NCBI RefSeq assembly: GCF_029953595.1
Contig: NZ_CP124535.1
Location: 3,393,001-3,457,000 of the forward strand
Direction of reading: 5' to 3'
DNA length: 64,000 nt
Source: Fuscovulum ytuae
GTDB lineage: Bacteria > Pseudomonadota > Alphaproteobacteria > Rhodobacterales > Rhodobacteraceae
The notes below the pieces were generated by a model. It worked only from the letters and a program-made list of their open reading frames with translations. It ran no database searches and was not told where the DNA came from. This document shows positions 1 to 64,000 of the stretch, piece after piece. Both the position numbers and the translations under genes were made by a program. Numbering within the stretch: position 1 is the first letter of the stretch; every line of letters begins with the position of its first letter.

Positions 1-926
1 CGGTCGGGGCGGCGCTGATGGCGGCGGGCTTTGGCTTTGGGCTGTGGCGGCTGGCGGCGCCGGAGCCTGTGGCGCAAGGGGCGAAGCTGCGGCTGGTGCA
101 GCCCAATGCGGAGCAGGGCCTGAAATGGGAGCCGGAGCAGGCACGCCTCTTCTTTGAGCGGCAGTTGGATTTCACGCTGGCCGGGGTGCGGCCCGATCTG
201 GCGATCTGGCCCGAGACGGCGGTGCCCTATCTGTTGGAAGACTACCCCGAGGTTGCAGTGCGGATCGGTGCCGCGGGGCGAGGGCAGCCGGTTGCGGTGG
301 GCGTTCAGCGGGTGGAGGGCTGGCGGTTCTGGAACAGTCTTGCTGTGATCGGCCCAGAAGGGCGGGTCATGCAGCATTACGACAAGCATCACCTTGTGCC
401 CTTTGGCGAATACATCCCCTTTGGCGATGTCATGTACGACTGGTTCGGGCTGGTCGCTTTTGCCGCGCAAGAGGGGAATGGCTATTCGGCGGGGCCGGGG
501 CCAGCAGTGCTGGACCTTGGTCCGGGTCTGGGCAAGGTGCTGCCCTTGATCTGCTATGAGGCGGTCTTTCCGCAGGACCTGCGCGCGGCACCAGAGCGGG
601 CGAATTGGATTTTGCAGATCACGAATGATGCTTGGTTTGGAGAGTGGACGGGGCCTTATCAGCATCTGGCGCAGGCGCAGCTGAGGGCGGTGGAGCAGGG
701 GCTGCCCTTCGTGCGGGTGGCCAATACCGGCGTATCGGCCCTGATCGATGCGCGGGGGCGGGTGGTCGAAAGCCTGCCCTTAGGTGAGGCGGGTTATCTT
801 GATGTGGTGCTGCCGGGGGCCTTGGCTGCGCCGCCTTACGCGCGTTGGGGAGAGGGGCCGGTTCTTCTGTTGCTGGTGGGACTCGGCGGCGGGCTGGTTC
901 TGGCCGGGCGGCGGAAGGCGGCTTGA
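1..926 (+). CDS. lnt: Apolipoprotein N-acyltransferase, C-terminal part (5' end outside window)
   Basis: The reading frame is already open at the left edge and ends at 926, so only the C-terminal part of the protein is visible. It carries the carbon-nitrogen hydrolase (nitrilase) domain of Lnt. The catalytic triad is recognisable as Glu in WPETAVP, Lys in the stretch just before [13 protein letters not shown], and Cys in LICYEAVFP. The last ~25 residues form a hydrophobic helix, the final membrane span, followed by a short basic tail. Lnt transfers the third acyl chain from phospholipid to the N-terminal cysteine of lipoproteins in the periplasmic leaflet of the inner membrane. The gene is followed after ~90 bp by metK, a neighbour arrangement seen in other Rhodobacterales. 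The missing N-terminal part should hold the other membrane helices. Identification is firm. Confidence 0.95.
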
Positions 927-963
927 CGCGCAAGGGGGGGGCGGCTAGGGAGGCGCATCGAAC

Positions 964-1010
964 CGTCACAACGGCTTCCTGGCGTGACGGGGGTAACCCT
1001 AATGGAGCAC
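964..1010 (+). promoter_or_regulatory. SAM/SAH riboswitch controlling metK translation
   Basis: The sequence shows a hairpin with stem GTCAC (965-969) / GTGAC (984-988). Its loop contains GCTTCC (974-979), which can pair as a pseudoknot with GGAGC at 1004-1008. That GGAGC includes the Shine-Dalgarno sequence of metK (ATG at 1016). This layout and the primary sequence match the SAM/SAH riboswitch class known upstream of metK in Rhodobacterales, in which ligand binding hides the ribosome binding site. The regulation is by analogy: high S-adenosylmethionine should reduce translation of its own synthetase. Confidence 0.9.
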
Positions 1011-1015
1011 TTCCC

Positions 1016-2185
1016 ATGTCCCGACTGAACTATGTTTTTACCTCCGAGTCCGTGTCGGAGGGGCATCCTGACAAGGTGTGCGATCGCATTTCCGATGCGG
1101 TTCTGGACGCCTTCCTGTCGGAAGAGCCGAATGCACGAGTAGCTTGTGAAACCTTTGCCACGACCAACACGGTCGTCGTGGGCGGGGAAGTTGGTCTGTC
1201 CAGTGAGGCGGCCACCAAGGCGATGCTTGCGCGCGTCGAGGGGATTGTCCGCGATTGCGTCAAGGATATCGGATACGAGCAGGACAAGTTCCACTGGAAC
1301 ACCCTGAAGGTTCATAACCTGCTGCATGAGCAATCAGCCCATATCGCGCAGGGCGTGGATCGTGACGGCGCGGGCGATCAGGGCATCATGTTCGGCTATG
1401 CCTGCCGCGAGACGCCGGAACTGATGCCGGCACCGATCCAGTATTCGCATGCGATCCTGCGGCGTCTGGCCGAAGTGCGGAAATCCGGCAAGGAACCGAC
1501 GCTTGGGCCAGATGCGAAATCGCAGCTGTCGCTGCGCTATGAGGATGGCAAGCCGGTCGAGGTGACGTCCATCGTGCTGTCGACCCAGCATCTGGACGAG
1601 GCGCAGACGAGCGATGACATCCGTGCGATCGTGGAACCCTATATCCGTGAGATCCTGCCCAATGGGTGGATCACCGCCAAGACGGAATGGTGGGTGAATC
1701 CGACGGGCAAGTTCGTGATCGGCGGACCCGATGGTGATGCGGGCCTGACAGGGCGCAAAATCATCGTGGATACCTATGGCGGGGCCGCCCCGCATGGTGG
1801 CGGGGCGTTTTCGGGTAAGGACCCCACCAAGGTGGATCGCTCGGCCGCCTATGCCGCGCGCTATCTGGCGAAGAACGTGGTTGCGGCGGGGCTGGCAGAT
1901 CGTTGCACGCTGCAGGTGTCCTATGCCATCGGGGTGGCAAAGCCCTTGTCGATCTATGTTGATACGCATGGCACCGGGACCGTGGATGCTGCCGCAATTG
2001 AAAAGGCGGTCGAGGAATGCATGGACCTGACGCCGCGTGGCATTCGCGAGAAGCTGGAACTGAACCGTCCGATCTATGCGCGCACCTCGGCCTATGGCCA
2101 TTTCGGGCGTGAGGCCACGGCGGATGGCGGCTTCAGCTGGGAACGCACCGATCTGGTGGATGCGCTGAAGGCGGCGATCCGCTGA
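1016..2185 (+). CDS. metK: S-adenosylmethionine synthetase
   Basis: This 389-residue protein makes S-adenosylmethionine from methionine and ATP in the cytoplasm. Family signatures are all present: [14 protein letters not shown] near the N-terminus (ATP/methionine site), [12 protein letters not shown] in the centre, and the glycine-rich [11 protein letters not shown] loop. Length is normal for a bacterial MetK of the alphaproteobacterial type. An open frame extends upstream to 845, but the ATG at 1016 is chosen because it lies 7 bases after the GGAG sequestered by the riboswitch and gives the conserved N-terminus [18 protein letters not shown]. The gene is transcribed alone or from the lnt side and ends at a strong terminator at 2218-2245. 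The riboswitch makes it feedback controlled at translation. Confidence 0.97.
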
Positions 2186-2217
2186 CGGGTTGACCCCAAG
2201 GCTGTGACAGGGTTAGA

Positions 2218-2245
2218 GGCCCCGGATCATCTCCGGGGCCTTTTT
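2218..2245 (+). terminator. Rho-independent terminator after metK
   Basis: A 9-bp perfect GC-rich stem, GGCCCCGGA (2218-2226) with TCCGGGGCC (2232-2240), has a 5-nt loop and is followed directly by five T. It lies only 2 bases before the trmB start codon, so metK transcripts should stop just at the trmB start. Confidence 0.9.
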
Positions 2246-2247
2246 CC

Positions 2248-2961
2248 ATGTCTGAACCCTTGTCTGACAATCCAGTGACCGAGCGGCGCAATTTCTATGG
2301 CCGCGTGCATGGCAAGACATTGCGGGCAAGCCAGAAGGGCTATTTGGCCGAAGATCTTGGGAAGGTTCGGCTTTCTGGCGTGACGGTGGAGGACAACCCG
2401 TCGCGGGCGGCGCTGGACGTGGCGGGGCTGTTTGGCGGGCGGCCTTTGTGGCTGGAGGTAGGGTTTGGCGGCGGGGAGCATCTGGTCCATATGGCCGCGC
2501 GCTATCCGGAGGTGGGCATCATCGGCTGCGAGCCTTTTGTGAACGGCGTGGCGATGTTGTTGGGCAAGATCCGGGCGGCGGCGGTGGAGAACCTTGCGAT
2601 CCATCCCGGCGATGTGCGTGACCTTTTCGATGTGCTGCCGGGGGCGTCGGTTGCGAAATGTTTCCTGAATTATCCCGACCCTTGGCCCAAGGCGCGGCAT
2701 CATCGCCGGCGGTTCGTAACGCCCGGCTATCTGAACGCGCTGGCGCGGGTGATGGCACCGGGGGCCGAATTCCGGGTGGCGACGGATATCCCCGATTACG
2801 TGCGCCAGACCTTGGAAGAGGTGCCGAAGGCCGGGTTCGATCTTCTGTCCCAGGCCGGGGAAGGTGGCGCGTGGGAGGATTGGTTTTCCACGAGGTACGA
2901 GCAGAAAGCGCTGCGCGAAGGGCGGCATCCCCATTACCTGACGTTTCGTCGGCAGGGTTAA
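2248..2961 (+). CDS. trmB: tRNA (guanine-N7-)-methyltransferase
   Basis: The 237-residue protein methylates guanine-46 of tRNA to m7G using SAM. It has the SAM-binding glycine motif GFGGGEHLVHMAARYP at residues ~72-87 and the TrmB hallmark NYPDPWPKARHHRRR at ~140-154, with conserved Asp, Pro and Arg of the active site. Length matches the family. The ATG at 2248 is preceded immediately by the metK terminator T-run, so no Shine-Dalgarno sequence is visible. Either the mRNA is leaderless or translation starts at an internal codon, but the conserved family core NFYGRVHGK begins at residue ~15, which favours 2248. The following MBL-fold gene is convergent, 7 bp away. Confidence 0.95.
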   Translation: MSEPLSDNPVTERRNFYGRVHGKTLRASQKGYLAEDLGKVRLSGVTVEDNPSRAALDVAGLFGGRPLWLEVGFGGGEHLVHMAARYPEVGIIGCEPFVNGVAMLLGKIRAAAVENLAIHPGDVRDLFDVLPGASVAKCFLNYPDPWPKARHHRRRFVTPGYLNALARVMAPGAEFRVATDIPDYVRQTLEEVPKAGFDLLSQAGEGGAWEDWFSTRYEQKALREGRHPHYLTFRRQG

Positions 2962-2968
2962 GCCCCCT

Positions 2969-4030
2969 TCACCGCGGGATCGCCCACCATTCGCCGGGGC
3001 CCAAGGCGCGGAAGCGGTCGGGGCCGATCCCCTTGGCCTGAAGGGCGGCGGAAAGCTCACGGGGCGGGGCCTCGCGCCCCTCATTCGTCAGCTGGAAGGT
3101 GCCCCAGTGGTGGCCTATCGCGTGGTCTGCGCCGGAAAGGAGGAAGCCCTCCACAGCCTCGGCGGGGTCCTGATGCTGATCCCGCATGAACCAGCGGGGT
3201 TCATAGGCGCCCACAGGTAGGATGGCGGCGCGAATCTTTCCGTGCTTCTTGGGCAGGTCGCGATAGGGGCGACCCTGATCGAACCCGGTGTCACCGATAT
3301 GGAAGATGCGGCCCGCGGGCGTGTCGATCAGGAAGGCCGACCACAGCGCCATGGACCGGTCGCGCGTGCCGCGCGCCGACCAGTGATGGCAGGGTTCGAA
3401 ATGCACGGTCGCAGGGCCGAGGGGCACGGTATGGCCCCAGTTTCCCGTGGTGATGCGCATGTCTGGCACAGCCTCATGCACGATCGTGTCATTGCCGAGA
3501 GGGGTGATGACGAGCGGATCATAGGCCGCTTTCAAGCGCGCCAGCGTGGCCAGATCGAGATGGTCGTAGTGGTTGTGGGTCAGAAGGACCGCGTCGATGC
3601 GGGGCAGCGCTTCGAACCGGATGCCGGGGGCGGTGGCGCGGCGGGGGCCTGCAAAGGAAAAGGGGCTGGCGCGATCTGACCAGACGGGATCGGTGAGGAT
3701 GTTCAGCCCCGCGACCTGAATCAGAAGGGTCGCATGACCGACCATGGTGATGATCAGGTCATCCACGCGGGGGGCGGGAATAGATTGGCGGATGCCCACG
3801 CTTTCGGGCCATTTCGCGCGCCCACCCCCGGTTTGCCATTTCAGCAGGTCGGCAAAGCCCTTGGGCGGGCTGCCGCCGGGATTGAAGAAACGGGTGCCGT
3901 CGAAATTCGGCCCCGGTGGACCCTGATAGTAACGGTTGCGAGAAGGGGACAGAGCGAAAGCTCCTGTAGCGGCTGCGGCAATGCCGGTGGCGAGAAGGGC
4001 GGTTCTGGTCAGAAAGCTGCGGCGGTTCAT
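2969..4030 (-). CDS. Tat-exported MBL-fold metallohydrolase (NAPE-PLD/UlaG-like)
   Basis: This 353-residue protein belongs to the metallo-beta-lactamase fold hydrolases. The N-terminus reads MNRRSFLTRTALLATG followed by an alanine-rich stretch, a twin-arginine signal (RRSFL), so the enzyme is probably folded in the cytoplasm and exported to the periplasm. The zinc motif THNHYDHLD (HxHxDH) lies at ~150-158. A later Asp in HIGDTGF and a C-terminal His in HHWGTF complete the usual metal ligands. The arrangement (VGHATLLIQ, ILTDPVW, then HxHxDH) is that of the UlaG/N-acyl-phosphatidylethanolamine phospholipase D-like branch. The true substrate cannot be told from sequence. The gene stands alone, convergent with trmB and divergent from aroA. 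Confidence 0.85.
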   Translation of the reverse strand: MNRRSFLTRTALLATGIAAAATGAFALSPSRNRYYQGPPGPNFDGTRFFNPGGSPPKGFADLLKWQTGGGRAKWPESVGIRQSIPAPRVDDLIITMVGHATLLIQVAGLNILTDPVWSDRASPFSFAGPRRATAPGIRFEALPRIDAVLLTHNHYDHLDLATLARLKAAYDPLVITPLGNDTIVHEAVPDMRITTGNWGHTVPLGPATVHFEPCHHWSARGTRDRSMALWSAFLIDTPAGRIFHIGDTGFDQGRPYRDLPKKHGKIRAAILPVGAYEPRWFMRDQHQDPAEAVEGFLLSGADHAIGHHWGTFQLTNEGREAPPRELSAALQAKGIGPDRFRALGPGEWWAIPR

Positions 4031-4169
4031 GCTTGTGATATGAGTCCTGCGGCGGCGTCTTCAACCCTTGGGCGACCCAATCATGGGATGGCTGGACACG
4101 ATGCTTGGGGCATGGACCGGCCTTCTTGCTTGCGCTATCAGGCGGGCCGGAATGATTGGGAGAGAAGCC

Positions 4170-5516
4170 ATGTCCGGCCACGGCGAAGCGCAACCGATGA
4201 CCGCCCGCAAATCCGGGCCCCTGAAGGGCGTGGCCGAGGTGCCGGGCGACAAGTCGATCAGCCATCGCGCGCTGATCTTTGGCGCGATGGCGGTGGGTGA
4301 GACGCATGTGACGGGCCTTTTGGAAGGGCAAGACGTGCTGGACACGGCGTCTGCGATGCGGGCATTCGGGGCCGAAGTGGCGCGCCATGCCCCCGGCGAA
4401 TGGACGGTGAATGGCGTCGGCGTGGGTGGGTTCCGCGAGCCTGCGGATGTGATCGATTGCGGGAATTCCGGCACGGGTGTGCGGTTGATCATGGGGACGA
4501 TGGCCACATCGCCTATCACGGCGACCTTCACCGGGGATGCATCCTTGCGCAAACGGCCGATGGGGCGGGTGACTGATCCCCTGTCGCTGTTCGGGACCCG
4601 CGCTTTTGGGCGGCAGGGGGGGCGGTTGCCGATGACAGTGGTGGGCGCGGCGGACCCGGTGCCGGTGCGCTATGCCCTGCCGGTGGCGAGCGCACAGGTG
4701 AAATCGGCGGTGCTGCTGGCGGGGTTGAACGCACCGGGGCAGACGGTGGTGATTGAGAAGGAACCGACGCGCGACCATTCGGAGCGGATGCTGATCGGGT
4801 TCGGCGCGGAACTTGTGGTGGAAAAGACGGCCGAGGGGAATGTGATCACCCTGACCGGGCGACCGGAGCTGCGGCCGCAGCGTGTGGCCGTGCCGCGCGA
4901 TCCGTCCAGTGCGGCCTTTCCGACCTGTGCGGCGCTGATCGTGGAAGGGTCTGACATCATGGTGCCGGGTGTGAGCCAGAACCTGACGCGGAACGGGCTG
5001 TATCTGACGCTGGTGGAAATGGGCGCGGAGATCGAATTCCAGAACCCGCGCGAGGAAGGGGGCGAGCCTGTCGCCGACCTGCGGGTGAAATTTTCCCCCA
5101 ACCTCAAGGGCATAGAGGTGCCTGAGGAGCGTGCGCCGTCGATGATCGACGAATACCCGATCCTGTCGGTGGTGGCGGCCTTTGCCGAAGGGACCACGGT
5201 GATGCGCGGTGTGAAGGAGTTGCGCGTCAAAGAAAGCGACAGGATTGACGCCATGGCGCGGGGGCTGGAGGCCTGTGGCGTACGGGTGGAAGAAGATGAG
5301 GATACGCTGATCGTCCATGGTCTTGGCGCGGGTGGGGTGCCGGGCGGGGCTGTTGCGAAGACCCATCTCGACCACCGGATTGCGATGAGTTTCCTTGTCT
5401 GCGGGATGGCGGCGAAGACGGCGATTTCGGTCGATGATGCGTCGCCCATCCTGACGTCTTTCCCGATTTTCGAGGGGTTGATGACGGGTCTGGGTGCCGA
5501 TCTGGCGCGTGGGTGA
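4170..5516 (+). CDS. aroA: 3-phosphoshikimate 1-carboxyvinyltransferase (EPSP synthase, class II-like)
   Basis: The 448-residue enzyme joins phosphoenolpyruvate to shikimate-3-phosphate in the shikimate pathway. Visible signatures are [10 protein letters not shown] (substrate binding), [42 protein letters not shown] and [14 protein letters not shown]. These and the motif [12 protein letters not shown] align it with the Agrobacterium CP4-type class II enzymes rather than the E. coli class I enzyme. At the position of CP4 Ala100 this protein has glycine (NSGTG), the residue found in glyphosate-sensitive enzymes. An open frame extends upstream to 4068. The ATG at 4170 is preferred because a purine-rich GGGAGAGAAG precedes it and the length then fits. 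It is followed by cmk, the common aroA-cmk order, across a repeat element. Confidence 0.96.
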
Positions 5517-5543
5517 CGGGCCGGAGAAACGGGAGGCTGTCTG

Positions 5544-5596
5544 CCCCCCGCGGCCCTGCGGGCCTTCCCCCCGAGAGTATTTTGGCCAAGATGAAG
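5544..5596 (+). repeat. Dispersed intergenic repeat, copy 1 (CCTTCCCCC..GAGAGTATTTT..AA.ATG.A type)
   Basis: A C-rich block, a CGGCCCTGCGGG hairpin and then CCCCCGAGAGTATTTTGG and CAAGATGAAG form a unit that recurs in related form at 35736-35800 (CCCCCACAGAGTATTTT...AAAATGCA). From memory the core is common between genes in Rhodobacteraceae genomes. Its function is unknown. Here it fills the aroA-cmk gap and ends 12 bases before the cmk start. Confidence 0.6.
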
Positions 5597-5607
5597 GGGC
5601 TTTGGCG

Positions 5608-6201
5608 GTGATCTTCACGGTGGCAATTGACGGGCCTGCTGCGGCGGGCAAGGGCACGATCGGGCGGGCCGTCGCGGCGCGGTTCGGGTTTCGGCATCTG
5701 GATACCGGGCTTTTGTATCGCGCAGTGGGGGCCAAGGGGGGGGACCCCGTGGCTGCGGCTGTCGGCTTGGTGCCGGGTGATCTGGAACAGGACGGGTTGC
5801 GGTCGTTGGCGGCGGGGCAGGCGGCATCCAAAGTGGCGGTGATCCCGGAGGTGCGGGCGGCTCTGGTCGCGTTTCAGCGGCGCTTTGCACGAGCCGACGG
5901 AGGCGCTGTGCTGGATGGGCGGGACATCGGAACGGTGATCTGCCCGGAGGCGGAGGTGAAGCTGTACGTCACCGCGTCAGCCGAGGTGCGCGCCCATAGG
6001 CGGTGGTTGGAAGTGGGCGGAGATCAATCCGTTGTGTTGGCCGAGGTGCGCGAGCGGGATGCGCGTGACATGGGGCGGACGGATGCGCCGCTTAGGGCGG
6101 CGGCGGATGCGGTGGTGCTGGATACCAGTGAGATGACAGTGGAGGCGGCGGTGGCGCGGGCCATCGCGGTGGTGGAACAGGCCATGGAGGGGCGGGGATG
6201 A
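5608..6201 (+). CDS. cmk: Cytidylate kinase
   Basis: The 197-residue kinase phosphorylates CMP and dCMP with ATP. It begins with the P-loop in [13 protein letters not shown], followed by [12 protein letters not shown], the CMP-binding segment typical of Cmk, and the lid-side motif [20 protein letters not shown]. The protein is slightly shorter than most family members because the NMP-bind insert is compact. The GTG at 5608 gives the conserved N-terminus; a longer frame reaching into aroA (5494) would add unrelated residues. The stop overlaps the start of the next gene as ATGA, so translation of the downstream SDR is probably coupled. Confidence is high. Confidence 0.93.
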
Positions 6202-6974
6202 CAGGGATGCACTTGCCGGAGTTGAAGGGGAAGGCTGTTCTCATCACGGGGGCCTCGACCGGTATCGGGGCGGCGCTGGCGCGGGCCTTTGCGGCGCAGG
6301 GCGCGCGGGTGGGCCTGCATTACAACGCATCGGAAGAAGCTGCAAAAGCAGTGGCTTATGAGATCGAGGCCGCGGGTGGCGAGGCGGTTCTGATCCGCGC
6401 CGACGTATCGACCGGGGCCGGAGCGCGGGCGGCGGTTGAGGGGGCCTTGGCGGCCTTCGGGCGTCTGGATGGGTTGATCAACAATGCCGGCGGAATGGTG
6501 CGGCGGGTGGCTTACGCCGATGTTTCTGAAGCGGATTATGATGAGATCATGGACCTGAACGCGCGGTCCGTCGTGGTGGCGTCACAGGCTGCTGTTGCGC
6601 CGTTGAAGGCGGCGGGGGGCGGGTTCATCATCAATACGACGAGTGTGGCGGCACGAAATGGGGCATCGGGCGGGGCGGGGCTTTACGGATCGTCCAAGGC
6701 ATTTGTCCATAACGTGACGCGCGGGATGGCCAAAGAGTTGATTCCCTTTGGAATTCGCGTGAATGCCGTGGCGCCGGGGGTGATCACCACGCCGTTTCAC
6801 GAACGCTATTCGACCGAAGCCCAGTTGCAGGCGCAGCTGGCCACGATCCCGGCAGGGCGGCTTGGCACGGCAGAGGATTGCGTGGGGGCCTATCTGTTTC
6901 TGGCTTGCGCCTCGCTGTCAGGATACATCCTGGGCCAAGTGATCGAGGTGAATGGCGGGCAGTTGATGCCCTGA
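6198..6974 (+). CDS. Short-chain dehydrogenase/reductase
   Basis: A classical SDR of 258 residues. The NAD(P)-binding motif TGASTGIG lies at residues ~17-24, NNAGG at ~95-99, and the catalytic Ser and Tyr-x3-Lys appear as INTTSVAA and YGSSK (~150-170). A C-terminal [10 protein letters not shown] closes the fold, as in 3-oxoacyl-ACP reductases, glucose dehydrogenases and sugar oxidoreductases. The substrate cannot be assigned. It begins in the cmk stop codon (ATGA) and so is likely the third gene of an aroA-cmk-SDR transcript. No terminator is obvious after it. Confidence 0.85.
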
Positions 6975-7162
6975 CGGGTTGGCGTTAAGCTTCTGTCCTG
7001 AAAGCAAAAAAGGGCGGAAGGGCCGTCATCGACTGTGCCCTGTTTTGTGCCGGATTTTGTGCAGCAAAGTGTACATACAAATTTCGGCAGGGCGACGACG
7101 GGATTCTTGGTTAAGGGTGCGTGGTTGCACAGACGGCCGTCTGTTCGGCTTGGCCTTGCCGA
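6975..7162. other. Convergent intergenic gap, nothing assigned
   Basis: The gap between the SDR and the convergent exporter gene has locally lower GC in its middle, around 7060-7090. I see no strong hairpin with a T-run and no convincing coding frame. A TTG-started frame of 74 codons at 6979 lacks a ribosome binding site and recognisable features. Confidence 0.4.
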
Positions 7163-8128
7163 TCATGGGCTTTCCGATCCTGTCTGGTGACCGCTGCGGG
7201 TGATGGCCCGCCAGAGCCGCCCGTCGATGGTCGCGAGCCCCAGGCCGATCAGGGCCATGCCTGCGAGGTGGCGGGGAAGCAGTATCTCATCAAGGAAGAG
7301 CGTTCCGAGGAGGATCGCGCTGACCGGGATCAGGAATGTCACGAGGAGGAGGTTGGTGGCCCCCGCCGTAGCAAGGATGCGGAAATAGATCACATAGGCG
7401 AGGGCCGTCGACAGGGCGGCGGCACCCAGCAGCGCGGCGATGGCTTGGACGCTGGGCATTGAAAGGGTCCATGGCCGATCCAGCAAAAGGACGAGGGGCA
7501 GCAGGATCAAGCTGGAGGCGATGACCTGTCCGGTGGCCGTGGCCATCGGCGTGATGCCGAGGGCGCGGAACCTGCGGCCGTATATCCCCGCGAAGGCATA
7601 GGAGAGGGCGGCGGCGAGGCAGAGCAGCTGGGCCAGAACCGCCGTTCCCAGATCGGTGAGGGCGTCCAGCCCGATCATCACCGCAACCCCAGCAAAGCCG
7701 ATGAACACGCCGGTGACCTTGGCGGGCGCGGCGCGTTCGTCGCGGGTGAGCAGGTGCGCAAGCAGGACGGTGAAAAGTGGGGTGGAGGCGTTCAGGATCG
7801 AGGCTACGCCCGAGGCGATGTGCTGCTGGCCCCAGACGATCAACGAGAAGGGGATCGCGTTGTTCAGAAGGCCCATGGTGAAGAAGGCGGACCAGATGCC
7901 GGGGGCTTTGGGGAGCGGGTCATGCCTGAGGCGCAGGAGGGTGAGGAGGATGAGGGCGGCAAGCGCCACCCGTGCCAGCACCACGGTGAAGACAGGGAGT
8001 TCGCGCACCGCGATGCCGTTGAAGAAGAAAGACCCGCCCCAGAGGGTGGCGAGGGAGAGGAGGAGTGTCCATTCAAGGGGGGACATCTGGTGCGAGGTCT
8101 TGGCATGGGAGGACAGTGGCGGTGGCAT
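7163..8128 (-). CDS. EamA/DMT-family transporter
   Basis: An integral membrane protein of up to 321 residues with about ten hydrophobic segments in two related halves, the EamA (drug/metabolite transporter) layout. Landmarks include WGGSFFFNGIAVREL in the first helix and NASTPLFTVLLAHLL at the end of the first half, characteristic of RhaT/YdcZ/RarD-like exporters. Substrates of such proteins are often amino acids or metabolites and cannot be predicted. The ATG at 8128 is used. An internal ATG at 8086 (MSPLEWTLL), just before the first helix, is a plausible alternative start giving about 307 residues. The gene is monocistronic on the minus strand. Confidence 0.85.
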   Translation of the reverse strand: MPPPLSSHAKTSHQMSPLEWTLLLSLATLWGGSFFFNGIAVRELPVFTVVLARVALAALILLTLLRLRHDPLPKAPGIWSAFFTMGLLNNAIPFSLIVWGQQHIASGVASILNASTPLFTVLLAHLLTRDERAAPAKVTGVFIGFAGVAVMIGLDALTDLGTAVLAQLLCLAAALSYAFAGIYGRRFRALGITPMATATGQVIASSLILLPLVLLLDRPWTLSMPSVQAIAALLGAAALSTALAYVIYFRILATAGATNLLLVTFLIPVSAILLGTLFLDEILLPRHLAGMALIGLGLATIDGRLWRAITRSGHQTGSESP

Positions 8129-8359
8129 GGGTGATCCTTGGCGCAGGAGGTTGACACCGAGGGTGGCATGTGGGGATGGGCGCGCGCGACCCGATCCTTG
8201 CGCTTTTGAGGGGGGCGGGTTAACCCCGTCTTAGCGGGGGGGCTGTCTTGGACGCTGGGGCTGATCCGGGGGCGGAGGGGCCCGGGGGGAGAGGGAGGTC
8301 CCGGCGCGGGGGCCGGGACGGGAGACGGAAGTCGGGGGGCGGGGGCGTTCTCGTGCCCG
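8129..8359. other. G-rich intergenic region with GC hairpins
   Basis: This gap between two minus-strand genes is very G-rich on the plus strand. It contains two short hairpins: a CCCCGTCTTAGCGGGG stem-loop near 8223-8240 and GTCCCGGC..GCCGGGAC at about 8302-8322. The latter could end transcription from the upstream gene at 8360 but has no T-run. No coding frame is convincing. Confidence 0.35.
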
Positions 8360-8716
8360 TCAGATCAGTGCGATGCGTTCGCGTTGCGCGGGGTCGGGAT
8401 AGGGGCGGTAGAGGCCGATTTCGACGGTGGCGATCATGGCATGCATCTTTTCGTAAAGCTCCACCGCGTCGGCATCGGCTTCGGCCAGCGCGGTGAAGGC
8501 GTCGTCGAGTGCGGCGAGGCCCTTGATTTCAATCTCGAGCACGAAATCGGTGTGGCGGCCGGAAGCGAGGCCGAATTTGCGGCGCATCAGACGCCAGCCG
8601 GAAACAAGGTCGTGGCGCGTCAGATGGTCGAGCCAGAGGCCCGTCGCATGAGCGAAAGAGAGGGCGCGGGCCTCTGTCCGCAATTCGATGAGGCAGTGGT
8701 AAACGTTCACGGTCAT
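8360..8716 (-). CDS. Conserved small protein (DUF6614-like)
   Basis: A soluble 118-residue protein with a ferredoxin-like-looking pattern: MTVNVYHCLIELRTE as a first strand, a helix around HATGLWLDHL, then GWRLMRRKFGLAS and DFVLEIEIKGLAALD, and a C-terminal IGLYRPYPDP. I recall this pattern from an uncharacterised family (DUF6614) widespread in Rhodobacteraceae; the number is from memory and unverified. No enzyme motif is visible. The start at 8716 follows a GGAGGAT-like ribosome binding site on the minus strand. The function is unknown. Confidence 0.7.
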   Translation of the reverse strand: MTVNVYHCLIELRTEARALSFAHATGLWLDHLTRHDLVSGWRLMRRKFGLASGRHTDFVLEIEIKGLAALDDAFTALAEADADAVELYEKMHAMIATVEIGLYRPYPDPAQRERIALI

Positions 8717-8883
8717 CCTCCCTCTGGGCCGCGAGTCCGGTTCGCGTGGCGCGGCACATGATGCGGAGCTAAAGCCTAGCTTTCTCTTAATACGACCGGA
8801 GGCGGTTTTGCGTTAGGATGGGTGGGGGCGGCGAGGTTGAACCCTACCCTAGGGACCATGGCGGGCGATGGGACGCTTCGCGC

Positions 8884-8912
8884 TTGTTTTCTTGCCCCCG
8901 AGCGACTATAGG
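8884..8912 (+). promoter_or_regulatory. Candidate sigma-70 promoter of rpsA
   Basis: TTGTTT (8884-8889) and TATAGG (8907-8912) are separated by 17 bp, a good housekeeping-type promoter upstream of rpsA. It predicts a leader of about 125 nt before the rpsA start. The rest of the gap (8717-9043) holds no coding sequence. Evidence is sequence match only. Confidence 0.5.
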
Positions 8913-9043
8913 CCCCCCATCCTGACGGCAGAGTCGCGGCTCCCTGGATTTTCCGGGCATTGCGGGCTTTTCGGGACGGACCAGCGAAAGACCGGCGGAG
9001 ACAACCGCTTGGCCAGAAAACCATGACAAAGGACGAACTGCAT

Positions 9044-10723
9044 ATGTGCGCGAAAAACGCTATGGAAGAATTTGAAGCCCTTCTGAAGGAGAGCTTCGAG
9101 ATTGACACCCCCGAAGAGGGAACGGTTGTCAAAGGCAAGGTCATCGCCATCGAGGCGGGCCAGGCCATCGTCGATGTGGGCTACAAGATGGAAGGCCGCA
9201 TCGATCTGAAGGAATTCGCAAATCCCGGCGAACAGCCCAACATCAATGTGGGCGATGAGGTCGAGGTCTATCTGGACCGCGTGGAGAATGCCCGCGGTGA
9301 GGCTGTCATCAGCCGTGAGAAGGCCCGCCGCGAAGAAGCCTGGGATCGTCTGGAGAAGGCCTATGCCGCCGAGACCCGCGTCGAAGGCGCGATCTTCGGC
9401 CGCGTGAAGGGTGGCTTTACCGTCGATCTGGGCGGTGCCGTTGCCTTCCTGCCCGGTTCGCAGGTTGACGTGCGCCCCGTGCGCGATGCTGGCCCGCTGA
9501 TGGGTATGAAGCAGCCGTTCCAAATCCTGAAGATGGACCGTCGCCGCGGCAATATCGTCGTGTCGCGTCGTGCTATCCTTGAGGAAAGCCGTGCGGAACA
9601 GCGCGCCGAGGTCATCTCGAACCTGACCGAAGGCCAGGTTGTGGATGGCGTGGTCAAGAACATCACCGAATACGGTGCCTTCGTCGATCTGGGCGGCGTG
9701 GACGGTCTGCTGCACGTGACCGACATGGCATGGCGCCGTGTGAACCACCCGTCCGAGATCCTGTCGATCGGCGAGACGGTGAAGGTTCAGGTCATCAAGA
9801 TCAACAAGGACACGCACCGCATCAGCCTTGGCATGAAGCAGCTGCAGGCCGATCCGTGGGATGCCGTGGAACGCGCCTATCCGCTGGGTTCGGTGCATAA
9901 GGGCCGCGTGACCAACATCACCGATTACGGTGCATTTGTTGAACTGGAAGCCGGTGTCGAAGGTCTGGTCCATGTCTCGGAAATGAGCTGGACCAAGAAG
10001 AACGTGCATCCCGGCAAGATCGTTTCCACCTCGCAGGAAGTGGATGTCATGGTGCTGGAGATCGACAGCGCCAAGCGCCGCGTGTCGCTGGGCCTGAAGC
10101 AGACGATGCGCAATCCGTGGGAAGTGTTCGCGGAATCGCACCCGGTTGGGTCGACCATCGAAGGCGAAGTCAAGAACATCACCGAATTCGGTCTGTTCGT
10201 CGGCCTCGACAACGATATCGACGGCATGGTGCACCTGTCGGACCTGTCCTGGGATCAGCGCGGCGAGGACGCCATCCAGAACTACCGCAAGGGCGACGTG
10301 GTCAAGGCCGCGGTCACCGAGGTGGATGTGGAGAAAGAGCGTATCTCGCTGTCGATCAAGGCACTGGGCGACGATTCGTTCACCGATGCGGTGGATGGCG
10401 TGAAGCGTGGGTCGGTGATCACCGTGGCGGTGACGGCGATCGAGGAAGGCGGGATCGAGGTGGAGTATAACGGCGCCAAGTCGTTCATCCGTCGTTCGGA
10501 CCTGTCGCGTGATCGTGCCGACCAGCGCCCCGAGCGTTTCCAGGTGGGCGACCATGTGGACGTGCGCGTGACCAATATCGACCCGAAGACCCGCCGTCTG
10601 GGCCTGTCGATCAAGGCGCGCGAGATCGCCGAAGAGAAGGAAGCCGTGGAACAGTACGGTTCGTCCGATTCGGGCGCGTCGCTGGGGGATATCCTTGGCG
10701 CAGCGCTGAAGGGCGGCAACTGA
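9044..10723 (+). CDS. rpsA: 30S ribosomal protein S1
   Basis: The 559-residue protein has six S1/OB-fold repeats. Typical lines are KGKVIAIEAGQAIVDVGYKM (repeat 1), VKNITEYGAFVDLGGVDGLL (repeat 3), VTNITDYGAFVELEAGVEGL (repeat 4) and VKNITEFGLFVGLDNDIDGM (repeat 5). S1 binds the 30S subunit and mRNA leaders and is essential for initiation on structured messages. Three in-frame ATG codons (9023, 9044, 9062) are possible. I choose 9044 because AAAGGAC lies about 10 bases ahead and MCAKNAMEEFEALL matches related proteins. The gene stands between a putative promoter and a strong terminator and is followed by ihfB, the conserved rpsA-ihfB order. S1 genes are often autoregulated through their leader, which may apply here. 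Confidence 0.97.
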   Translation: MCAKNAMEEFEALLKESFEIDTPEEGTVVKGKVIAIEAGQAIVDVGYKMEGRIDLKEFANPGEQPNINVGDEVEVYLDRVENARGEAVISREKARREEAWDRLEKAYAAETRVEGAIFGRVKGGFTVDLGGAVAFLPGSQVDVRPVRDAGPLMGMKQPFQILKMDRRRGNIVVSRRAILEESRAEQRAEVISNLTEGQVVDGVVKNITEYGAFVDLGGVDGLLHVTDMAWRRVNHPSEILSIGETVKVQVIKINKDTHRISLGMKQLQADPWDAVERAYPLGSVHKGRVTNITDYGAFVELEAGVEGLVHVSEMSWTKKNVHPGKIVSTSQEVDVMVLEIDSAKRRVSLGLKQTMRNPWEVFAESHPVGSTIEGEVKNITEFGLFVGLDNDIDGMVHLSDLSWDQRGEDAIQNYRKGDVVKAAVTEVDVEKERISLSIKALGDDSFTDAVDGVKRGSVITVAVTAIEEGGIEVEYNGAKSFIRRSDLSRDRADQRPERFQVGDHVDVRVTNIDPKTRRLGLSIKAREIAEEKEAVEQYGSSDSGASLGDILGAALKGGN

Positions 10724-10751
10724 TCCGATCCTTCCGGAAGGACGTGAGGAA

Positions 10752-10776
10752 GGCCCCGCAACCGCGGGGCCTTTTT
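10752..10776 (+). terminator. Rho-independent terminator after rpsA
   Basis: Perfect 8-bp stem GGCCCCGC (10752-10759) / GCGGGGCC (10764-10771) with a 4-nt loop and a run of five T. Confidence 0.9.
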
Positions 10777-10860
10777 CGTTTGCGCAACTTTTGGGTGAAT
10801 TGTGGGGGGGCCTCGGGGCCGCAAGTGAAGGCGGAATGCCGGAAAAGGTTGTCCTTTTCA

Positions 10861-10888
10861 TTGTGCGACGGGTTTTTTTGCCTATAGT
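10861..10888 (+). promoter_or_regulatory. Candidate sigma-70 promoter of ihfB
   Basis: TTGTGC (10861-10866), 16 bp, then TATAGT (10883-10888), lying ~65 bp before the ihfB start and after the rpsA terminator. It would give ihfB independent expression. Sequence match only. Confidence 0.5.
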
Positions 10889-10953
10889 CCAAGGCAAACA
10901 AGGACGTGGCGACCGATGGCGGCAGGCCTGCGGCGACCACAGGGGGGACATGG

Positions 10954-11238
10954 ATGATCCGATCGGAACTGATCCAGAAGATCGCGGATGAAAACCCGCA
11001 CCTCACGCAGCGGCATGTGGAGCGGATCGTGAATACCGTCTTTGACGAGATCATCGAGGCGCTGGCCAAGGGTGATAGGGTGGAGTTGAGGGGCTTTGGC
11101 GCCTTCTCCGTGAAATCGCGCGATGCCCGGGTCGGGCGCAATCCGCGGACCGGGGAATCGGTCAAGGTCGAGGATAAGAAGGTTCCCTTCTTCAAGACCG
11201 GCAAATTGCTGCGGGATCGGCTGAACGGCAAGTCCTGA
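10954..11238 (+). CDS. ihfB: Integration host factor subunit beta
   Basis: The 94-residue protein is a HU/IHF-family DNA-bending protein. It has the dimerisation helices ([32 protein letters not shown]), the [20 protein letters not shown] arm region and the GRNPRTGE signature with the intercalating proline. With IHF-alpha, encoded elsewhere, it forms the heterodimer that bends DNA in recombination, replication and transcription. The ATG at 10954 is preceded by AGGGGGGA and gives the standard length; an earlier in-frame start at 10906 lacks support. It follows rpsA as in most proteobacteria and is followed by a lapA-like gene. Confidence 0.96.
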
Positions 11239-11309
11239 GCGCGGGCATGGCTTGCGCCGGGGCGCGCAGGGCGCGATAGTCAAGCGGCCTGCACCCGGAG
11301 GAGAGCCTG

Positions 11310-11669
11310 ATGCTGCGTTACCTGCGCTATGCCCTGATTGCCGTGCTGATGGTCCTGTTGCTGACCGTCGGTCTGGCCAATCGCACGGTGGTTCCGGTGC
11401 GCTTTCTGCCCGAGGATGTGGCGGCGCTGTTCGGCGTGAGCTGGCAGATGGAGATGCCGCTTTTTCTGGTGATCCTGGGCGGCGTGGTGATCGGCGTGGT
11501 GATCGGGTTCACCTGGGAATGGCTGCGCGAGCATAAGCACCGCAAGGCGGCGAGCGTGCGGCGCAAGGAAGTGGCGCGGCTGGAGCGGGAACTGGCGGTG
11601 ATGAAGGATTCCGCCAGCGTGCCGGGGGATGACGTGTTGGCCTTGATCGATCGGCGCAAGGCGGGCTGA
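11310..11669 (+). CDS. LapA-domain (DUF1049) inner-membrane protein
   Basis: A 119-residue protein with two transmembrane helices (about residues 5-25 and 48-68) separated by a short loop containing NRTVVPVRFLPED. A basic, coiled-coil-prone cytoplasmic tail rich in Arg, Lys and Glu follows. This matches the lipopolysaccharide assembly protein A (LapA/YciS) family. In E. coli LapA acts with LapB in control of LPS synthesis; in alphaproteobacteria the role is not established. The order ihfB-lapA-like-trpF, with 3 bp to trpF, suggests a single transcript. Confidence 0.85.
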   Translation: MLRYLRYALIAVLMVLLLTVGLANRTVVPVRFLPEDVAALFGVSWQMEMPLFLVILGGVVIGVVIGFTWEWLREHKHRKAASVRRKEVARLERELAVMKDSASVPGDDVLALIDRRKAG

Positions 11670-11672
11670 GCC

Positions 11673-12311
11673 ATGACGAATGTCCGGGTGAAGATCTGCG
11701 GTCTGCGGACCGTGGAGGATGTTGCCGCCGTAGCGGCCGCAGGGGCGGCCTATGCCGGGTTCAATTTCTTTGCCAAATCGCCGCGATACGTGACGGCGGA
11801 AGAGGCGCGAGCGCTGGCCCTGACTGCGCCGGAGGGGCTGTGCAAGGTGGCGCTGGTGGTGGATGCCGAGGATGCGCTGCTGGATGCGATCACGGCGGCG
11901 GTGCCGTTGGACATGCTGCAACTTCATGGCCATGAAACGCCCGCGCGGGTGGCCGAGGTCAAGGCGCGCTATGGGCTGCCAGTGATGAAGGTGATCGGCG
12001 TGGCGGGCGAGGCCGATCTGGCATCGCTGACGGAATATTCGCTGGTGTCGGATCAGATTCTGATCGATGCGAAGCCGCCGAAGGATGCGGTGCTGCCCGG
12101 CGGGAATGGGCTGACCTTTGACTGGCGTCTGCTGGTGGGGCGGAAATGGCTGCGGCCTTGGATGCTGGCCGGGGGATTGACCGCAGGCAATGTGGCCGAG
12201 GCGATCCGCCTGACGGGGGCGCGGCAGGTGGATGTGGCGTCAGGCGTGGAAAGCGCGCCGGGGGTGAAGGATGCCGCGCGCATCGCGGAATTCGTAAGGG
12301 CGGCGGGGTGA
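11673..12311 (+). CDS. trpF: Phosphoribosylanthranilate isomerase
   Basis: The 212-residue TIM-barrel enzyme performs the Amadori rearrangement of phosphoribosylanthranilate in tryptophan synthesis. The first strand carries [12 protein letters not shown], with the catalytic cysteine in [14 protein letters not shown] and the catalytic Asp in [10 protein letters not shown] follow, and the phosphate-binding [12 protein letters not shown] and [15 protein letters not shown] close the barrel. Length is typical. It starts 3 bp after the lapA-like gene and ends at a terminator. In many Rhodobacterales trpF leads straight into trpB; here a minus-strand gene lies between them. Confidence 0.96.
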
Positions 12312-12312
12312 A

Positions 12313-12345
12313 GGCCCCCGGTCGGCTGACGCCGCGGGGGCCTTT
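12313..12345 (+). terminator. Terminator between trpF and the convergent DUF4394-like gene
   Basis: An 8-bp stem GGCCCCCG (12313-12320) / CGGGGGCC (12335-12342) with a GC-rich loop and three T. It is GC-strong but weak in T and may serve both convergent genes. Confidence 0.65.
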
Positions 12346-12350
12346 GACGC

Positions 12351-13130
12351 TTACATCGCGGGCAGGACGGTGAGGTCGCGGATCGGCTGATCGCTGCCAG
12401 TGATGGGCATGGTGCCCGATACCATCCCGGTGGCGAGGTCGATCTGGTGCAACCCACCGAGTGCGGCGACATAGGCCGTGTTGGTGCCATCGGCGGTGGT
12501 GGCGATATCCATCGCGACGGGGCCCTCCAGCATGACACCAAGGCTGCCGATGGTGGCAAGGAGGCCGTCATTCGGCTTGGTCTGTTGCAAAAGCGCGTTC
12601 AGGCCCGCGTCGATGTCATACATCGCGGTTTTTTCCGGCTTGCCGAAGCTGTTGGAATAGGCGACCGCGACGACCATGGGCATGGACGCGGCATTGGCAT
12701 CGGCGGCGTCGAAGTTCAGCGATCCATCCACGGTGACGGCCCCGGTTTCCATATCGACACGGTGATTGGTGGTGCCCGACATGAAGCGCAGCTTGTCGGC
12801 GGCGGGGTTCACATCGACGACCACGGCTGCACCTTCCGCGACGGGCAGCATCGTATCCATTTTGGCCTTTTCCGTCGTGGCACCGGTCATCGGGTCGATC
12901 TCGACGATCGTTTGGGTATCGGTCACGCCAATGACGGTGCCGGTATTCGGGCGGTAGTCGATGCCGAGAAGGCGGGTGACACCCCGCACCTCGACGTTGC
13001 CGGTGATGGCGGCGGTGGCGGTGTCGATCATAACGAGGGTGCGGTCGCCCGTCAGGCCGAGGGCGGTTTCGGCCTGTGCCGCACCGGTCGCGGCGGCGGC
13101 GAGCAGAAAGGTGGCAGTAAGGGTTTTCAT
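12351..13130 (-). CDS. Secreted DUF4394-like beta-propeller protein
   Basis: A 259-residue protein with a Sec signal peptide (MKTLTATFLLAAAATGAAQA, cleavage after AQA) and a repetitive beta-rich body. Repeating units of the form LVMIDTATAAITG, IVEIDPMTGATTEK and HQIDLATGMVSG resemble propeller or WD-like strands. I read it as DUF4394, a family of extracytoplasmic proteins without known function. The start at 13130 is preferred over the upstream ATG (13157) because AGGAG lies just ahead on the minus strand. It interrupts the usual trpF-trpB adjacency and is transcribed toward trpF. Confidence 0.8.
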   Translation of the reverse strand: MKTLTATFLLAAAATGAAQAETALGLTGDRTLVMIDTATAAITGNVEVRGVTRLLGIDYRPNTGTVIGVTDTQTIVEIDPMTGATTEKAKMDTMLPVAEGAAVVVDVNPAADKLRFMSGTTNHRVDMETGAVTVDGSLNFDAADANAASMPMVVAVAYSNSFGKPEKTAMYDIDAGLNALLQQTKPNDGLLATIGSLGVMLEGPVAMDIATTADGTNTAYVAALGGLHQIDLATGMVSGTMPITGSDQPIRDLTVLPAM

Positions 13131-13379
13131 GGTTTCGCTCCTGTCCATGGATTGCAACGGGCGAAGCTACGAAGGGGGGGGCGGGCAGGGTTTCAGCGGG
13201 GCTGTTCACGAAAGCGTCAGGACGGCATTAATGTTAACGCGCGGCGGGATGTTCATTCTCTCTCTTTGAATATCCTCAGCGGGTGAGGCGCGGCGCGAGG
13301 AGGGGGGGGCGAAGGCCCCCCTTTCCCCGGCGGGCCAAGGGCGCTACATCGGGGCGCAAGAAAACGGGGAGTGGCGACA

Positions 13380-14612
13380 ATGGCCGAGGACGGGATCAAC
13401 AGCTTCATGACCGGGCCGGATGAGGCCGGGCGGTTTGGCATCTTTGGCGGGCGGTTCGTGTCCGAGACGCTGATGCCGCTGATCCTGGAGCTGGAAGAGC
13501 GGTATAATTTCGCCAAGACGGACCCGACCTTCTGGGCCGAAATGGACGATCTGTGGAAGCATTACGTGGGCCGTCCCTCGCCCCTCTATTTCGCGGAACG
13601 GATGACCACGCATCTGGGCGGCGCGAAAATCTATATGAAGCGCGACGAGTTGAACCATACGGGCGCGCATAAGATCAACAATGTGCTGGGGCAGATCATC
13701 CTTGCCCGCCGCATGGGCAAGACGCGGATCATCGCAGAAACCGGCGCGGGGCAGCATGGGGTGGCGACGGCCACGGTTTGCGCGAAGTTTGGGTTGAAAT
13801 GTGTGGTCTATATGGGCGCACATGATGTGGAGCGGCAGGCGCCGAACGTGTTCCGCATGAAGCTTTTGGGGGCGGAGGTGATCCCCGTCACGAGCGGGCG
13901 CGGCACGTTGAAGGATGCGATGAACGATGCGCTGCGCGATTGGGTGACCAATGTGCGCGACACTTTCTATTGCATCGGCACGGTGGCTGGGCCGCATCCC
14001 TATCCGGCCATGGTGCGCGACTTCCAATCGATCATCGGGAAGGAAGTGCGCTGGCAATTGGCGGAAGCCGAGGGCGAAGGGCGGTTGCCGGATACGGTGA
14101 TCGCGGCCATTGGCGGCGGGTCGAATGCGATGGGGCTGTTCTATCCTTTCCTTGACGATCCGGAGGTCGGGATTATCGGCGTCGAGGCGGGCGGCAAGGG
14201 CGTGGATGACCGGATGCAGCATTGCGCGTCGCTGACGGGCGGGCGTCCGGGGGTTCTGCATGGGAATCGCACCTATCTGCTTCAGGATCTGGATGGGCAG
14301 ATCCTTGAGGGATTTTCGATCAGCGCGGGGCTGGATTATCCGGGGATCGGGCCCGAACATGCCTGGCTGCATGACACGGGCCGCGCGAAATATGTGAGCA
14401 TCACGGATGCGGAGGCGCTGGAGGCGTTCCAGCTGTGCTGCAAGCTGGAGGGGATCATCCCGGCGCTGGAGCCTTCGCACGCCTTGGCGCATGTGATGAA
14501 AATCGCGCCGGAATTGCCGCGCGACCATATCATCGTGATGAACATGTGCGGGCGGGGGGATAAGGACATCTTTACCGTGGCCAAGCATCTGGGCGTGGAT
14601 ATGAAGGTCTGA
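13380..14612 (+). CDS. trpB: Tryptophan synthase beta chain
   Basis: The 410-residue PLP enzyme condenses indole and serine to tryptophan. The PLP lysine lies in [13 protein letters not shown] (about residue 97). The phosphate-binding loop is [10 protein letters not shown], and [12 protein letters not shown] is the conserved catalytic Glu region. A GTG at 13371 is in frame, but ATG 13380 is better placed relative to GGGGAG (13366-13371). The partner trpA is not next to it and no trpA appears in the window. A rho-independent terminator follows, so trpB is likely monocistronic here. Confidence 0.97.
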
Positions 14613-14650
14613 GCCTGACATTCGGGTCCGGACGGCCTGATAAAGGATGA

Positions 14651-14685
14651 AAAACCCCGGTGCTGCGGCGCCGGGGTTTTCTTTT
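14651..14685 (+). terminator. Rho-independent terminator after trpB
   Basis: AAAACCCCGG (14651-14660) pairs with CCGGGGTTTT (14671-14680) over 10 bp, with a 10-nt loop that can extend the stem, followed by CTTTT. Confidence 0.9.
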
Positions 14686-14936
14686 GGGGCTACAAGATGC
14701 TGTGGTGATTGTCCTCTTGGCCGCCACATTTCGTCGCGCGGGGCGTAAATTTCCGTAAACTTGCGTTTAGCACGGCGATCATTGACGAATTTTCGCGTCC
14801 TAAACCTTGGTTAAATTCACTCTACCAAAGGATAGGCGCATGACGGCACCATCGGGGGTTGCCCTGATTGCTGCATCTGGGCTGGCGGGACTCTGGGGAG
14901 ATGGCCCCGGTCAGCCCCAAACAAGGAACGTAGGAC
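14686..14936. other. Intergenic region before the secreted-protein trio
   Basis: It contains an AT-richer stretch (about 14745-14830) with TTGACG at 14782-14787, but no well-spaced -10 box. An ATG at 14840 opens a frame that runs on into the next gene in another phase and lacks a ribosome binding site. I see no gene here; the promoter of the trio is probably in this stretch. Confidence 0.4.
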
Positions 14937-15422
14937 ATGGAAACGAAATCCCGTTTGCTGACGCTGGCCGCTGCTGCGGTGTTGGCCGGAACCACGAGCA
15001 TGGCACAGGCGCAGGACACTGGCATGTCGCCGGACCCCGCACCGATGACTCCTGCAGCGCCGGCAATCGATTTGAGCTTTCTTGGATCGCTGTTTGGCGG
15101 GGATACGAAGCCGTCGCGCGACGATGTGGAGGCGGCGCTGCTGGCGAATGACCTGACGCTGACTCGGCTTTATGTCGGAAACAACGGCAATGTGCGCCTG
15201 CGGGCAGTGACCGAAGATGGCCAGCGCATCCGGGTGCGGATCGAAGGGGATCAGGTGCGCTATCGCATCCGCCCGGCATCGGATTCGTCGGATACCTCTG
15301 ATTCGAATGGCGACACGTCGGATAGCAATGGCGGCTCGACCGGAAGCTCGGACGCGAATGGCAATACTTCGGGTGGCGGCAATGGTGGTCGTTCCGGCAA
15401 CGGTGGCGGCAGCAACGACTGA
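14937..15422 (+). CDS. Secreted protein with Ser/Gly/Asn/Asp-rich tail
   Basis: A 161-residue protein with a signal peptide (METKSRLLTLAAAAVLAG..., cleavage near AQAQD). A small folded part (residues ~60-115) contains SRDDVEAALLANDLTL and LYVGNNGNVRLRAV with TEDGQRIRVRIEGDQVRYRI, a pattern distantly like a PepSY/YpeB-type fold. The last ~45 residues are a low-complexity tail of Ser, Asp, Asn and Gly (DSSDTSDSNGD and similar). Function is unknown. It is the first of three consecutive genes (with 15532 and 15982) and shares its design with the second, so they may be duplicates that have diverged. A good AAGGAACG site precedes the ATG. Confidence 0.75.
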   Translation: METKSRLLTLAAAAVLAGTTSMAQAQDTGMSPDPAPMTPAAPAIDLSFLGSLFGGDTKPSRDDVEAALLANDLTLTRLYVGNNGNVRLRAVTEDGQRIRVRIEGDQVRYRIRPASDSSDTSDSNGDTSDSNGGSTGSSDANGNTSGGGNGGRSGNGGGSND

Positions 15423-15531
15423 TCGTCGCTGCGTTGAGGACAATTCAAAGCGTCCCGGCCTTGCCGGGGCGCTGTTTGTGTAAGATAACTTAATCACCGC
15501 TTGACGCGGTTTTGCCCTAGAGGGGGTAAAG

Positions 15532-15957
15532 ATGATGGGACGGAAAAAGTTTGTTGGGGCGCTCGTTGTTGGCGCTATGAGCGCTGCGCCTGCGATGGCG
15601 GATGTGTATTCGGAGCGGATTGTCCAGCAACTGGAAGCGCAGGGCTTCAGAAGCATCTCGACCGAGCGGACTTGGCTGGGGCGGACGCGGATCACAGCCG
15701 AAGGCCGTGATGGGCAGCGCGAGATCATTGTGAACCCCAATACTGGCGAAATCTTGCGCGATTTGCTGTTGACCGGAAATGGCGGTGGCAGCGGCAGGAG
15801 TGGCCTTGTTAATGTTTCACAAGATGACGATGACGATGACGACGACAATGGCGGCAAGAGCAGCAGCAACGGCGACAAGTCTAATGATCGCAGCGGGTCG
15901 GGGCGTGACCGCAATGGTGGCGATTCCGGTGGCAGCAACGGCGGCGATTCTGACTGA
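15532..15957 (+). CDS. Secreted PepSY-like protein with poly-Asp/Gly-Ser-Asn tail
   Basis: A 141-residue exported protein with signal peptide MMGRKKFVGALVVGAMSAAP ending at AMAD. The ~60-residue domain contains IVQQLEAQGFRSISTERTWL, TRITAEGRDGQREIIVNP and GEILRDLL, the strand-helix-strand rhythm of PepSY-like domains. After it comes a run of eight Asp encoded by near-repeats of GATGAC (15822-15845), then a Gly/Asn/Ser/Asp-rich tail. The folded domain is clearly paralogous to the protein at 26955-27479. It lies 24 bp before the membrane LuxR-type gene, which suggests joint transcription. PepSY-type domains elsewhere inhibit or sense at the membrane; no function is shown here. Confidence 0.8.
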   Translation: MMGRKKFVGALVVGAMSAAPAMADVYSERIVQQLEAQGFRSISTERTWLGRTRITAEGRDGQREIIVNPNTGEILRDLLLTGNGGGSGRSGLVNVSQDDDDDDDDNGGKSSSNGDKSNDRSGSGRDRNGGDSGGSNGGDSD

Positions 15958-15981
15958 GCCTAGGGAAGGGCAGGGGATGTC

Positions 15982-16497
15982 GTGACGAGCAGATGGGTCA
16001 TTCTGGCGGTTCTGCTCGTTCAGTTTCTCTGCACGATCTTTTTCGTATCTGACATTCTGTCGTCAATTTTTGGCATCTATACGCGCCCTCTGCCGTGGGA
16101 AGTGCGCGAGTTGATGGAGATCGGGTCGGCGATCGGGCTTATCCTTGGGCTTGTCGTGGGCACGCTGATGCTGCGGCGCACGATCAAGGAACGCAACGAG
16201 GCGCAGGAGAAGCTGCGCCGTGCCTCGGGTGCCTTCATGGATTTGTTGGAAGAGCGGTTCGTGGAATGGGCGCTGACCCCGGCAGAGCGGGATGTGGCGC
16301 TGTTTGCCATCAAGGGCATGACGACGTCTGAAATTGCCACGCTTCGCGCCACGTCGGAAGGCACGGTAAAGGCGCAGACGAATGCCATCTACCGCAAGGC
16401 GGGGGTGAGCGGGCGGCCACAACTTCTTTCGCTGTTCATCGACGATCTGATGCGGGACGATGTGACCGATCAGATCCGGCCGAAATCGGCGGCCTGA
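15982..16497 (+). CDS. Membrane-anchored LuxR-type HTH regulator
   Basis: The 171-residue protein starts with two transmembrane helices (residues ~5-32 and ~47-66). A short coiled-coil-like linker rich in Arg, Glu and Lys follows, then a C-terminal LuxR-type helix-turn-helix: LTPAERDVALFAIKGMTTSE, EGTVKAQTNAIYRKAG, GRPQLLSLF. There is no receiver or autoinducer-binding domain. The start is a GTG at 15982; nearby ATGs are out of frame. The layout suggests a tethered regulator that senses an envelope state, perhaps through the secreted PepSY-like proteins encoded just upstream. That link is inference from context. Confidence 0.85.
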   Translation: MTSRWVILAVLLVQFLCTIFFVSDILSSIFGIYTRPLPWEVRELMEIGSAIGLILGLVVGTLMLRRTIKERNEAQEKLRRASGAFMDLLEERFVEWALTPAERDVALFAIKGMTTSEIATLRATSEGTVKAQTNAIYRKAGVSGRPQLLSLFIDDLMRDDVTDQIRPKSAA

Positions 16498-16503
16498 AGC
16501 GGG

Positions 16504-16896
16504 TCAGTCGGTTGGGCCTTCGGCGGGAAGGTCAACGGCGTAAAGCTTCAGGATCGAGAGCGGGACGATATCCAGCGTACGGATATGGGTTGCGGCTAGG
16601 CGCACTTGCGGGGCCGCGCCTTCGTCATGGGCCTGATGGAAGCGGGCGGCGCAGAGGCACCATTGATCCCCCGGTTTCAGCCCCGGAAAGGCGTATTCGG
16701 GGCGCGGGGTGGACAGGTCATTGCCGAGGTATTTCGACAGGGCAAGGAATTCTTCGGTCATCAGGGCGCATACGGTGTGGCGGCCTGTATCCATCGGCCC
16801 GGTATCACAGCAGCCATTTCGAAAAAAACCGGTCAGGGGCGCGTGGGAGCAATCTTCCAGCGGCTGGCCAAGGACGTTGAGCGAGGCTTCCTTCAT
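16504..16896 (-). CDS. DUF2237 family protein
   Basis: A 130-residue soluble protein of the DUF2237 family. Motifs are NVLGQPLEDCSHAPLTGFFR, GCCDTGPMDTGRHTVCA and PGLKPGDQWCLCAARF, with several conserved cysteines that could bind a metal. Function is unknown; family members are small and often stand alone. An open frame runs further upstream, but the ATG at 16896 is preceded by GGAAAGGGAAG on the minus strand and gives the family length. It is convergent with the LuxR-type gene (6 bp) and divergent from ileS. Confidence 0.9.
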   Translation of the reverse strand: MKEASLNVLGQPLEDCSHAPLTGFFRNGCCDTGPMDTGRHTVCALMTEEFLALSKYLGNDLSTPRPEYAFPGLKPGDQWCLCAARFHQAHDEGAAPQVRLAATHIRTLDIVPLSILKLYAVDLPAEGPTD

Positions 16897-17161
16897 CGGG
16901 CTTCCCTTTCCTTTGATGGGGAAGGTATCCCATGGGCGGCGGCTGTCCAGAGAATGACTGCAATGCTTGGGTTGGGTGCATTGCGCAGGCTGGACCATGG
17001 CAGGCGGGGCGACTATAACGCGCGCCATGAGAAGCCTTTTTGCGATAGGCGGGCGAATTATCGGCCCGGCGCGCTGATCCAGCCGCCGGGACTGCCTGCT
17101 GTTGCCGTTGCGGCGCCGGATGCGCCGCCTATCCCAAGCCTATCCCAGAGGACCGCCGCTG

Positions 17162-20077
17162 ATGTGCGCCGAGACCACCGCCACGCCCGATTACCGTTCC
17201 ACCGTCTTCCTGCCGGAAACCGAGTTCCCCATGCGCGCGGGCCTGCCGCAGCGCGAGCCCGAATGGCTGGCGCGGTGGGAGCGGATCGGAGTCTATGACC
17301 GCCTGCGCGAGAAGGAAGGGCGGGAGCCTTTCACCCTGCATGACGGCCCTCCTTACGCGAACGGGCATCTGCATATCGGGCATGCGCTGAACAAGGTGCT
17401 GAAGGATTTTATCGTCCGGTCGCAGCAGATGCTGGGCCGGGATGCGCGGTATGTGCCGGGCTGGGACTGCCACGGGTTGCCGATCGAATGGAAGATCGAG
17501 GAGCAGTATCGCGCCAAGGGGCTGAACAAGGATGACGTGGATGTGGTGGCCTTTCGGCAGGAATGCCGGAAGTTTGCCGAAGGCTGGATCGATGTGCAGC
17601 GCGAGGAATTCAAACGGCTGGGCGTGACGGGGAATTGGGCGGACCCGTATCTGACGATGGATTACCACGCCGAGGCGGTGATCGCGGATGAGTTCATGAC
17701 CTTCCTGATGAACGGCACGCTTTATCAGGGGTCGAAGCCCGTGATGTGGTCGCCCGTGGAGAAAACCGCGCTGGCCGAAGCGGAGGTGGAGTATCACGAC
17801 CATACCAGCCATCAGGTCTGGGTGAAGTTCCGGGTGCATACGGGCGATGCGCTTTTTACCAAGACGCCGACAGATGTGGTGATCTGGACCACCACGCCTT
17901 GGACCATCCCGCAGAACCGGGCGATCTGTTTCGGGCCGGAGATCAGCTATGGTCTTTACGAGATCATCGGGCGGCCTGCCGAGAGCAACGCCACCATCGG
18001 GCATCGCGTGCTGCTGGCCGACAAGCTGGCCGAGGCGGCTTTTGGGCAGGCCAAGCTGGGCGGGGCCGAATATGTGCGTCGGCTGTGCGATGTGTCGGCG
18101 GATGACCTTGGGGCGCTGGTCTGCGCGCATCCCTTCCGGGGGATCGAGGGTGGCGCGGGCGAGTGGGATTATGACGTGCCGCTGCTGCCGGGCGATCATG
18201 TGACGGATGATGCGGGCACGGGGTTTGTGCATACCGCACCGAGCCACGGGGATGACGACTATCAGATCGGGCTGAAATTCGGTCTGGCCATGACGTACAA
18301 CGTGGAGCCGGACGGGTCCTATCGGGCCAATCTGCCGTTGTTCGGCGGGCAGCACATCATCCTTCCCGATGGGAAGGAGGGGCCTGCCAATGTGTCGATC
18401 ATCAAGGCTTTGGCGGGGACGGGGACGCTGTTTGCCAAGGCGAAGCTGCGGCATTCCTATCCGCATTCGTGGCGGTCGAAGGCCCCGGTCATCTATCGCA
18501 ACACGCCGCAGTGGTTTGTGTCAATCGACCGGGCGCTGGCGGATGGGATGGGCCAATATGGCGACACGATCCGCGAACGCGCGCTGACATCCATCGACAA
18601 GCTGGTGGAGTGGACGCCTGCGACCGGGCGCAATCGCCTGTATTCGATGATCGAGGCGCGGCCGGATTGGGTGTTGAGCCGTCAGCGCGCATGGGGCGTG
18701 CCGCTAACCTGTTTCGTGAAGAAGGGGGCACAGCCGACGGACCCGGATTTCCTACTGAAGAACCCGGAGGTGAATGCCCGCATCAAGGCAGCGTTTGAGG
18801 CCGAGGGCGCGGATGTCTGGTATGTGCCTGGGTTCAAGGACAAGGTTCTGGGCGGGATCGTGGACCCTGCAGCCTATGACCAAGTCTTTGACGTGCTGGA
18901 TGTGTGGTTTGATTCCGGGTCGACACACGCCTTCGTGCTGCGTGACCGAAAGGACGGGACGGCGGACGGGATTGCCGACCTGTATCTGGAAGGCACCGAC
19001 CAGCATCGCGGGTGGTTCCATTCGTCCATGCTGCAAGCCTGCGGCACCAAGGGGCGCGCGCCCTATCGGGGCGTGCTGACGCATGGCTTCACGCTGGACG
19101 AGAAGGGCATGAAAATGTCCAAGTCGCTGGGCAACACGGTCGCGCCGCAGGAGGTGATCGGGGAATACGGTGCCGATATTCTGCGCCTGTGGGTGGCGCA
19201 GTCGGATTACACGGTGGACCTGCGGATCGGGAAAGAGATCCTGAAGGGCGTGGCGGACAGCTATCGCCGTCTGCGCAACACGATGCGCTTCATGCTGGGG
19301 AACCTTGCCGGGTTCGACGAGGCCGAACGGGTAGCCATCGAAGAGATGCCAGAGCTGGAGCGGTGGGTGCTGCACCGTCTGGCGGAACTGGATGCCGAGG
19401 TGCGCGAGGGCTATGCCAAGTACGACTTCCAAGGTGTGTTCCAGAAGCTGTTTGCCTTCTGCACGACGGACCTATCGTCGATCTATTTCGACATTCGGAA
19501 GGACGCGCTTTACTGCGATGCGCCTCAGTCCTTGCGGCGTCGGGCGGCGCGGACGGTGCTGGACCTGATCTTCCATCGGCTGGTGACATGGCTGGCGCCG
19601 ATCCTTGTCTTCACGATGGAGGATGTGTGGCTGTCGCGCTTCCCCGGTGAGGGGGAGTCGGTCCATCTGCGGGATATCCCCGAGACGCCTGCGGCATGGC
19701 TGAATCATCCGCTGGCGGTGAAATGGGACCGTATCCGTGCGGTGCGCCGTGTGGTGACGGGGGCCTTGGAGGTGCAGCGGGTGGCGAAGGTCATCGGTGC
19801 CTCGCTGGAAGCGGCACCTGTGGTGCATGTGGATGGGCCGACGGCAGCGCTGCTGGAGGGCGTGCCCTTTGCGGATGTCTGCATCACATCGGGGATTTCC
19901 GTGGTGACGGAGGCGGCACCGGAGGGGGCCTTCACGCTGGCCGAGGTGCCGGGTGTGGCGGTTGTTTTCCGTGGGGCGGATGGGGCGAAATGCGAACGCT
20001 GCTGGCAGGTCTTGCCGGATGTGGGGACGCATAAGCATCCGGGGACCTGCGCACGGTGCAATGACGCCCTCGGATGA
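17162..20077 (+). CDS. ileS: Isoleucyl-tRNA synthetase
   Basis: The 971-residue class I synthetase charges tRNA-Ile. The HIGH signature appears as HLHIGHALNK (about residue 70). The editing CP1 domain contains VIWTTTPWTIPQNRA, and KMSKS is in GMKMSKSLGN at ~655. The C-terminus ends with a zinc-binding motif of four cysteines (CERCWQ ... CARC), typical of bacterial type 1 IleRS. ATG 17162 is chosen because AGAGGA lies ahead and the protein then begins MCAETTATPDYRSTVFLP. The last 17 bases overlap the following DUF3253 gene. No T-box is expected in this phylum and none is seen. Confidence 0.97.
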   Translation: MCAETTATPDYRSTVFLPETEFPMRAGLPQREPEWLARWERIGVYDRLREKEGREPFTLHDGPPYANGHLHIGHALNKVLKDFIVRSQQMLGRDARYVPGWDCHGLPIEWKIEEQYRAKGLNKDDVDVVAFRQECRKFAEGWIDVQREEFKRLGVTGNWADPYLTMDYHAEAVIADEFMTFLMNGTLYQGSKPVMWSPVEKTALAEAEVEYHDHTSHQVWVKFRVHTGDALFTKTPTDVVIWTTTPWTIPQNRAICFGPEISYGLYEIIGRPAESNATIGHRVLLADKLAEAAFGQAKLGGAEYVRRLCDVSADDLGALVCAHPFRGIEGGAGEWDYDVPLLPGDHVTDDAGTGFVHTAPSHGDDDYQIGLKFGLAMTYNVEPDGSYRANLPLFGGQHIILPDGKEGPANVSIIKALAGTGTLFAKAKLRHSYPHSWRSKAPVIYRNTPQWFVSIDRALADGMGQYGDTIRERALTSIDKLVEWTPATGRNRLYSMIEARPDWVLSRQRAWGVPLTCFVKKGAQPTDPDFLLKNPEVNARIKAAFEAEGADVWYVPGFKDKVLGGIVDPAAYDQVFDVLDVWFDSGSTHAFVLRDRKDGTADGIADLYLEGTDQHRGWFHSSMLQACGTKGRAPYRGVLTHGFTLDEKGMKMSKSLGNTVAPQEVIGEYGADILRLWVAQSDYTVDLRIGKEILKGVADSYRRLRNTMRFMLGNLAGFDEAERVAIEEMPELERWVLHRLAELDAEVREGYAKYDFQGVFQKLFAFCTTDLSSIYFDIRKDALYCDAPQSLRRRAARTVLDLIFHRLVTWLAPILVFTMEDVWLSRFPGEGESVHLRDIPETPAAWLNHPLAVKWDRIRAVRRVVTGALEVQRVAKVIGASLEAAPVVHVDGPTAALLEGVPFADVCITSGISVVTEAAPEGAFTLAEVPGVAVVFRGADGAKCERCWQVLPDVGTHKHPGTCARCNDALG

Positions 20078-20297
20078 GGTGATCGCGGCCCTGATGCTGG
20101 ACCTTGCCCTGCGGCGGGGGCGGGGGAAGACCTTCTGCCCGTCGGACGTGGCGCGGGGGCTGGCCGCCGATTGGCGGCCCCTGATGGGGCGGGTGCGGAT
20201 GGTTGCGGCATCGCATGCGGATATTGAGGCGGTGCAGAAGGGCGAACCGGTTGATCCGCTGACGGCGCGGGGGCCGATCCGGTTGCGACTGCGGTAG
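20061..20297 (+). CDS. DUF3253 domain protein
   Basis: A 78-residue protein starting inside the end of ileS (17-bp overlap) in another frame. It reads MTPSDEVIAALMLDLALRRG, then KTFCPSDVARGLAADWRPLM and a basic C-terminus ending GPIRLRLR. This matches DUF3253, small proteins with a winged-helix-like fold of unknown function. The overlap implies translational coupling to ileS. The stop codon TAG lies within a GTAG-type palindrome (20294-20320). It is shorter than its flanking shadow frames, so it is easy to miss. Confidence 0.85.
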   Translation: MTPSDEVIAALMLDLALRRGRGKTFCPSDVARGLAADWRPLMGRVRMVAASHADIEAVQKGEPVDPLTARGPIRLRLR

Positions 20298-20367
20298 ATG
20301 GGCCGGACGGCCCATCCTACGGCTTAAGCCGATAGGGGTAGGGTGGGGTTTCCCCCCACGGCCCTAC
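20294..20367. repeat. Pair of GTAG-type palindromes (REPIN-like)
   Basis: There are two imperfect palindromes, each starting with GTAG and ending with CCTAC or CTAC. The first spans 20294-20320 (GTAGATGGGCC ... GGCCCATCCTAC, 9-bp perfect core). The second spans 20338-20367 (GTAGGGTGGGG ... CCCCCCACGGCCCTAC). A 5' GTAG tetranucleotide is the mark of REP elements mobilised by RAYT transposases. No RAYT gene is in the window. They may also terminate ileS-DUF3253 transcripts. Confidence 0.5.
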
Positions 20368-20434
20368 CTTTCGGCCTTGCCGAAGCGCGTGGCGAGGTCT
20401 AGCCCTTTCGTAACGGTTCCATGACGGGTGCATC

Positions 20435-21271
20435 TTGACCCTTGGTGTCTTTCTGGCGGTGCTGGCCGCCGCCTTTCTGCATGCGCTGTGGAATGCGCTG
20501 ATCAAGCTTGGCACGTCGAAGGCGGGGGGGATGGTGATCCTGTCCATCGCGGAGGTGCCGATTGGCCTGTCGGTTGCGCTGTTCCGGCCCTTTCCCGAGG
20601 CGGAGGTCTGGTGGTGGCTGATCGCGTCAGGCTGCACACATTTTTGCTATAAGTCCTTCCTCGTCTTTGCCTATGAGCGGGGGGATCTGTCGCGGGTTTA
20701 TCCCATCGCGCGGGGGGCGGCGCCGATGGTGGTGGCGGTGGTGGGGGCGCTGACGCTGCCCGATGCGATATCCATGCAGGAATATCTGGGGGTGGTGGTG
20801 CTTGGCCTTGGCATCCTCTTGATGGCGCGGGGGGTGTTCACGCGGGGTGAGGATCGGCGGCTTTTGCCTTTCGCGCTGGGTTCAGCTTGCGCGACAGCGA
20901 CCTATACGCTGATTGACGGGCTGGGGGCGCGGGTGTCGGGGGATGCGGTGGCCTATGTGGCCTGGGTCTTTGTGGTGGATGGCACGATCTTCACCACGGG
21001 CATGCTTTTGTGGAAGGGGTTGGACGTGATCCCGCGGCAGCGGAAGGCGTGGGGCGTGGCGACGGTGGCTTCGGCTGCGTCCTATGGGGCCTATGCGGTG
21101 TCGGTCTGGGCGATGACGGTGGCGCCTTTGGCGGTCGTGGCGGCGCTGCGCGAGACGTCGATCCTGTTTGCGGTGCTGATCGGCTGGCTGGCTTTTGGCG
21201 AGAAGATGGGGGTCGACAAGGCTGTGGCGGCGGTGGTGATCGTCGCGGGCGTGGTGATGACGCGGTTATGA
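20435..21271 (+). CDS. EamA/DMT-family transporter (TTG start)
   Basis: The 278-residue membrane protein has around ten hydrophobic helices and the EamA duplication. Landmarks are FLHALWNALIKLG in helix 1, SRVYPIARGAAPMVVAVVGA at the end of the first half and SWAVALRETS-like ALRETSILFAVLIGWLAFGE near the end of the second. The presence of YPIARG is typical of a DMT subgroup annotated as EamA or phosphonate-utilisation associated transporters; the substrate is unknown. The only start that keeps the first helix is TTG at 20435; the nearby ATG at 20421 is out of frame. It is a different subfamily from the transporter at 7163-8128. It is convergent with pcs. Confidence 0.83.
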   Translation: MTLGVFLAVLAAAFLHALWNALIKLGTSKAGGMVILSIAEVPIGLSVALFRPFPEAEVWWWLIASGCTHFCYKSFLVFAYERGDLSRVYPIARGAAPMVVAVVGALTLPDAISMQEYLGVVVLGLGILLMARGVFTRGEDRRLLPFALGSACATATYTLIDGLGARVSGDAVAYVAWVFVVDGTIFTTGMLLWKGLDVIPRQRKAWGVATVASAASYGAYAVSVWAMTVAPLAVVAALRETSILFAVLIGWLAFGEKMGVDKAVAAVVIVAGVVMTRL

Positions 21272-21311
21272 CGGGTGCTGCGGGGGGCGTGCACTGCACG
21301 CGCCGCCAGCA

Positions 21312-22019
21312 TCAGGCCACGCGGTCGATGTTCCGATCGGGGATGAGTTGCTGCGCGATCCCGGCGAAAGTCAGGTAGAGCGAGGTTACCACCAGCCCCC
21401 AATGCGCCCAGCTTTGGGGGTAGAAATCCACCCATGCCGCCCAGCCTGCAAAGAAGACCCAAGCGAGCGCCATGGGCAGGGTCACCATGCGCCAGCGCGC
21501 GGTGCGCACGGGGTGAACGAATTTCAGGTTGGTGAACATGCCCACGGTCAGGGCGATGACGATCAGCAGGATGATCCACCATGCCGGATGCAGGGCGAAG
21601 AGGACCAGCACCACCATGTTCCAACAGGCGGGAAAGCCTGCAAAGGATTTGTCCTTTGTCTTCATCCGGGTGTCGGCGAAATAGACCACGGAGCCATAGA
21701 CGATGGCGATGATGGCGAACCACCCTGTCCAGCCTGGCAGCAGCCCCGATTTGAACAGGGCATAGGCGGGAATGAAGACATAGGTCAGGTAATCCACGAT
21801 CAGGTCCATCAGGACGCCGTCATAGGTGGGCCAGTTCTTCGTCACGTCATAGCGGCGCGCGAGGGGGCCGTCGATGCCATCGACCAGAAGGGCGACGACG
21901 AGCCAGAGGAACATCAAGCTCCACTGTTCCTCGACGGCGGCGAGCATGGCGAACATCGAAAGCACCGCGCCGGTCGCGGTGAGGAGGTGGACGCCGAGGG
22001 CCTTGAAACGCATATCCAT
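21312..22019 (-). CDS. pcs: Phosphatidylcholine synthase
   Basis: The 235-residue membrane enzyme condenses CDP-diacylglycerol with choline to give phosphatidylcholine. This route is found in alphaproteobacteria that live with eukaryotes or in the sea. The CDP-alcohol phosphotransferase signature DGx2ARx8Gx3Dx3D is stretched here as DGIDGPLARRYDVTKNWP followed by YDGVLMDLIVDYL, with all metal-binding Asp present. About eight hydrophobic helices are visible. ATG 22019 or the next in-frame ATG 22013 may be the start. It is convergent with the DMT transporter and lies 41 bp after the end of xerC on the same strand. Confidence 0.93.
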   Translation of the reverse strand: MDMRFKALGVHLLTATGAVLSMFAMLAAVEEQWSLMFLWLVVALLVDGIDGPLARRYDVTKNWPTYDGVLMDLIVDYLTYVFIPAYALFKSGLLPGWTGWFAIIAIVYGSVVYFADTRMKTKDKSFAGFPACWNMVVLVLFALHPAWWIILLIVIALTVGMFTNLKFVHPVRTARWRMVTLPMALAWVFFAGWAAWVDFYPQSWAHWGLVVTSLYLTFAGIAQQLIPDRNIDRVA

Positions 22020-22060
22020 CCCCCGGTTTGTACCGAAACCGCCCCCGGTTGCAATTCCTG

Positions 22061-22996
22061 TCAGGCCCGGGGATGCGCCTTTTCGTAGACTTCCATCAAT
22101 CGTGATGCATCCACAGCCGTGTAGGCTTGTGTCGTGGAGAGCGAGGCATGGCCCAGAAGTTCCTGAATGGCGCGCAGGTCGCCGCCGGCGGAGAGAAGGT
22201 GGGTGGCAAAGCTGTGGCGGAGCGCGTGGGGGGTGGCGGTGGCGGGCAGGCCAAGCTGCATCCGCGCCTTTTCCATCACCAGCGCGATGAGGCGGGGATT
22301 GAGCGGGCCGCCGCGCGCGCCGCGGAAAAGGGGCTCGGTTGCCGTCAGGTCAAAGGGGCAGAGGCGGGCATAGCGGGCGACAGCGTCGCGGGCGGCGGGC
22401 AGGACGGGAACGAGGCGGGTCTTGCCGCCCTTGCCGGTGATGCGCAGGACATCGGGCAGGGGGTGGGAGGCACCGGTGAGGGAAAGCGCCTCGGAGATCC
22501 GCAGGCCGCATCCGTAGAGGAGGGTGACCACGGCGCTGTCGCGGGCGGCGATCCAGTCTTCTGAATGCTGGTCGCCCACCGCATCGAGCATGGCCTGTGC
22601 GCCGTCTTCGGAAAGGGGGCGTGGCAGTTTGCGTCGGTATTTCGGGCCACGGGCAGAGAGGGTGGTGGTGGCATCCTGCCCGTCGCGGTCGGCCAGCCAT
22701 GCGGTGAAGTTCTTCACGGCAGACAGGGCGCGGGCGAGGGAGCGGGCCGAAAGACCGCGCGCGCGTTCATGTGCCATCCAGGCGCGCAGGTCGGTGAGGG
22801 GGAGGGTGGTGAGGTGGGCAGTGCCTTCTGCCCCGCCGCGATGGCGGGCGAGGAAGGCAAGGAAGCCTGACACATCACGGCCATAGGCGGTGAGGGTGTT
22901 TCCCGCCGCGCCGTCCAGCGCGCGCAGATGGGTCAGCCAGCGCGCAAGCGCGTCGCGCGCCTGTGGCGAAATCATGCCGTCGGGGAGGTCCGTCAT
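22061..22996 (-). CDS. xerC: Tyrosine recombinase XerC
   Basis: The 311-residue site-specific recombinase resolves chromosome dimers at dif with XerD. The N-terminal SAM-like core-binding domain (residues ~15-100) is followed by the catalytic domain. That domain has the first Arg in YGCGLRISEAL, HALRHSFATHLL (His-x-x-Arg), the second His in LGHASLSTTQAYT, and the nucleophile Tyr in the same segment (QAYT). These identify it as Xer-type rather than a phage integrase, as does the absence of any phage gene nearby. It overlaps DUF484 upstream by 4 bp (ATGA), the standard DUF484-xerC operon. Confidence 0.95.
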   Translation of the reverse strand: MTDLPDGMISPQARDALARWLTHLRALDGAAGNTLTAYGRDVSGFLAFLARHRGGAEGTAHLTTLPLTDLRAWMAHERARGLSARSLARALSAVKNFTAWLADRDGQDATTTLSARGPKYRRKLPRPLSEDGAQAMLDAVGDQHSEDWIAARDSAVVTLLYGCGLRISEALSLTGASHPLPDVLRITGKGGKTRLVPVLPAARDAVARYARLCPFDLTATEPLFRGARGGPLNPRLIALVMEKARMQLGLPATATPHALRHSFATHLLSAGGDLRAIQELLGHASLSTTQAYTAVDASRLMEVYEKAHPRA

Positions 22997-23688
22997 TGCA
23001 GCCAGCGGCGCATGGTCCGTTCGAAAACCCCGGCGAAAAAGGCCAGAAGGTCGGTGCCATGCGTCGGTTTGAACTGATGCGGGTCTTCTGCGCCGAGGAC
23101 GAGCATGCCGGGCAGGCGGCCGGTGCCGAAGTCGAGGCGCATCAGCGCCTCGGACCGGATCCAGCCGGAGCGTTCGCCATAAAGCGCGTCATTGTCGGGT
23201 TGCACCTGCCGCAGGACGACGGGGCGCATCGGCACGTTGCGTCCGCCTGCGAGGTAATCGGTGACGAAGCCCGGCTCGGCCACATAAAGCACATCGCCCA
23301 GCTTGCGCAGGAGGGCAGGGCTGTCTTCGGGTTGCACGCTTTCCAGAACGAGGCGGACGCAATCGACGCGCAGGGTGGCAGCGACATCCCCGGCCAGCGA
23401 TTTCAGGAAATCCTCGAAGCTGAGAGGGTCGAGCATCTGGAGGATGGCGCGGTGAATCTGGTTGGTGCCCGCGAGGTTTTCATAGGCGGCAGCGATGACG
23501 GAACGGTGGGTGTCTTCCAGCCGTTCCAGCCGCGCCTCTAGTCGTTCCATCGCGATGCCGCGCAGATCGACGATATTCGACCCCATCGCGCGTTCATTTG
23601 CGGCGATGAGGGCGTTCATCACATCGCGGTCTTCAAGCAGAAGCTCCGGCTCCGCCAGAAGCCGGTCGCGCAGGTCTGGTTCGATCAT
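22993..23688 (-). CDS. DUF484 family protein
   Basis: The 231-residue cytosolic protein belongs to DUF484, a GAF-like-domain family almost always located beside xerC. A helical N-terminus (LLAEPELLLEDRDVMNALIA, LEARLERLEDTHRSVIAAAY) is followed by an alpha/beta domain (VRLVLESVQ, RSGWIRSEALMRLDF, PGMLVLGAEDPHQFKP). The last part, LGAEDPxxFxPxxGT, is diagnostic of the family. Function is not established; a role with chromosome segregation has been supposed from its neighbour. Its stop overlaps the xerC start. Confidence 0.9.
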   Translation of the reverse strand: MIEPDLRDRLLAEPELLLEDRDVMNALIAANERAMGSNIVDLRGIAMERLEARLERLEDTHRSVIAAAYENLAGTNQIHRAILQMLDPLSFEDFLKSLAGDVAATLRVDCVRLVLESVQPEDSPALLRKLGDVLYVAEPGFVTDYLAGGRNVPMRPVVLRQVQPDNDALYGERSGWIRSEALMRLDFGTGRLPGMLVLGAEDPHQFKPTHGTDLLAFFAGVFERTMRRWLQ

Positions 23689-23744
23689 TTGGTTCTACTG
23701 CCCGGTGTCGTTCTTGGTGATTTGCCGGGCAGTATAGCAGGCCG

Positions 23745-24398
23745 TCAAATGATTTTCTGCCCCGTTTTTGCCCAGTCCTTCATGAACTGGTCGAGCCCCT
23801 TGTCGGTAAGGACATGCGAGGCCATGCCCTTGATGACGGCGGGAGGCGCGGTCATCACGTCGGCGCCGATCAGGGCGCATTGGGTGACGTGGTTCGCGGT
23901 GCGGATGGAGGCGGCGAGGATCTGGGTCTCAAACCCGTAATTGTCATAGATTGTGCGGATGTCGCCGATCAGTTCCAGGCCGTCGAGGTTGATGTCATCG
24001 AGCCGCCCGATGAAGGGTGAGATGAAGGTCGCGCCCGCCTTGGCGGCAAGCAGCGCCTGATTGGCCGAGAAGCAGAGGGTGACGTTGACCATTTTGCCTT
24101 CGGAGGACAGGACCTTGCAGGTTTTCAGCCCGTCCCAAGTCAGCGGCACCTTGACGGCGATGTTCGGCGCGATCTCGGCCAGTTTACGGCCTTCTGCGAT
24201 CATGTCATCGGCCTTGAGCGCCACCACTTCGGCCGAGACGGGACCTGAGACGATGGAGCAAATCTCGCGCGTTACTTCGATGATATCGCGGCCGGATTTC
24301 AGGATCAGCGAGGGGTTGGTGGTGACGCCATCGACCATGCCCAGATCGTTGAGTTCGGCGATGGCTTCGACATCGGCGGTATCCACAAAGAATTTCAT
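23745..24398 (-). CDS. Fructose-6-phosphate aldolase / transaldolase-like protein
   Basis: The 217-residue TIM-barrel enzyme belongs to the small transaldolase (TalC/FSA) family. The N-terminus [20 protein letters not shown] and [13 protein letters not shown] are family signatures. The Schiff-base lysine lies in [11 protein letters not shown], and the closing strands contain [12 protein letters not shown] and [13 protein letters not shown]. Short proteins of this group can be either true transaldolases in the pentose phosphate pathway or fructose-6-phosphate aldolases; the residue near the active site that separates them cannot be judged without alignment. Start 24398 has AAGGAC at a good distance. 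It is divergent from priA. Confidence 0.9.
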
Positions 24399-24512
24399 CG
24401 GCGCGGTCCTTATGGGTTGCGAGGTTTTGGGGGCGGGTTTACCCCAAGAGGCCGCCGGGCGGAAGGGCCGGGCGTAGGTTGCTGCTATAAAAATGTATGG
24501 GGAATCTAACAT

Positions 24513-26705
24513 TTGTATGATCGGACCTATCAGGCGGGTGATCTGGTCGGGGTTCTGACGACCGAGCCGCTTGGGCGCGTGCTGGATTATCGCGCGCCTG
24601 AGGGTGGCTGCGGGGATGGGGATTTCGTCGAGGTGCCGCTTGGGCCGCGCCGGGTGTTGGGTGTGGTTTGGGGCCGGGGACGGGGAGATTGGGACCCGGC
24701 GAAGGTGCGGGCGGTGGGGCGCGTTTTGGATGCGCCGCCGATGCGGGCGGAGTTGCGGGCTTTTCTGGGACGGGCGGCGGATTACACGCTGACGCCTTTG
24801 CCGCAGATGCTGCGCCTTGCGACGCGGGCACCGGGGTTGATGGAGGGGGCGGCGCTGCGGCGGGTTTACCGTCTGGGCGGCACGGTGCCCAATCAATTGA
24901 CCGATGCGCGGCATCGCGTGGTGGAGGCGCTGCGGGCCTTTGGCGGTGCGCCGATGACACTGGGCGAGTTGGCGGAAGAAGCGGGTTGCGGAACCTCGGT
25001 CGTGAAGGGGTTGGTGAAGCTGGGGGTGGTGATCGAGGAAGAGGCCCCGCGCGATTTGCCCTTTCCGTTGTTGGACCCCAAAGGCGGGCCGGAATTGCAG
25101 GGGGATCAGGTCGCAGCGGCGGATGCCCTGATCGCGGCGGTGGCGGCGGGGGAGTATGCGACCACGCTGTTGAAGGGGGTGACCGGGTCGGGGAAGACCG
25201 AGGTCTATTTGGAGGCGGTGGCGGAATGTCTGCGCGCGGGGCGGCAGGCGCTGGTTCTGCTGCCTGAGATCGCGCTGACGGCAGAATTCCTGAAGCGGGT
25301 GGAGGCGCGGTTTGGCGCGCGGCCTGCGGAATGGCATTCAGGCGTGACGATGACCGAGCGGCGGCGGGTCTGGAAGATGGTGGCGACGGGGGGCGCGTCG
25401 GTGGTGGTGGGGGCGCGGTCCGCGCTGTTCCTGCCCTATCAGCGGCTGGGGCTGATCGTGGTCGATGAGGAGCATGATACCTCCTACAAGCAAGAGGAGG
25501 GGGTCCTTTACAACGCGCGAGATATGGCGGTGCTGCGGGCGTCCATTGTGGGCTGCCCGGTTATACTGGCCTCGGCCACGCCATCCTTGGAGACTTGGGC
25601 CAATGTGGAGGCGGGGAAATACGGGCGGCTGGATCTGTCGGCGCGGTTCGGGGCGGCCGAGATGCCGGACATGCGAGCCATCGACATGCGGGCCGAGAAG
25701 CTTCCTTCGGATCGGTGGCTGAGCGGGAAGCTCGCCGCCGAGGTCGCGGCGCGGGTGGCGGCGGGGGAGCAGGCGATGCTGTTCCTGAACCGGCGGGGCT
25801 ATGCGCCGGTGACGCTGTGCCGGGCTTGCGGGCATCAGGTGGGCTGCGACCAATGCGACGCGCGGATGGTGGAGCATCGGTTCCAGAAGCGGCTGGTCTG
25901 CCATCAATGCGGGGCGACAAAGCCGGTGCCGGTGGTCTGCCCGGCGTGCGGGGTGGAGGGGCGGATGGCCGCCGTTGGGCCGGGGGTGGAGCGGCTGGCC
26001 GAAGAGGTGGCGGCACGGTTCCCGGAGGCGCGGGTGGCGGTGCTGTCATCGGATCTGTTCGGATCGGCGCGGGCCTTGAAGGCGCAGATCGAGGCGATTG
26101 CGGGGGGCGAGGCGGATATCATCATTGGCACGCAGATTGTGGCGAAGGGGCATAACTTTCCGCTGCTGACGCTGGTGGGGGTGATTGATGCGGACCTTGG
26201 CTTGCAGGGGTCGGACCTGCGGGCAGCGGAGCGGACGTTTCAGTTGATGCGGCAGGTGGCGGGGCGCGCGGGGCGGGTCGAGGGGCGCAAGGGCGTGGCG
26301 CTCTTGCAGACCCATCAGCCGGAGCATCCGGTGATACGGGCGATCCTTGGCGGGGATGAAGAGGCCTTCTGGAAGGCGGAGGCGGCCGAGCGGCGGGCGG
26401 CGGGGGTGCCGCCCTATGGCCGGATGGCTGGGGTTATCCTTTCCAGCCCGGATGTGGCGCAGGTCTTCGATTTTGCCGGCGCGTTGGCGCGCCGGGACGC
26501 GCCCTTGCGGGCGGTGGGGGCGCAGGTCTATGGGCCCGCGCCTGCACCCATCGCGCGGGTGCGGGGGCGGCATCGGGTGCGGCTGTTGGTGAAGGCCGAA
26601 AAGGGCGTGCCCCTGCAGGCGGCATTGGCGGAATGGGTGGGGCAGATGAAGCTGCCTGCCAATCTAAGGCTTGCGGTGGATATCGATCCGCAAAGCTTTT
26701 TGTAG
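24513..26705 (+). CDS. priA: Primosomal replication restart helicase PriA
   Basis: The 730-residue superfamily 2 helicase restarts stalled replication forks. The N-terminal DNA-binding domain ([20 protein letters not shown]) is followed by Walker A ([13 protein letters not shown], ~220), the DEEH box in [20 protein letters not shown], and [12 protein letters not shown]. Helicase lobe 2 has an inserted zinc-binding domain with eight cysteines (CRACG..CDQC..CHQCG..CPACG). The start is unusual: an in-frame TAA lies two codons upstream, so TTG 24513 is the first possible start. GGGGA at 24499-24503 gives it a proper ribosome binding site. It lies divergent from the transaldolase-like gene. Confidence 0.95.
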
Positions 26706-26954
26706 GGGCTCATACCCTTTCTTGGGGTTTTGTTACGCCTTCGGCGCAAGATGTTGAAAAATCTTCGTTTCGCCACAAGGATCGGGTCATATGCCTTAAT
26801 TTCTCCGACCTTTGTCTGTTCTTTTCGTGGAAGGAATCAGGCAGTGTGACGTTGTCCACAGGCCAAGCCCTTGACGGCAAAGCGATGGATCGGCGGGCTG
26901 AGACGCCGGAAGGGGCGATGCTCTGGATATGGGGTGTCGCAGGAGGAACAAAGA
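26706..26954. other. AT-richer intergenic region upstream of PepSY-like gene
   Basis: This 249-bp gap contains a small CGCCTTCGGCGC hairpin near 26736-26750, followed by moderately AT-rich sequence to about 26830. The hairpin may end priA transcription. I see no well-formed promoter and no gene; the ribosome binding site of the next gene (AGGAGG, 26941-26946) is excellent. Confidence 0.4.
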
Positions 26955-27479
26955 ATGGGTCTGGCAAAGACCATCGGATCGCGAAGCGTTTTGGCCGGTG
27001 CCTTCGGAGCTGGCCTTTTGTGCATGGCGCAGAGCGCGGGCGCGGATGGCATCGAGGACATGCTCCTTCCGGGGAGCGTTGTGCCGGTTCAGCTTGCGGG
27101 CGAAGGCCGGGTGTTGACCGAGGATGAAGCGCAAAGAATGCTGGAATCCGAAGGGTTCGCGGTTGTCGAGACGAAGCGCACCCTGCTTGGCCGTATCCGC
27201 ATCGTTGCGGAGGGGCCGCAGGGGCAGCGCGAGATCGTGCTGCATGCCGGTGATGGGCGGGTGATGCGCGATCTGTTCATCGAAGCCGACCGACCGGCCG
27301 CAGTGATCCGTCCGGCGGAACCCATCGCCGCCGAGGCCCCACCCAAGGATTTGGCGAGTGACGTCGTGGTCCCGCCTGATCCGGCCACTGCCGTGGGGAC
27401 AGACGCACCGGCGGCGGCGCCGATCCCGCCGGAATCATCCCCAACCGATCCCCAGGACGTGTCAGGCGCGGCCCCCTGA
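26955..27479 (+). CDS. Secreted PepSY-like protein with Pro/Ala-rich tail
   Basis: A 174-residue exported protein whose signal peptide is followed by SAGADGIEDML. The folded domain (LTEDEAQRMLESEGFAVVET, LLGRIRIVAEGPQGQREIVL, GRVMRDLF) aligns along its whole length with that of the gene at 15532 (IVQQLEAQGF, LGRTRITAEG, DGQREIIV, GEILRDLL). They are therefore paralogues separated by 11 kb. Its tail differs, being Ala/Pro-rich instead of Asp/Ser/Gly-rich. No regulator is beside it. Function is unknown. AGGAGG 8 bases ahead of ATG 26955 fixes the start against an open upstream extension. Confidence 0.8.
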   Translation: MGLAKTIGSRSVLAGAFGAGLLCMAQSAGADGIEDMLLPGSVVPVQLAGEGRVLTEDEAQRMLESEGFAVVETKRTLLGRIRIVAEGPQGQREIVLHAGDGRVMRDLFIEADRPAAVIRPAEPIAAEAPPKDLASDVVVPPDPATAVGTDAPAAAPIPPESSPTDPQDVSGAAP

Positions 27480-27552
27480 GGCGTGGGTGGCAGAATGTCA
27501 CCGGTACAAATTCGCACTGTCCTGAGGCCGTGCGAAGGCGTAAGGCCAAGGG

Positions 27553-28794
27553 ATGATGCAACGGATCATGACCCTTGAGGAAGCAGAGCGGCTGCCGCGC
27601 TGGCGTCGGCCCGAGTCGCTGTTGTTTCTGATGGCCTTTGCGATGCCGGTGGCCTTTGCCACGTGGTCGGCCCTTTTGAACAACTTCGTCATCGAGGTGG
27701 CAGGCTTTTCCGGGGTGGAGATCGGCTGGCTGCATACGGTGCGCGAAATACCGGGGCTGCTGGCGGTGGGGGTGATCTTTCTGATCCTTTACCTGCGCGA
27801 GCAAGTGCTGGGCGTGGCGATGCTGGGGCTTTTGGGCGTGGCCTCGGCGGTGACGGCGTGGTTTCCGTCCTTTGGCGGGCTCTTGGCGGTGACGCTGCTG
27901 TCTTCAATCGGGTTTCACTATTACGAGACGGTGAATCAGTCGCTGCAATTGCAGTGGATCGAGAAGAAGCGCGCGCCGGAGGTTCTGGGGCGGATCGTGG
28001 CGGTGGGATCGGGGGCTTCGCTTCTGTCCTATGGCGCGCTGGTCCTGCTGTGGGAGCCACTTGGGCTGACCTATAACCTTGTCTATCTGGTGTCGGGCGG
28101 GATCACGGCGGGGATCGCGCTGTTCTGTTTCCTTGCCTATCCGCAGTTCGAAGGGCCCCATCCGCAGGTGAAGCGGATGGTCCTGCGGCGGCGCTATTGG
28201 CTGTTTTATGCGCTGCAATTCATGGCGGGCGCGCGGCGGCAGATCTTTGTCGTCTTTGCCGGGTTCATGATGGTGGAACGCTTCGGCATGAAAGTATCGG
28301 AGATGACGATGCTTTTGCTGGTGAATTATGTTTTGCAGATGGTGGCTGCCCCCGCGATGGGCCGCGCGCTGGGCCGGTTTGGCGAGCGGCGCGTGATGGT
28401 GTTTGAATATGTCGGGCTGACGCTGGTCTTTCTGGCCTATGGCGGGATCTATTGGTTCGGTTGGGGGCTGGTGATCGCAGGTGGGCTTTATATCCTTGAC
28501 CAGATGTTCTTTGCCCTGTCCTTCGCGCTGAAGACCTATTTCCAAAAGATCGCCGATCCGGCCGATATTGCGCCGACAGCGGCGGTGGCCTTTACGATCA
28601 ACCATATCGCGGCGGTCTTTCTGCCCGTGGCGATGGGGTATATGTGGGCAAAAAGCCCGGATTGGGTGTTCGTGATGGGCGCGGGGATGGCGATGGCTGC
28701 ACTTGCGCTGGCGCTGATGATCCCGCGGCACCCGGAACCGGGATATGAGACGGTCTTCGGGTCCGTTGGGCCGAAAGCGGCGCCCGCGGAGTGA
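27553..28794 (+). CDS. Major facilitator superfamily transporter
   Basis: A 413-residue membrane protein with about 12 hydrophobic helices in two six-helix halves. A cytoplasmic loop in the middle (around FEGPHPQVKRMVLRRRYW) and basic loops such as RALGRFGERRVM are typical of MFS. No substrate-specific motif is recognised. The segment SIGFHYYETVNQSLQLQWI and the protein's length recall uncharacterised MFS members of Rhodobacteraceae. It lies alone between the PepSY-like gene (73 bp upstream) and two tandem palindromes that probably end its transcript. Confidence 0.85.
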   Translation: MMQRIMTLEEAERLPRWRRPESLLFLMAFAMPVAFATWSALLNNFVIEVAGFSGVEIGWLHTVREIPGLLAVGVIFLILYLREQVLGVAMLGLLGVASAVTAWFPSFGGLLAVTLLSSIGFHYYETVNQSLQLQWIEKKRAPEVLGRIVAVGSGASLLSYGALVLLWEPLGLTYNLVYLVSGGITAGIALFCFLAYPQFEGPHPQVKRMVLRRRYWLFYALQFMAGARRQIFVVFAGFMMVERFGMKVSEMTMLLLVNYVLQMVAAPAMGRALGRFGERRVMVFEYVGLTLVFLAYGGIYWFGWGLVIAGGLYILDQMFFALSFALKTYFQKIADPADIAPTAAVAFTINHIAAVFLPVAMGYMWAKSPDWVFVMGAGMAMAALALALMIPRHPEPGYETVFGSVGPKAAPAE

Positions 28795-28800
28795 GGGGCC

Positions 28801-28845
28801 AAAAATCTTGTGAAGATTTTTTGCAAATTTCTTCGAAGAAATTTG
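28801..28845 (+). terminator. Two tandem palindromes, terminator/repeat
   Basis: The first hairpin, AAAATCTT (28802-28809) / AAGATTTT (28813-28820), is followed by more T and acts as a rho-independent terminator of the MFS gene. Next to it lies a perfect 22-bp palindrome, CAAATTTCTTC / GAAGAAATTTG (28824-28845), unusually AT-rich for this genome. Pairs of this kind recur between genes in related genomes as far as I remember; the second could also be a protein-binding site. Confidence 0.65.
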
Positions 28846-28891
28846 GGGCACGCGATCCTATATTCGGAAGGCTGACGCAGGAGGGCCGCGC

Positions 28892-29542
28892 ATGTTTCTT
28901 TTCGACCGCAAGAAGATGGAGATGGTAACGCCAGAGAAGGCGCTGCCGGGGCGGCAGGAGCCTTTGCCGACGGCGGAGACGCATTTTATTTCGGGCCTTC
29001 CCCTGAAATCCCCGGTGCCTGCGGGCATGGCAGAGGCCATGTTCGGTATGGGTTGTTTCTGGGGCGTGGAGCGGAAATTCTGGCAGCAGAAGGGCGTGTG
29101 GCTGACCATGGTGGGATATGCGGGCGGGTATACTCCGAACCCGACCTATCGCGAGACCTGCACGCAATTGACCGGGCATAACGAGGTTGTGCGGGTGATC
29201 TTTGACCCTGCTGTGGTTTCTTTTTCCGATCTCTTGCGGCTGTTCTGGGAAGGGCATGACCCGACGCAGGGCATGCGGCAGGGCAATGATGTGGGCTCGA
29301 CCTATCGCAGCGGCATTTATTTCTATGATGAAGCGCAGGCGGCCTTGGCGCGCGAGACGAAGGCCGCCTATCAGGTGCGGCTGACGGCGGCGGGCTATGG
29401 CGCGATCACGACCGAGATCGTGCCTGCGCCGGTCTTCTATTTCGCGGAAGATTACCATCAGCAGTATCTGGCAAAGAATCCTAACGGTTATTGCGGCATC
29501 GGGGGGACCGGGGTAACTTGCCCCATCGGACTGACCGCCTAA
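28892..29542 (+). CDS. msrA: Peptide methionine sulfoxide reductase MsrA
   Basis: The 216-residue enzyme reduces methionine-S-sulfoxide in proteins. The catalytic cysteine lies in [13 protein letters not shown] (about residue 55). The conserved [13 protein letters not shown] and [12 protein letters not shown] follow, and resolving cysteines sit in the C-terminal [13 protein letters not shown]. An extension of ~45 residues precedes the core ([20 protein letters not shown]), also seen in many proteobacterial MsrA proteins of this type, and it does not look like a signal peptide. AGGAGGG lies ahead of ATG 28892. The methyltransferase gene follows 38 bp later. Confidence 0.95.
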
Positions 29543-29580
29543 GACGCGGCAGCGTTCTTGGGGGGAGGCGATCACCGCAG

Positions 29581-30444
29581 ATGGGGTCGGGGCGCATCGA
29601 TACGCGCACCGTCGGGCTGGAGGCAGGCTGCGCGCTTGCCCGCTGGCTGACGGGCAAGGAGCATATGCATTACGGGCTGTGGGCGGGGTTGGACCCTGTG
29701 GCAGCCAATCTTGGCGCGGCGCAAGAGGCCTATAGCCAGCGGCTCATGGCACTGTTTCCGCCGGGGCCGTTGCGGATATTGGATATCGGCGGCGGCGCGG
29801 GCGAGACGGCGAAGCGGCTGATTGGGCTGGGGCATCGGGTGGAGATCGTGGTGCCGTCGGCCTTTCTGGCCGCGCGCTGCCGGGCGAATGCGCCGGGGGC
29901 GGTGGTGCATGAGGCGATCTTTGAAGAGGCGGCGGTGACAGGCCCCTTCGATCTGTGTCTGTTTTCGGAAAGCTTTCAATATATCCATCTGCATGACAGC
30001 CTGCCAAAGGCGAAGGCCCTTCTGGCGCCGGGGGGCGCGATTGTGATTGGCGATTGCTTTCGCCGGGATGATGGGCCTTGGCGGCATGCGCCGGGGCGGA
30101 CGGTGGGCGGCGGCCATGTGCTGGGCGAATTTCGGGCGGCGGTGGCGCGCGAGGGGCTGGTGATCGAGGCGGAAGAAGATGTGACCGATGAGGTCGCGCC
30201 GTCGATCGATCTGGAGCAGGCCTTTTTCAACGTGCTGGGCGTGGGCGTGGCGGGGATGGATCGCGAGTTGCGGGCGAAGCGGCCATGGCTGCGGGGGGTG
30301 GCGGTGGGCGTGCTGGGCCGGGTGATGGGCGCGCGGCGGCGCGCGGCGCTGGCGCGGCGGTTGACGGCGCAGGAGCGGACCTCGGCCGCGTTTCGGGCAA
30401 GCAACCACTACTTGCTGATGCGGTTGCGCCCCGCTGCGGTTTGA
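29581..30444 (+). CDS. Class I SAM-dependent methyltransferase
   Basis: A 287-residue methyltransferase. The SAM motif I reads RILDIGGGAGETAKRLIGLG (~65-84) and the post-motif acid is in GHRVEIVVPS. FDLCLFSESFQYIHLHDSL (~122-140) and LLAPGGAIVIGDCF (~148-161) correspond to motifs II and III. The C-terminal part is helical and basic. This type, with HYGLWAG near residue 22, resembles the sarcosine/dimethylglycine or small-molecule methyltransferases, but the substrate cannot be named. ATG 29581 is preferred over an in-frame start at 29491 that would overlap msrA. It is followed 36 bp later by prmA. Confidence 0.8.
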   Translation: MGSGRIDTRTVGLEAGCALARWLTGKEHMHYGLWAGLDPVAANLGAAQEAYSQRLMALFPPGPLRILDIGGGAGETAKRLIGLGHRVEIVVPSAFLAARCRANAPGAVVHEAIFEEAAVTGPFDLCLFSESFQYIHLHDSLPKAKALLAPGGAIVIGDCFRRDDGPWRHAPGRTVGGGHVLGEFRAAVAREGLVIEAEEDVTDEVAPSIDLEQAFFNVLGVGVAGMDRELRAKRPWLRGVAVGVLGRVMGARRRAALARRLTAQERTSAAFRASNHYLLMRLRPAAV

Positions 30445-30480
30445 GGTTTACCGGGGTCACCCCCTGAAGGAGACGATCCC

Positions 30481-31353
30481 ATGCCCACCTATTCCGCCCT
30501 GACCACGCTGGAAGGCGAGGATGCCGCCGTGGCGCTGGCCAATGCGATTGAACGGATGGAGCCGGAACCCACGGGGGTTGGCGTCTTTGAGATCGAAGAT
30601 GACAGCGGGCTGTGGGAGGTCGGGGCCTATTTCCTTGAAAAGCCCGATATGGTGATGCTGGAAGTGATCGCGCTGGCCTTTGGTGCGAAGCCTTTCGCGC
30701 TGTCGGAACTGCCCGAGATCGATTGGGTCGCCAAGGTCCGGCGGGAGTTGAGCCCGGTTGAGGCGGGGCGGTTCTTCGTTTTTGGCAGCCATGATGCGGA
30801 TAAGGTGCCTGCGGGACGGGTGGCCTTGCAGATCGAGGCGACGGTGGCCTTCGGGACGGGGCATCACGGCACGACGCTGGGCTGCCTGCGGGCCTTCGAT
30901 CGGCTGTTCGAAGCCGGGTTCCGGCCCGGTAAGGTGGCCGATATCGGCTGTGGGACGGCGGTGCTGGCCATGGCGGCGGCGGCGGTTCTGCCCGATGCGC
31001 GGGTGATTGCATCCGATATCGATGCGGTTGCAGTTGAGGTGGCGGCGGCCAATCTGGCGATCAACGGGCTGGAGGGGCGGGTGGACTGCCTTGAAGCGGC
31101 GGGGTTTGGCCATCCGGCGCTGACTGAGATGGCGCCCTTTGATCTGGTCTTTGCCAATATCCTGAAGGGGCCGTTGATCGAACTGGCCCCGGATATGGCG
31201 GCGCATGTGGGCAAGGATGGGCTTGCCATCCTGTCCGGGCTGCTTGTGGTGCAGGCCGAGGCAGTGACGGCGGCCTATGAAGCGGTCGGATTCGCGCTGG
31301 AGGGCCGCGAGGATATTGGCGAATGGTCCACGTTGGTGCTGCGGCGGGGCTGA
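30481..31353 (+). CDS. prmA: Ribosomal protein L11 methyltransferase
   Basis: The 290-residue enzyme trimethylates lysines and the N-terminus of ribosomal protein L11. The family-specific N-terminal domain (residues 1-90) is followed by the Rossmann methyltransferase domain. VAFGTGHHGTTLGCLRAF is the hallmark of PrmA, and VADIGCGTAVLAMAA is motif I. VIASDIDAVAVEVAAANLAI and FDLVFANILKGPLIELAP (NILKGPL) complete the signature. AAGGAG precedes the ATG well. It may be transcribed with the upstream methyltransferase gene. Confidence 0.95.
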   Translation: MPTYSALTTLEGEDAAVALANAIERMEPEPTGVGVFEIEDDSGLWEVGAYFLEKPDMVMLEVIALAFGAKPFALSELPEIDWVAKVRRELSPVEAGRFFVFGSHDADKVPAGRVALQIEATVAFGTGHHGTTLGCLRAFDRLFEAGFRPGKVADIGCGTAVLAMAAAAVLPDARVIASDIDAVAVEVAAANLAINGLEGRVDCLEAAGFGHPALTEMAPFDLVFANILKGPLIELAPDMAAHVGKDGLAILSGLLVVQAEAVTAAYEAVGFALEGREDIGEWSTLVLRRG

Positions 31354-31486
31354 GCCTGCGCCGCAAACCGCAGTCGTTTTAATTTATGCGGCAGAAACGT
31401 GGCGAAGGGTCTGTTTTGCCGCAATTTTGCCATGATTGGTCAGTATCCCTTACCGTCGGTGGGGGTTGGATTGCTGGAGTTGTTCC

Positions 31487-31840
31487 ATGTCCGACCCGAA
31501 TTTGAAGGACTTCTACAATCGCGTGGTCCGGATCGAGCAGGCCCATTCCATGGGTTATGGCTTCGAGGCGGAAGGAACTTTGGGCCGTTCCTTTTACCGT
31601 CGGACCCCTGTGCGGCGTCGACCGGTGTTCCGGGTTGGCCTTTTCCTTCTGGCCTTCTGCTTTGGTCTGAAAGGCGCGATCCATTATCATATGGGGGCCG
31701 AAGCCTATGATCGCCGTGTGGCCGAGATCGAGGCGCGGGGCGGGCTGGATGCGGTGCAGGGGTTTCTGATGCGGTCCGAGCCTTTGACGCGTATGGTTTC
31801 ACAAGGCATCGATATCGTGATCGAACGCAGCCGGAACTGA
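31487..31840 (+). CDS. Hypothetical single-pass membrane protein
   Basis: A 117-residue protein. It has an N-terminal cytoplasmic segment (MSDPNLKDFYNRVVRIEQAH ...) and a basic patch RRTPVRRRPVF. A single transmembrane helix (FRVGLFLLAFCFGLKGAIHY, ~50-69) follows, then a C-terminal helical part. I recognise proteins like it only as conserved hypothetical in Rhodobacteraceae. The ATG at 31487 follows GGAG at a good distance; the upstream in-frame extension to 31436 is unlikely. No operon partner is obvious. Confidence 0.7.
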   Translation: MSDPNLKDFYNRVVRIEQAHSMGYGFEAEGTLGRSFYRRTPVRRRPVFRVGLFLLAFCFGLKGAIHYHMGAEAYDRRVAEIEARGGLDAVQGFLMRSEPLTRMVSQGIDIVIERSRN

Positions 31841-31941
31841 TTGGGTTCCTGTAGGGCCTGACACATGCGGGGGCGCGGTCCGAGGGGCCGTCGCCCCTTT
31901 GTCATGCCTGTTTGGGATTTTCTTTGAGGGTTGGAATGCAA

Positions 31942-31972
31942 AGAGCCGTCGTCCCCCACGGACGACGGCTCT
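31942..31972 (-). terminator. Strong hairpin terminator of the DUF1127 gene
   Basis: A 13-bp perfect stem, AGAGCCGTCGTCC / GGACGACGGCTCT, with a 5-nt loop lies 25 bp after the minus-strand DUF1127 stop codon. Read on the minus strand it is followed by TTTGCATT, a weak T-tract. It may also stabilise the small mRNA's 3' end. Confidence 0.75.
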
Positions 31973-31997
31973 GGCATGTCGGAACGGTGCTGGTTGA

Positions 31998-32201
31998 TCA
32001 GCGACCGATCATTTCGATGTCGCCACGGCACAGGCCGATATCGTCAAGCTCGCGGTCCGAAAGCTTGGCGAGGGACTTGCGCGTGACGCGGGCGTCGTTC
32101 CAGTTCGAGAAAGCGATTTGCGCATTCGCGATGAACTGCACAGCGCGGAAGATCGAAATGGCGCCGAACGGCGCCGGACGGGTCGTTTCATAGGCGGCCA
32201 T
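31998..32201 (-). CDS. DUF1127 small protein
   Basis: A 67-residue protein ending in the DUF1127 motif: ARVTRKSLAKLSDRELDDIG followed by LCRGDIEMIGR, an arginine-rich helix pair. In Rhodobacter and Agrobacterium such small proteins are stress-linked, and some bind RNA and affect sRNA turnover. The N-terminus MAAYETTRPAPFGAISIFRA suggests a longer variant. The ATG is preceded by AAAGGA on the minus strand. Its mRNA has a strong 3' hairpin and a hairpin in the 5' leader at 32221-32255. Its specific role is not shown by sequence. Confidence 0.9.
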   Translation of the reverse strand: MAAYETTRPAPFGAISIFRAVQFIANAQIAFSNWNDARVTRKSLAKLSDRELDDIGLCRGDIEMIGR

Positions 32202-32521
32202 GGGAGGTATCCTTTATAAACTGCTCATGGTGGAAGCATTCTTGCTTCTGAGCAGCCATATAATCGTGCTGCGCATGCACAACCAGCGCTGCAATAGCAA
32301 AGCACCCATGCAATGGATGCATGACAGAGGGGGCCGTCAAGGCCCTGTTTTTTCTGGGTGATCCGGTTCCGAACCAGTTTTCCGTCGCTTTGTCTACGGG
32401 CTGTGTCGGTTTCTGCGCCTGCATAACAAATCGTTCACAAATTGTGCAAGGGGAAATGCCGTTTGCCGGATGTTCCCGTTTCGTGCTAATCCTGCGACAA
32501 GGGCAAGAAAAAGGGGCAGGG
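32202..32521. promoter_or_regulatory. Divergent control region between DUF1127 and ruvC, with leader hairpin
   Basis: The gap of 320 bp holds no gene. At 32221-32255 a two-part hairpin is formed: CTGCTCA/TGAGCAG outside and GAAGCA/TGCTTC inside, in the DUF1127 5' leader just upstream of its ribosome binding site. A perfect TATAAT (32259-32264) is rare in this GC-rich DNA, but no matching -35 box stands at the right distance on the plus strand. The ruvC ribosome binding site AGGGGCAGGG closes the gap. Confidence 0.45.
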
Positions 32522-33040
32522 ATGCGAGTTCTGGGAATCGACCCTGGGCTGAGGAATCTGGGCTGGGGGGTAATTGATGTCGCGGGGGCACGGCTCACGC
32601 ATGTTGCCAATGGCATTTGCCATTCGGCCCCCGGCGAGGCCGAGGGTGATCTGGCGCAAAGGTTGTTGTCCTTGCATGCCCAGTTGACCGATGTGCTGCG
32701 ACAGTGGCAGCCGGATACGGCGGCGGTGGAGCATACTTTCGTGAACAAGGACGCGGTGGCGACGCTGAAACTGGGTCAGGCGCGGGGGATTGCGCTGCTG
32801 GTTCCGGCGCAGTTCGGGCTGACGGTGGGGGAATATGCCCCTAATGCCGTGAAGAAGACGGTGGTGGGTGTGGGGCATGCCGCGAAGGTGCAGGTGGATC
32901 ACATGGTGAAGCTGCATTTGCCCGGCGTGAAGGTGGCGGGGCCGGATGCGGCGGATGCTTTGGCCGTGGCCATCTGCCATGCCCATCATTGCCAAAGCGC
33001 GGGGCGGTTGCAGGCCGCGCTGAAGAGGGCGGCGGGATGA
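32522..33040 (+). CDS. ruvC: Holliday junction endonuclease RuvC
   Basis: The 172-residue nuclease cuts Holliday junctions symmetrically together with RuvAB. The first catalytic Asp is in [12 protein letters not shown], the Glu in [12 protein letters not shown], and the last acidic pair in [31 protein letters not shown] is the DNA-binding segment. Length is standard. An open frame extends 67 codons upstream without a start supported by a ribosome binding site. The stop overlaps the ruvA start (ATGA). Confidence 0.96.
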
Positions 33041-33717
33041 TCGGCAAGATTTCGGGGCGGCTGGATTGGCGCGGGTCGGATACGGTGCTGATCGACGTGC
33101 GCGGCGTGGGATATATCGTTCATGTGAGCGAGCGGACCATGGCCGGCCTGCCGGGGGTCGGGGAGGCGGTGTCGCTTTATACCGACCTGTTGGTGCGGGA
33201 GGATCTTTTGCAGCTGTTCGGCTTTCCGACCATGCTGGAGAAGGAGTGGCACAAGCTGTTGATGACGGTGCAGGGCGTGGGGGCGAAGGCGTCGATGGCG
33301 ATCCTTGGAGCCTTGGGGGCGGAGGGGGTGGCGCGGGCGATATCCCTTGGTGATGCGCGGGCGGTGCAGGCGGCGCCGGGCGTGGGGCCGAAGCTGGCGC
33401 AGCGGGTGATATTGGAACTGAAGTCCAAGGCGCCGGGATTGATGGCGATGGGGGGGCGGCTGTCCGTGTCGGCGGTGGCCGATGAAGCGGATGCGGTGAT
33501 CGAGCCTATGGCGGCGGCCCCGAAGCGGGTGGCCAAGGTGGATGGGGCCGCGCAGGCGCGGGCGGCGGCGAGTGCGGATGCGCTGTCGGCTTTGGCGAAC
33601 CTTGGTTACGGACCCGGCGATGCGGCGCAGGCCGTGGCGACTGTGGCCGCCGAAAATCCCGAAGCGGATGCAGCGTCCTTGATCCGGGCGGCGCTGAAGC
33701 TGTTGGCCCCCAAGTAA
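33037..33717 (+). CDS. ruvA: Holliday junction helicase subunit RuvA
   Basis: The 226-residue DNA-binding subunit recognises four-way junctions and loads RuvB. Domain I ([28 protein letters not shown]) is an OB fold. Domain II has two helix-hairpin-helix motifs ([40 protein letters not shown]), and domain III ([20 protein letters not shown]) contacts RuvB. It overlaps ruvC by ATGA. The linker between domains II and III is Ala/Val-rich. The expected partner ruvB lies one gene further, after htpX. Confidence 0.96.
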
Positions 33718-33773
33718 GACTTGCACCGCGCCGGACGTTGACCATCTTTACTGCGGTAATGGAGGGTCGGGCC

Positions 33774-34655
33774 ATGGGTGGCTATGGGAAGACATTCCTG
33801 TTGATGGCGGCGCTGACGGCGCTGTTCATGGGAATTGGAGCGATGATCGGGGGCGCGGGCGGGGCCCTGCTGGCCCTTGTCTTCGCGGCCGGGATGAACC
33901 TGTTTGGCTATTGGAACGCGGACAAGGCAGTCTTGCGGATGACGGGCGCGCGCGAGGTGGATGCGCGCACGGCCCCCGAATTCGTGGGGATGGTGCATCG
34001 GCTGGCGGATGGGGCGGGGATGCCGCGCCCGAAGGTCTATGTGATCGAGAGCGACCAGCCCAACGCCTTTGCCACGGGGCGGAACCCGGAAAATGCGGCG
34101 GTGGCGGCGACAACGGGCTTGCTGCGACGGTTGAATGCCGAAGAGGTGGCGGCGGTCATGGCGCATGAATTGGCACATATCCAAAACCGGGACACGCTGA
34201 TCATGACGGTGACGGCGACCTTTGCCGGGGCCATCGGAATGCTGGCCAATTTCGCGATGTTCTTTGGCCGGGATCGGCAGGGGGGCATGCTGGGTGCGAT
34301 AGCGGTGATGATCTTTGCGCCCCTTGCGGCGGCGCTGGTGCAGATGGCGATTTCGCGGTCGCGGGAATATGAGGCGGATAAGGCGGGGGCGGCGATTTGC
34401 GGGAACCCGCTGTGGCTGGCCTCGGCCCTGAAAAAGATCGACGCCTTTGCCAAGGGGATCGACAACGATCAGGCCGAGCGGAACCCGGCGGTGGCGCATA
34501 TGTTCATCATCAATCCACTGCATGCGCATCGGCGGGATGCGCTGTTTTCCACCCATCCGGCGACAGCGAACCGGATCGCAGCGCTGGAGGCGCTGGCGGC
34601 GGAGGGAAAGCGTTGGGGCCAGGTAGGGGTGCAGGCGCGGGGGCCGTGGTCCTGA
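33774..34655 (+). CDS. htpX: Membrane zinc metalloprotease HtpX
   Basis: The 293-residue M48 protease degrades misfolded membrane proteins. Two N-terminal helices ([20 protein letters not shown] and the next) precede the zinc motif [14 protein letters not shown] (HExxH, ~135). Two further hydrophobic helices follow, then the third ligand region [11 protein letters not shown]. The family line [15 protein letters not shown] is present. Two earlier in-frame starts exist (TTG 33738, ATG 33759), but ATG 33774 is preceded by GGAGGG at 7 bases. It sits between ruvA and ruvB, 56 bp and 30 bp away, so it is probably cotranscribed with the ruv genes. Confidence 0.94.
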
Positions 34656-34685
34656 GTGGCTTGCCAAAGGAGCGGCGTTCTGTGA

Positions 34686-35726
34686 ATGTTCCCGCCCATG
34701 ATGACCCCTGATCCCACGCTTCGCCCTGACCGTTTGCCCGAAGATACCGACCGGGCGCTGCGTCCGCAGGCCCTTGAGGAATTCGTGGGGCAGGCGGAGG
34801 CTCGGGCAAACCTGCGCGTCTTCATCGAAAGCGCCCGGATGCGCGGCGAGGCGATGGACCATACGCTGTTCCATGGCCCGCCCGGATTGGGCAAAACGAC
34901 CTTGGCGCAGATCATGGCGCGGGAGTTGGGCGTGGGGTTTCGGATGACATCCGGTCCCGTGCTGGCCAAGCCCGGCGATCTTGCGGCGATCCTGACCAAT
35001 CTGGAACCGCGCGACGTGTTGTTCATCGACGAGATTCACCGTCTGTCGCCGGTGGTGGAAGAGGTGCTTTATCCCGCGATGGAGGATTTCGCGCTGGATC
35101 TGGTGATCGGCGAAGGGCCTGCGGCGCGGACGGTGCGGATAGATTTGCAGCCATTCACGCTGGTGGGGGCGACGACGCGGCTGGGGCTGCTGACCACGCC
35201 GCTACGTGACCGGTTCGGGATTCCGACGCGGTTGCAGTTCTATACGGAGGAAGAGCTGGACCTCATCGTCGGGCGAGGGGCGCGGCTTCTGGGGGTGCAG
35301 GCCGAGGCAGAGGGGACGCGCGAGATCGCGCGGCGGGCGCGGGGGACGCCGCGTGTGGCAGGGCGTCTGTTGCGCAGGGTGGTGGATTTCGTGCTGGTCG
35401 AGGGCGATGGACGGCTGACGAAAGAGATCGCGGACCGTGCGCTGACGCGGCTGGGGGTGGATCACATTGGCCTCGATGGGGCGGATCGGCGTTACCTCAG
35501 CCTATTGGCCGAGAATTATGGGGGCGGCCCGGTGGGGGTGGAGACGATCGCGGCGGCGCTTTCGGAGGCGCGGGATGCGATTGAAGAGGTGATCGAGCCG
35601 TACCTGTTGCAGCAGGGGTTGATCCAGCGGACGCCGCGCGGGCGGATGCTGGCAGCGAAGGCGTGGCGGCATCTGGGGCTGGAGCCGCCGAAGGGGCCGG
35701 GGCAGGCGGATTTGTTTGAGCTTTAA
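34686..35726 (+). CDS. ruvB: Holliday junction branch migration ATPase RuvB
   Basis: The 346-residue AAA+ motor drives branch migration. It has the RuvB N-terminus ([31 protein letters not shown]), Walker [12 protein letters not shown], Walker [11 protein letters not shown], sensor 1 [19 protein letters not shown] and the winged-helix C-terminal domain ([14 protein letters not shown]). Starts at 34686, 34698 and 34701 are possible. The first is placed 13 bases after AAAGGAG, the last two give the shorter N-terminus seen in relatives, so the exact start is uncertain by five residues. It ends the ruvC-ruvA-htpX-ruvB cluster and is convergent with the AraC-type gene. Confidence 0.96.
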
Positions 35727-35735
35727 GGGGGCTTT

Positions 35736-35800
35736 GCGCCCCCACGGCCGCGCGGGACGCGCCGCCTTCCCCCACAGAGTATTTTCCCAAAATGCAGATC
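35736..35800. repeat. Dispersed intergenic repeat, copy 2
   Basis: It is related to 5544-5596: a CCCCCACGGCC block with GC-hairpin, then CCTTCCCCCACAGAGTATTTT and CAAAATGCA. It lies between the convergent ruvB and AraC-type genes and reaches the end of the latter's stop region. The hairpin (GGCGCGTCCCGCGCGGCC region) may terminate transcription in both directions. Confidence 0.55.
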
Positions 35801-36797
35801 AGGGCTGGCGGTGGGCCGCCTGCCATTGAGTGGGTGTCTGGCCGGTGATGCGGCGGAATTCGCGGTTGAAGTTGGATTTGGTGAGGATGCCTGCGTCCAG
35901 CATCGCCTCGGTCGCCGTAGCGCCACGGGCCAGGGCATCGCAGGCGGCGCGGATGCGGTAGCCGTTCACAAGGCGCGAGATGTTGTCGCCGGTGGCGCGG
36001 TTGACGGCGGTGGACAGGCGCTTGGCCGGAACCTGCAGGCGGCGGGCGAGTTTGGCGAGCGTGAGGTCCGGGTCGCGCCAAAGGTGGCGGCTCTCCATCA
36101 GGTCATTGAGGCGGGCCATGAGGGCGTGGTCGTCTTCTGTGGCCACGGGGGCGGTGGCGCTGTCTTGGTCGTCAGTCCGGGCGGTCAGTCGTTCGGCAGC
36201 AAGGGCCAGCGTGCCGATGCCGAGGAGGAGCGCGGTGGTCGCGATATCGACAATCAGGGGCACGCGGGCGGCGTGACCTGCGGCCATGGCTAGGGCGATG
36301 CCGAAATCCGACAGTGCGGAAAGGGCAAGGGCGAGGGCGATCCCGCCCCAGAGAAGGTGGGGGGTACCACCCTGTCCGAGGCGCGTGCGCGGGAGGTCCG
36401 GACCTGCGCGATTGAGAGTGAGGGCGAGGGCCGTCGCATAGGCGGCATAGGTGAGGGGGACGAGGAGTTCGAGGAAAAACCCGCCCTGCCAGCGCAGGGC
36501 GAGGGCCAAGAGAGGGCCTGCGGCGTGCAGTGCATCGCGCGGGGTGAGCGGGCGGCCGAGGCCGTCGGACGTCCAGGCGAGCCAGGCGAGGGCCGGGATG
36601 GCCATTGCGGTGACAGGTTGGATGAAGCGGGCGGCGGGCGATGTGTAGTGAAGGGCGAGGGCATTGATCAGCGCCTGAAGCGCGAGAAGCGCAAGGAGGC
36701 CTGCGATCATCGGGACCGGCCTGCCGCGCAGCACCATGCGGAGCGCGAGGAAGCCGAGGATCAGCGACAGGACAAGCGGCAAGGGCAGGGCGATCAT
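35799..36797 (-). CDS. AraC-family regulator with N-terminal membrane domain
   Basis: A 332-residue protein with an N-terminal membrane region of about seven helices (residues 1-205, beginning MIALPLPLVLSLILGFLALR) and a C-terminal AraC/XylS DNA-binding domain. The two helix-turn-helix units appear as LTLAKLARRLQVPAKRLSTA and ATEAMLDAGILTKSNFNREF, ending FRRITGQTPTQWQ. Membrane-bound AraC proteins of this layout exist and probably respond to envelope or lipophilic signals. Two direct repeats lie just upstream (36817-36847), well placed for autoregulation and control of the divergent gene. The ligand is unknown. Confidence 0.9.
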   Translation of the reverse strand: MIALPLPLVLSLILGFLALRMVLRGRPVPMIAGLLALLALQALINALALHYTSPAARFIQPVTAMAIPALAWLAWTSDGLGRPLTPRDALHAAGPLLALALRWQGGFFLELLVPLTYAAYATALALTLNRAGPDLPRTRLGQGGTPHLLWGGIALALALSALSDFGIALAMAAGHAARVPLIVDIATTALLLGIGTLALAAERLTARTDDQDSATAPVATEDDHALMARLNDLMESRHLWRDPDLTLAKLARRLQVPAKRLSTAVNRATGDNISRLVNGYRIRAACDALARGATATEAMLDAGILTKSNFNREFRRITGQTPTQWQAAHRQP

Positions 36798-36816
36798 GGG
36801 GATAGGGGTAGTCCTC

Positions 36817-36847
36817 GAACCGGTTTTGCACAGCCTTGAACCGGTTT
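36817..36847. promoter_or_regulatory. Direct repeats, likely operator of the AraC-type regulator
   Basis: GAACCGGTTT occurs twice, at 36817-36826 and 36838-36847, spaced 21 bp start to start, i.e. two helical turns on the same face. Each contains the palindrome AACCGGTT. Direct repeats at this spacing are the usual target of AraC-family activators. They lie between the regulator gene and the divergent broken hydrolase gene. Confidence 0.55.
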
Positions 36848-36919
36848 AAGGGCGCGCGGAAAGGGTAGGGGGTGGCAGAGCTTGGGGTATTCGCAACCCT
36901 TGTTGATGGAGAGACCCTG

Positions 36920-37293
36920 ATGAAGAACCCTATTCTTGCCTCGTGCCTGTCGCTGATGCCTGCTGCCCTTTTCGCCCAAGTGGCCGGGGTACAGGAGGGG
37001 ACTATCCCCGCGCCGCATCATGGGCGGGAAATGGAATTCGCCGTCTGGTATCCGGGCGTTGCGGGCAGCGTGGTTGCGCCCTTTGCCGGGAACCCGGTGT
37101 TTCGGCCCGTGACTGTGGCAACGAACGCCAAGGCGGTGCCGGGGCGCTATCCGCTGGTCCTGCTGTCGCATGGGCTTGGGGGGCATTATCGGTCGCTTGG
37201 CTGGCTGTGGCGATGGCGGTGCTGGACGCGGCGCTGTGGGACGGCGATTTGACGGATGCGCATGTGGATGCGGTGGTGGTTGAGGGTCTGTGA
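36920..37293 (+). pseudogene. Alpha/beta-hydrolase remnant, internally deleted and frameshifted
   Basis: The gene starts well (GGAGAG then ATG 36920). It encodes a signal peptide (MKNPILASCLSLMPAALFAQ) and the first part of a dienelactone-hydrolase/PAF-acetylhydrolase-like enzyme: REMEFAVWYPG, then VPGRYPLVLLSHGLGGHYRS, the strand and HG oxyanion region. Immediately afterwards the frame loses similarity (WRWRCWTRRCGTAI) and stops at 37252. The +1-shifted frame instead continues with AMAVLDAALWDGDL and a plausible end at 37293. The catalytic Ser, Asp and His regions (normally another ~200 residues) are absent. I read this as a deletion of the middle with a frameshift at ~37204. It was probably once the target of the divergent AraC-type regulator. 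Confidence 0.6.
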
Positions 37294-37302
37294 AACCGGG
37301 AG

Positions 37303-37342
37303 AAGGGCCTGCGTCCTGCCTTTGGCAGGGGCAGGCCCTTTT
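37303..37342 (+). terminator. Terminator after the hydrolase remnant
   Basis: A long hairpin: AAGGGCCTGC (37303-37312) pairs with GCAGGCCCTT (37331-37340), and the inner CCTGCC/GGCAGG extends the stem. TTC follows. The terminator is intact although its gene is broken. Confidence 0.8.
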
Positions 37343-37417
37343 CTGACGGTTGAGAACGTCCGTCTGAGGCGGTAAGGGGCGAGCGGGTTTCGCAGGGGGC
37401 GGTGACGGGGGACGAGG

Positions 37418-38044
37418 ATGGAACCGGATCAGGTACAGGCATTGTTCACGCGGGGGGATGGGCAGTATCTTTGCGCCCGCTGGGGGCGGCCGATCGTGCC
37501 GGTGGTCTTTGGGGTGGAAGACGCCACTTTGTCAGTGGTGAAGGGCGCGCTGGAGGCGGTGGTGGCGCTGGCGGGCCACCAGATGGCCGAGACGGACCCG
37601 GAACTGGGTGCGAACCTGATGATCTTTTTCTTTCGGGATTGGGCGGAACTGCCGGAGGTACCGAACCTTGATCGGCTGGTGCCGGGCTTGGCCGAGCTTT
37701 GCGCGAAGCTTGCGGCGGCGGATGCGAACCAATACCGCATTTTCCGCTTTGACGTCGAAGGGGCGATCCGGGCGGCCTTTGTCTTTATCCGGATGGATGC
37801 GCATTTGGCCGCCGTACCGGTAGAGACACTGGCCCTGAGCCAGGCGGTGCAGGTGATCCTTTTGTGGTCGGATCGGGCCTTTGCCGACCGTTCACCGCTT
37901 GCCATGGGCGACGGGGGGGCTGTGATGTTGCGGCCAGAGATCGCGGGAGTGATCCGGGCAGTCTATGACCCGGTTCTGCCGGGGGTGGCGCAGGATGCAG
38001 CCCATGCCTTGCGGGTGGCCGCGCGGATGGGGCGGTTGGCCTAA
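37418..38044 (+). CDS. Conserved hypothetical cytoplasmic protein
   Basis: A 208-residue soluble protein without a signal peptide or membrane helix. It is alpha/beta in pattern: QYLCARWGRPIVPVVFGVED, LGANLMIFFFRDWAELPEVP, YRIFRFDVEGAIRAAFVFIR and a C-terminal LRPEIAGVIRAVYDPVLP. I recognise similar proteins only as conserved hypotheticals in Rhodobacterales. No catalytic motif stands out. It is the last gene before the polysaccharide/polyketide locus and is not obviously part of it (107 bp gap). Confidence 0.7.
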   Translation: MEPDQVQALFTRGDGQYLCARWGRPIVPVVFGVEDATLSVVKGALEAVVALAGHQMAETDPELGANLMIFFFRDWAELPEVPNLDRLVPGLAELCAKLAAADANQYRIFRFDVEGAIRAAFVFIRMDAHLAAVPVETLALSQAVQVILLWSDRAFADRSPLAMGDGGAVMLRPEIAGVIRAVYDPVLPGVAQDAAHALRVAARMGRLA

Positions 38045-38151
38045 GCGGTCTGGCCTCGGGCCCGTCGATTGACGGGGTAAGGGTCGGTTCCTATGATCCC
38101 GGCATCAGGTTCCGGCCTTTCATCCTTTGTGTAGTTGGTGGGATTTTATCG

Positions 38152-39606
38152 GTGGAGATGACTGAACCGGCGCGGATGCGCGATCGCATGAGGTGCCGCG
38201 AGGTGCCGGATGCGGTGATCCTTGTTCCCTTTTGTGACACGGCGGCGGCAGAGGCCTTGGGCCTGCCTGTCGATATCGTCGTATTCGACGGAGCGGAGTT
38301 TCTTTGGCGCGGGGACGGTGTCGCCGAGGATCGGGTGCATCTTGCGACGCTGGGCGTGGTCGCGCTCTCTGCCGAAGGTGCGCGGGATGTGGCGGGATTG
38401 GCCGCTTTTTGGGCGCGCCTGTTCGAAAGCGAACTGCCGGGTTTCTTGGATCTGAGCAGGGTGGCCGCCGGGGCGCGGCGAGAGGCTGCATTGGAGTGGC
38501 TGACCGATGTGCTTTTGGCCGAACGGCAGGGCGCAGCAGGGCGCATGGTTTCGCTTATGCGTGCGATGGCCGCGCTGCGGCAGGAGCATGAGGCGATGCA
38601 GGCCTCATTCGCGCGGCTGGAGACGCATGCATTTCTGCATCGTCTGTCGCAGCGGAAGCTAGGGTTCACGGTCACGCCAGCGGCGGGGAGCCCGGTTCTG
38701 GAGCTGCCTTCCGGGGCTGCGCTGGTGCAGCGTGTTCCGGGGTTGAGCGTAGGGCTTTCCGATATTGCGCTGCGGATTTCAGAGGGGCCTGCGCGGAGCG
38801 GAGTTCTGCGGTGCCGTTTGGAAAGCCCGGATCGCGGGGAGGTGTTGGCGGAATGGTCCGTGCCTGCTGCGCGCATCGAGGCGGGGTGGCTGCGGCTGTC
38901 GTTGTTGCGGGGGCTGGAGGCAGACCCGGTCGGATTGGAAATTCGGCTGGAGTGGGAGGGGGCGGGGCCCTTGCGACTGGAGACGGCGATGGCGCATCCC
39001 GACCCACGGTTCCTGCCATGCGGTGCGGATGGGATGCCAGTCGGGCGGCATGTGCTGGCGATTGAGGTCTGGCACTATTTGCCGGGCGTGCGCGCGCCGG
39101 GATCGGCCAAGGGGCTGCTGCAGGATGGTTCCGGCGAGGCGGATCTGCCAACGCGGCGGATTGACGGGATAGAGCTGCTCCGGGCGATCAACCTTGATAC
39201 ACTGGTGCAGGATATGCAGAAGGTGCAGGACGCCTCTGCCTTGCTGGTGCATGTGATGCCCGATCGCGTGACCTGCGGAATCTTGCCAGAAACGGTGGGC
39301 GGGGCGCGGGTGGTGAGCGCCGATATCATGACATGGAGCGCGAAGGGACCCTTGGTGGACTATGCCATTGGGGTGTTGCCTGCGGGATTGCGGCCAAAGC
39401 AGCCGGGTGTTTTGCCAGAGTTCCCAGAGGGTTTTCATTCCGGCTGGGTGCGGATGAAGCCGATGCGGGCAGGGCAGGTGACCCTGATCCTGCCCGATCT
39501 GCCGGGCGATGCGCATGACCTTTACCTGATGACACGTCTGCCGCCGGGCACCACAAGCAATGCTTGGGGATGGAGCGGGTTTTCGGGCGTGGTGATGCAT
39601 GTCTGA
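38152..39606 (+). CDS. Uncharacterised protein coupled to the GT2-GT4 gene
   Basis: A 484-residue soluble protein with no assigned function. The first ~75 residues form an alpha/beta unit (DAVILVPFCDTAAAEALGLP, VDIVVFDGAEFLW). A helical segment rich in Arg, Glu and Ala (residues ~95-170) follows. The remainder is mostly beta-strand with jelly-roll-like repeats (VLRCRLESPDRGEVLAEWSV, LRLSLLRGLEADPVGLEIRL), suggesting carbohydrate-binding or assembly folds. I loosely connect it with a family (DUF6212, from memory) found beside glycosyltransferases. GTG 38152 is the preferred start (GGTGGG 9 bases ahead). Its last 8 bases overlap the glycosyltransferase gene, so the two are translated together and may work as a complex. 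Confidence 0.7.
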   Translation: MEMTEPARMRDRMRCREVPDAVILVPFCDTAAAEALGLPVDIVVFDGAEFLWRGDGVAEDRVHLATLGVVALSAEGARDVAGLAAFWARLFESELPGFLDLSRVAAGARREAALEWLTDVLLAERQGAAGRMVSLMRAMAALRQEHEAMQASFARLETHAFLHRLSQRKLGFTVTPAAGSPVLELPSGAALVQRVPGLSVGLSDIALRISEGPARSGVLRCRLESPDRGEVLAEWSVPAARIEAGWLRLSLLRGLEADPVGLEIRLEWEGAGPLRLETAMAHPDPRFLPCGADGMPVGRHVLAIEVWHYLPGVRAPGSAKGLLQDGSGEADLPTRRIDGIELLRAINLDTLVQDMQKVQDASALLVHVMPDRVTCGILPETVGGARVVSADIMTWSAKGPLVDYAIGVLPAGLRPKQPGVLPEFPEGFHSGWVRMKPMRAGQVTLILPDLPGDAHDLYLMTRLPPGTTSNAWGWSGFSGVVMHV

Positions 39607-42235
39607 GATTGCCGTTCGGGAGGGCGCGGCGCGGGTGATGGCCATTGGCGTCGTGATCCCGGTCTTTCGCCATTCGGTGCTTTTGGTGGAGGCGATCGAA
39701 AGCGCCTTGGCGCAGGGTGCGGTCCAGGTGCCCCTGATCGTGATCGTGAATGACGGCTGTCCGCATCGTGAGACGGAGGCCGTCTGCCGCGCCTATGCAA
39801 TGGCATGGCCAGACCGTATCCGCTATGTCCGCAAGCCGAATGGTGGGTTGAGCGATGCGCGCAATGTAGGCATCCGACATGTGTTGGATGCGGCACCCGA
39901 AGTGGGGGCGATCTACATGCTGGACGCCGACAACCGGTTGCGACCCGGTGCCTTGGCCCGTGCGGCGGCAGAGTTGGAGGCGCATCCGGAGGCGGATTGG
40001 ATCTATCCCAATATCGACATGTTCGGCCTGACATGGGCGGGGGATTACGGGGGGGAGTTTTCGCTTTTGCTGCACAGCCGGATGAACCTTTGCGAGGCGG
40101 GTAGCCTGATCCGGCGGCGGGTGTTCGAGGCGGGGGTGTTTTTCGACACGGACTTCCAAAGCGGGTTTGAGGATTGGGAGTTCTTTCTGCGCGCGGCCGA
40201 GAAGCGGTTCCTTGGGCGCAACCTTGAAAGCTTTGGTTTCCAGTACCGCAAGCGGGGGGAAAGCATGTTGGCCGAGTCCGAGCGTGAAGCGGCCGTGATC
40301 CGGGGCGAGATCGAGCGGAAACATCGCGGGCTGTACCGGCCGCGGCGGCTGGTCGATCTGGAGCAGGGGGAGGCGCCGCGCTTTGCCGTGCTGCTGGCGG
40401 ATCGGAACGAGGTTTTGTTGACGTTGGACCCCGCACATGGGGCTGTGGCGCGGCTGGATGTGGCGGAGTTCGAACGGATGTGGTGGCTGGGGCAGATGCG
40501 GACCACCCGCCACCATCTGCCGCCCTTCCTTGTGGTGACGCGGGCCGCGGTGTGGGAGGCATTGCAGGCGACGGGGTTGCTGCACGGGAGTCTTTGGCTT
40601 TTGGAGCGGCGGGCGACGGATGAGGCGGTGGCGGGGCTTATCGTCGAGGCTGGTGAGGCGGCGCGTCTGGCCGTGTTTGAAGAGCGGGGGGTGGCTTCGG
40701 GGCGACTAAGGGCGGATATGGTGATGGCCTCGCCCGCGCTGTTGCGCAAGCTGGTCTGGCAGATGGCTGGGGTGGGCGGGGAGGCCGTTCCGGCAGAAGA
40801 AGAAAGCTTGGCCTTGATCCGGGTGCGGATGGCACCGGAGCGGTTGGCGGAGGCGGGATTGGCCGGGATCACCGGCGCGCTGCGGCGGTTCTTGCCAAGT
40901 GCGGCGGTGCCCGTGCCATGGTCTGCCGGGAAGGCCTTGGGGGCTATTGCGGCGCGGTTGGCACGGTCGGACTACCGGGCGGCGGCGGGCCACAAATGGG
41001 AATGGCGGCACCCGGATATCGGTTGGCGGTCGCGCAGCCATGAGGTGGCGCGTGTGCCGACCGGGGCGAAGGCGGCCTTTCCGCGCGCGTCTGACGGGCG
41101 GTTCCATATCGGCTTTGTGATGCCGATGGTGGAGTTTGGCGGGGTGGAGCGCGTCGCGTTGAACATTGCGGCGGCGCTGAAGGCCGCGGGGATGGTGCCG
41201 CATCTTTTCGTGCTGGAGGCACGCAACATCCTGTTCAGTGCGGAATGGCAGGAGGTTTTTGAAAGCGTGACCTTTCTGGGTGATCCGGACTTTGCCACTT
41301 GGGGGCCGGGACAGACCCTGTATCAGGGAACGGTCGTTTCCGACTGGGCGCGCTGGGGTGATCATGGGGATGCGCTGGGCATGATGGCCTGGCTGGATGC
41401 CGCGCTGAATTTCCATGGCGGGGCGATTTCGGGTGTCATGGGCCAGTTGCGGCGGTTCGGGGTTAGGACCGGGCTTTCGCTGCATCTGAACGATCTGAGC
41501 GGGTTCGGGCGGCCTGTGGGCAATGCCTATCTTGGGCTGGCCTTTGAACATGCCTATGACATGGTGCTGCCCTGTTCGCATCAGCTTGGCGAATGGTGCC
41601 ATGCGATGGGAATACCAGAGGAAAAGGTGGTTCCCGTACCGAATGCGCCATCCTTTGCGCTGCCCGGGGGCGTAATGCGCAGGCCCCGTGCGGCGGGGGC
41701 GCCTTTGCGGGTGATTTATCTGGGCAGGCTGGATGCGCAAAAGGGGCTGGACCGATTAACCGCCACGCTACGGAGGGCAAAGGCCGAGGGGATTTCCCTG
41801 CGCTGGCGGCTTATTGGGAAGGCGGTGACGGACGGGGGGGCGGCGCTTCCCGAGGATATTGCCGCGATGTTGGAGCCGCCGATCCTGCAAGGCCACATGA
41901 TCGCGGCGGCCTTGGCAGAGGCGGATGTGTTCTTCCTGCCGTCTTACTATGAAGGGCTGCCCCTTACTGTGCTGGAGGCGATGCGATCCGGTGTCGTGCC
42001 TGTGGCCACGAATGTGGGCGCGGTGCGCGAGGTGTTGCGCGATGGGGAAAATGGGGTGCTGCTGGACGGGGCGGATGTAGTCGGGCAGGCGGTAGCGGCG
42101 CTGCAGCGATTGGCTGGGGACGATGCGCTGCTGGCGCGGCTGTCGGCGCAGGCTATGGCCGATATGGCGGGGCGGGACTGGGCGCAGGCGGTTCAGCCTT
42201 TGGTGGAGCGTTTGCGGGCTGGGGTTTCTGGGTGA
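39599..42235 (+). CDS. Two-domain glycosyltransferase (GT2 + GT4 fusion)
   Basis: An 878-residue cytoplasmic protein with two catalytic domains. The N-terminal GT2/GT-A domain (residues ~15-260) has GVVIPVFRHSVLLVEAIESA, LPIVIVNDG-like VNDGCPHRE, the DxD motif in YMLDADNRLRPG and the acceptor ED in FEDWEFFLRAA. A connecting region of ~230 residues follows. The C-terminal GT4/GT-B domain (~500-875) has MVEFGGVERVALNIAAAL, VIYLGRLDAQKGLDRLTA and SYYEGLPLTVLEAMRSG with the E-x7-E motif. Such a fusion can add two different sugars in succession or pair chain initiation with extension. It overlaps the gene at 38152. Which sugars are used cannot be read from sequence; its place in the locus points to surface polysaccharide or glycolipid. 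Confidence 0.88.
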   Translation: MSEIAVREGAARVMAIGVVIPVFRHSVLLVEAIESALAQGAVQVPLIVIVNDGCPHRETEAVCRAYAMAWPDRIRYVRKPNGGLSDARNVGIRHVLDAAPEVGAIYMLDADNRLRPGALARAAAELEAHPEADWIYPNIDMFGLTWAGDYGGEFSLLLHSRMNLCEAGSLIRRRVFEAGVFFDTDFQSGFEDWEFFLRAAEKRFLGRNLESFGFQYRKRGESMLAESEREAAVIRGEIERKHRGLYRPRRLVDLEQGEAPRFAVLLADRNEVLLTLDPAHGAVARLDVAEFERMWWLGQMRTTRHHLPPFLVVTRAAVWEALQATGLLHGSLWLLERRATDEAVAGLIVEAGEAARLAVFEERGVASGRLRADMVMASPALLRKLVWQMAGVGGEAVPAEEESLALIRVRMAPERLAEAGLAGITGALRRFLPSAAVPVPWSAGKALGAIAARLARSDYRAAAGHKWEWRHPDIGWRSRSHEVARVPTGAKAAFPRASDGRFHIGFVMPMVEFGGVERVALNIAAALKAAGMVPHLFVLEARNILFSAEWQEVFESVTFLGDPDFATWGPGQTLYQGTVVSDWARWGDHGDALGMMAWLDAALNFHGGAISGVMGQLRRFGVRTGLSLHLNDLSGFGRPVGNAYLGLAFEHAYDMVLPCSHQLGEWCHAMGIPEEKVVPVPNAPSFALPGGVMRRPRAAGAPLRVIYLGRLDAQKGLDRLTATLRRAKAEGISLRWRLIGKAVTDGGAALPEDIAAMLEPPILQGHMIAAALAEADVFFLPSYYEGLPLTVLEAMRSGVVPVATNVGAVREVLRDGENGVLLDGADVVGQAVAALQRLAGDDALLARLSAQAMADMAGRDWAQAVQPLVERLRAGVSG

Positions 42236-42254
42236 GGGCCTAGCCGTTGCGGAG

Positions 42255-43178
42255 TCAGGTCTTTTGGCCGGGATTGGTGGTCGCGCCGGAGAGATAGCGG
42301 ATTTTGGGATTGAAAGTCAGCGCGGCAATCAGGCTGCGCCAGATCGGCCAGCGCAGACGGAGCGGCACCTCGCCTCTGCGCATCTGGCGTTCGACATGGT
42401 CAAGGAAAAGGACATAGCTGCCCCAGCCTTCGCGATGCAGGTGGAATGAGGCCTGATTGCGGGCACCGAAGCGGAATTTCCACAGGTCATCGGCGGTGAC
42501 TCGGCCAAAATTCACGCCGCGATTAAGGGGGATGTCATGGCGGATCACGCTGGCCGGAACGTATAGGCCGGGATGATCGGCCGATAGGCGGCGGGTATAT
42601 TCGGCATCGTCAAACCAGATGAAATATTCGGCGATGGGAAGGCCGTGCCTTTCGACAGCCCAGCGCGGGACGAGGGCCGAGACGAAAGAGCAGGAATCGA
42701 CCAGCGCCACGCCATCGGTGGCTGTCAGGAAACGGGGCCAATCCCAGACGGGGCGGGGGGTGTTCATCTCGCACAGGGTGCCGTCAGTCCAGAGGACGCG
42801 GGAACAGGCGAAGGGGGGGCGGCGGGCGTGAGTCTGTTCGAAGCGGTGGAGGGCATCGATAAGGGTTGCGATGGTGTCCGGCCGGGGGATGGCATCATCG
42901 TCAGAGAGCCAAAGCAGATCGGCCCCAAGGGCGCAGGCAGTGCGAATTCCTTCAGCAAAGCCGCCTGCCCCGCCTGCATTGCGATCCAGCCGGATCGGGT
43001 GAAGGGAGGGGTCGCTTGCCGCGCGGGCCATAAGGCGCTGGCTTGTGTCGTCGGTTGAGGCGTTGTCGATCACCACGGTCAGGTCGGGGCGCCGGGTTTG
43101 ATTGCCGAGCGCGTCAAGAACCGCCATCAGCGATTGAGCGCGGTTGCGCGTCACCAGAACGGCGATGAGGCGGGTCAT
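42255..43178 (-). CDS. GT2 family glycosyltransferase (rhamnosyl/galactofuranosyl-type)
   Basis: The 307-residue GT-A enzyme starts MTRLIAVLVTRNRAQSLMAV. It has VVIDNASTDDTSQRL, RNAGGAGGFAEGI and the DDD metal motif LLWLSDDDAIPRPDTI, then the acceptor motif FIWFDDAEYTRRL. The GGxGGFxxG segment and the DDD motif are characteristic of GT2 enzymes related to GlfT1/GlfT2 galactofuranosyl- and rhamnosyltransferases. ATG 43178 follows the conserved start; the upstream frame to 43307 is unsupported. It overlaps the next minus-strand gene by 4 bp and is the last gene of the minus-strand export operon. Confidence 0.88.
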   Translation of the reverse strand: MTRLIAVLVTRNRAQSLMAVLDALGNQTRRPDLTVVIDNASTDDTSQRLMARAASDPSLHPIRLDRNAGGAGGFAEGIRTACALGADLLWLSDDDAIPRPDTIATLIDALHRFEQTHARRPPFACSRVLWTDGTLCEMNTPRPVWDWPRFLTATDGVALVDSCSFVSALVPRWAVERHGLPIAEYFIWFDDAEYTRRLSADHPGLYVPASVIRHDIPLNRGVNFGRVTADDLWKFRFGARNQASFHLHREGWGSYVLFLDHVERQMRRGEVPLRLRWPIWRSLIAALTFNPKIRYLSGATTNPGQKT

Positions 43179-44755
43179 GCGTCTGGTTCCAATGCTTGAC
43201 GGTAGAGAGGGGTCAGCACCTCTTCTGCCGTTGGGTCGGCGGTAAAGGTAAGCCAGCGGTCCTGAAGCGCGCGGCGCGTGCTGTCGAGGAAGGCCGAATC
43301 CTGCCACAGCCGTTCGATGCGCGAGACCGTCTGGCGCAGGCAGGCGAGGGGGGCCGATGGCACAAGAAGGGCCGGGGGAAGGAGTTCGGACTGCCCGCCC
43401 ACATCCGTGGCGATGGGAAGGCAGCCATGGCGCAATGCCTCGATCCCCACTAGGGCGAGGCCTTCATTGGCGGAGGGGAGGAGGAGGATGTCGCTTTGCT
43501 CCATCAGGTCGGCGACATTGGCGTTTGGGGGAAGAAGGCGAATTGCATCCGTCAGGGCGTGGCGCTGGATCAGGTCTTGGATCAGATGGAGATAGGCCCC
43601 GTCGCCAAGGATGGTGGCGGTGACGGAGATGCCCTTGCGGGTGAAGCGGCGGATCAGCCCGCGGATCGTTGCAAAGAGGAGGAGGGGCCGTTTCTGATGG
43701 CTGAGGCGGCCGACGAAGGCAAGGCGGAGGCGGCCAGATTCGGGGCGCAGGTTGGGCGGGACAAGGCGATGCGGCATGGCGCGACGGTCGAACATGCGGC
43801 CAAGCCGCACACGTCCGGCGACCGGGAAGCGGCGTTGCAAGTAGGCGGCAAGGTTGGTGCTAATGACGTGGTGGTGGTCGATGTGCCAGGTCCAGACGCC
43901 CGAAATGCGGGCGAAGCCACCATCGGCATGTTCGACGATATGGGTGCTGTCGATGACCGACAGGTGGGGCGCTGCCGCCTTGACTTGTGGCAGGCAGTCA
44001 TAAAGCGGGTGGCAATGGTGGATGTGCAGGAGGCGGATGTTTTCAGCCGTGACGAGGGCGGTGATGAAATCGGGCCAGAGATCGCGGGGAAGATAGCGGT
44101 CAGTTCGCAGGAAAAGGATGCCGGGGTCGCCTTCGATTTCTTCGGCGAGGGATTGCGGCGCGGGGACAGAGGCCACCACCACCACCCTGAGGCCCAGAGT
44201 GCGGGCCCAGCGGATGCAATCGAAGGCAAGGCGTTCGGCCCCGCCCACCTCAAGCCAGTGCATTCCAATCAGGATGGCGGGGCTGCGGTTGGAGCCGAGT
44301 GCAGGTGGAAAAGGCGCGTTTGGGCAAGGGGCGACCGGCGTCGTCCTGTGGCGCAAGGGCAGGGTACGCCTTTGCCATGTGTCGTGCAGGTGGCGCGGCA
44401 ATTCGGGCAGGATCGGGTGCACGGCGATCAGGCCGCGCGTCACGGGGCCGGGGGCGAGGGGGCGTTCCGGCGTGGTAACTTGGGCCGCGCGACGGGCCGG
44501 GGGCGGTAGCGCCGTTTCGACGCGCAGGGCGGGCTGAGTACCGGGAAGGCGGATGCGGGCCATCAAGCCGGTTTCGTCCGGGTCCCCCGCCGGGTTGAGA
44601 GTGACCGTAGGATCGCCCCACCAGCCCGGCGCGCGGCGCAAGCAGAGATCAAGGGCGGCACCGGGCCAAAGCCTACGATAGATCGCGGCGATGGCGCGCA
44701 GTTCGGCCTTGAGGTCTTCCTCTGTCCAATCCGGGGGCAGGCGGGGCGGTCTCAT
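43175..44755 (-). CDS. GT4 family glycosyltransferase
   Basis: The 526-residue enzyme has an unusual N-terminal ~160-residue extension, partly Pro/Arg-rich and without known motif. A GT-B fold follows: LIGMHWLEVGGAERLAFDCI, then LRLAFVGRLSHQKRPLLLFA, ILGDGAYLHL and LLPSANEGLALVGIEALRHG with the conserved E-x7-E. GT4 enzymes use nucleotide-activated sugars such as UDP-Glc, GDP-Man or UDP-GlcNAc with retention; the donor cannot be named. It overlaps both neighbours by 4 bp (ATGA), which shows tight co-translation with the export lipoprotein gene upstream and the GT2 gene downstream. Confidence 0.87.
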   Translation of the reverse strand: MRPPRLPPDWTEEDLKAELRAIAAIYRRLWPGAALDLCLRRAPGWWGDPTVTLNPAGDPDETGLMARIRLPGTQPALRVETALPPPARRAAQVTTPERPLAPGPVTRGLIAVHPILPELPRHLHDTWQRRTLPLRHRTTPVAPCPNAPFPPALGSNRSPAILIGMHWLEVGGAERLAFDCIRWARTLGLRVVVVASVPAPQSLAEEIEGDPGILFLRTDRYLPRDLWPDFITALVTAENIRLLHIHHCHPLYDCLPQVKAAAPHLSVIDSTHIVEHADGGFARISGVWTWHIDHHHVISTNLAAYLQRRFPVAGRVRLGRMFDRRAMPHRLVPPNLRPESGRLRLAFVGRLSHQKRPLLLFATIRGLIRRFTRKGISVTATILGDGAYLHLIQDLIQRHALTDAIRLLPPNANVADLMEQSDILLLPSANEGLALVGIEALRHGCLPIATDVGGQSELLPPALLVPSAPLACLRQTVSRIERLWQDSAFLDSTRRALQDRWLTFTADPTAEEVLTPLYRQALEPDA

Positions 44756-45921
44756 TCCGTAACGGTTTGGGCCCGGTTGATCGCGCCGACACCCTGATCA
44801 AAGAGCGTGATGAACTTGCCCAGCGTCACCGTATCGGCATTGGTCACAAAGATCGCGTCGCCATCGGTTAGAAGGAAGCGCTGGGCGCTGAACTGGGTTT
44901 CCGGGCGGGACATGTCAAAGCGGTATACGGTGGGAAGACCCTGTTCGGTGACGGGATAGGCATCAAGATCCGCGATGCCCGCCTGACCAAGTCGGCGGCG
45001 GCTTTCATGGCGGAAGAGGAAGACGCCCGAGGGATTGGCCCGTTCATCCCGCGCGCCGCCTGCGGCGGAGATTGCCTCAAGCAGCGAATAGCGCGGGGTT
45101 TCGATGCGGTAAGTGTTTGTTTGCCCGACGGCACCGGCAAGTGTGTAGCGCGGTGGCTCATGGGCGAGGATAACCACGTCGTCGCGTTGCAGCGGGATGT
45201 CATTGGCCGGTTGCAGGAAGATGTCGCTGAGCCTTGCACGGGCCTGACGGTTGTTGCGGCGGATGGTAACGGTGGTTTCATGGGCAGGGTTGCTGCTGCC
45301 GCCGGCGGCGGCGATGGCTGCCGATAGGCGGTCCCCGCTCAGGGAAAGCTGGAACGGGCCGGGGCGTCCAACGGTGCCCGTGATGACGGCGCGGTTGCCG
45401 CTGGAGGTTGAAATGCGGACAAGGGCCTGCGGTTCGATGGCCTTGCCTTCCAGGCTTTCGACGATCAGCGTTTCGATTTGCAGGGGTGTGCGGCCTGCGA
45501 CGGAGATCTCTCCCACGTAGGGAAGCGTTATATGGCCGTTTCGGCCGACGGTGACATTGTCGAAATCGGTTCCGCCCGCCCCGCCGTTGCCGGTGGCGAA
45601 AAGGCCGCCGGACCCGGCTTCAAGGATGCGGATACTGAGGACATCGCCAACGCCCACCGCTTCGGATGGGGCGGCGGATGGGTCAAGCGACAGGCCCGAG
45701 ACGGAGGTTACGGGAGGATTGCCTAAGGTGCGGGTGATGTTCTCATCCACCTCGATCAGGAGGAAGGATTTGTCTTCCGCCCCTTCCAGAACGGCGGCGG
45801 TGGACGGGCCCTGTTGCGGCAGGGCACAGGCGGACAAGGCGGCGATGGAGCCAAGGAGGAGGCCGCGTCGGGTAAGCGCCGCACGGCAGGACGGATTGCG
45901 CGGCGTAACAGGGAGGAGCAT
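44752..45921 (-). CDS. Outer-membrane polysaccharide export lipoprotein (Wza/KpsD-like)
   Basis: The 389-residue protein begins with a lipoprotein signal (TRRGLLLGSIAALSAC, lipobox LSAC). It contains the polysaccharide export domain: VGVGDVLSIRILEAGSGGLF, then VGRNGHITLPYVGEISVAGR, and two SLBB-type units (VITGTVGRPGPFQLSLSGDR; YTLAGAVGQTNTYRIETPRY). Proteins of this family form the outer-membrane channel for capsule or exopolysaccharide. ATG 45921 is preferred: it gives a proper signal peptide, whereas the longer frame to 46008 has no ribosome binding site. It is the first gene of the minus-strand operon and is divergent from the KDSR-like SDR by 37 bp. Confidence 0.9.
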   Translation of the reverse strand: MLLPVTPRNPSCRAALTRRGLLLGSIAALSACALPQQGPSTAAVLEGAEDKSFLLIEVDENITRTLGNPPVTSVSGLSLDPSAAPSEAVGVGDVLSIRILEAGSGGLFATGNGGAGGTDFDNVTVGRNGHITLPYVGEISVAGRTPLQIETLIVESLEGKAIEPQALVRISTSSGNRAVITGTVGRPGPFQLSLSGDRLSAAIAAAGGSSNPAHETTVTIRRNNRQARARLSDIFLQPANDIPLQRDDVVILAHEPPRYTLAGAVGQTNTYRIETPRYSLLEAISAAGGARDERANPSGVFLFRHESRRRLGQAGIADLDAYPVTEQGLPTVYRFDMSRPETQFSAQRFLLTDGDAIFVTNADTVTLGKFITLFDQGVGAINRAQTVTE

Positions 45922-45958
45922 GGTGGAGCCTTGAGTTTTTAGTTCAGGTGCGTTGGGC

Positions 45959-46771
45959 ATGAGTAGAGCGGTGCGGACCGTTTTCGTCACGGGCGGGTCA
46001 AGCGGCATTGGGCTGGCCGTGGCACGTGATTGGGCGAGGCGGTTTCAGGGTAGGACCGGGCAGATCGCGTTGTTTGGCCGGGATACCGAGCGGTTGGAAA
46101 AGGCCGTGGCAGAGATCGCGGCGCTGGAGCCTACGGTGGCCGTGCGCGGTTGGAGCGTGGATGTGGCGGATGCCGCCGCTGTCGCCTTGGCGATGAAGGC
46201 TGCGGTGCAGGCGATGGGCGTGCCGGAGCGGGTAATCCTGTCGGCGGGTATGACGCTGCCGGGGCTCTTTGAAGGGCTGGAGATCGACGCGCAGCACAGG
46301 GTCATGGAAGTGAATTATTTCGGCGCTGTGCATGTGCTGCATGTCTTGCTGCCGCAGCTTCAGCCCGGCGCGCGGATCGGCTTTGTCGGATCGGCGGCGG
46401 GGATTGCGGGTATCCATGGCTATGGCGGTTATGCGCCATCCAAGCTGGCGTTGCGGGGACTGGCCGAGGTTCTGCGGGTGGAGCTTTCCGCGCGGGGCAT
46501 CGGTGTGACACTGTGCCAGCCGCCCGACACGGACACCCCCATGCTGACCGCCGAGCGCGGGCATCGCCCGGCGGTGACGGAGGTGATTGCCGGCACGCAA
46601 GCCATGACAGCGGCAGAGGTGGCCCTTGTCTTGATCCGTGCGATGGAGGCCAACCGCCTTCATGCACTGCCCAGTTGGGCGGTGCGGTTGCTGCACCTTT
46701 TCGGGCCGCTGTCCGGGGCGATGTTGCGGCGGCGACAGATCCGGCTGATACGGGACTTGGGGCCGGATTGA
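45959..46771 (+). CDS. SDR of the 3-ketodihydrosphingosine reductase type
   Basis: The 270-residue reductase has the cofactor motif VFVTGGSSGIGLAVARDWAR, ILSAGMT in place of NNAG, catalytic Ser in GFVGSAAGIAGIHG and Tyr-x3-Lys in YAPSKLALRGLAEVLRVEL. The strongest clue is CQPPDTDTPMLTAERG: PPDTDTP is the signature of 3-ketodihydrosphingosine reductases (KDSR/Tsc10). These reduce the 3-keto group made by serine palmitoyltransferase. The C-terminus ends with a hydrophobic-basic segment near HALPSWAVRLLHLFG, also seen in KDSR-like proteins. It stands alone on the plus strand inside a minus-strand capsule operon. With the PKS and alpha-oxoamine synthase it could complete a sphingoid-type pathway; that connection is inference from context. 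Confidence 0.82.
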   Translation: MSRAVRTVFVTGGSSGIGLAVARDWARRFQGRTGQIALFGRDTERLEKAVAEIAALEPTVAVRGWSVDVADAAAVALAMKAAVQAMGVPERVILSAGMTLPGLFEGLEIDAQHRVMEVNYFGAVHVLHVLLPQLQPGARIGFVGSAAGIAGIHGYGGYAPSKLALRGLAEVLRVELSARGIGVTLCQPPDTDTPMLTAERGHRPAVTEVIAGTQAMTAAEVALVLIRAMEANRLHALPSWAVRLLHLFGPLSGAMLRRRQIRLIRDLGPD

Positions 46772-46782
46772 AGGGGGGCGGG

Positions 46783-48246
46783 TCATGTCAGATGCTCGCG
46801 CAGGATATGCATGAACATCGACAGGATGCCCCAGATCAGGAAGGCCACCGCTCCGATCAGCAGGATGGTGAGGAGGGCCTGCGGATAACGGGCCGATTCC
46901 GGTGGTGAGGGGGTCACAAAGGTGGCGACATAGCGCTGTTGCCGATCTGCTTCGACGCGCGCGGCTTCTAGCGAGGAAAGGGCCGAGAGATAGGCGCGTT
47001 CGCGGAAGTCGAGATCGACCTTGAGCGCCTCGTAAAGTGTGACGGAGCGGTTTAGCGAAGCACTGAAAGTGGGGGCGGTTCCACCTGCGCTGGTGTCGCC
47101 TTCCTCACCCATTCCCAGCCGGGCACGTTCCGAGGCGATCTGGCGTTCGAGCGAGTCGATCTGGCTTTGCAGGACGCGGACGCTGGGCGCTTCGGGGGAG
47201 AGGAATTCGCGCAGGCTGCTGAGTTCGGTGCGCGTGCTGGCAAGCCGGTTTTGCAGCTGGGCGAGGACGCCTTCTTGTGTGGCGACGCTGGCGGTGGGAT
47301 CGATCTTTTGTTCGGTTTCGCGGAAGGCGGCGATTGCGGCGCGTTGGTCGCGGAGGGCTTCTTCGGCGCGCAGCAACTCAAGCTCGGCCAGACGGACGGT
47401 GTCTTGCCGCGCCTTTTCCGAGACGGCGTTGATGAGGGTGGAGCTGGCCTCAAGAACAACCTCGGCCATGCGGGTGGCATCGCCGGGGGTGAAGGCCTGT
47501 GTTTCGACGGTGATGATCTGGGTGGCGGATTCGAAACTGGCCGAGACGACAGAGGGCAGATAGTCGACCATGTCTTCGGTCGTGGCATCTTCTGGCAGGC
47601 GCGTCAGGAAGTCGCCGTGGGGGGCGGAATAAATGGTGCGGAGATCAACCTTCTCGGTCAGCGCGTCGAGGAATTCGCGGCTTTCTAGATATTCCACGAT
47701 CATCCAGGAATCGGCGACCGTGCTGCCCGATCCGGTGCTGCCCGAGACGAGGCCAAGCAGATCGCCCGATGAGGCGCCGCTGGGCGAGCGGATGGCGAAC
47801 TTGATCTCCACGGCATAGCGGTCGACGGCGACGAAGCTGTAATAGGCGGCGCTGGCCAAGATGGGCAGGATCACGCCGAGGATGAAGGTCAGGATGGTGA
47901 TCCGGCTGAACAGACGGCGTTGGGTCGCCGTCTGTACGGCGATGGGGCCTGCGGCAAAGGTCGTGTCGCGATCGGGGCCGGGAACGATGCGCGCTGGGGG
48001 CTGATCCCCTTCGAAGCGCCGGGCGAGGCGGTTCTTTTTGGGGTTCATGCGGTTGGGGTTGGGGTCATCTGGGCGCGGGCGGCGCGGACGGCGACCGAAG
48101 GCTTCATCGTCGTCGTCGTCAAAGAGCGCGGGTTCGGCCTCGCGGTTATTCGGGCCGGTCTGCGCGGGCGGCTCCGTTTGGGCCTGTTCGAGGACAGCCG
48201 GCTTTTGCAGCGGGGTGATCTTGGGGTCATGCATTGATTGCGACAT
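46783..48246 (-). CDS. kpsE: Capsule export inner-membrane protein (KpsE/BexC/CtrB-like)
   Basis: The 487-residue polysaccharide co-polymerase-like protein links the ABC exporter to the outer-membrane channel. Its cytoplasmic N-terminus (~115 residues) is unusually long, with an Asp cluster (FDDDDDEAFG) followed by an Arg/Pro-rich part. Transmembrane helix 1 is TILTFILGVILPILASAAYY. The periplasmic part has the family line VDRYAVEIKFAIRSPSGASS, then a long coiled coil (residues ~270-390) with many Glu, Arg and Ala. Transmembrane helix 2 is at the C-terminus (ALLTILLIGAVAFLIWGILS). Start 48246 or the ATG four codons later is possible. It follows kpsT on the minus strand with a 20-bp overlap of its start. 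Confidence 0.9.
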   Translation of the reverse strand: MSQSMHDPKITPLQKPAVLEQAQTEPPAQTGPNNREAEPALFDDDDDEAFGRRPRRPRPDDPNPNRMNPKKNRLARRFEGDQPPARIVPGPDRDTTFAAGPIAVQTATQRRLFSRITILTFILGVILPILASAAYYSFVAVDRYAVEIKFAIRSPSGASSGDLLGLVSGSTGSGSTVADSWMIVEYLESREFLDALTEKVDLRTIYSAPHGDFLTRLPEDATTEDMVDYLPSVVSASFESATQIITVETQAFTPGDATRMAEVVLEASSTLINAVSEKARQDTVRLAELELLRAEEALRDQRAAIAAFRETEQKIDPTASVATQEGVLAQLQNRLASTRTELSSLREFLSPEAPSVRVLQSQIDSLERQIASERARLGMGEEGDTSAGGTAPTFSASLNRSVTLYEALKVDLDFRERAYLSALSSLEAARVEADRQQRYVATFVTPSPPESARYPQALLTILLIGAVAFLIWGILSMFMHILREHLT

Positions 48247-48880
48247 AGGCGTCGATGGCCTCTTCTATGTCGTCGTAGAACCGGGTCGTGCCGTTGGCGA
48301 CGAGCAGGCCGCAATCGCAGAATTCGCGGAGCGCTTTCATTGAATGCGAGACGAGGATGATGCGGGAACGACCCATCAGGTCGTCGAAGGCGCGCTGTGC
48401 CTTTGCCTTGAAGCTGGCATCGCCGACGGCGAGGACCTCATCGACAAGATAGAGGTCGAAATGAAGCGCCATGCTCAGGCCAAAGCCGATGCGCGCCGCC
48501 ATCCCAGAGGAATAGGTGCGCATCGGTTCATGCAGAAAGGGGCCAAGTTCGGCGAATTCCGCAACATAATCGATGACGGCATGTTCATCGGCCCCGTAGA
48601 CGCGGGCGACGAAGCGGATGTTTTCTATGCCCGTGAGCATGCCATGAAAGGAAGCGCGCAGCCCAATGGGCCATGAGACAGAGACAGAGCGGGTGATGCG
48701 GCCATGATCAGGGTCAACAAGGCCAGAGATCAGGCGCATGAAGGTCGACTTTCCGGCCCCGTTGCGGCCCAGAACGGCGATATTCCGATAAGGCAGGACT
48801 TGCGACACGTTGTTCAGCACAAGGCGTCGCGCGCCGCCGCGCAGGGGATAGGTCTTGGTAACGTTTTGAAATTCGATCAC
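48227..48880 (-). CDS. kpsT: Capsule ABC transporter ATP-binding protein KpsT
   Basis: The 217-residue ATPase powers polysaccharide export. Walker A is GRNGAGKSTFMRLISG, the signature motif TYSSGMAARIGFGLSMAL and Walker B LYLVDEVLAVGD, with the switch His in ILVSHSMKAL. These are characteristic of the KpsT/CtrD/BexA group rather than the longer Wzt type with a carbohydrate-binding C-terminus. The start GTG 48880 is chosen: it overlaps the kpsM stop (GTGA), and GGGGGA lies ahead. The longer frame to 49036 overlaps kpsM and has no support. Confidence 0.93.
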   Translation of the reverse strand: MIEFQNVTKTYPLRGGARRLVLNNVSQVLPYRNIAVLGRNGAGKSTFMRLISGLVDPDHGRITRSVSVSWPIGLRASFHGMLTGIENIRFVARVYGADEHAVIDYVAEFAELGPFLHEPMRTYSSGMAARIGFGLSMALHFDLYLVDEVLAVGDASFKAKAQRAFDDLMGRSRIILVSHSMKALREFCDCGLLVANGTTRFYDDIEEAIDAYVAINA

Positions 48881-49674
48881 ATCATCCCCCGCTTGCTGAG
48901 AATCATCTGGAACATGCCCAGAGCGGTGAGGATCAGGCCCACGAAATAAAGATAGGGGATGTCGATGTGATAGGTGGGATAGCCGGGCAGGTAGCCTGCT
49001 CGAAAGCTTTCCACCCCGTGGATGATGGGGTTCCAAACAATGAAGCCACGCAATTCATAGGGCAGGTTTTGCAGGCTGAAGATCACGCCTGATAGGATGA
49101 ATGCCGGTGCCATGAGCATGTTGTAGACATGGCCCGTCATGTTGAAACGGCGCTGAATGGCGGCAATATTCAGGCCGACGCCGAAGGCCAAAAGGCCAAG
49201 GCCGAAATAGGCAATGAACATGCGCCCCATATCATGCGGCGGCGGGCTGCCGAAGGCGAAGTAAAGGAAGATGAAAACAAAGGTCGCGATCATGATCGAT
49301 GTGATCGTGTCAAGGACCAAGCGGGCCACGGCTGCGTCGAGTTCGCGCACGCGGGGATAGCTGAAAAGAGGGGTATTCGATTCCAGCGCCATGCCGATGA
49401 AGCCGGAGGCGTGGCGAAAATAGACGAAGGCCAGCACGCCAGAGGCGTAGAAGGGGGCGAAATCCAGCCCGTTGCCGCGCAGTCCGGTTACGGAGAAAAA
49501 GTAAAGCATCGCGGCGGTGACAGCGAAGGGTTCCGCCACGGCCCAGGCATAGCCGAGGCGGGATCTTCCGTGGCGCACGCGCGCCTCGCGCAGGACAAGC
49601 GCGAAGACAGACCGCAGGAAGGTGTGTCCACCCGTCCGGCATTCGGCCAGTTCAATGCGCAGATCGGCAATCAT
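48877..49674 (-). CDS. kpsM: Capsule ABC transporter permease KpsM
   Basis: The 265-residue ABC-2 permease has six hydrophobic helices and the family line ALVLREARVRHGRSRLGYAW, followed by AVAEPFAVTAAMLYFFS. The region AIQRRFNMTGHVYNMLMAPA and FSLQNLPYELRGFIVWNPII is typical of KpsM/CtrC/BexB. With KpsT it moves lipid-linked polysaccharide across the inner membrane. ATG 49674 is the most likely start; earlier in-frame ATGs exist (49707, 49764). It is the first gene of kpsM-kpsT-kpsE and divergent from the PKS gene, so one promoter region serves both. Confidence 0.92.
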   Translation of the reverse strand: MIADLRIELAECRTGGHTFLRSVFALVLREARVRHGRSRLGYAWAVAEPFAVTAAMLYFFSVTGLRGNGLDFAPFYASGVLAFVYFRHASGFIGMALESNTPLFSYPRVRELDAAVARLVLDTITSIMIATFVFIFLYFAFGSPPPHDMGRMFIAYFGLGLLAFGVGLNIAAIQRRFNMTGHVYNMLMAPAFILSGVIFSLQNLPYELRGFIVWNPIIHGVESFRAGYLPGYPTYHIDIPYLYFVGLILTALGMFQMILSKRGMM

Positions 49675-49911
49675 GACATGTCCGCGCGGCTGGCGATCAT
49701 GGGCCATGCCAAAGCACGGAAGGCACGATGCCACCTTGTGGCCATGCCTTCGGTCGCTGCCCAAGCATGAGGCAGTTTCGGCGAATTTACTTGCAAACCC
49801 GAACCCTTTAACCGCGCCGATTGTTGACCGATGCTATCCTTAAGATTAGGCATAAGAATGTGACAGTGCGCAAGGCGCTGTTTTGTTTACATTTATTAAC
49901 GAGTGTGCTGA
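49675..49911. promoter_or_regulatory. Shared AT-rich control region between kpsM and the PKS gene
   Basis: The stretch 49790-49911 is clearly lower in GC than its surroundings. It has TTGACC at 49824-49829 with a poor -10 match (TAGGCA, 49847-49852, 17-bp spacing) and T-rich TTTTGTTTACATTTATTAAC at 49880-49899. A divergent promoter region is likely by position. No ribosome binding site better than GAG is seen before the PKS start. The minus-strand promoter of kpsM is not obvious. Confidence 0.4.
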
Positions 49912-52900
49912 GTGGCAAAAAAGATTCACGTCACGGGTTGGGCCTGCCGCCTGCCGGGTGCAAACTCGGTCAAGGACTTGGCCGACGTGCTTTTTTCGGC
50001 ACGCGATACCGTGACGGAAATCCCCGAAGATCGCTGGTCTCGGCAGTTTTTCCTGCATCCTGTGCCGGGGACGAAGGGGAAGGCCTATACTTTTGCGGCG
50101 GGAGTCGTGGAAGATCTGTGGGCATTTGACGCGGCCCCGTTTGGCATATCGCCGCGCGAGGCGGGGCAGATGGACCCTCAGCAACGTTTGCTGTTGCAGG
50201 TCGTTTGGGAGGCGCTGGAAGATTCGGGCCTGCCGCCCGACAGTCTGGCAGGGCAGCATATCGGGGTCTATGCGGGCTGTTCCGCCATGGCGCATGCGGC
50301 GCGGCTTGCGCAGGACGCCGCGCTGACCGACGCGCATTTGATGACGGGCAATACCTTGGCGCTGGTGTCGAACCGAGTGTCCCATGTGTTGGACCTGCGG
50401 GGGCCGTCGATGACGGTGGATACTGCCTGTTCATCGTCGATCGTGGCGATGCGGTTGGCAGAAGAGGCGCTGCTCCGCGGAGAGATTGATGTGGCGGTGG
50501 TGGCCGGGGTGAACGCCCTGCTGGACCCGATCCATTACATCGGCTTTTCGGCGGCGCGGATGCTGTCGCCAAAAGGGCGGTGCCAGCCCTTTTCGGCCAT
50601 GGCGGATGGTTATGTGCGGGCAGAGGGGGCGGTGGCCTTTGTCCTTGAACGTCGGACGGCGCGCGAATTGGGCGCGCGGCGGTCGCATGGAATCCTGCGC
50701 GCGGTGGAGGTGAACACCGACGGGCGCACATTGAACGTCGCCTTGCCGTCAATGGAGGGACAGGCGGCCCTTCTGCGCAAGGTTTATGATCGGGCTGGGG
50801 TGGACCCGGATGCGCTGGCCTTTGTGGAGGCGCATGGGACCGGGACACTGGCGGGGGATCCGGTGGAGGCGGGTGCGCTGGGCCGGGTGCTGGGTCAGGC
50901 GCGGACGGCGGCGCTGCCTATTGGATCAGTGAAGTCGAATATCGGGCATCTGGAGCCTGCATCGGGCGTGGCGGGTATGCTGAAGGCGCTAATCGCGCTG
51001 GAGCGACGGGTGCTGCCATCCAGTTTGCATGCGAAAACGCTTAATCCCGGGATCGATTTTGAAGGATTGAACCTGAAGGTGGCGCAAGAGGCGCTGCCCT
51101 TGGGAGAGGGGCCTTTGCTGGCGGGGGTGAGTTCCTTCGGTTTCGGCGGGGCCAATGCGCATGCGATTGTGGAACGGGCGGAGGTGTCGCCTGTATCCGA
51201 AACCCGCGGCGGCGCAGAAGGCGACGCGCCGATTCTATTCCTATCCGCGGCAAGCGAAGCGGCATTGGTGCGGATGATGGCGGCGTGGCAACCGCTGGTC
51301 GCGGGGGAGGCTGCGGGAGGTGGCCTGCAGGAGTTGTGTGGGCAGGCGGCGACCTATCGCGGGCGGCTGGCGCATCGCGCGGCGCTAATCTGTGACGCGC
51401 CTGAGGAGGCCGCTTTGGCCTTGGCGCGGGGGGCGCAAAGCAAGGCTGACCTGCGGCTTGTCACTGGTCGGTCCGATCTAGTGGAGGCAGAGGTGGCCTT
51501 CGTCTTTTCGGGCAACGGGTCGCAATATGCCGGCATGGGCCTTGATGCCATGGCACACGATGCCGCCTATGCGAAGGCCATGGGGCAGATTGACCGGGCC
51601 TTTCGGGGTGTGGCGGGTTGGTCGATCATCGAACGGCTGGCGGCGGGCGATCTGGAAACGCAAATGGGCGATGCAGTCGTCGCGCAGCCTCTTTTGTTCG
51701 CGGATCAAATCGCGCAATTCCGCGCCTATCAGGCGCGCGGCCTGCGACCGGCCGCGGTGATGGGCCATTCAGGCGGCGAGGTGGCCGCGGCCTATGCTGC
51801 GGGCGCGCTGTCGCTGGGCCAGGCGGTGATGGTCACGCATCTGCGCAGCCTTGCGTCACAACCTTTGCGCGGGGCAGGCGGGATGCTGGCGGTACAGGCC
51901 ACGGCCGAGGATATGCGCGTGGCGATTGCGGCGTTCGGCGGCGGGGTGGAACTGGCCGCCGAGAACAGCCCGCGTAGCGTTTCGGTGGTGGGAGAGGGGG
52001 AGGTGCTAGACGCCTTTCTGCGCCATGTGCGGCGGGTGCTACGCTGGCCTGCGGTGAAGCTGGCGATCGACTATCCCTATCATAGCAAGGCTTTCGATCC
52101 GGTGGCCGAAGCGTTGCGAGACGCCTTGCGAGACCTGCGACCACGGGCCGTGCGTATTCCCTTCATCTCGTCCGTCACAGGGCAAGAGATGGCGGGGGAG
52201 GCCTTGGATGCGGATCATTGGGCTGCGAATGTGCGACAGCCGGTGGCCTTTCTGCCGGCCATGGCGGCGCTGCGGGCGCGCGGAATCCAGGCTTTTCTGG
52301 AAGTGGGGCCGTCGCCCGTCTTGCAGACCTATATGACGGGATGTCTGGAGGGTGCGGGCTGCGCGGTGCTGCCGGGGCTTGACCGGGGTGAGGATGAGGC
52401 GGCGGCGGCGGGGATCAACCCTGTGGCGCGGGTCGTGGCGCGGGCGGTGGTGGCCGGGGTTGCGTTGCAGGGTCATACGGTCTTGCCGCGCGCCACGTCG
52501 CATCGGGACGATCTGCCGACCTATCCTTGGGAGCCTGAGCAAGTTCGGATTGATCAGACCCCCGGCATCCTGAACCGCTTTGGCGATGGGCTGCGGCAGC
52601 ATCCCTATCTGGGCCGCGAAGAAGGGGTGGATGCGCGGCTTTGGTATTCGAACATCGATGCGGTGATGGTGCCTGCCTTGGCCGACCACCAGCCGGGTGG
52701 GCGCGTGATCCTTCCGGGAACTTGGCTGGCAGAATTGATGCTGGCGGCGGGGGCTGAGACGCTGGGCCCCGGTGGGGTTGCCTTGCAGGATGTAGATTTT
52801 CTGGCCCCCGTCGTTCTGACGCGCCAGAGCATGACCGAGGTGCAGGTGCGCGCCTTGACCGATCAGGGGCGGATCACAATCGGGTTCCGCGCAAGGGGCG

Positions 52901-55900
52901 AGACGGGGCCTTATCGCGTGCAGGCGCAGGGTCGGTTCGAACGCGCCTTGCGGATTGAGGATGAGGTGGCTCCGCCTGACCCTCGCCCAAGGACTGGAGA
53001 CAGGACAGGCGCGCGGCTTTATGTAACGGCGCGGCGTTTGGGCCTGCATTACGGGCCAGCCTTCGCTTTGGTCGAGCGTGAGCGGAGGCCTGCGCCCGGT
53101 GTGGTGGAGGTGTTCCTGCGGGAGCATGAGCCGATGGACGGGCCGAGGACGCGCCTTCTTCTGGATGTGCCGGGGGCTGATGCGGCGTTCCATGCCCTGA
53201 TCCCGGCGCTGGAGGAGACAGAGTTTGAGCGTGCCGGTCTGGGCTTTGTTCCGGTGCGGATCGGTCGGCTTGTCATTGCGCGGCCCGGGGCAGTGGTCGC
53301 GTCGGCGCGGGTGATGCTGCGGCTGAAGGGGGCGCGGTCGCTTTTGGCCGATTTCCTTTTGTTCGACGGCGACGGGCAGTTGATCGCGCGGATCGAAGCG
53401 GCACGGTTTCAGGCGGTGCGGTTGCAACGAGACGTGGCGCTTCCTGTGCATGGGTTCCGGCAGATCGCGCTGCCCTTGCCGCGGTCAGAGGCGGCTGAAG
53501 AAGTGGCAGAGCGTGTCGTTGCCGCATTGGAGGCTGCACCTGCCCTGCCGGATGAAGAGTATTTTCTCATCGAGGCAGCAGCGCAGGCGCTTGCGGCAGA
53601 AGGCATGCGGGCCTTGGCGCGGGATGGTGTTGTCCGGGCACCCTTGCCATCGGTCTGGGCCGAAGGCATGGCGGGCATCGCCTTGCGGGCCGGGATGGTG
53701 CGCGCCGTTGAGGGCGGATGGCAGTTGACCGAGGCCGGGGCTGCGGCGATGGCCGCGCCTTTGATTGCGATGATCACGCAAGAGCGTCCCGATCTGGTGC
53801 CAGAGGTGGCGATCCTGACCCACTTGGCGCGACGGGTGACCGGGCTTGTCGGGCTTTCCCCCCCTGACTTGCCCGGGGCCGAGGACGTGTTCGGACGGGC
53901 GGCCCTTGATGCGCTGCGGATGGGATCGGTCTTTCGGCAACGGCGGCGAGCTGCTTTGGCCGATGCGGTTATTGGGGCCGTTGCAAGGGTACGACCGGGG
54001 GTCGCCTTGCGGATTGCCGAGGTGGTGCAGGACACGGCGCAGCTTTTGCCGCGCCTGACCGACGCAATTGCCCCCGGGCTTGCCACCTTTTCCGAGATTG
54101 TCCTGCCCGGGTCAGAGGATGGGCCTGTCGCACGGCCAGATCGCGTGGCGCGACTGGAGGCGACAGCGCAGGCTTTGCGAGCGGCGGGGGGGCATGACCT
54201 GATCCTGTCGGAAGGGGCGCTGTCAACGACTGGGGTTCCGCTGGTGCGGCTTGCCGAGGGGCTTTTGCCGGGCGGGCGGATCATTGCCCTTGAGGCAGAA
54301 CCGTCGGATTTTGCCGATCTGGTTTGGGGTCTGGATGAGGGATGGTTTGCGGAAGGCGTGACTCCGGACGGGCCGCTTTCGCCTTTGCAGACTGGGGCGG
54401 ATTGGTTGGCGGCCGTCGAGACAGCCGGGCTTGTGGCTAAGCTGCACGCGATGCCTGACGCGTTTGGTGCGGCGCAACTGGTTTCGGCGGCGCGCGTGGG
54501 AGGGGGCGAGACGAAGCTGCCTATGCCGGGAGGTGAGAGCGACCCGGCTTTGGCGGCGGCGGTTGCCCATGGCTTGGCGCAGGACGTCGATACGGTGATG
54601 GCGGTGGGGGGCTGGACTGTCGCGGTCTTTCCTCAGGTCAAGGCGGTGGCCGATCCTGCGGCGCAGCTGGCCGGGCGTGTGCTACGGCTGCGGGAACTGG
54701 TGACTGAGGCCACTGTGTCACCGCTGCTGTTCGTGGTCCCGGCGGGGAGTGGGCTGGGGGTCAGTGATCCGGGCCAAGCAGCGGTTTGGGCCTTAATCCG
54801 GTCGGCGGCGAATGAACATGCGACAGTACCTATGCTGCGCTGCGATTGTGATCCAGAGCTGCCTGCCGCGGATGTGGGGTTGCAGCTGGCACGACTGATC
54901 GCGTCGGGAACGAGTGAGACGGAAATTGTTATCGGGCGGGACGGCGTTTCGGCGCTGCGCGTGATGCAAGGTGTGGTGGATGCCGGGGCGGCTGCGCAGG
55001 ACAGTGTAGCGGAGCGTGCCGTGCTGCGGCCTGCGGTGGCGGGTGGAATTGACGATCTGCGCTGGCAGCGCGAGACGCGTCAGGCACCGGGGCCGGGTGA
55101 AGTGGAGATTGCGGTCGCGGCCACGGGTCTGAATTACCGTGACGTGATGTGGTCTATGGGCCTTTTGCCGGAAGAAGCGCTGGAGCGCGGCTTTGCTGGA
55201 TCGACGGTTGGGCTGGAATGCGCGGGACGTGTGCTGCGCTGCGGGCCGGGGGTGACGGGGCTTGCACCTGGTGATGCGGTGCTGACCTTTGGGCCGTCCT
55301 CTTTTGCATCGCATGTGACGGTGGAGGCGCGGCTGGCGGCGCGGCTGCCCGACGGCATTGCGCCCGAAGCGGCGGCGACATTGCCGGTGGCGTTTTTCAC
55401 CGCGTGGTATGCGATGGTCACCTTGGCCGGGTTGGAGGCTGGCGACTGGATCTTGGTGCATGGGGCAGCGGGTGGCGTTGGACTTGCTGCCTTGCAGATC
55501 GCGAGACATCGCGGGTTGCGGGTGATCGCGACAGCGGGGTCGGAGGTGAAGCGGTCTTTCCTTGCCGCCGAAGGCGTGGAGCATGTGCGGGATAGCCGCA
55601 CGCTTGACTTCGCCGAGGCGGTACGGGGGATCACCGGTGGGCGCGGTGTCGATGCGGTGCTGAACGCTTTGGCGGGTATGGCGATGGAGCGCAGCCTTGG
55701 TTGCCTTGCGCCTTTTGGTCGGTTCCTTGAGCTGGGGAAGCAGGATTTCTACGCAAATACGGCCGTGGGCCTGCGGCCTTTGAAGGAAAACATCGTCTAT
55801 CACGGGATCGACGTGGATCAGGTGATGGCTGCGCGGCCCGCCTTGGCGGCGCGGGTCTTTGCTGAGGTGATGGCGGCCTTTGAGGCGGGGGCATTGCGCC

Positions 55901-57222
55901 CCTTGCCCTATCGCGCCTTTGCCGCCGATGAGGCGGTGTCGGCGTTCCGGCTGATGCAAAAGTCTGGGCATATTGGCAAGGTCGTGGTTGTGCCGCCCGA
56001 TCCGGCAACGGTGCGGGATGAGGAAGGTGCCTTGGGCCGCTTTGCCCCGTCAGCATCGGGCTGGCATTTGATCGTGGGCGGTCTGGGCGGGCTTGGCCTT
56101 GATATGGCCGAGTGGCTGGTGGCCTCTGGTGCGCGGCGTTTGGCCCTGATGGGGCGGCGCGGTGCGGTCGAAGGGCCTGCGGTCGAGGCGATTGCCCGCT
56201 GGCGACGGCAGGGGGTGGAGGTACGCCCCATCGCCTGTGATGTGGCGGATGGCGTGGCACTGGAGAAGGTGCTGGCCGATCTGGTGCCGCTTGCCGGGGT
56301 GATCCATTCGGCGATGGTGCTGGAGGATATGCCACTTGCGTCGATCACGGCGGAGGTTCTGGACCGGGTGCTGCCTGCGAAAGTGGCGGGGGCGGCACAT
56401 CTGGATCGGCTGACGCGGGGGATGGCGCTGGAGTATTTCGTGCTGTTCTCGTCGATGGCGACGTTGATCGGCAATCATGGGCAATCGGCCTATGTGGCGG
56501 CGAATGGCTATCTGGAAGGGATCGCACGGTCGCGGCGGGCAGAGGGTCTGCCGGGGCTGGCGGTTGGCTGGGGCGCGATTTCCGACGTGGGCTATCTGTC
56601 GCGGGACCGTGAGACGGCGGCCTTGGTGCGGCGGATGTCGGGGGGGGCAGAGTTCACTGGTGTGCAGGCGACGCGGGCGCTTGAGCGGCTTTTGTCGCTG
56701 GGCGAAGTGGTGGGGCCTGTGGTGCATGTGTCGCCGATGGGGTGGAACGCGGTTTCCGTCACATTGCGGACGCTGGGGGAACCTGCTTTTGGCCTGTTGA
56801 AGGCGCTTGGGCGGAGATCTGAAGCGGAGGTTGGTGAGGATGATCTGCGGTCGGTCCTGACGGGCCTGACAGAGGCGCGGGCGGCGGAACGGCTGGAAGC
56901 GTGGCTGGTGGGGCGGGTGGCGCATATCCTTCAGGTGCCGGAAAAATCGGTCGCGGCGACCAAACCTGTCTCTGATCTGGGCGTGGATTCGCTGATGGGC
57001 GTGGAACTGGGGCTGACGGTGCAGCAGACGCTGGGGGATGATATCCCGGTGACCCTGATTTCCGATGCGCTGAGCCTGCGCGAAATCGCGCTGCGGATCG
57101 TGCGGCATCTGCATGGCGCAGGCAGCGGAGGCGAAGAGGCTGTAGGCGAGGTTCATTTGGCAGAGCAGCATCTGGGGTCGGTCGGAGCGTTGCGCGGTGG
57201 CCGAGCGGAGGCTGCAGAATGA
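49912..57222 (+). CDS. Iterative highly reducing type I polyketide synthase (KS-AT-DH-degenerate MT-ER-KR-ACP)
   Basis: A single-module 2436-residue synthase with no thioesterase. The ketosynthase has Cys173 (DTACSSS), His308 (HGTGT) and His346 (NIGH). The acyltransferase has Ser620 in GHSGGE, and its selectivity motif is YPYH (721-724), neither HAFH nor YASH. The dehydratase has His926 in HQPGGRVILP and DAAFH for the second acid. Residues ~1190-1700 look like a methyltransferase domain without motif I. The enoylreductase (from ~1715) has the NADPH motif HGAAGGVGLAALQIAR at ~1850. The ketoreductase has GGLGGLG, Ser2181 and Tyr2194. The ACP carries Ser2360 (GVDSLMG). All reductive domains look active, so a saturated alkyl chain is expected from iterative use. 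GTG 49912 follows an in-frame stop directly. The stop overlaps the alpha-oxoamine synthase start, which probably releases the chain. Confidence 0.95.
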   Translation: MAKKIHVTGWACRLPGANSVKDLADVLFSARDTVTEIPEDRWSRQFFLHPVPGTKGKAYTFAAGVVEDLWAFDAAPFGISPREAGQMDPQQRLLLQVVWEALEDSGLPPDSLAGQHIGVYAGCSAMAHAARLAQDAALTDAHLMTGNTLALVSNRVSHVLDLRGPSMTVDTACSSSIVAMRLAEEALLRGEIDVAVVAGVNALLDPIHYIGFSAARMLSPKGRCQPFSAMADGYVRAEGAVAFVLERRTARELGARRSHGILRAVEVNTDGRTLNVALPSMEGQAALLRKVYDRAGVDPDALAFVEAHGTGTLAGDPVEAGALGRVLGQARTAALPIGSVKSNIGHLEPASGVAGMLKALIALERRVLPSSLHAKTLNPGIDFEGLNLKVAQEALPLGEGPLLAGVSSFGFGGANAHAIVERAEVSPVSETRGGAEGDAPILFLSAASEAALVRMMAAWQPLVAGEAAGGGLQELCGQAATYRGRLAHRAALICDAPEEAALALARGAQSKADLRLVTGRSDLVEAEVAFVFSGNGSQYAGMGLDAMAHDAAYAKAMGQIDRAFRGVAGWSIIERLAAGDLETQMGDAVVAQPLLFADQIAQFRAYQARGLRPAAVMGHSGGEVAAAYAAGALSLGQAVMVTHLRSLASQPLRGAGGMLAVQATAEDMRVAIAAFGGGVELAAENSPRSVSVVGEGEVLDAFLRHVRRVLRWPAVKLAIDYPYHSKAFDPVAEALRDALRDLRPRAVRIPFISSVTGQEMAGEALDADHWAANVRQPVAFLPAMAALRARGIQAFLEVGPSPVLQTYMTGCLEGAGCAVLPGLDRGEDEAAAAGINPVARVVARAVVAGVALQGHTVLPRATSHRDDLPTYPWEPEQVRIDQTPGILNRFGDGLRQHPYLGREEGVDARLWYSNIDAVMVPALADHQPGGRVILPGTWLAELMLAAGAETLGPGGVALQDVDFLAPVVLTRQSMTEVQVRALTDQGRITIGFRARGETGPYRVQAQGRFERALRIEDEVAPPDPRPRTGDRTGARLYVTARRLGLHYGPAFALVERERRPAPGVVEVFLREHEPMDGPRTRLLLDVPGADAAFHALIPALEETEFERAGLGFVPVRIGRLVIARPGAVVASARVMLRLKGARSLLADFLLFDGDGQLIARIEAARFQAVRLQRDVALPVHGFRQIALPLPRSEAAEEVAERVVAALEAAPALPDEEYFLIEAAAQALAAEGMRALARDGVVRAPLPSVWAEGMAGIALRAGMVRAVEGGWQLTEAGAAAMAAPLIAMITQERPDLVPEVAILTHLARRVTGLVGLSPPDLPGAEDVFGRAALDALRMGSVFRQRRRAALADAVIGAVARVRPGVALRIAEVVQDTAQLLPRLTDAIAPGLATFSEIVLPGSEDGPVARPDRVARLEATAQALRAAGGHDLILSEGALSTTGVPLVRLAEGLLPGGRIIALEAEPSDFADLVWGLDEGWFAEGVTPDGPLSPLQTGADWLAAVETAGLVAKLHAMPDAFGAAQLVSAARVGGGETKLPMPGGESDPALAAAVAHGLAQDVDTVMAVGGWTVAVFPQVKAVADPAAQLAGRVLRLRELVTEATVSPLLFVVPAGSGLGVSDPGQAAVWALIRSAANEHATVPMLRCDCDPELPAADVGLQLARLIASGTSETEIVIGRDGVSALRVMQGVVDAGAAAQDSVAERAVLRPAVAGGIDDLRWQRETRQAPGPGEVEIAVAATGLNYRDVMWSMGLLPEEALERGFAGSTVGLECAGRVLRCGPGVTGLAPGDAVLTFGPSSFASHVTVEARLAARLPDGIAPEAAATLPVAFFTAWYAMVTLAGLEAGDWILVHGAAGGVGLAALQIARHRGLRVIATAGSEVKRSFLAAEGVEHVRDSRTLDFAEAVRGITGGRGVDAVLNALAGMAMERSLGCLAPFGRFLELGKQDFYANTAVGLRPLKENIVYHGIDVDQVMAARPALAARVFAEVMAAFEAGALRPLPYRAFAADEAVSAFRLMQKSGHIGKVVVVPPDPATVRDEEGALGRFAPSASGWHLIVGGLGGLGLDMAEWLVASGARRLALMGRRGAVEGPAVEAIARWRRQGVEVRPIACDVADGVALEKVLADLVPLAGVIHSAMVLEDMPLASITAEVLDRVLPAKVAGAAHLDRLTRGMALEYFVLFSSMATLIGNHGQSAYVAANGYLEGIARSRRAEGLPGLAVGWGAISDVGYLSRDRETAALVRRMSGGAEFTGVQATRALERLLSLGEVVGPVVHVSPMGWNAVSVTLRTLGEPAFGLLKALGRRSEAEVGEDDLRSVLTGLTEARAAERLEAWLVGRVAHILQVPEKSVAATKPVSDLGVDSLMGVELGLTVQQTLGDDIPVTLISDALSLREIALRIVRHLHGAGSGGEEAVGEVHLAEQHLGSVGALRGGRAEAAE

Positions 57223-58559
57223 TCGATGGCACGCCAAGTAAGGCCGATCTGGTGGCGGCGGCGCGGGCGGCGGCGCAGCGGCGCGGCTCGCGTCCTGTTG
57301 CCGTGGCCGAAGGGGCGCGTGGGTTCGACAGTCTGCCCGATTGGCGCGACAGCCAGCGGATGAAGCAGGTGGGGGCTTTGGTCGGTGTGGCGACGCCCTT
57401 CTTTCGACGGCATGAGGGGCGCGCGGGTGCAGTGACCTGCATCGACGGGCGAGCTGTGGTGAACTTTGCCTCATATGACTATTGCGGCTTGAATGCCGAT
57501 CCGCGGGTTGCCGAGGCGGCGAAGGCGGCGATCGACCTTTATGGCGTGTCGCCGTCGGGAAGCCGGTTGGTTGCTGGATGCCGCCCGGTGCATGATGCTC
57601 TGGAGCAGGCTCTGGCGCGGCATTATGAGGCAGAGGCCGCGCTGACCTTTGTCAGTGGGCATTCCACCAATGTTTCGACCATCGCGCAGGTGATCGGCGA
57701 AGGTGATCTGATCCTGCACGATGCGCTATGCCACAATTCCATCCTTGTCGGGGTGAAGTTGTCGGGGGCGGCGCGGCGATCCTTTCCGCATAACGATCTG
57801 GCGGCGCTTGAGGCGCTTTTGACCGAAAACCGCGGGCTTTACCGCAATGCCCTGATCGTGACGGAAGGCCTATTCTCGATGGATGGCGATGTGCCGCCAT
57901 TGGCCGGGCTGATCGCCTTGAAGCGGCGGTTTGGCTGCTGGTTGATGGTAGATGATGCCCATGCGATGGGCTGCGTGGGGGCGAGGGGGCGCGGTAGCTT
58001 TGAGGCGGCTGGGGTGGCACCGGGTGAGGTGGACATCTGGATGGGTACGCTGTCGAAGACCTTGGCGGCGACGGGGGGCTATATCGCGGGCAGTTCGGTT
58101 CTGATCGAAGTGCTGCGCGACCATGCAGCGGGCTTTGTCTATTCGGTGGCGTTGGCGCCCGCACTTGCAGCGGCAGCAGAGTGCGCGCTGGGCCTGTTAA
58201 CGGAAGAGCCCGAGCGGGTGTCGCGGTTGCAGGCCAATGCGGCGGCCTTTCTGGCAGCGGCGCGGGCGGCGGGTTTGGAGACCGGATCGGCAGGGCCTTA
58301 TGGCATCGTGCCGGTCATGGTGGGCGACAGTCTGCTGGCTGCAAAACTGTCAGAGCGGTTGCTTTCGCGGGGGATCAACGTGATGCCGGTGATGTTTCCG
58401 GCGGTTCCCATGCAGAGCGCGCGGTTGCGCTTTTTCCTAAGTGCGCAGCATGAGGCAGAGCAGATTGTCGCGGCGGTGACCGCCACGGCGGACGAGATGG
58501 ACAGTTTGCGGCGGGAGGGGTTTGGGTCGGCTATCCCCCCTGCGGTCTTGGGTTTGTAA
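57219..58559 (+). CDS. Alpha-oxoamine synthase (serine palmitoyltransferase/AONS-like), PKS-coupled
   Basis: The 446-residue PLP enzyme belongs to the alpha-oxoamine synthases, which condense an acyl thioester with an amino acid and lose CO2. Motifs are VNFASYDYCGL near residue 90, GVSPSGSRLVAG, FVSGHSTNVSTIAQ, WLMVDDAHAMGCVG (Asp/His) and the PLP lysine Lys280 in MGTLSKTLAATGG. An N-terminal ~75-residue leader precedes the core. Relatives include BioF, KBL and serine palmitoyltransferase. The context (ATGA overlap with a thioesterase-less PKS) supports off-loading of the polyketide as an aminoketone, as fumonisin Fum8 does. No biotin or threonine genes are near. The amino acid used (Ala, Ser or Gly) cannot be told by eye. 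Confidence 0.9.
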   Translation: MIDGTPSKADLVAAARAAAQRRGSRPVAVAEGARGFDSLPDWRDSQRMKQVGALVGVATPFFRRHEGRAGAVTCIDGRAVVNFASYDYCGLNADPRVAEAAKAAIDLYGVSPSGSRLVAGCRPVHDALEQALARHYEAEAALTFVSGHSTNVSTIAQVIGEGDLILHDALCHNSILVGVKLSGAARRSFPHNDLAALEALLTENRGLYRNALIVTEGLFSMDGDVPPLAGLIALKRRFGCWLMVDDAHAMGCVGARGRGSFEAAGVAPGEVDIWMGTLSKTLAATGGYIAGSSVLIEVLRDHAAGFVYSVALAPALAAAAECALGLLTEEPERVSRLQANAAAFLAAARAAGLETGSAGPYGIVPVMVGDSLLAAKLSERLLSRGINVMPVMFPAVPMQSARLRFFLSAQHEAEQIVAAVTATADEMDSLRREGFGSAIPPAVLGL

Positions 58560-58621
58560 CGAGTTCGGGTGCAAGGCCGCTGGGGGGCGGCGCTGGCATC
58601 CATGTGTGAAGGAAGGCTGCC

Positions 58622-60442
58622 ATGAGTCCGTTCGACCGTCGTCTTGAGGTCATGACTGCCACGCGCCTGCAAGGTTTGCTTACGCCATTCGCGGGCATTC
58701 CGGACAGCCTTTACCTGGCGGAGGGCAGTCGTGCCGAAGTGGGCGAGGATGGGCTGTATCGACTTCCGCCGCGTGGTCGATTGGAGACGGACAGTTATTT
58801 CAATGCGTTCTACCTGAATTTCTGGCGCGCCCATGGGCGCTTGGCCCGCGTTGGTGTGTTGTGCCGGGTGCAGGGTGCGGTTGCGGTGCAGGTTCTGGCA
58901 CATATGGCGGGCGGCGGAGTACGTGTCGTCGACGACTGGATGGAAGTGGGTGACGGTCAGGAAAGCCTGCATTGGGTCTGGGCCGAAGTCGGCGACATCG
59001 GCGCGCCGGAGGTTCTGCGGCTTAGCCTGTCGGTGGCGACGGTGGATGGTGCATTGATCGAGGAAATGGCCTTCGTGACAGAGCCTGTCATTGGGCCCGT
59101 GCCGCGTCTGGTTGTCGGTATTTGCACGATGAACCGCGAGGTCCTGCTGGAGGGGACCTTGACGGCGTTGGCTGAATTGGCCGAAGAGACGCCGCTTTTG
59201 CAGCGGGTGCTTCTGATCAATCACGGTCGGCCATTCCAACGGCCAGAACTGCGGAAACTTTTAAAGCAGCCTCTGTTCCGCAAGGTGCAGCAGGCCAACC
59301 TGGGCGGCAGCGGCGGGTTTGCCCGCGCGATGCTGGAGGCGCAGGAGGGTGAAGAGGGGCCGACGCATCTGTTGTTGATGGATGATGACATCCGGCTTGA
59401 TCCACGGGTCATTCTGCGCGCCATGGCCTTTGCGCAAATGGCTGGTGAAGTGGCGGTGGGTGGGCAGGCGCTGGAACTGGAACGCCCGCATCGGTTGCAA
59501 GAGGCTTGGGGGCAGCTCGGCCGGAACTGGTTGCCTATGGTCGAGGGAGTGGGCACCGATCTGTCGGACCCAGCGTCGATGCAGCTTTGGTCACGGGTGC
59601 CTAAGGCCGACTATAACGGCTGGTGGTTCTGCCTGATCCCCATGTCGGCCCTGCGGCGCTGTGGCTTGCCCATCCCCTGTTTCATTCGGGGGGATGATAT
59701 CGAATATGGGTTGCGACTGCGTGAGGCCGGGGTGCCGGTGGTGCCATTGCCGGGGGTTGGGGTTTGGCATGCCTCGGTCCGCTATAAGCATGCGGGCATC
59801 GTGCATTACTATGATCTGCGCAACAGCCTGATCACAGCGGCGGCGCATCCACAGCTTGGTGATCTTCCGGGTGCGATGCATGTAATGGGCTATGTGCTGC
59901 ATCATCTGTTGGTGCATCGCTATCGTTCGGTGGAAGCATGCCTCATGGCCTTGCGCGATTTTCTGAACGGTCCGGATATGGCGCTGTCGACGGACGCGGC
60001 GTGGCTGCATCGGCAGGTGACCAAGACTGTCGAGTCGGTAAAGGCCCCGGAACGCTGCGAGGCACCGCAGACAGGGATGCGCCTTTTACAGCCTTTTTCA
60101 GTGAAGGACCCCGATCCTTCGCCATGGCAGGTGGTGCTTTTGGTGCTGCTTGTCCTGTTTCGGCCAGCGCAGCACGGTATCAGGCTATTGCAGAAGGGCG
60201 CGCCTGACCCGATGCGGATTGCCGGGTTGCCCTACCTTCTGGCGCTTGATCCCGAGGGGAAAACCTGCCTCGTCCTGCGGCCGCATCGGCTGCGGTTTAT
60301 CGGCTATCTGGCGCAGACCCTGTGGCTGGGGTTGCAATATGCGCTGTGGCGGAGGGCGGCGCGGCGCAGTTGGGGCCGCGCGCTGCCCCGTTTGTTGAGC
60401 CGGGACCATTGGTTGCGGGAATTCGCCACCCGAAGCCTTTAG
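58622..60442 (+). CDS. GlfT2-like GT2 glycosyltransferase
   Basis: The 606-residue protein has the design of galactofuranosyltransferase GlfT2. An N-terminal beta-rich domain (residues 1-150, with SYFNAFYLNFWRAHG and VGVLCRVQGAVAVQVLAHMA) is followed by a GT-A domain: VGICTMNREVLLEGTLTALA, ANLGGSGGFARAMLEA, the metal motif LLLMDDDIRLDPRVI, and NGWWFCLIPMSAL with FIRGDDIEYGLRLREAGVPV and a WHASVR histidine. The C-terminus is helical with one hydrophobic segment that may bind the membrane. It lies 62 bp after the alpha-oxoamine synthase gene on the same strand. It may glycosylate the polyketide-derived lipid or extend a galactofuranose polymer; both are inference. Confidence 0.88.
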   Translation: MSPFDRRLEVMTATRLQGLLTPFAGIPDSLYLAEGSRAEVGEDGLYRLPPRGRLETDSYFNAFYLNFWRAHGRLARVGVLCRVQGAVAVQVLAHMAGGGVRVVDDWMEVGDGQESLHWVWAEVGDIGAPEVLRLSLSVATVDGALIEEMAFVTEPVIGPVPRLVVGICTMNREVLLEGTLTALAELAEETPLLQRVLLINHGRPFQRPELRKLLKQPLFRKVQQANLGGSGGFARAMLEAQEGEEGPTHLLLMDDDIRLDPRVILRAMAFAQMAGEVAVGGQALELERPHRLQEAWGQLGRNWLPMVEGVGTDLSDPASMQLWSRVPKADYNGWWFCLIPMSALRRCGLPIPCFIRGDDIEYGLRLREAGVPVVPLPGVGVWHASVRYKHAGIVHYYDLRNSLITAAAHPQLGDLPGAMHVMGYVLHHLLVHRYRSVEACLMALRDFLNGPDMALSTDAAWLHRQVTKTVESVKAPERCEAPQTGMRLLQPFSVKDPDPSPWQVVLLVLLVLFRPAQHGIRLLQKGAPDPMRIAGLPYLLALDPEGKTCLVLRPHRLRFIGYLAQTLWLGLQYALWRRAARRSWGRALPRLLSRDHWLREFATRSL

Positions 60443-60463
60443 GTTTCTGGGTCGGACCGGAGG

Positions 60464-61297
60464 TCAGGGGCGTTGCAGGATGCAGGCGAAATCGGCGCGT
60501 CGACCGGTGCGGTATTCTTCATATTCGGTGCTGCCGGGCATATCTGCCCATTTCCAGCCATAGGCACGAAACGGCCATGGCACGCGGGCCAGTTCGGCGG
60601 CGCGGCGTGGGATATCCGCCTGCAGCGCAGCAAAGGTGTGTGGCGTGATGTTGTGGTAGCTGTGGAAGATCAAGCCGCTGGATTGTGCCGCGACGCGGAG
60701 TTCTGCTTCAATCGCGGCATGGTCGCCTTGGCGGTATCCAGCCGAGAAGGCGATGATCGCGCCGTTTCGGGCGCAACGGGTGGCTTCGGCCAGATAGGTG
60801 GACAGGCCGAAATAGGTGGGTGCGCCGACGGAGAGGACGAGGTCAGCGCAGCCATCGGGCAGGTTGATACGGGGGCCTTGCCCCTTCACGACCCGGCTGC
60901 CGGGTATCTGTCCAAGGAAGCGCGCCGCCTTGCGGGTGACGGTGCCGTTGCGATCCGTGCCGATCAGGCGGGCCTTCGGGAAAAGGGCATGGGCGTAGAA
61001 AAGGCCGCCACCTTGGCCGCAGCCGACATCGAGAATGACCTGCGGGTCGGGTTTCAGATGGGCAATCAGGTCGTCCAGAAGAAGATGATACATCATCGCG
61101 CTCGCCTCTTCTCCGGCCAGTTCGGGAAGGGCGCGGAGGTCGGGCGCAAGGGGCAGGTATCCGCCGTTGAAGAAGCGTTTCCGCGCAACTGGCGAGAAGC
61201 GGTACAGCACCTCATAGGCGGCAAGGTCAAAAAGGTGGAAGGCAAGCCGACCGAGCGCCGGGCGTGTGGCATGACGAAGGCGGACAAGATCGGGCAT
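60464..61297 (-). CDS. Class I SAM-dependent methyltransferase
   Basis: The 277-residue methyltransferase begins MPDLVRLRHATRPALGRLAF. The SAM motif I reads VILDVGCGQGGGLFYAHALF, followed by RLIGTDRNGTVTRKAARFLG, the acidic loop region LPDGCADLVLSVGAPTYFGL and a typical CARNGAIIAFSAGY. In pattern it resembles lipid-headgroup or phenolic/phthiotriol-type O-methyltransferases, but the substrate is unknown. It sits inside the envelope locus, convergent with the GlfT2-like gene and divergent from the kpsS-like gene (80 bp). The start 61297 lacks a strong ribosome binding site. Confidence 0.85.
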   Translation of the reverse strand: MPDLVRLRHATRPALGRLAFHLFDLAAYEVLYRFSPVARKRFFNGGYLPLAPDLRALPELAGEEASAMMYHLLLDDLIAHLKPDPQVILDVGCGQGGGLFYAHALFPKARLIGTDRNGTVTRKAARFLGQIPGSRVVKGQGPRINLPDGCADLVLSVGAPTYFGLSTYLAEATRCARNGAIIAFSAGYRQGDHAAIEAELRVAAQSSGLIFHSYHNITPHTFAALQADIPRRAAELARVPWPFRAYGWKWADMPGSTEYEEYRTGRRADFACILQRP

Positions 61298-61377
61298 GAG
61301 GGGGCACCAGCACGGATAAGCAACCTTTACGCTCTTTGGCAAAACATAGAGCCGGGACGGATGCAAGGAGCAGTGGC

Positions 61378-62685
61378 ATGCGGGTGATGCTGTTGCAGGG
61401 GCCGCCGTCGCCCTTTGCGCGTGAGTTGGGCGAGGCGCTGGCAGCGCGTGGACATCATGTGACGCGGGTGCTGTTGAGCTTTGGCGATTGGCTTTATGGC
61501 CGTGGGCGGGGCGCTGTACTTTGGCGTGGTGCCTTTGAGGCCTGGGAGGGATGGGTTGAGGCGCGTATGCGTGCTGAGGCAATTACCCATCTGGTCTATT
61601 ACGCCGACCGACAGCCCCATCACGTGGCCGCGCAGCGGGCGGCGCGGCGGTTGGGTGTGCGCTGTGTATCCTATGAAAACGGGTATCTGCGGCCGGATTG
61701 GATTGTGCTGGAGGAGGGGGGGCAGGGCGCGTTTTCGCATTTCCCCGCCGATCTGGCGCTGGTGAAGCGATTGGCAGCAGGCTTGCCGGAGCCGGACATG
61801 ACGCGGCGCTATGGGCATGGCTTTGTGCAAGAGGCCGTGGCCGAAATGGCCTGCCATCTGGGCAACTGGGCCTTTGCGCCTTTCTTTGGCGGGTTTCGGG
61901 CGGATCGGGCGGTGCATCCCGTCTTGGAATACCTGTCCTACCTTCCGCGCCATGTGCAGGCGCTGCGGGGGGCGGGCCCCGCCAGGCAGGCGGTGGCGGC
62001 ATTGGCGCATGAGCAGCGGCCCGTGCATCTGTTGGCGCTGCAGATGGCGGGGGATTACCAGATTCGGGCAAATTCGCGGTGGCGCGACCTGCGGGATTTC
62101 GTGGCCGAGGTTCTGTCATCCTACGCGCAGCATGGCCCTGCCGATGGCGTGCTGGTCGTGAAGCGCCATCCGATGGACAATGGTTGCATCACTTGGCCGG
62201 GCGTCGTGCGGCAAATGGCGCGGCGGGAAGGCATTGCAGACCGGGTTGTGTTTCTGGATGGCGGCGACCTGGCGCGCCTACTTGGGGTGGTGGCCGGCTG
62301 CGTGGTGGTCAACAGCACTGTGGGGTTGCATGCCTTGCGGGCGGGTCGCCCAGTGCTGTGCCGGGGGATTGCCGTCTATGACATGCCGGGACTAACGCAT
62401 CAGGGGGGGATGGATGCGTTCTGGTCCGCGCCCGAACCTCCTGATGCGGAGGGTGTGGTGGCCCTCGTGCGTTTGATGGCTGCTGCGATCCACGTGCGGG
62501 GGGATTTTCTGGCAGCAGAGGGGCGGCGGGCAGCCATTGCCGCCATGGTTCAACGTTTGGAGTGCGGCTTGGCGCAGCCTTTCGGGGCCCAACTGCCAGT
62601 TCCTCCAAGGTTGGTGCAGGCGAAGGCGATGGGTCTTTTGACCGATCCGTGGCACGCGAATCAACTGGACAGCAAGGGAACGTAG
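61378..62685 (+). CDS. kpsS: Capsule polysaccharide transferase KpsS-like
   Basis: The 435-residue protein matches the KpsS family of beta-Kdo transferases, which build the poly-Kdo linker on lyso-phosphatidylglycerol in group 2 capsules. Signatures include YENGYLRPDWIVLEEGG, the basic motif LVVKRHPMDNG, then VVVNSTVGLHALRAGRPVLC and IAVYDMPGLTHQGG. It is a GT-B-like fold without signal or membrane helices. AAGGAG 7 bases ahead of ATG 61378 fixes the start; the longer frame to 61336 is unsupported. Its usual partner KpsC is not present in the window. It is the last gene of the locus on this side. Confidence 0.9.
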   Translation: MRVMLLQGPPSPFARELGEALAARGHHVTRVLLSFGDWLYGRGRGAVLWRGAFEAWEGWVEARMRAEAITHLVYYADRQPHHVAAQRAARRLGVRCVSYENGYLRPDWIVLEEGGQGAFSHFPADLALVKRLAAGLPEPDMTRRYGHGFVQEAVAEMACHLGNWAFAPFFGGFRADRAVHPVLEYLSYLPRHVQALRGAGPARQAVAALAHEQRPVHLLALQMAGDYQIRANSRWRDLRDFVAEVLSSYAQHGPADGVLVVKRHPMDNGCITWPGVVRQMARREGIADRVVFLDGGDLARLLGVVAGCVVVNSTVGLHALRAGRPVLCRGIAVYDMPGLTHQGGMDAFWSAPEPPDAEGVVALVRLMAAAIHVRGDFLAAEGRRAAIAAMVQRLECGLAQPFGAQLPVPPRLVQAKAMGLLTDPWHANQLDSKGT

Positions 62686-63150
62686 GCTGCGCAGGTCGAA
62701 GAGCAGGTGATCTTGGAAGGGCTGCGTTGAGCAAGTCGGGCAGGATTGAATTGTGGCGGAAATGGGGCGCGAACAATTCTCATTCGCTGATTAGAATCAT
62801 GGGGTTGTGCGCCGGGTTGCAAGGTCTGACAAGCATCGGCCGAAAATGAGAATGCGAATGCGAGTGTATCTCAAAGTTATTGAAAGTCAGTCGCATATTT
62901 GGTAATTAACCAAGGATAACAGGGCCGCATTGCGGTTCGTACATCACCTTTCACCATGGGTTAGGCCCGGTGAGGGGCGATAGGTCTGGCCATCATCGGA
63001 CTTTGGTCTGATGGGGGCTTCTACCTATTTCAGAAGGCTGTCGGACCGTCGGCCTTTGTTCGAATATGTCCAAAACGTGATCATGGGACCATCCGAAGGG
63101 ACAGGTTCGCCCTGCCCATCCGTCATGGTTCAACACAGGGACATATTGCC
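62686..63150. other. 465-bp non-coding, relatively AT-rich gap
   Basis: It carries no plausible gene. The section 62840-62920 is clearly AT-richer than the surrounding DNA (CTCAAAGTTATTGAAAGTC..., TGGTAATTAACCAAGG), including the palindrome TGGTAATTAACCA near 62900-62912. It probably holds the promoter of the gene at 63151. I see no strong hairpin terminator for the kpsS-like gene and no tRNA. Confidence 0.5.
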
Positions 63151-64000
63151 ATGGTCACGCTTAACCTGAACGACCTCGCCCATATTCTTGAGCAGATCAA
63201 AATCGCCGAGGCCCATAGCGCGGCCATCGCGGGGGGGGCAGATGCGCGTGCCTCGCTTGAGGCGCTGATCACCAATCCGCTGATCCCGACGGGCCTTCGC
63301 ACCGTGTCGGGCGTGTTGAACAATTATACAGTCGGATATACGGGGAATGGTGCGGCAGACGAGCTGATGCAGCGCCTGCTGACGCCGGAGTTCAATGTGG
63401 CGGAGATGTCGCCCGAACGGACGATGACCGTGGCGGACCCGAACAATCCCGGCCAGATGATGACGATCACGATCCCTTCGGTTCAGACGTCCTATGCGCA
63501 GACCTCTGGTTCCGTCTATGACAGCCAGCCGCGCACGATTTCGAACCTGATCGCTGACCAGACGCTGGGCAATATCGCGGCGATCTCGGCTGCGTTGCAA
63601 ATCGTGGGCATCACGGGCGTCGATAACCTGAACATCTCGAAGCAGATCCACGCAGCTTATGAGGCGGCGCAAGCGCAGCAGGCCGGGACGGCGCTCCTTG
63701 ATCGTCCCGCACTGGAGGCGGCGCTGGCGACAGAGCAAGGGCAACTCGCGGACGCTATGGTGGCACGGGATCTGGCGGCGACCAATCTCGTAACTGCGCA
63801 GAACACCTATGATGCGGCGGTTCTGGCCGAGGCGGGTGCGCAGGCTGCCTATGATGCACTGATGGGTGATGTGACCGCCGCGACCGAGGCTGTGGCTGCG
63901 GCCCAAACCGACTTGGCGAATGCGCAAGCAGCCCAGATTGCAGCGGCAAATGAACTGGCTGCGGCGCAAGCGGCTGTTGATGCCGCCGCACTTGATGTGC
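63151..64000 (+). CDS. N-terminus of a large secreted peroxidase/RTX-type protein (3' end outside window)
   Basis: An open frame of 283 codons runs off the right edge. ATG 63151 follows AGGGAC by 8 bases. The protein starts MVTLNLNDLAHILEQIKIAE and continues NPLIPTGLRTVSGVLNNYTV, GAADELMQRLL and SYAQTSGSVYDSQPRTISNL with IADQTLGNIAAI. These lines match, as far as I remember, the N-termini of very large haem-peroxidase/RTX (Ca-binding) proteins secreted by marine Rhodobacteraceae. After about residue 165 it becomes Ala/Gln/Glu-rich and coiled-coil-like (AAYEAAQAQQAG, TAATEAVAAAQTDLANAQAA). No signal peptide is seen, which fits type I secretion. The class is likely but the domain that would prove it is outside the window. 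Confidence 0.65.
   Translation, partial: MVTLNLNDLAHILEQIKIAEAHSAAIAGGADARASLEALITNPLIPTGLRTVSGVLNNYTVGYTGNGAADELMQRLLTPEFNVAEMSPERTMTVADPNNPGQMMTITIPSVQTSYAQTSGSVYDSQPRTISNLIADQTLGNIAAISAALQIVGITGVDNLNISKQIHAAYEAAQAQQAGTALLDRPALEAALATEQGQLADAMVARDLAATNLVTAQNTYDAAVLAEAGAQAAYDALMGDVTAATEAVAAAQTDLANAQAAQIAAANELAAAQAAVDAAALDV

Follow-up and report, generated by a model that had tools for sequence, protein, structure and literature searches.

A predicted sphinganine-type lipid pathway within an ABC-transporter-dependent capsule locus of Fuscovulum ytuae

In the present study we have analysed a window of 64,000 nucleotides from Fuscovulum ytuae (contig NZ_CP124535.1, positions 3,393,001 to 3,457,000), and we propose that its locus probably makes a capsular polysaccharide that is exported by an ABC transporter and ends in a dedicated lipid of the sphinganine type. 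Three genes are at the core of this proposal, an iterative polyketide synthase (PKS), an alpha-oxoamine synthase (AOS) and an SDR, and they lie where the initial annotation had placed them:

49912..57222, + strand: iterative type I PKS of the RkpA/WcbR/SgaA type, 2436 aa, domains KS-AT-DH-ER-KR-ACP (Pfam)
57219..58559, + strand: AOS of the RkpG/WcbT/SgaB type, 446 aa, Aminotran_1_2; predicted condensation of the PKS-bound acyl chain with an amino acid (probably L-serine)
45953 (TTG) or 45959 (ATG)..46771, + strand: RkpH-type SDR, adh_short, PPDTDTP; predicted 3-ketosphinganine reductase

These features were read again from the sequence. The PKS had been described as reducing and thioesterase-less, and this description holds: the 14 Pfam families listed contain all six domains (ketoacyl synthase, acyltransferase, dehydratase, a zinc-ADH domain as enoyl reductase, KR and PP-binding) and do not include a thioesterase. 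The start of the AOS does overlap the end of the PKS, by 4 bases, and the PPDTDTP motif is present in the translation of the SDR upstream of the PKS.

In the proposed pathway the PKS would assemble a long, saturated acyl chain bound to its own ACP, and the AOS would condense this chain, with loss of CO2, with an amino acid that is probably L-serine, leading to 3-ketosphinganine; the release of the chain is assigned to the AOS since the PKS carries no thioesterase. The RkpH-type SDR would then reduce 3-ketosphinganine to a sphinganine-like base which, after a head-group step, would be the acceptor on which a KpsS-like transferase and glycosyltransferases start the polysaccharide chain, the finished chain being exported by KpsM/T/E/D. 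We infer, by analogy with their homologues, that the window PKS and AOS produce sphinganine, and the likeliest role of such a product would be that of lipid end or anchor of the capsule. The chemistry predicted by the initial annotation (chain on the PKS, release by the AOS, reduction of the ketone) is described for homologues in a published study (PMC12134224).

The three genes are embedded among the features of an ABC-transporter-dependent (kps) capsule locus, namely KpsM/T/E/D-like export genes and a KpsS-like transferase:

39599..42235, + strand: two-domain glycosyltransferase (Pfam GT2 + GT4)
42255..43307, - strand: GT2 glycosyltransferase (Glycos_transf_2)
43175..44755, - strand: GT4 glycosyltransferase (Glycos_transf_1)
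44752..46008, - strand: KpsD/Wza-like polysaccharide export protein (Poly_export + SLBB domains)
46783..48246, - strand: KpsE-like inner-membrane export protein (TIGR01010, E 2.2e-70, below its cut-off)
48227..49036, - strand: KpsT-like ABC ATPase (ABC_tran; open frame, true start probably further in)
48877..49764, - strand: KpsM-like ABC permease (ABC2_membrane)
58622..60442, + strand: GT2 glycosyltransferase after the AOS (Glyco_tranf_2_3, weak Glft2_N), a possible first-sugar or polymer enzyme
60464..61582, - strand: SAM methyltransferase (Methyltransf_25/11)
61336..62685, + strand: KpsS/RkpJ-like capsule synthesis protein, predicted Kdo transferase (PF05159, E 8.1e-67)

The KpsE-, KpsT- and KpsM-like genes lie between the SDR and the PKS on the opposite strand, and four glycosyltransferase genes surround the set. 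KpsC was not found in the window; a KpsC-like protein is encoded only elsewhere in the genome (L172), where its gene adjoins another KpsS-like gene and a KpsD-like gene. The open frame at 49129-49770 (+ strand), antisense to kpsM and with no Pfam or NCBIfam match, was rejected as a gene.

The order KpsD-SDR-KpsE-KpsT-KpsM-PKS-AOS-GT-MT-KpsS is intact in two genomes of the same genus (L185, L186), and thus the grouping of these genes is not due to chance. Six same-genus stretches were compared (L185-L190), of which two run off the end of their contig (L187, L190) and L190 is the same contig as L041; in L188 and L189 the region is rearranged, yet the SDR is still found at about 5 kb from the PKS. 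The GT2 gene that follows the AOS is present in L185-L187 among these six, and in L042 and L043 as well. Whether the genes occur together across genomes was a check set out in the initial annotation, and within the genus they do: the AOS and the SDR are each present in 8 of 19 genomes, together in 7 and both missing in 10, with one genome carrying the AOS only (G536) and one the SDR only (G527) (Fisher p 0.0012, kinship not corrected). At the level of the order, matches at E 1e-60 were obtained in 14 of 149 drawn genomes, and an identity of at least 50% was reached only in the genome under study, G110 and G141.

In order to place the AOS, a midpoint-rooted tree was built from 84 of 146 distinct rows, comprising 45 of the 107 RkpG-type rows (20 hand-picked and 25 random) and all non-RkpG rows, after removal of the window copies L009 and L156 and of identical rows. 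The window AOS is found with four Rhodobacteraceae-type rows (100/99), among the RkpG-type rows and in the same group as the SgaB-like rows of Pseudomonas. A split at 98/91 separates the RkpG-type rows, a PKS-less group and SPT from BioF, KBL and ALAS, with the SPT rows forming their own group on the side of the window AOS; a grouping with BioF or KBL, which the initial annotation had named as refuting, was not seen. The rows labelled RkpG by score do not form one clean group (3 changes), because the long rows L165-L167 mix. The identity of the window AOS is about 47-51% to its relatives (47.2% to an SgaB-like row, 48.6% to RkpG and 50.4% to the Caballeronia protein) and 30-38% to SPT, KBL, ALAS and BioF rows. 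It scores below every curated AOS cut-off listed, both those of bacterial SPT (269.7/500, 275.6/640 and 207.1/670 bits for NF047599, NF047600 and NF047603) and those of BioF, KBL and ALAS (358.7/426.45, 318.7/460 and 234.3/338.55 bits). An identity of just 47% to the SgaB-like row, in a class of enzymes that vary in their choice of amino acid, leaves room for an AOS that takes alanine, glycine or another amino acid, leading to another amino-alcohol lipid, such as a 1-deoxy one, that would still serve the capsule; the grouping with the SgaB-like rows of Pseudomonas makes this quite unlikely, as PfSgaB is nearly exclusive for L-serine (PMC12134224).

The SDR had been assigned to the KDSR type, an assignment that its sequence matches may favour and that was left undecided by fold. 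A phmmer search of the PDB returned the ketosphinganine reductase TSC10 first (E 3.4e-18) by a small margin, with other SDRs close behind (4.5e-17); TSC10 ranked third with a profile of 18 RkpH-type rows and was absent from the best 60 of 636 matches with a profile of 11 WcbP-type rows. The structure model (pLDDT 94) gave Z values of 29.9-31.4 among the fold matches listed, which are too close together to tell KDSR apart from other classical SDRs, and TSC10 was not among the 50 matches listed, an absence that is uninformative in this search. The protein is 37-39% identical to the SDR adjoining the S. meliloti AOS. Furthermore, it tracks the AOS: among 72,556 plasmid records it has 8 matches, 7 of them at a distance of 26-100 bases from an AOS linked to a PKS and the eighth in Azoarcus. 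Its scores are far below the FabG NCBIfam cut-offs (92.2 bits versus 222, and 79.1 versus 273) and the remaining ones among the matches listed. This behaviour also bears on a reading suggested by the glycosyltransferases and the methyltransferase interleaved with the set, in which the PKS chain and the SDR modify a capsule sugar or another glycan part by acyl or amino-acyl decoration and not the lipid end. We regard such a decoration as very improbable, given that the SDR follows the AOS and misses the FabG cut-offs, and that the AOS chemistry described for homologues yields a free base (PMC12134224).

The initial annotation had sought its precedent in fungal pathways. In fumonisin and sphingofungin synthesis an AOS releases the PKS chain and the ketone is then reduced (FUM13 and SphF are named in PMC12134224); those are secreted fungal products. 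The closest precedents are the bacterial rkp-1, wcb and SgaABC systems, and the link to rkp had been missed.

The window PKS, AOS and SDR correspond to rkpA, rkpG and rkpH of the Sinorhizobium K-antigen region (rkp-1), the PKS being 37% identical to that of S. meliloti over 2521 columns. The S. meliloti record, found by tblastn of plasmids, contains a PKS and an AOS with a 4-base overlap, followed by the SDR, an LTA-synthase-like frame, a capsule protein and KpsF; the genes are unnamed in the record, and by position and literature they are rkpA, rkpG, rkpH, rkpI and rkpJ. The LTA-synthase-like frame is 62% identical to a Shinella protein and 31% to a Caballeronia protein. The rkp-1 region (rkpU, rkpA, rkpG, rkpH, rkpI, rkpJ) shares with the window the PKS-AOS overlap, the RkpH-type SDR (PPDTxTP) and a PF05159 RkpJ-like protein; it differs in that the LTA-synthase-like rkpI of S. 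meliloti lies between the SDR and rkpJ and kpsM/T/E are not at the site, whereas in the window the kpsM/T/E/D-like genes are present and the SDR is upstream of the PKS. No match to the LTA profile at E 0.01 was obtained in the window, the six same-genus stretches or the four PF00884 (sulfatase-family) loci of the genome, nor was an LTA-synthase-like protein found in the Rhodobacteraceae-type loci L041-L043 and L034-L037. Thus, the window represents a variant of rkp-1 and not a plain copy. The absence of an LTA-synthase-like gene in this lineage, and of KpsC in the window, weighs against the proposed lipid terminus.

In the literature on rhizobia, an S. fredii rkpA mutant produces no KPS/K-antigen (PMC4270759), and the product of the "fatty acid synthase-like" capsule genes is known only as a lipophilic molecule that may act as carrier or anchor lipid (PMC3557214). 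The wcb and rkp clusters are described as homologous in most of their genes (PMC3908369), and the wcbPQRT genes of Burkholderia and Cobetia (PMC11766843, PMC3908369), like the Caballeronia locus L028, place the same kinds of enzymes beside capsule genes; the wcb-type loci differ from the window in that their SDR is of the WcbP type and that five of them carry an LpxC-like gene in addition. WcbQ has been assigned to the glycerol-phosphate decoration of the polysaccharide, not of the lipid (PMC11766843), an assignment that likewise weighs against the proposed terminus.

The second precedent provides the chemistry. In P. fluorescens MYb115, PfSgaA (an iterative PKS) and PfSgaB (an AOS) give C24, C26 and C28 sphinganines, the SDR PfSgaC is proposed as the ketoreductase, and further compounds with an extra mass of 154 Da are most likely phosphoglycerol sphingolipids (PMC12134224). 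None of the terms capsul, rkp, lipoteichoic or polysaccharide occurs in the main text of that article. The SgaABC system resembles the window in its iterative PKS, its AOS beside the PKS and its nearby SDR, and belongs to the same family as judged through near relatives of MYb115, which show 36% (PKS) and 47% (AOS) identity to the window proteins; for the PKS of the Pseudomonas locus L102 this was measured over 2534 columns.

A protein search found a close AOS in 16 of 398 Pseudomonas-like genomes, and 15 of the 16 places were examined. The published sgaA start primer matches with 0 mismatches in three of these 15 loci (L218, L219, L220) and in L102, and all four adjoin KpsC/KpsS-like and LTA-synthase-like genes. 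A single mismatch to the sgaA end is found in L219, L220 and L221, and three mismatches to the sgaB end in L219, where the AOS has the C-terminal residues ELAKIG that the primer encodes; neither end string has a match at up to 3 mismatches in L102 (4 and 6 mismatches there). A search of the 398 Pseudomonas genomes with the sgaB-end pattern gave 11 two-mismatch matches, none of them near any reference protein, and these were discarded. The order PKS, AOS, PhyH, KpsC, GNAT, LTA synthase, SDR, KpsS, KpsC is found in L218-L221, L231 and L102, and the four genes between the AOS and the SDR suggest agreement with the published tags RS19800/RS19775, assuming tag steps of five. KpsC-, GNAT- and LTA-synthase-like genes are present in 12 of the 15 loci, with the SDR too in 10 of these; L224 is cut by a contig end. 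Taken together, primer matches and gene order indicate that capsule loci house genes closely related to the published sphinganine genes. Unlike the window, the Pseudomonas loci contain a WcbP-type (PGxV) SDR and an LTA-synthase-like enzyme, which is a natural candidate for the addition of the phosphoglycerol head.

The spread of the PKS-AOS pair was analysed in 85 loci, made up of the best 80 of at least 585 AOS places in named genomes (profile from an eight-row AOS alignment) and five plasmid records. The PKS adjoins the AOS in 83 of them; in the other two (L049, L083) it was not seen beside the AOS, the upstream contig in view being 2.1 kb and 1.2 kb. Among the 60 long loci of the set (at least 19 kb), 46 contain at least one kind of Kps-like gene and 37 at least two kinds, counts that may take in a few generic ABC ATPases. 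An SDR of either type is found in 40 of the 60, and an LTA-synthase-like gene in 29. There are two SDR types, RkpH (PPDTxTP) in the window and rhizobia and WcbP (PGxV) in several alpha, beta and gamma loci; with either type, the SDR and the LTA-synthase-like gene are adjacent on the same strand in 21 of the 25 loci of the 85-locus set that have both.

In 14 of the 60 long loci no Kps-like gene was found within the fetched range, and in L225 and L226 the PKS and the AOS stand alone, which suggests that some copies may serve another end. The 14 loci agree with an explanation in which the genes make free sphingolipids, as membrane lipid or signal, and merely share the capsule neighbourhood; so do the free sphinganines of MYb115, which act on a nematode host, its sphingolipids being treated there as secreted secondary metabolites (PMC12134224). 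We nevertheless consider this explanation unlikely, in view of the loss of KPS in rkpA mutants (PMC4270759), of the interleaving of the set with kps-like genes in the window and the same-genus loci, and of the capsule loci in which the near relatives of the published cluster are themselves found.

KpsS has lyso-phosphatidylglycerol as its acceptor. We extend the proposal of a capsule terminus, with about even confidence, to a module RkpA/G/H = WcbR/T/P = SgaA/B/C that would supply ABC-exported capsules across Proteobacteria with a dedicated terminus of the sphinganine type. In many lineages the LTA-synthase-like RkpI/WcbQ would cap this terminus with phosphoglycerol, so that it mimics lyso-phosphatidylglycerol; in the window version the cap would be missing or replaced, perhaps by means of the glycosyltransferase after the AOS. 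The parts of this scheme are already known, and what is new, within the literature searched, is that the rkp/wcb capsule lipid genes and the sphinganine pathway are brought together, as no work linking the two was found in the open-access literature searched. This would link the old puzzle of the rhizobial capsule lipid genes to the sphingolipid pathway of bacteria published in 2025, and the capsule-lipid question becomes directly testable. If the product is a sphinganine, the capsules of many plant symbionts and soil bacteria, and of some bacteria associated with animals, carry sphingolipids as part of their structure, and the sphingolipids by which P. fluorescens acts on its host would be lipids of the capsule anchor or precursors of these.

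The window KpsS-like protein is 41% identical to the S. meliloti capsule protein. The best 8 of its 101 plasmid matches (260-300 bits) are all in records with a PKS-linked AOS, and the next ones, among the matches listed, are from Novosphingobium (211 bits), outside the 40 records listed for the AOS. This pattern, a ranking of bit scores and not a tree, fits a co-evolution of the transferase with its acceptor.

In other Rhodobacteraceae genomes a relative of the alpha-oxoamine synthase (AOS) occurs without the polyketide synthase (PKS), as in the stretch L039 (8432-14334, genome G148). A Pfam scan of the neighbouring genes, carried out for L039, identified a myo-inositol-1-phosphate synthase, an RkpH-like short-chain reductase with the PPDTDTP motif, a cytidylyltransferase and an LptF/LptG-like permease, and the pairing of this reductase with the AOS is also present in the stretches L038 and L040. 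Perhaps the gene set of L039 serves to make an inositol phosphosphingolipid that is exported.

In beta-proteobacterial loci PKS and AOS are separated by a gene for an LpxC-like deacetylase, e.g. at 12898-13821 of the Caballeronia locus L028, and such an intervening gene was found in L028, L074, L087, L098, L109 and L151. In plasmid records of Planktothrix (L031:5581-13179) and Streptomyces (L032:8362-13185) the AOS match is part of a single large gene, in which it is fused with PKS parts, as judged from the record names and the match positions. The PKS of a relative in the Rhodobacteraceae-type locus L034 (7266-14946, genome G110) is read as two overlapping frames, possibly owing to a frameshift or to a sequencing error.

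Two further features belong to the genome of F. ytuae itself, the first being an additional capsule site (contig C1, about 281-286 kb) and the second a gene in the window:

L172:14979-19707, KpsC-like (716 aa), KpsD-like and KpsS-like proteins
window 38152-39606, + strand, DUF6212 protein (PF19717, E 1e-98), encoded at the head of the capsule locus's glycosyltransferase genes
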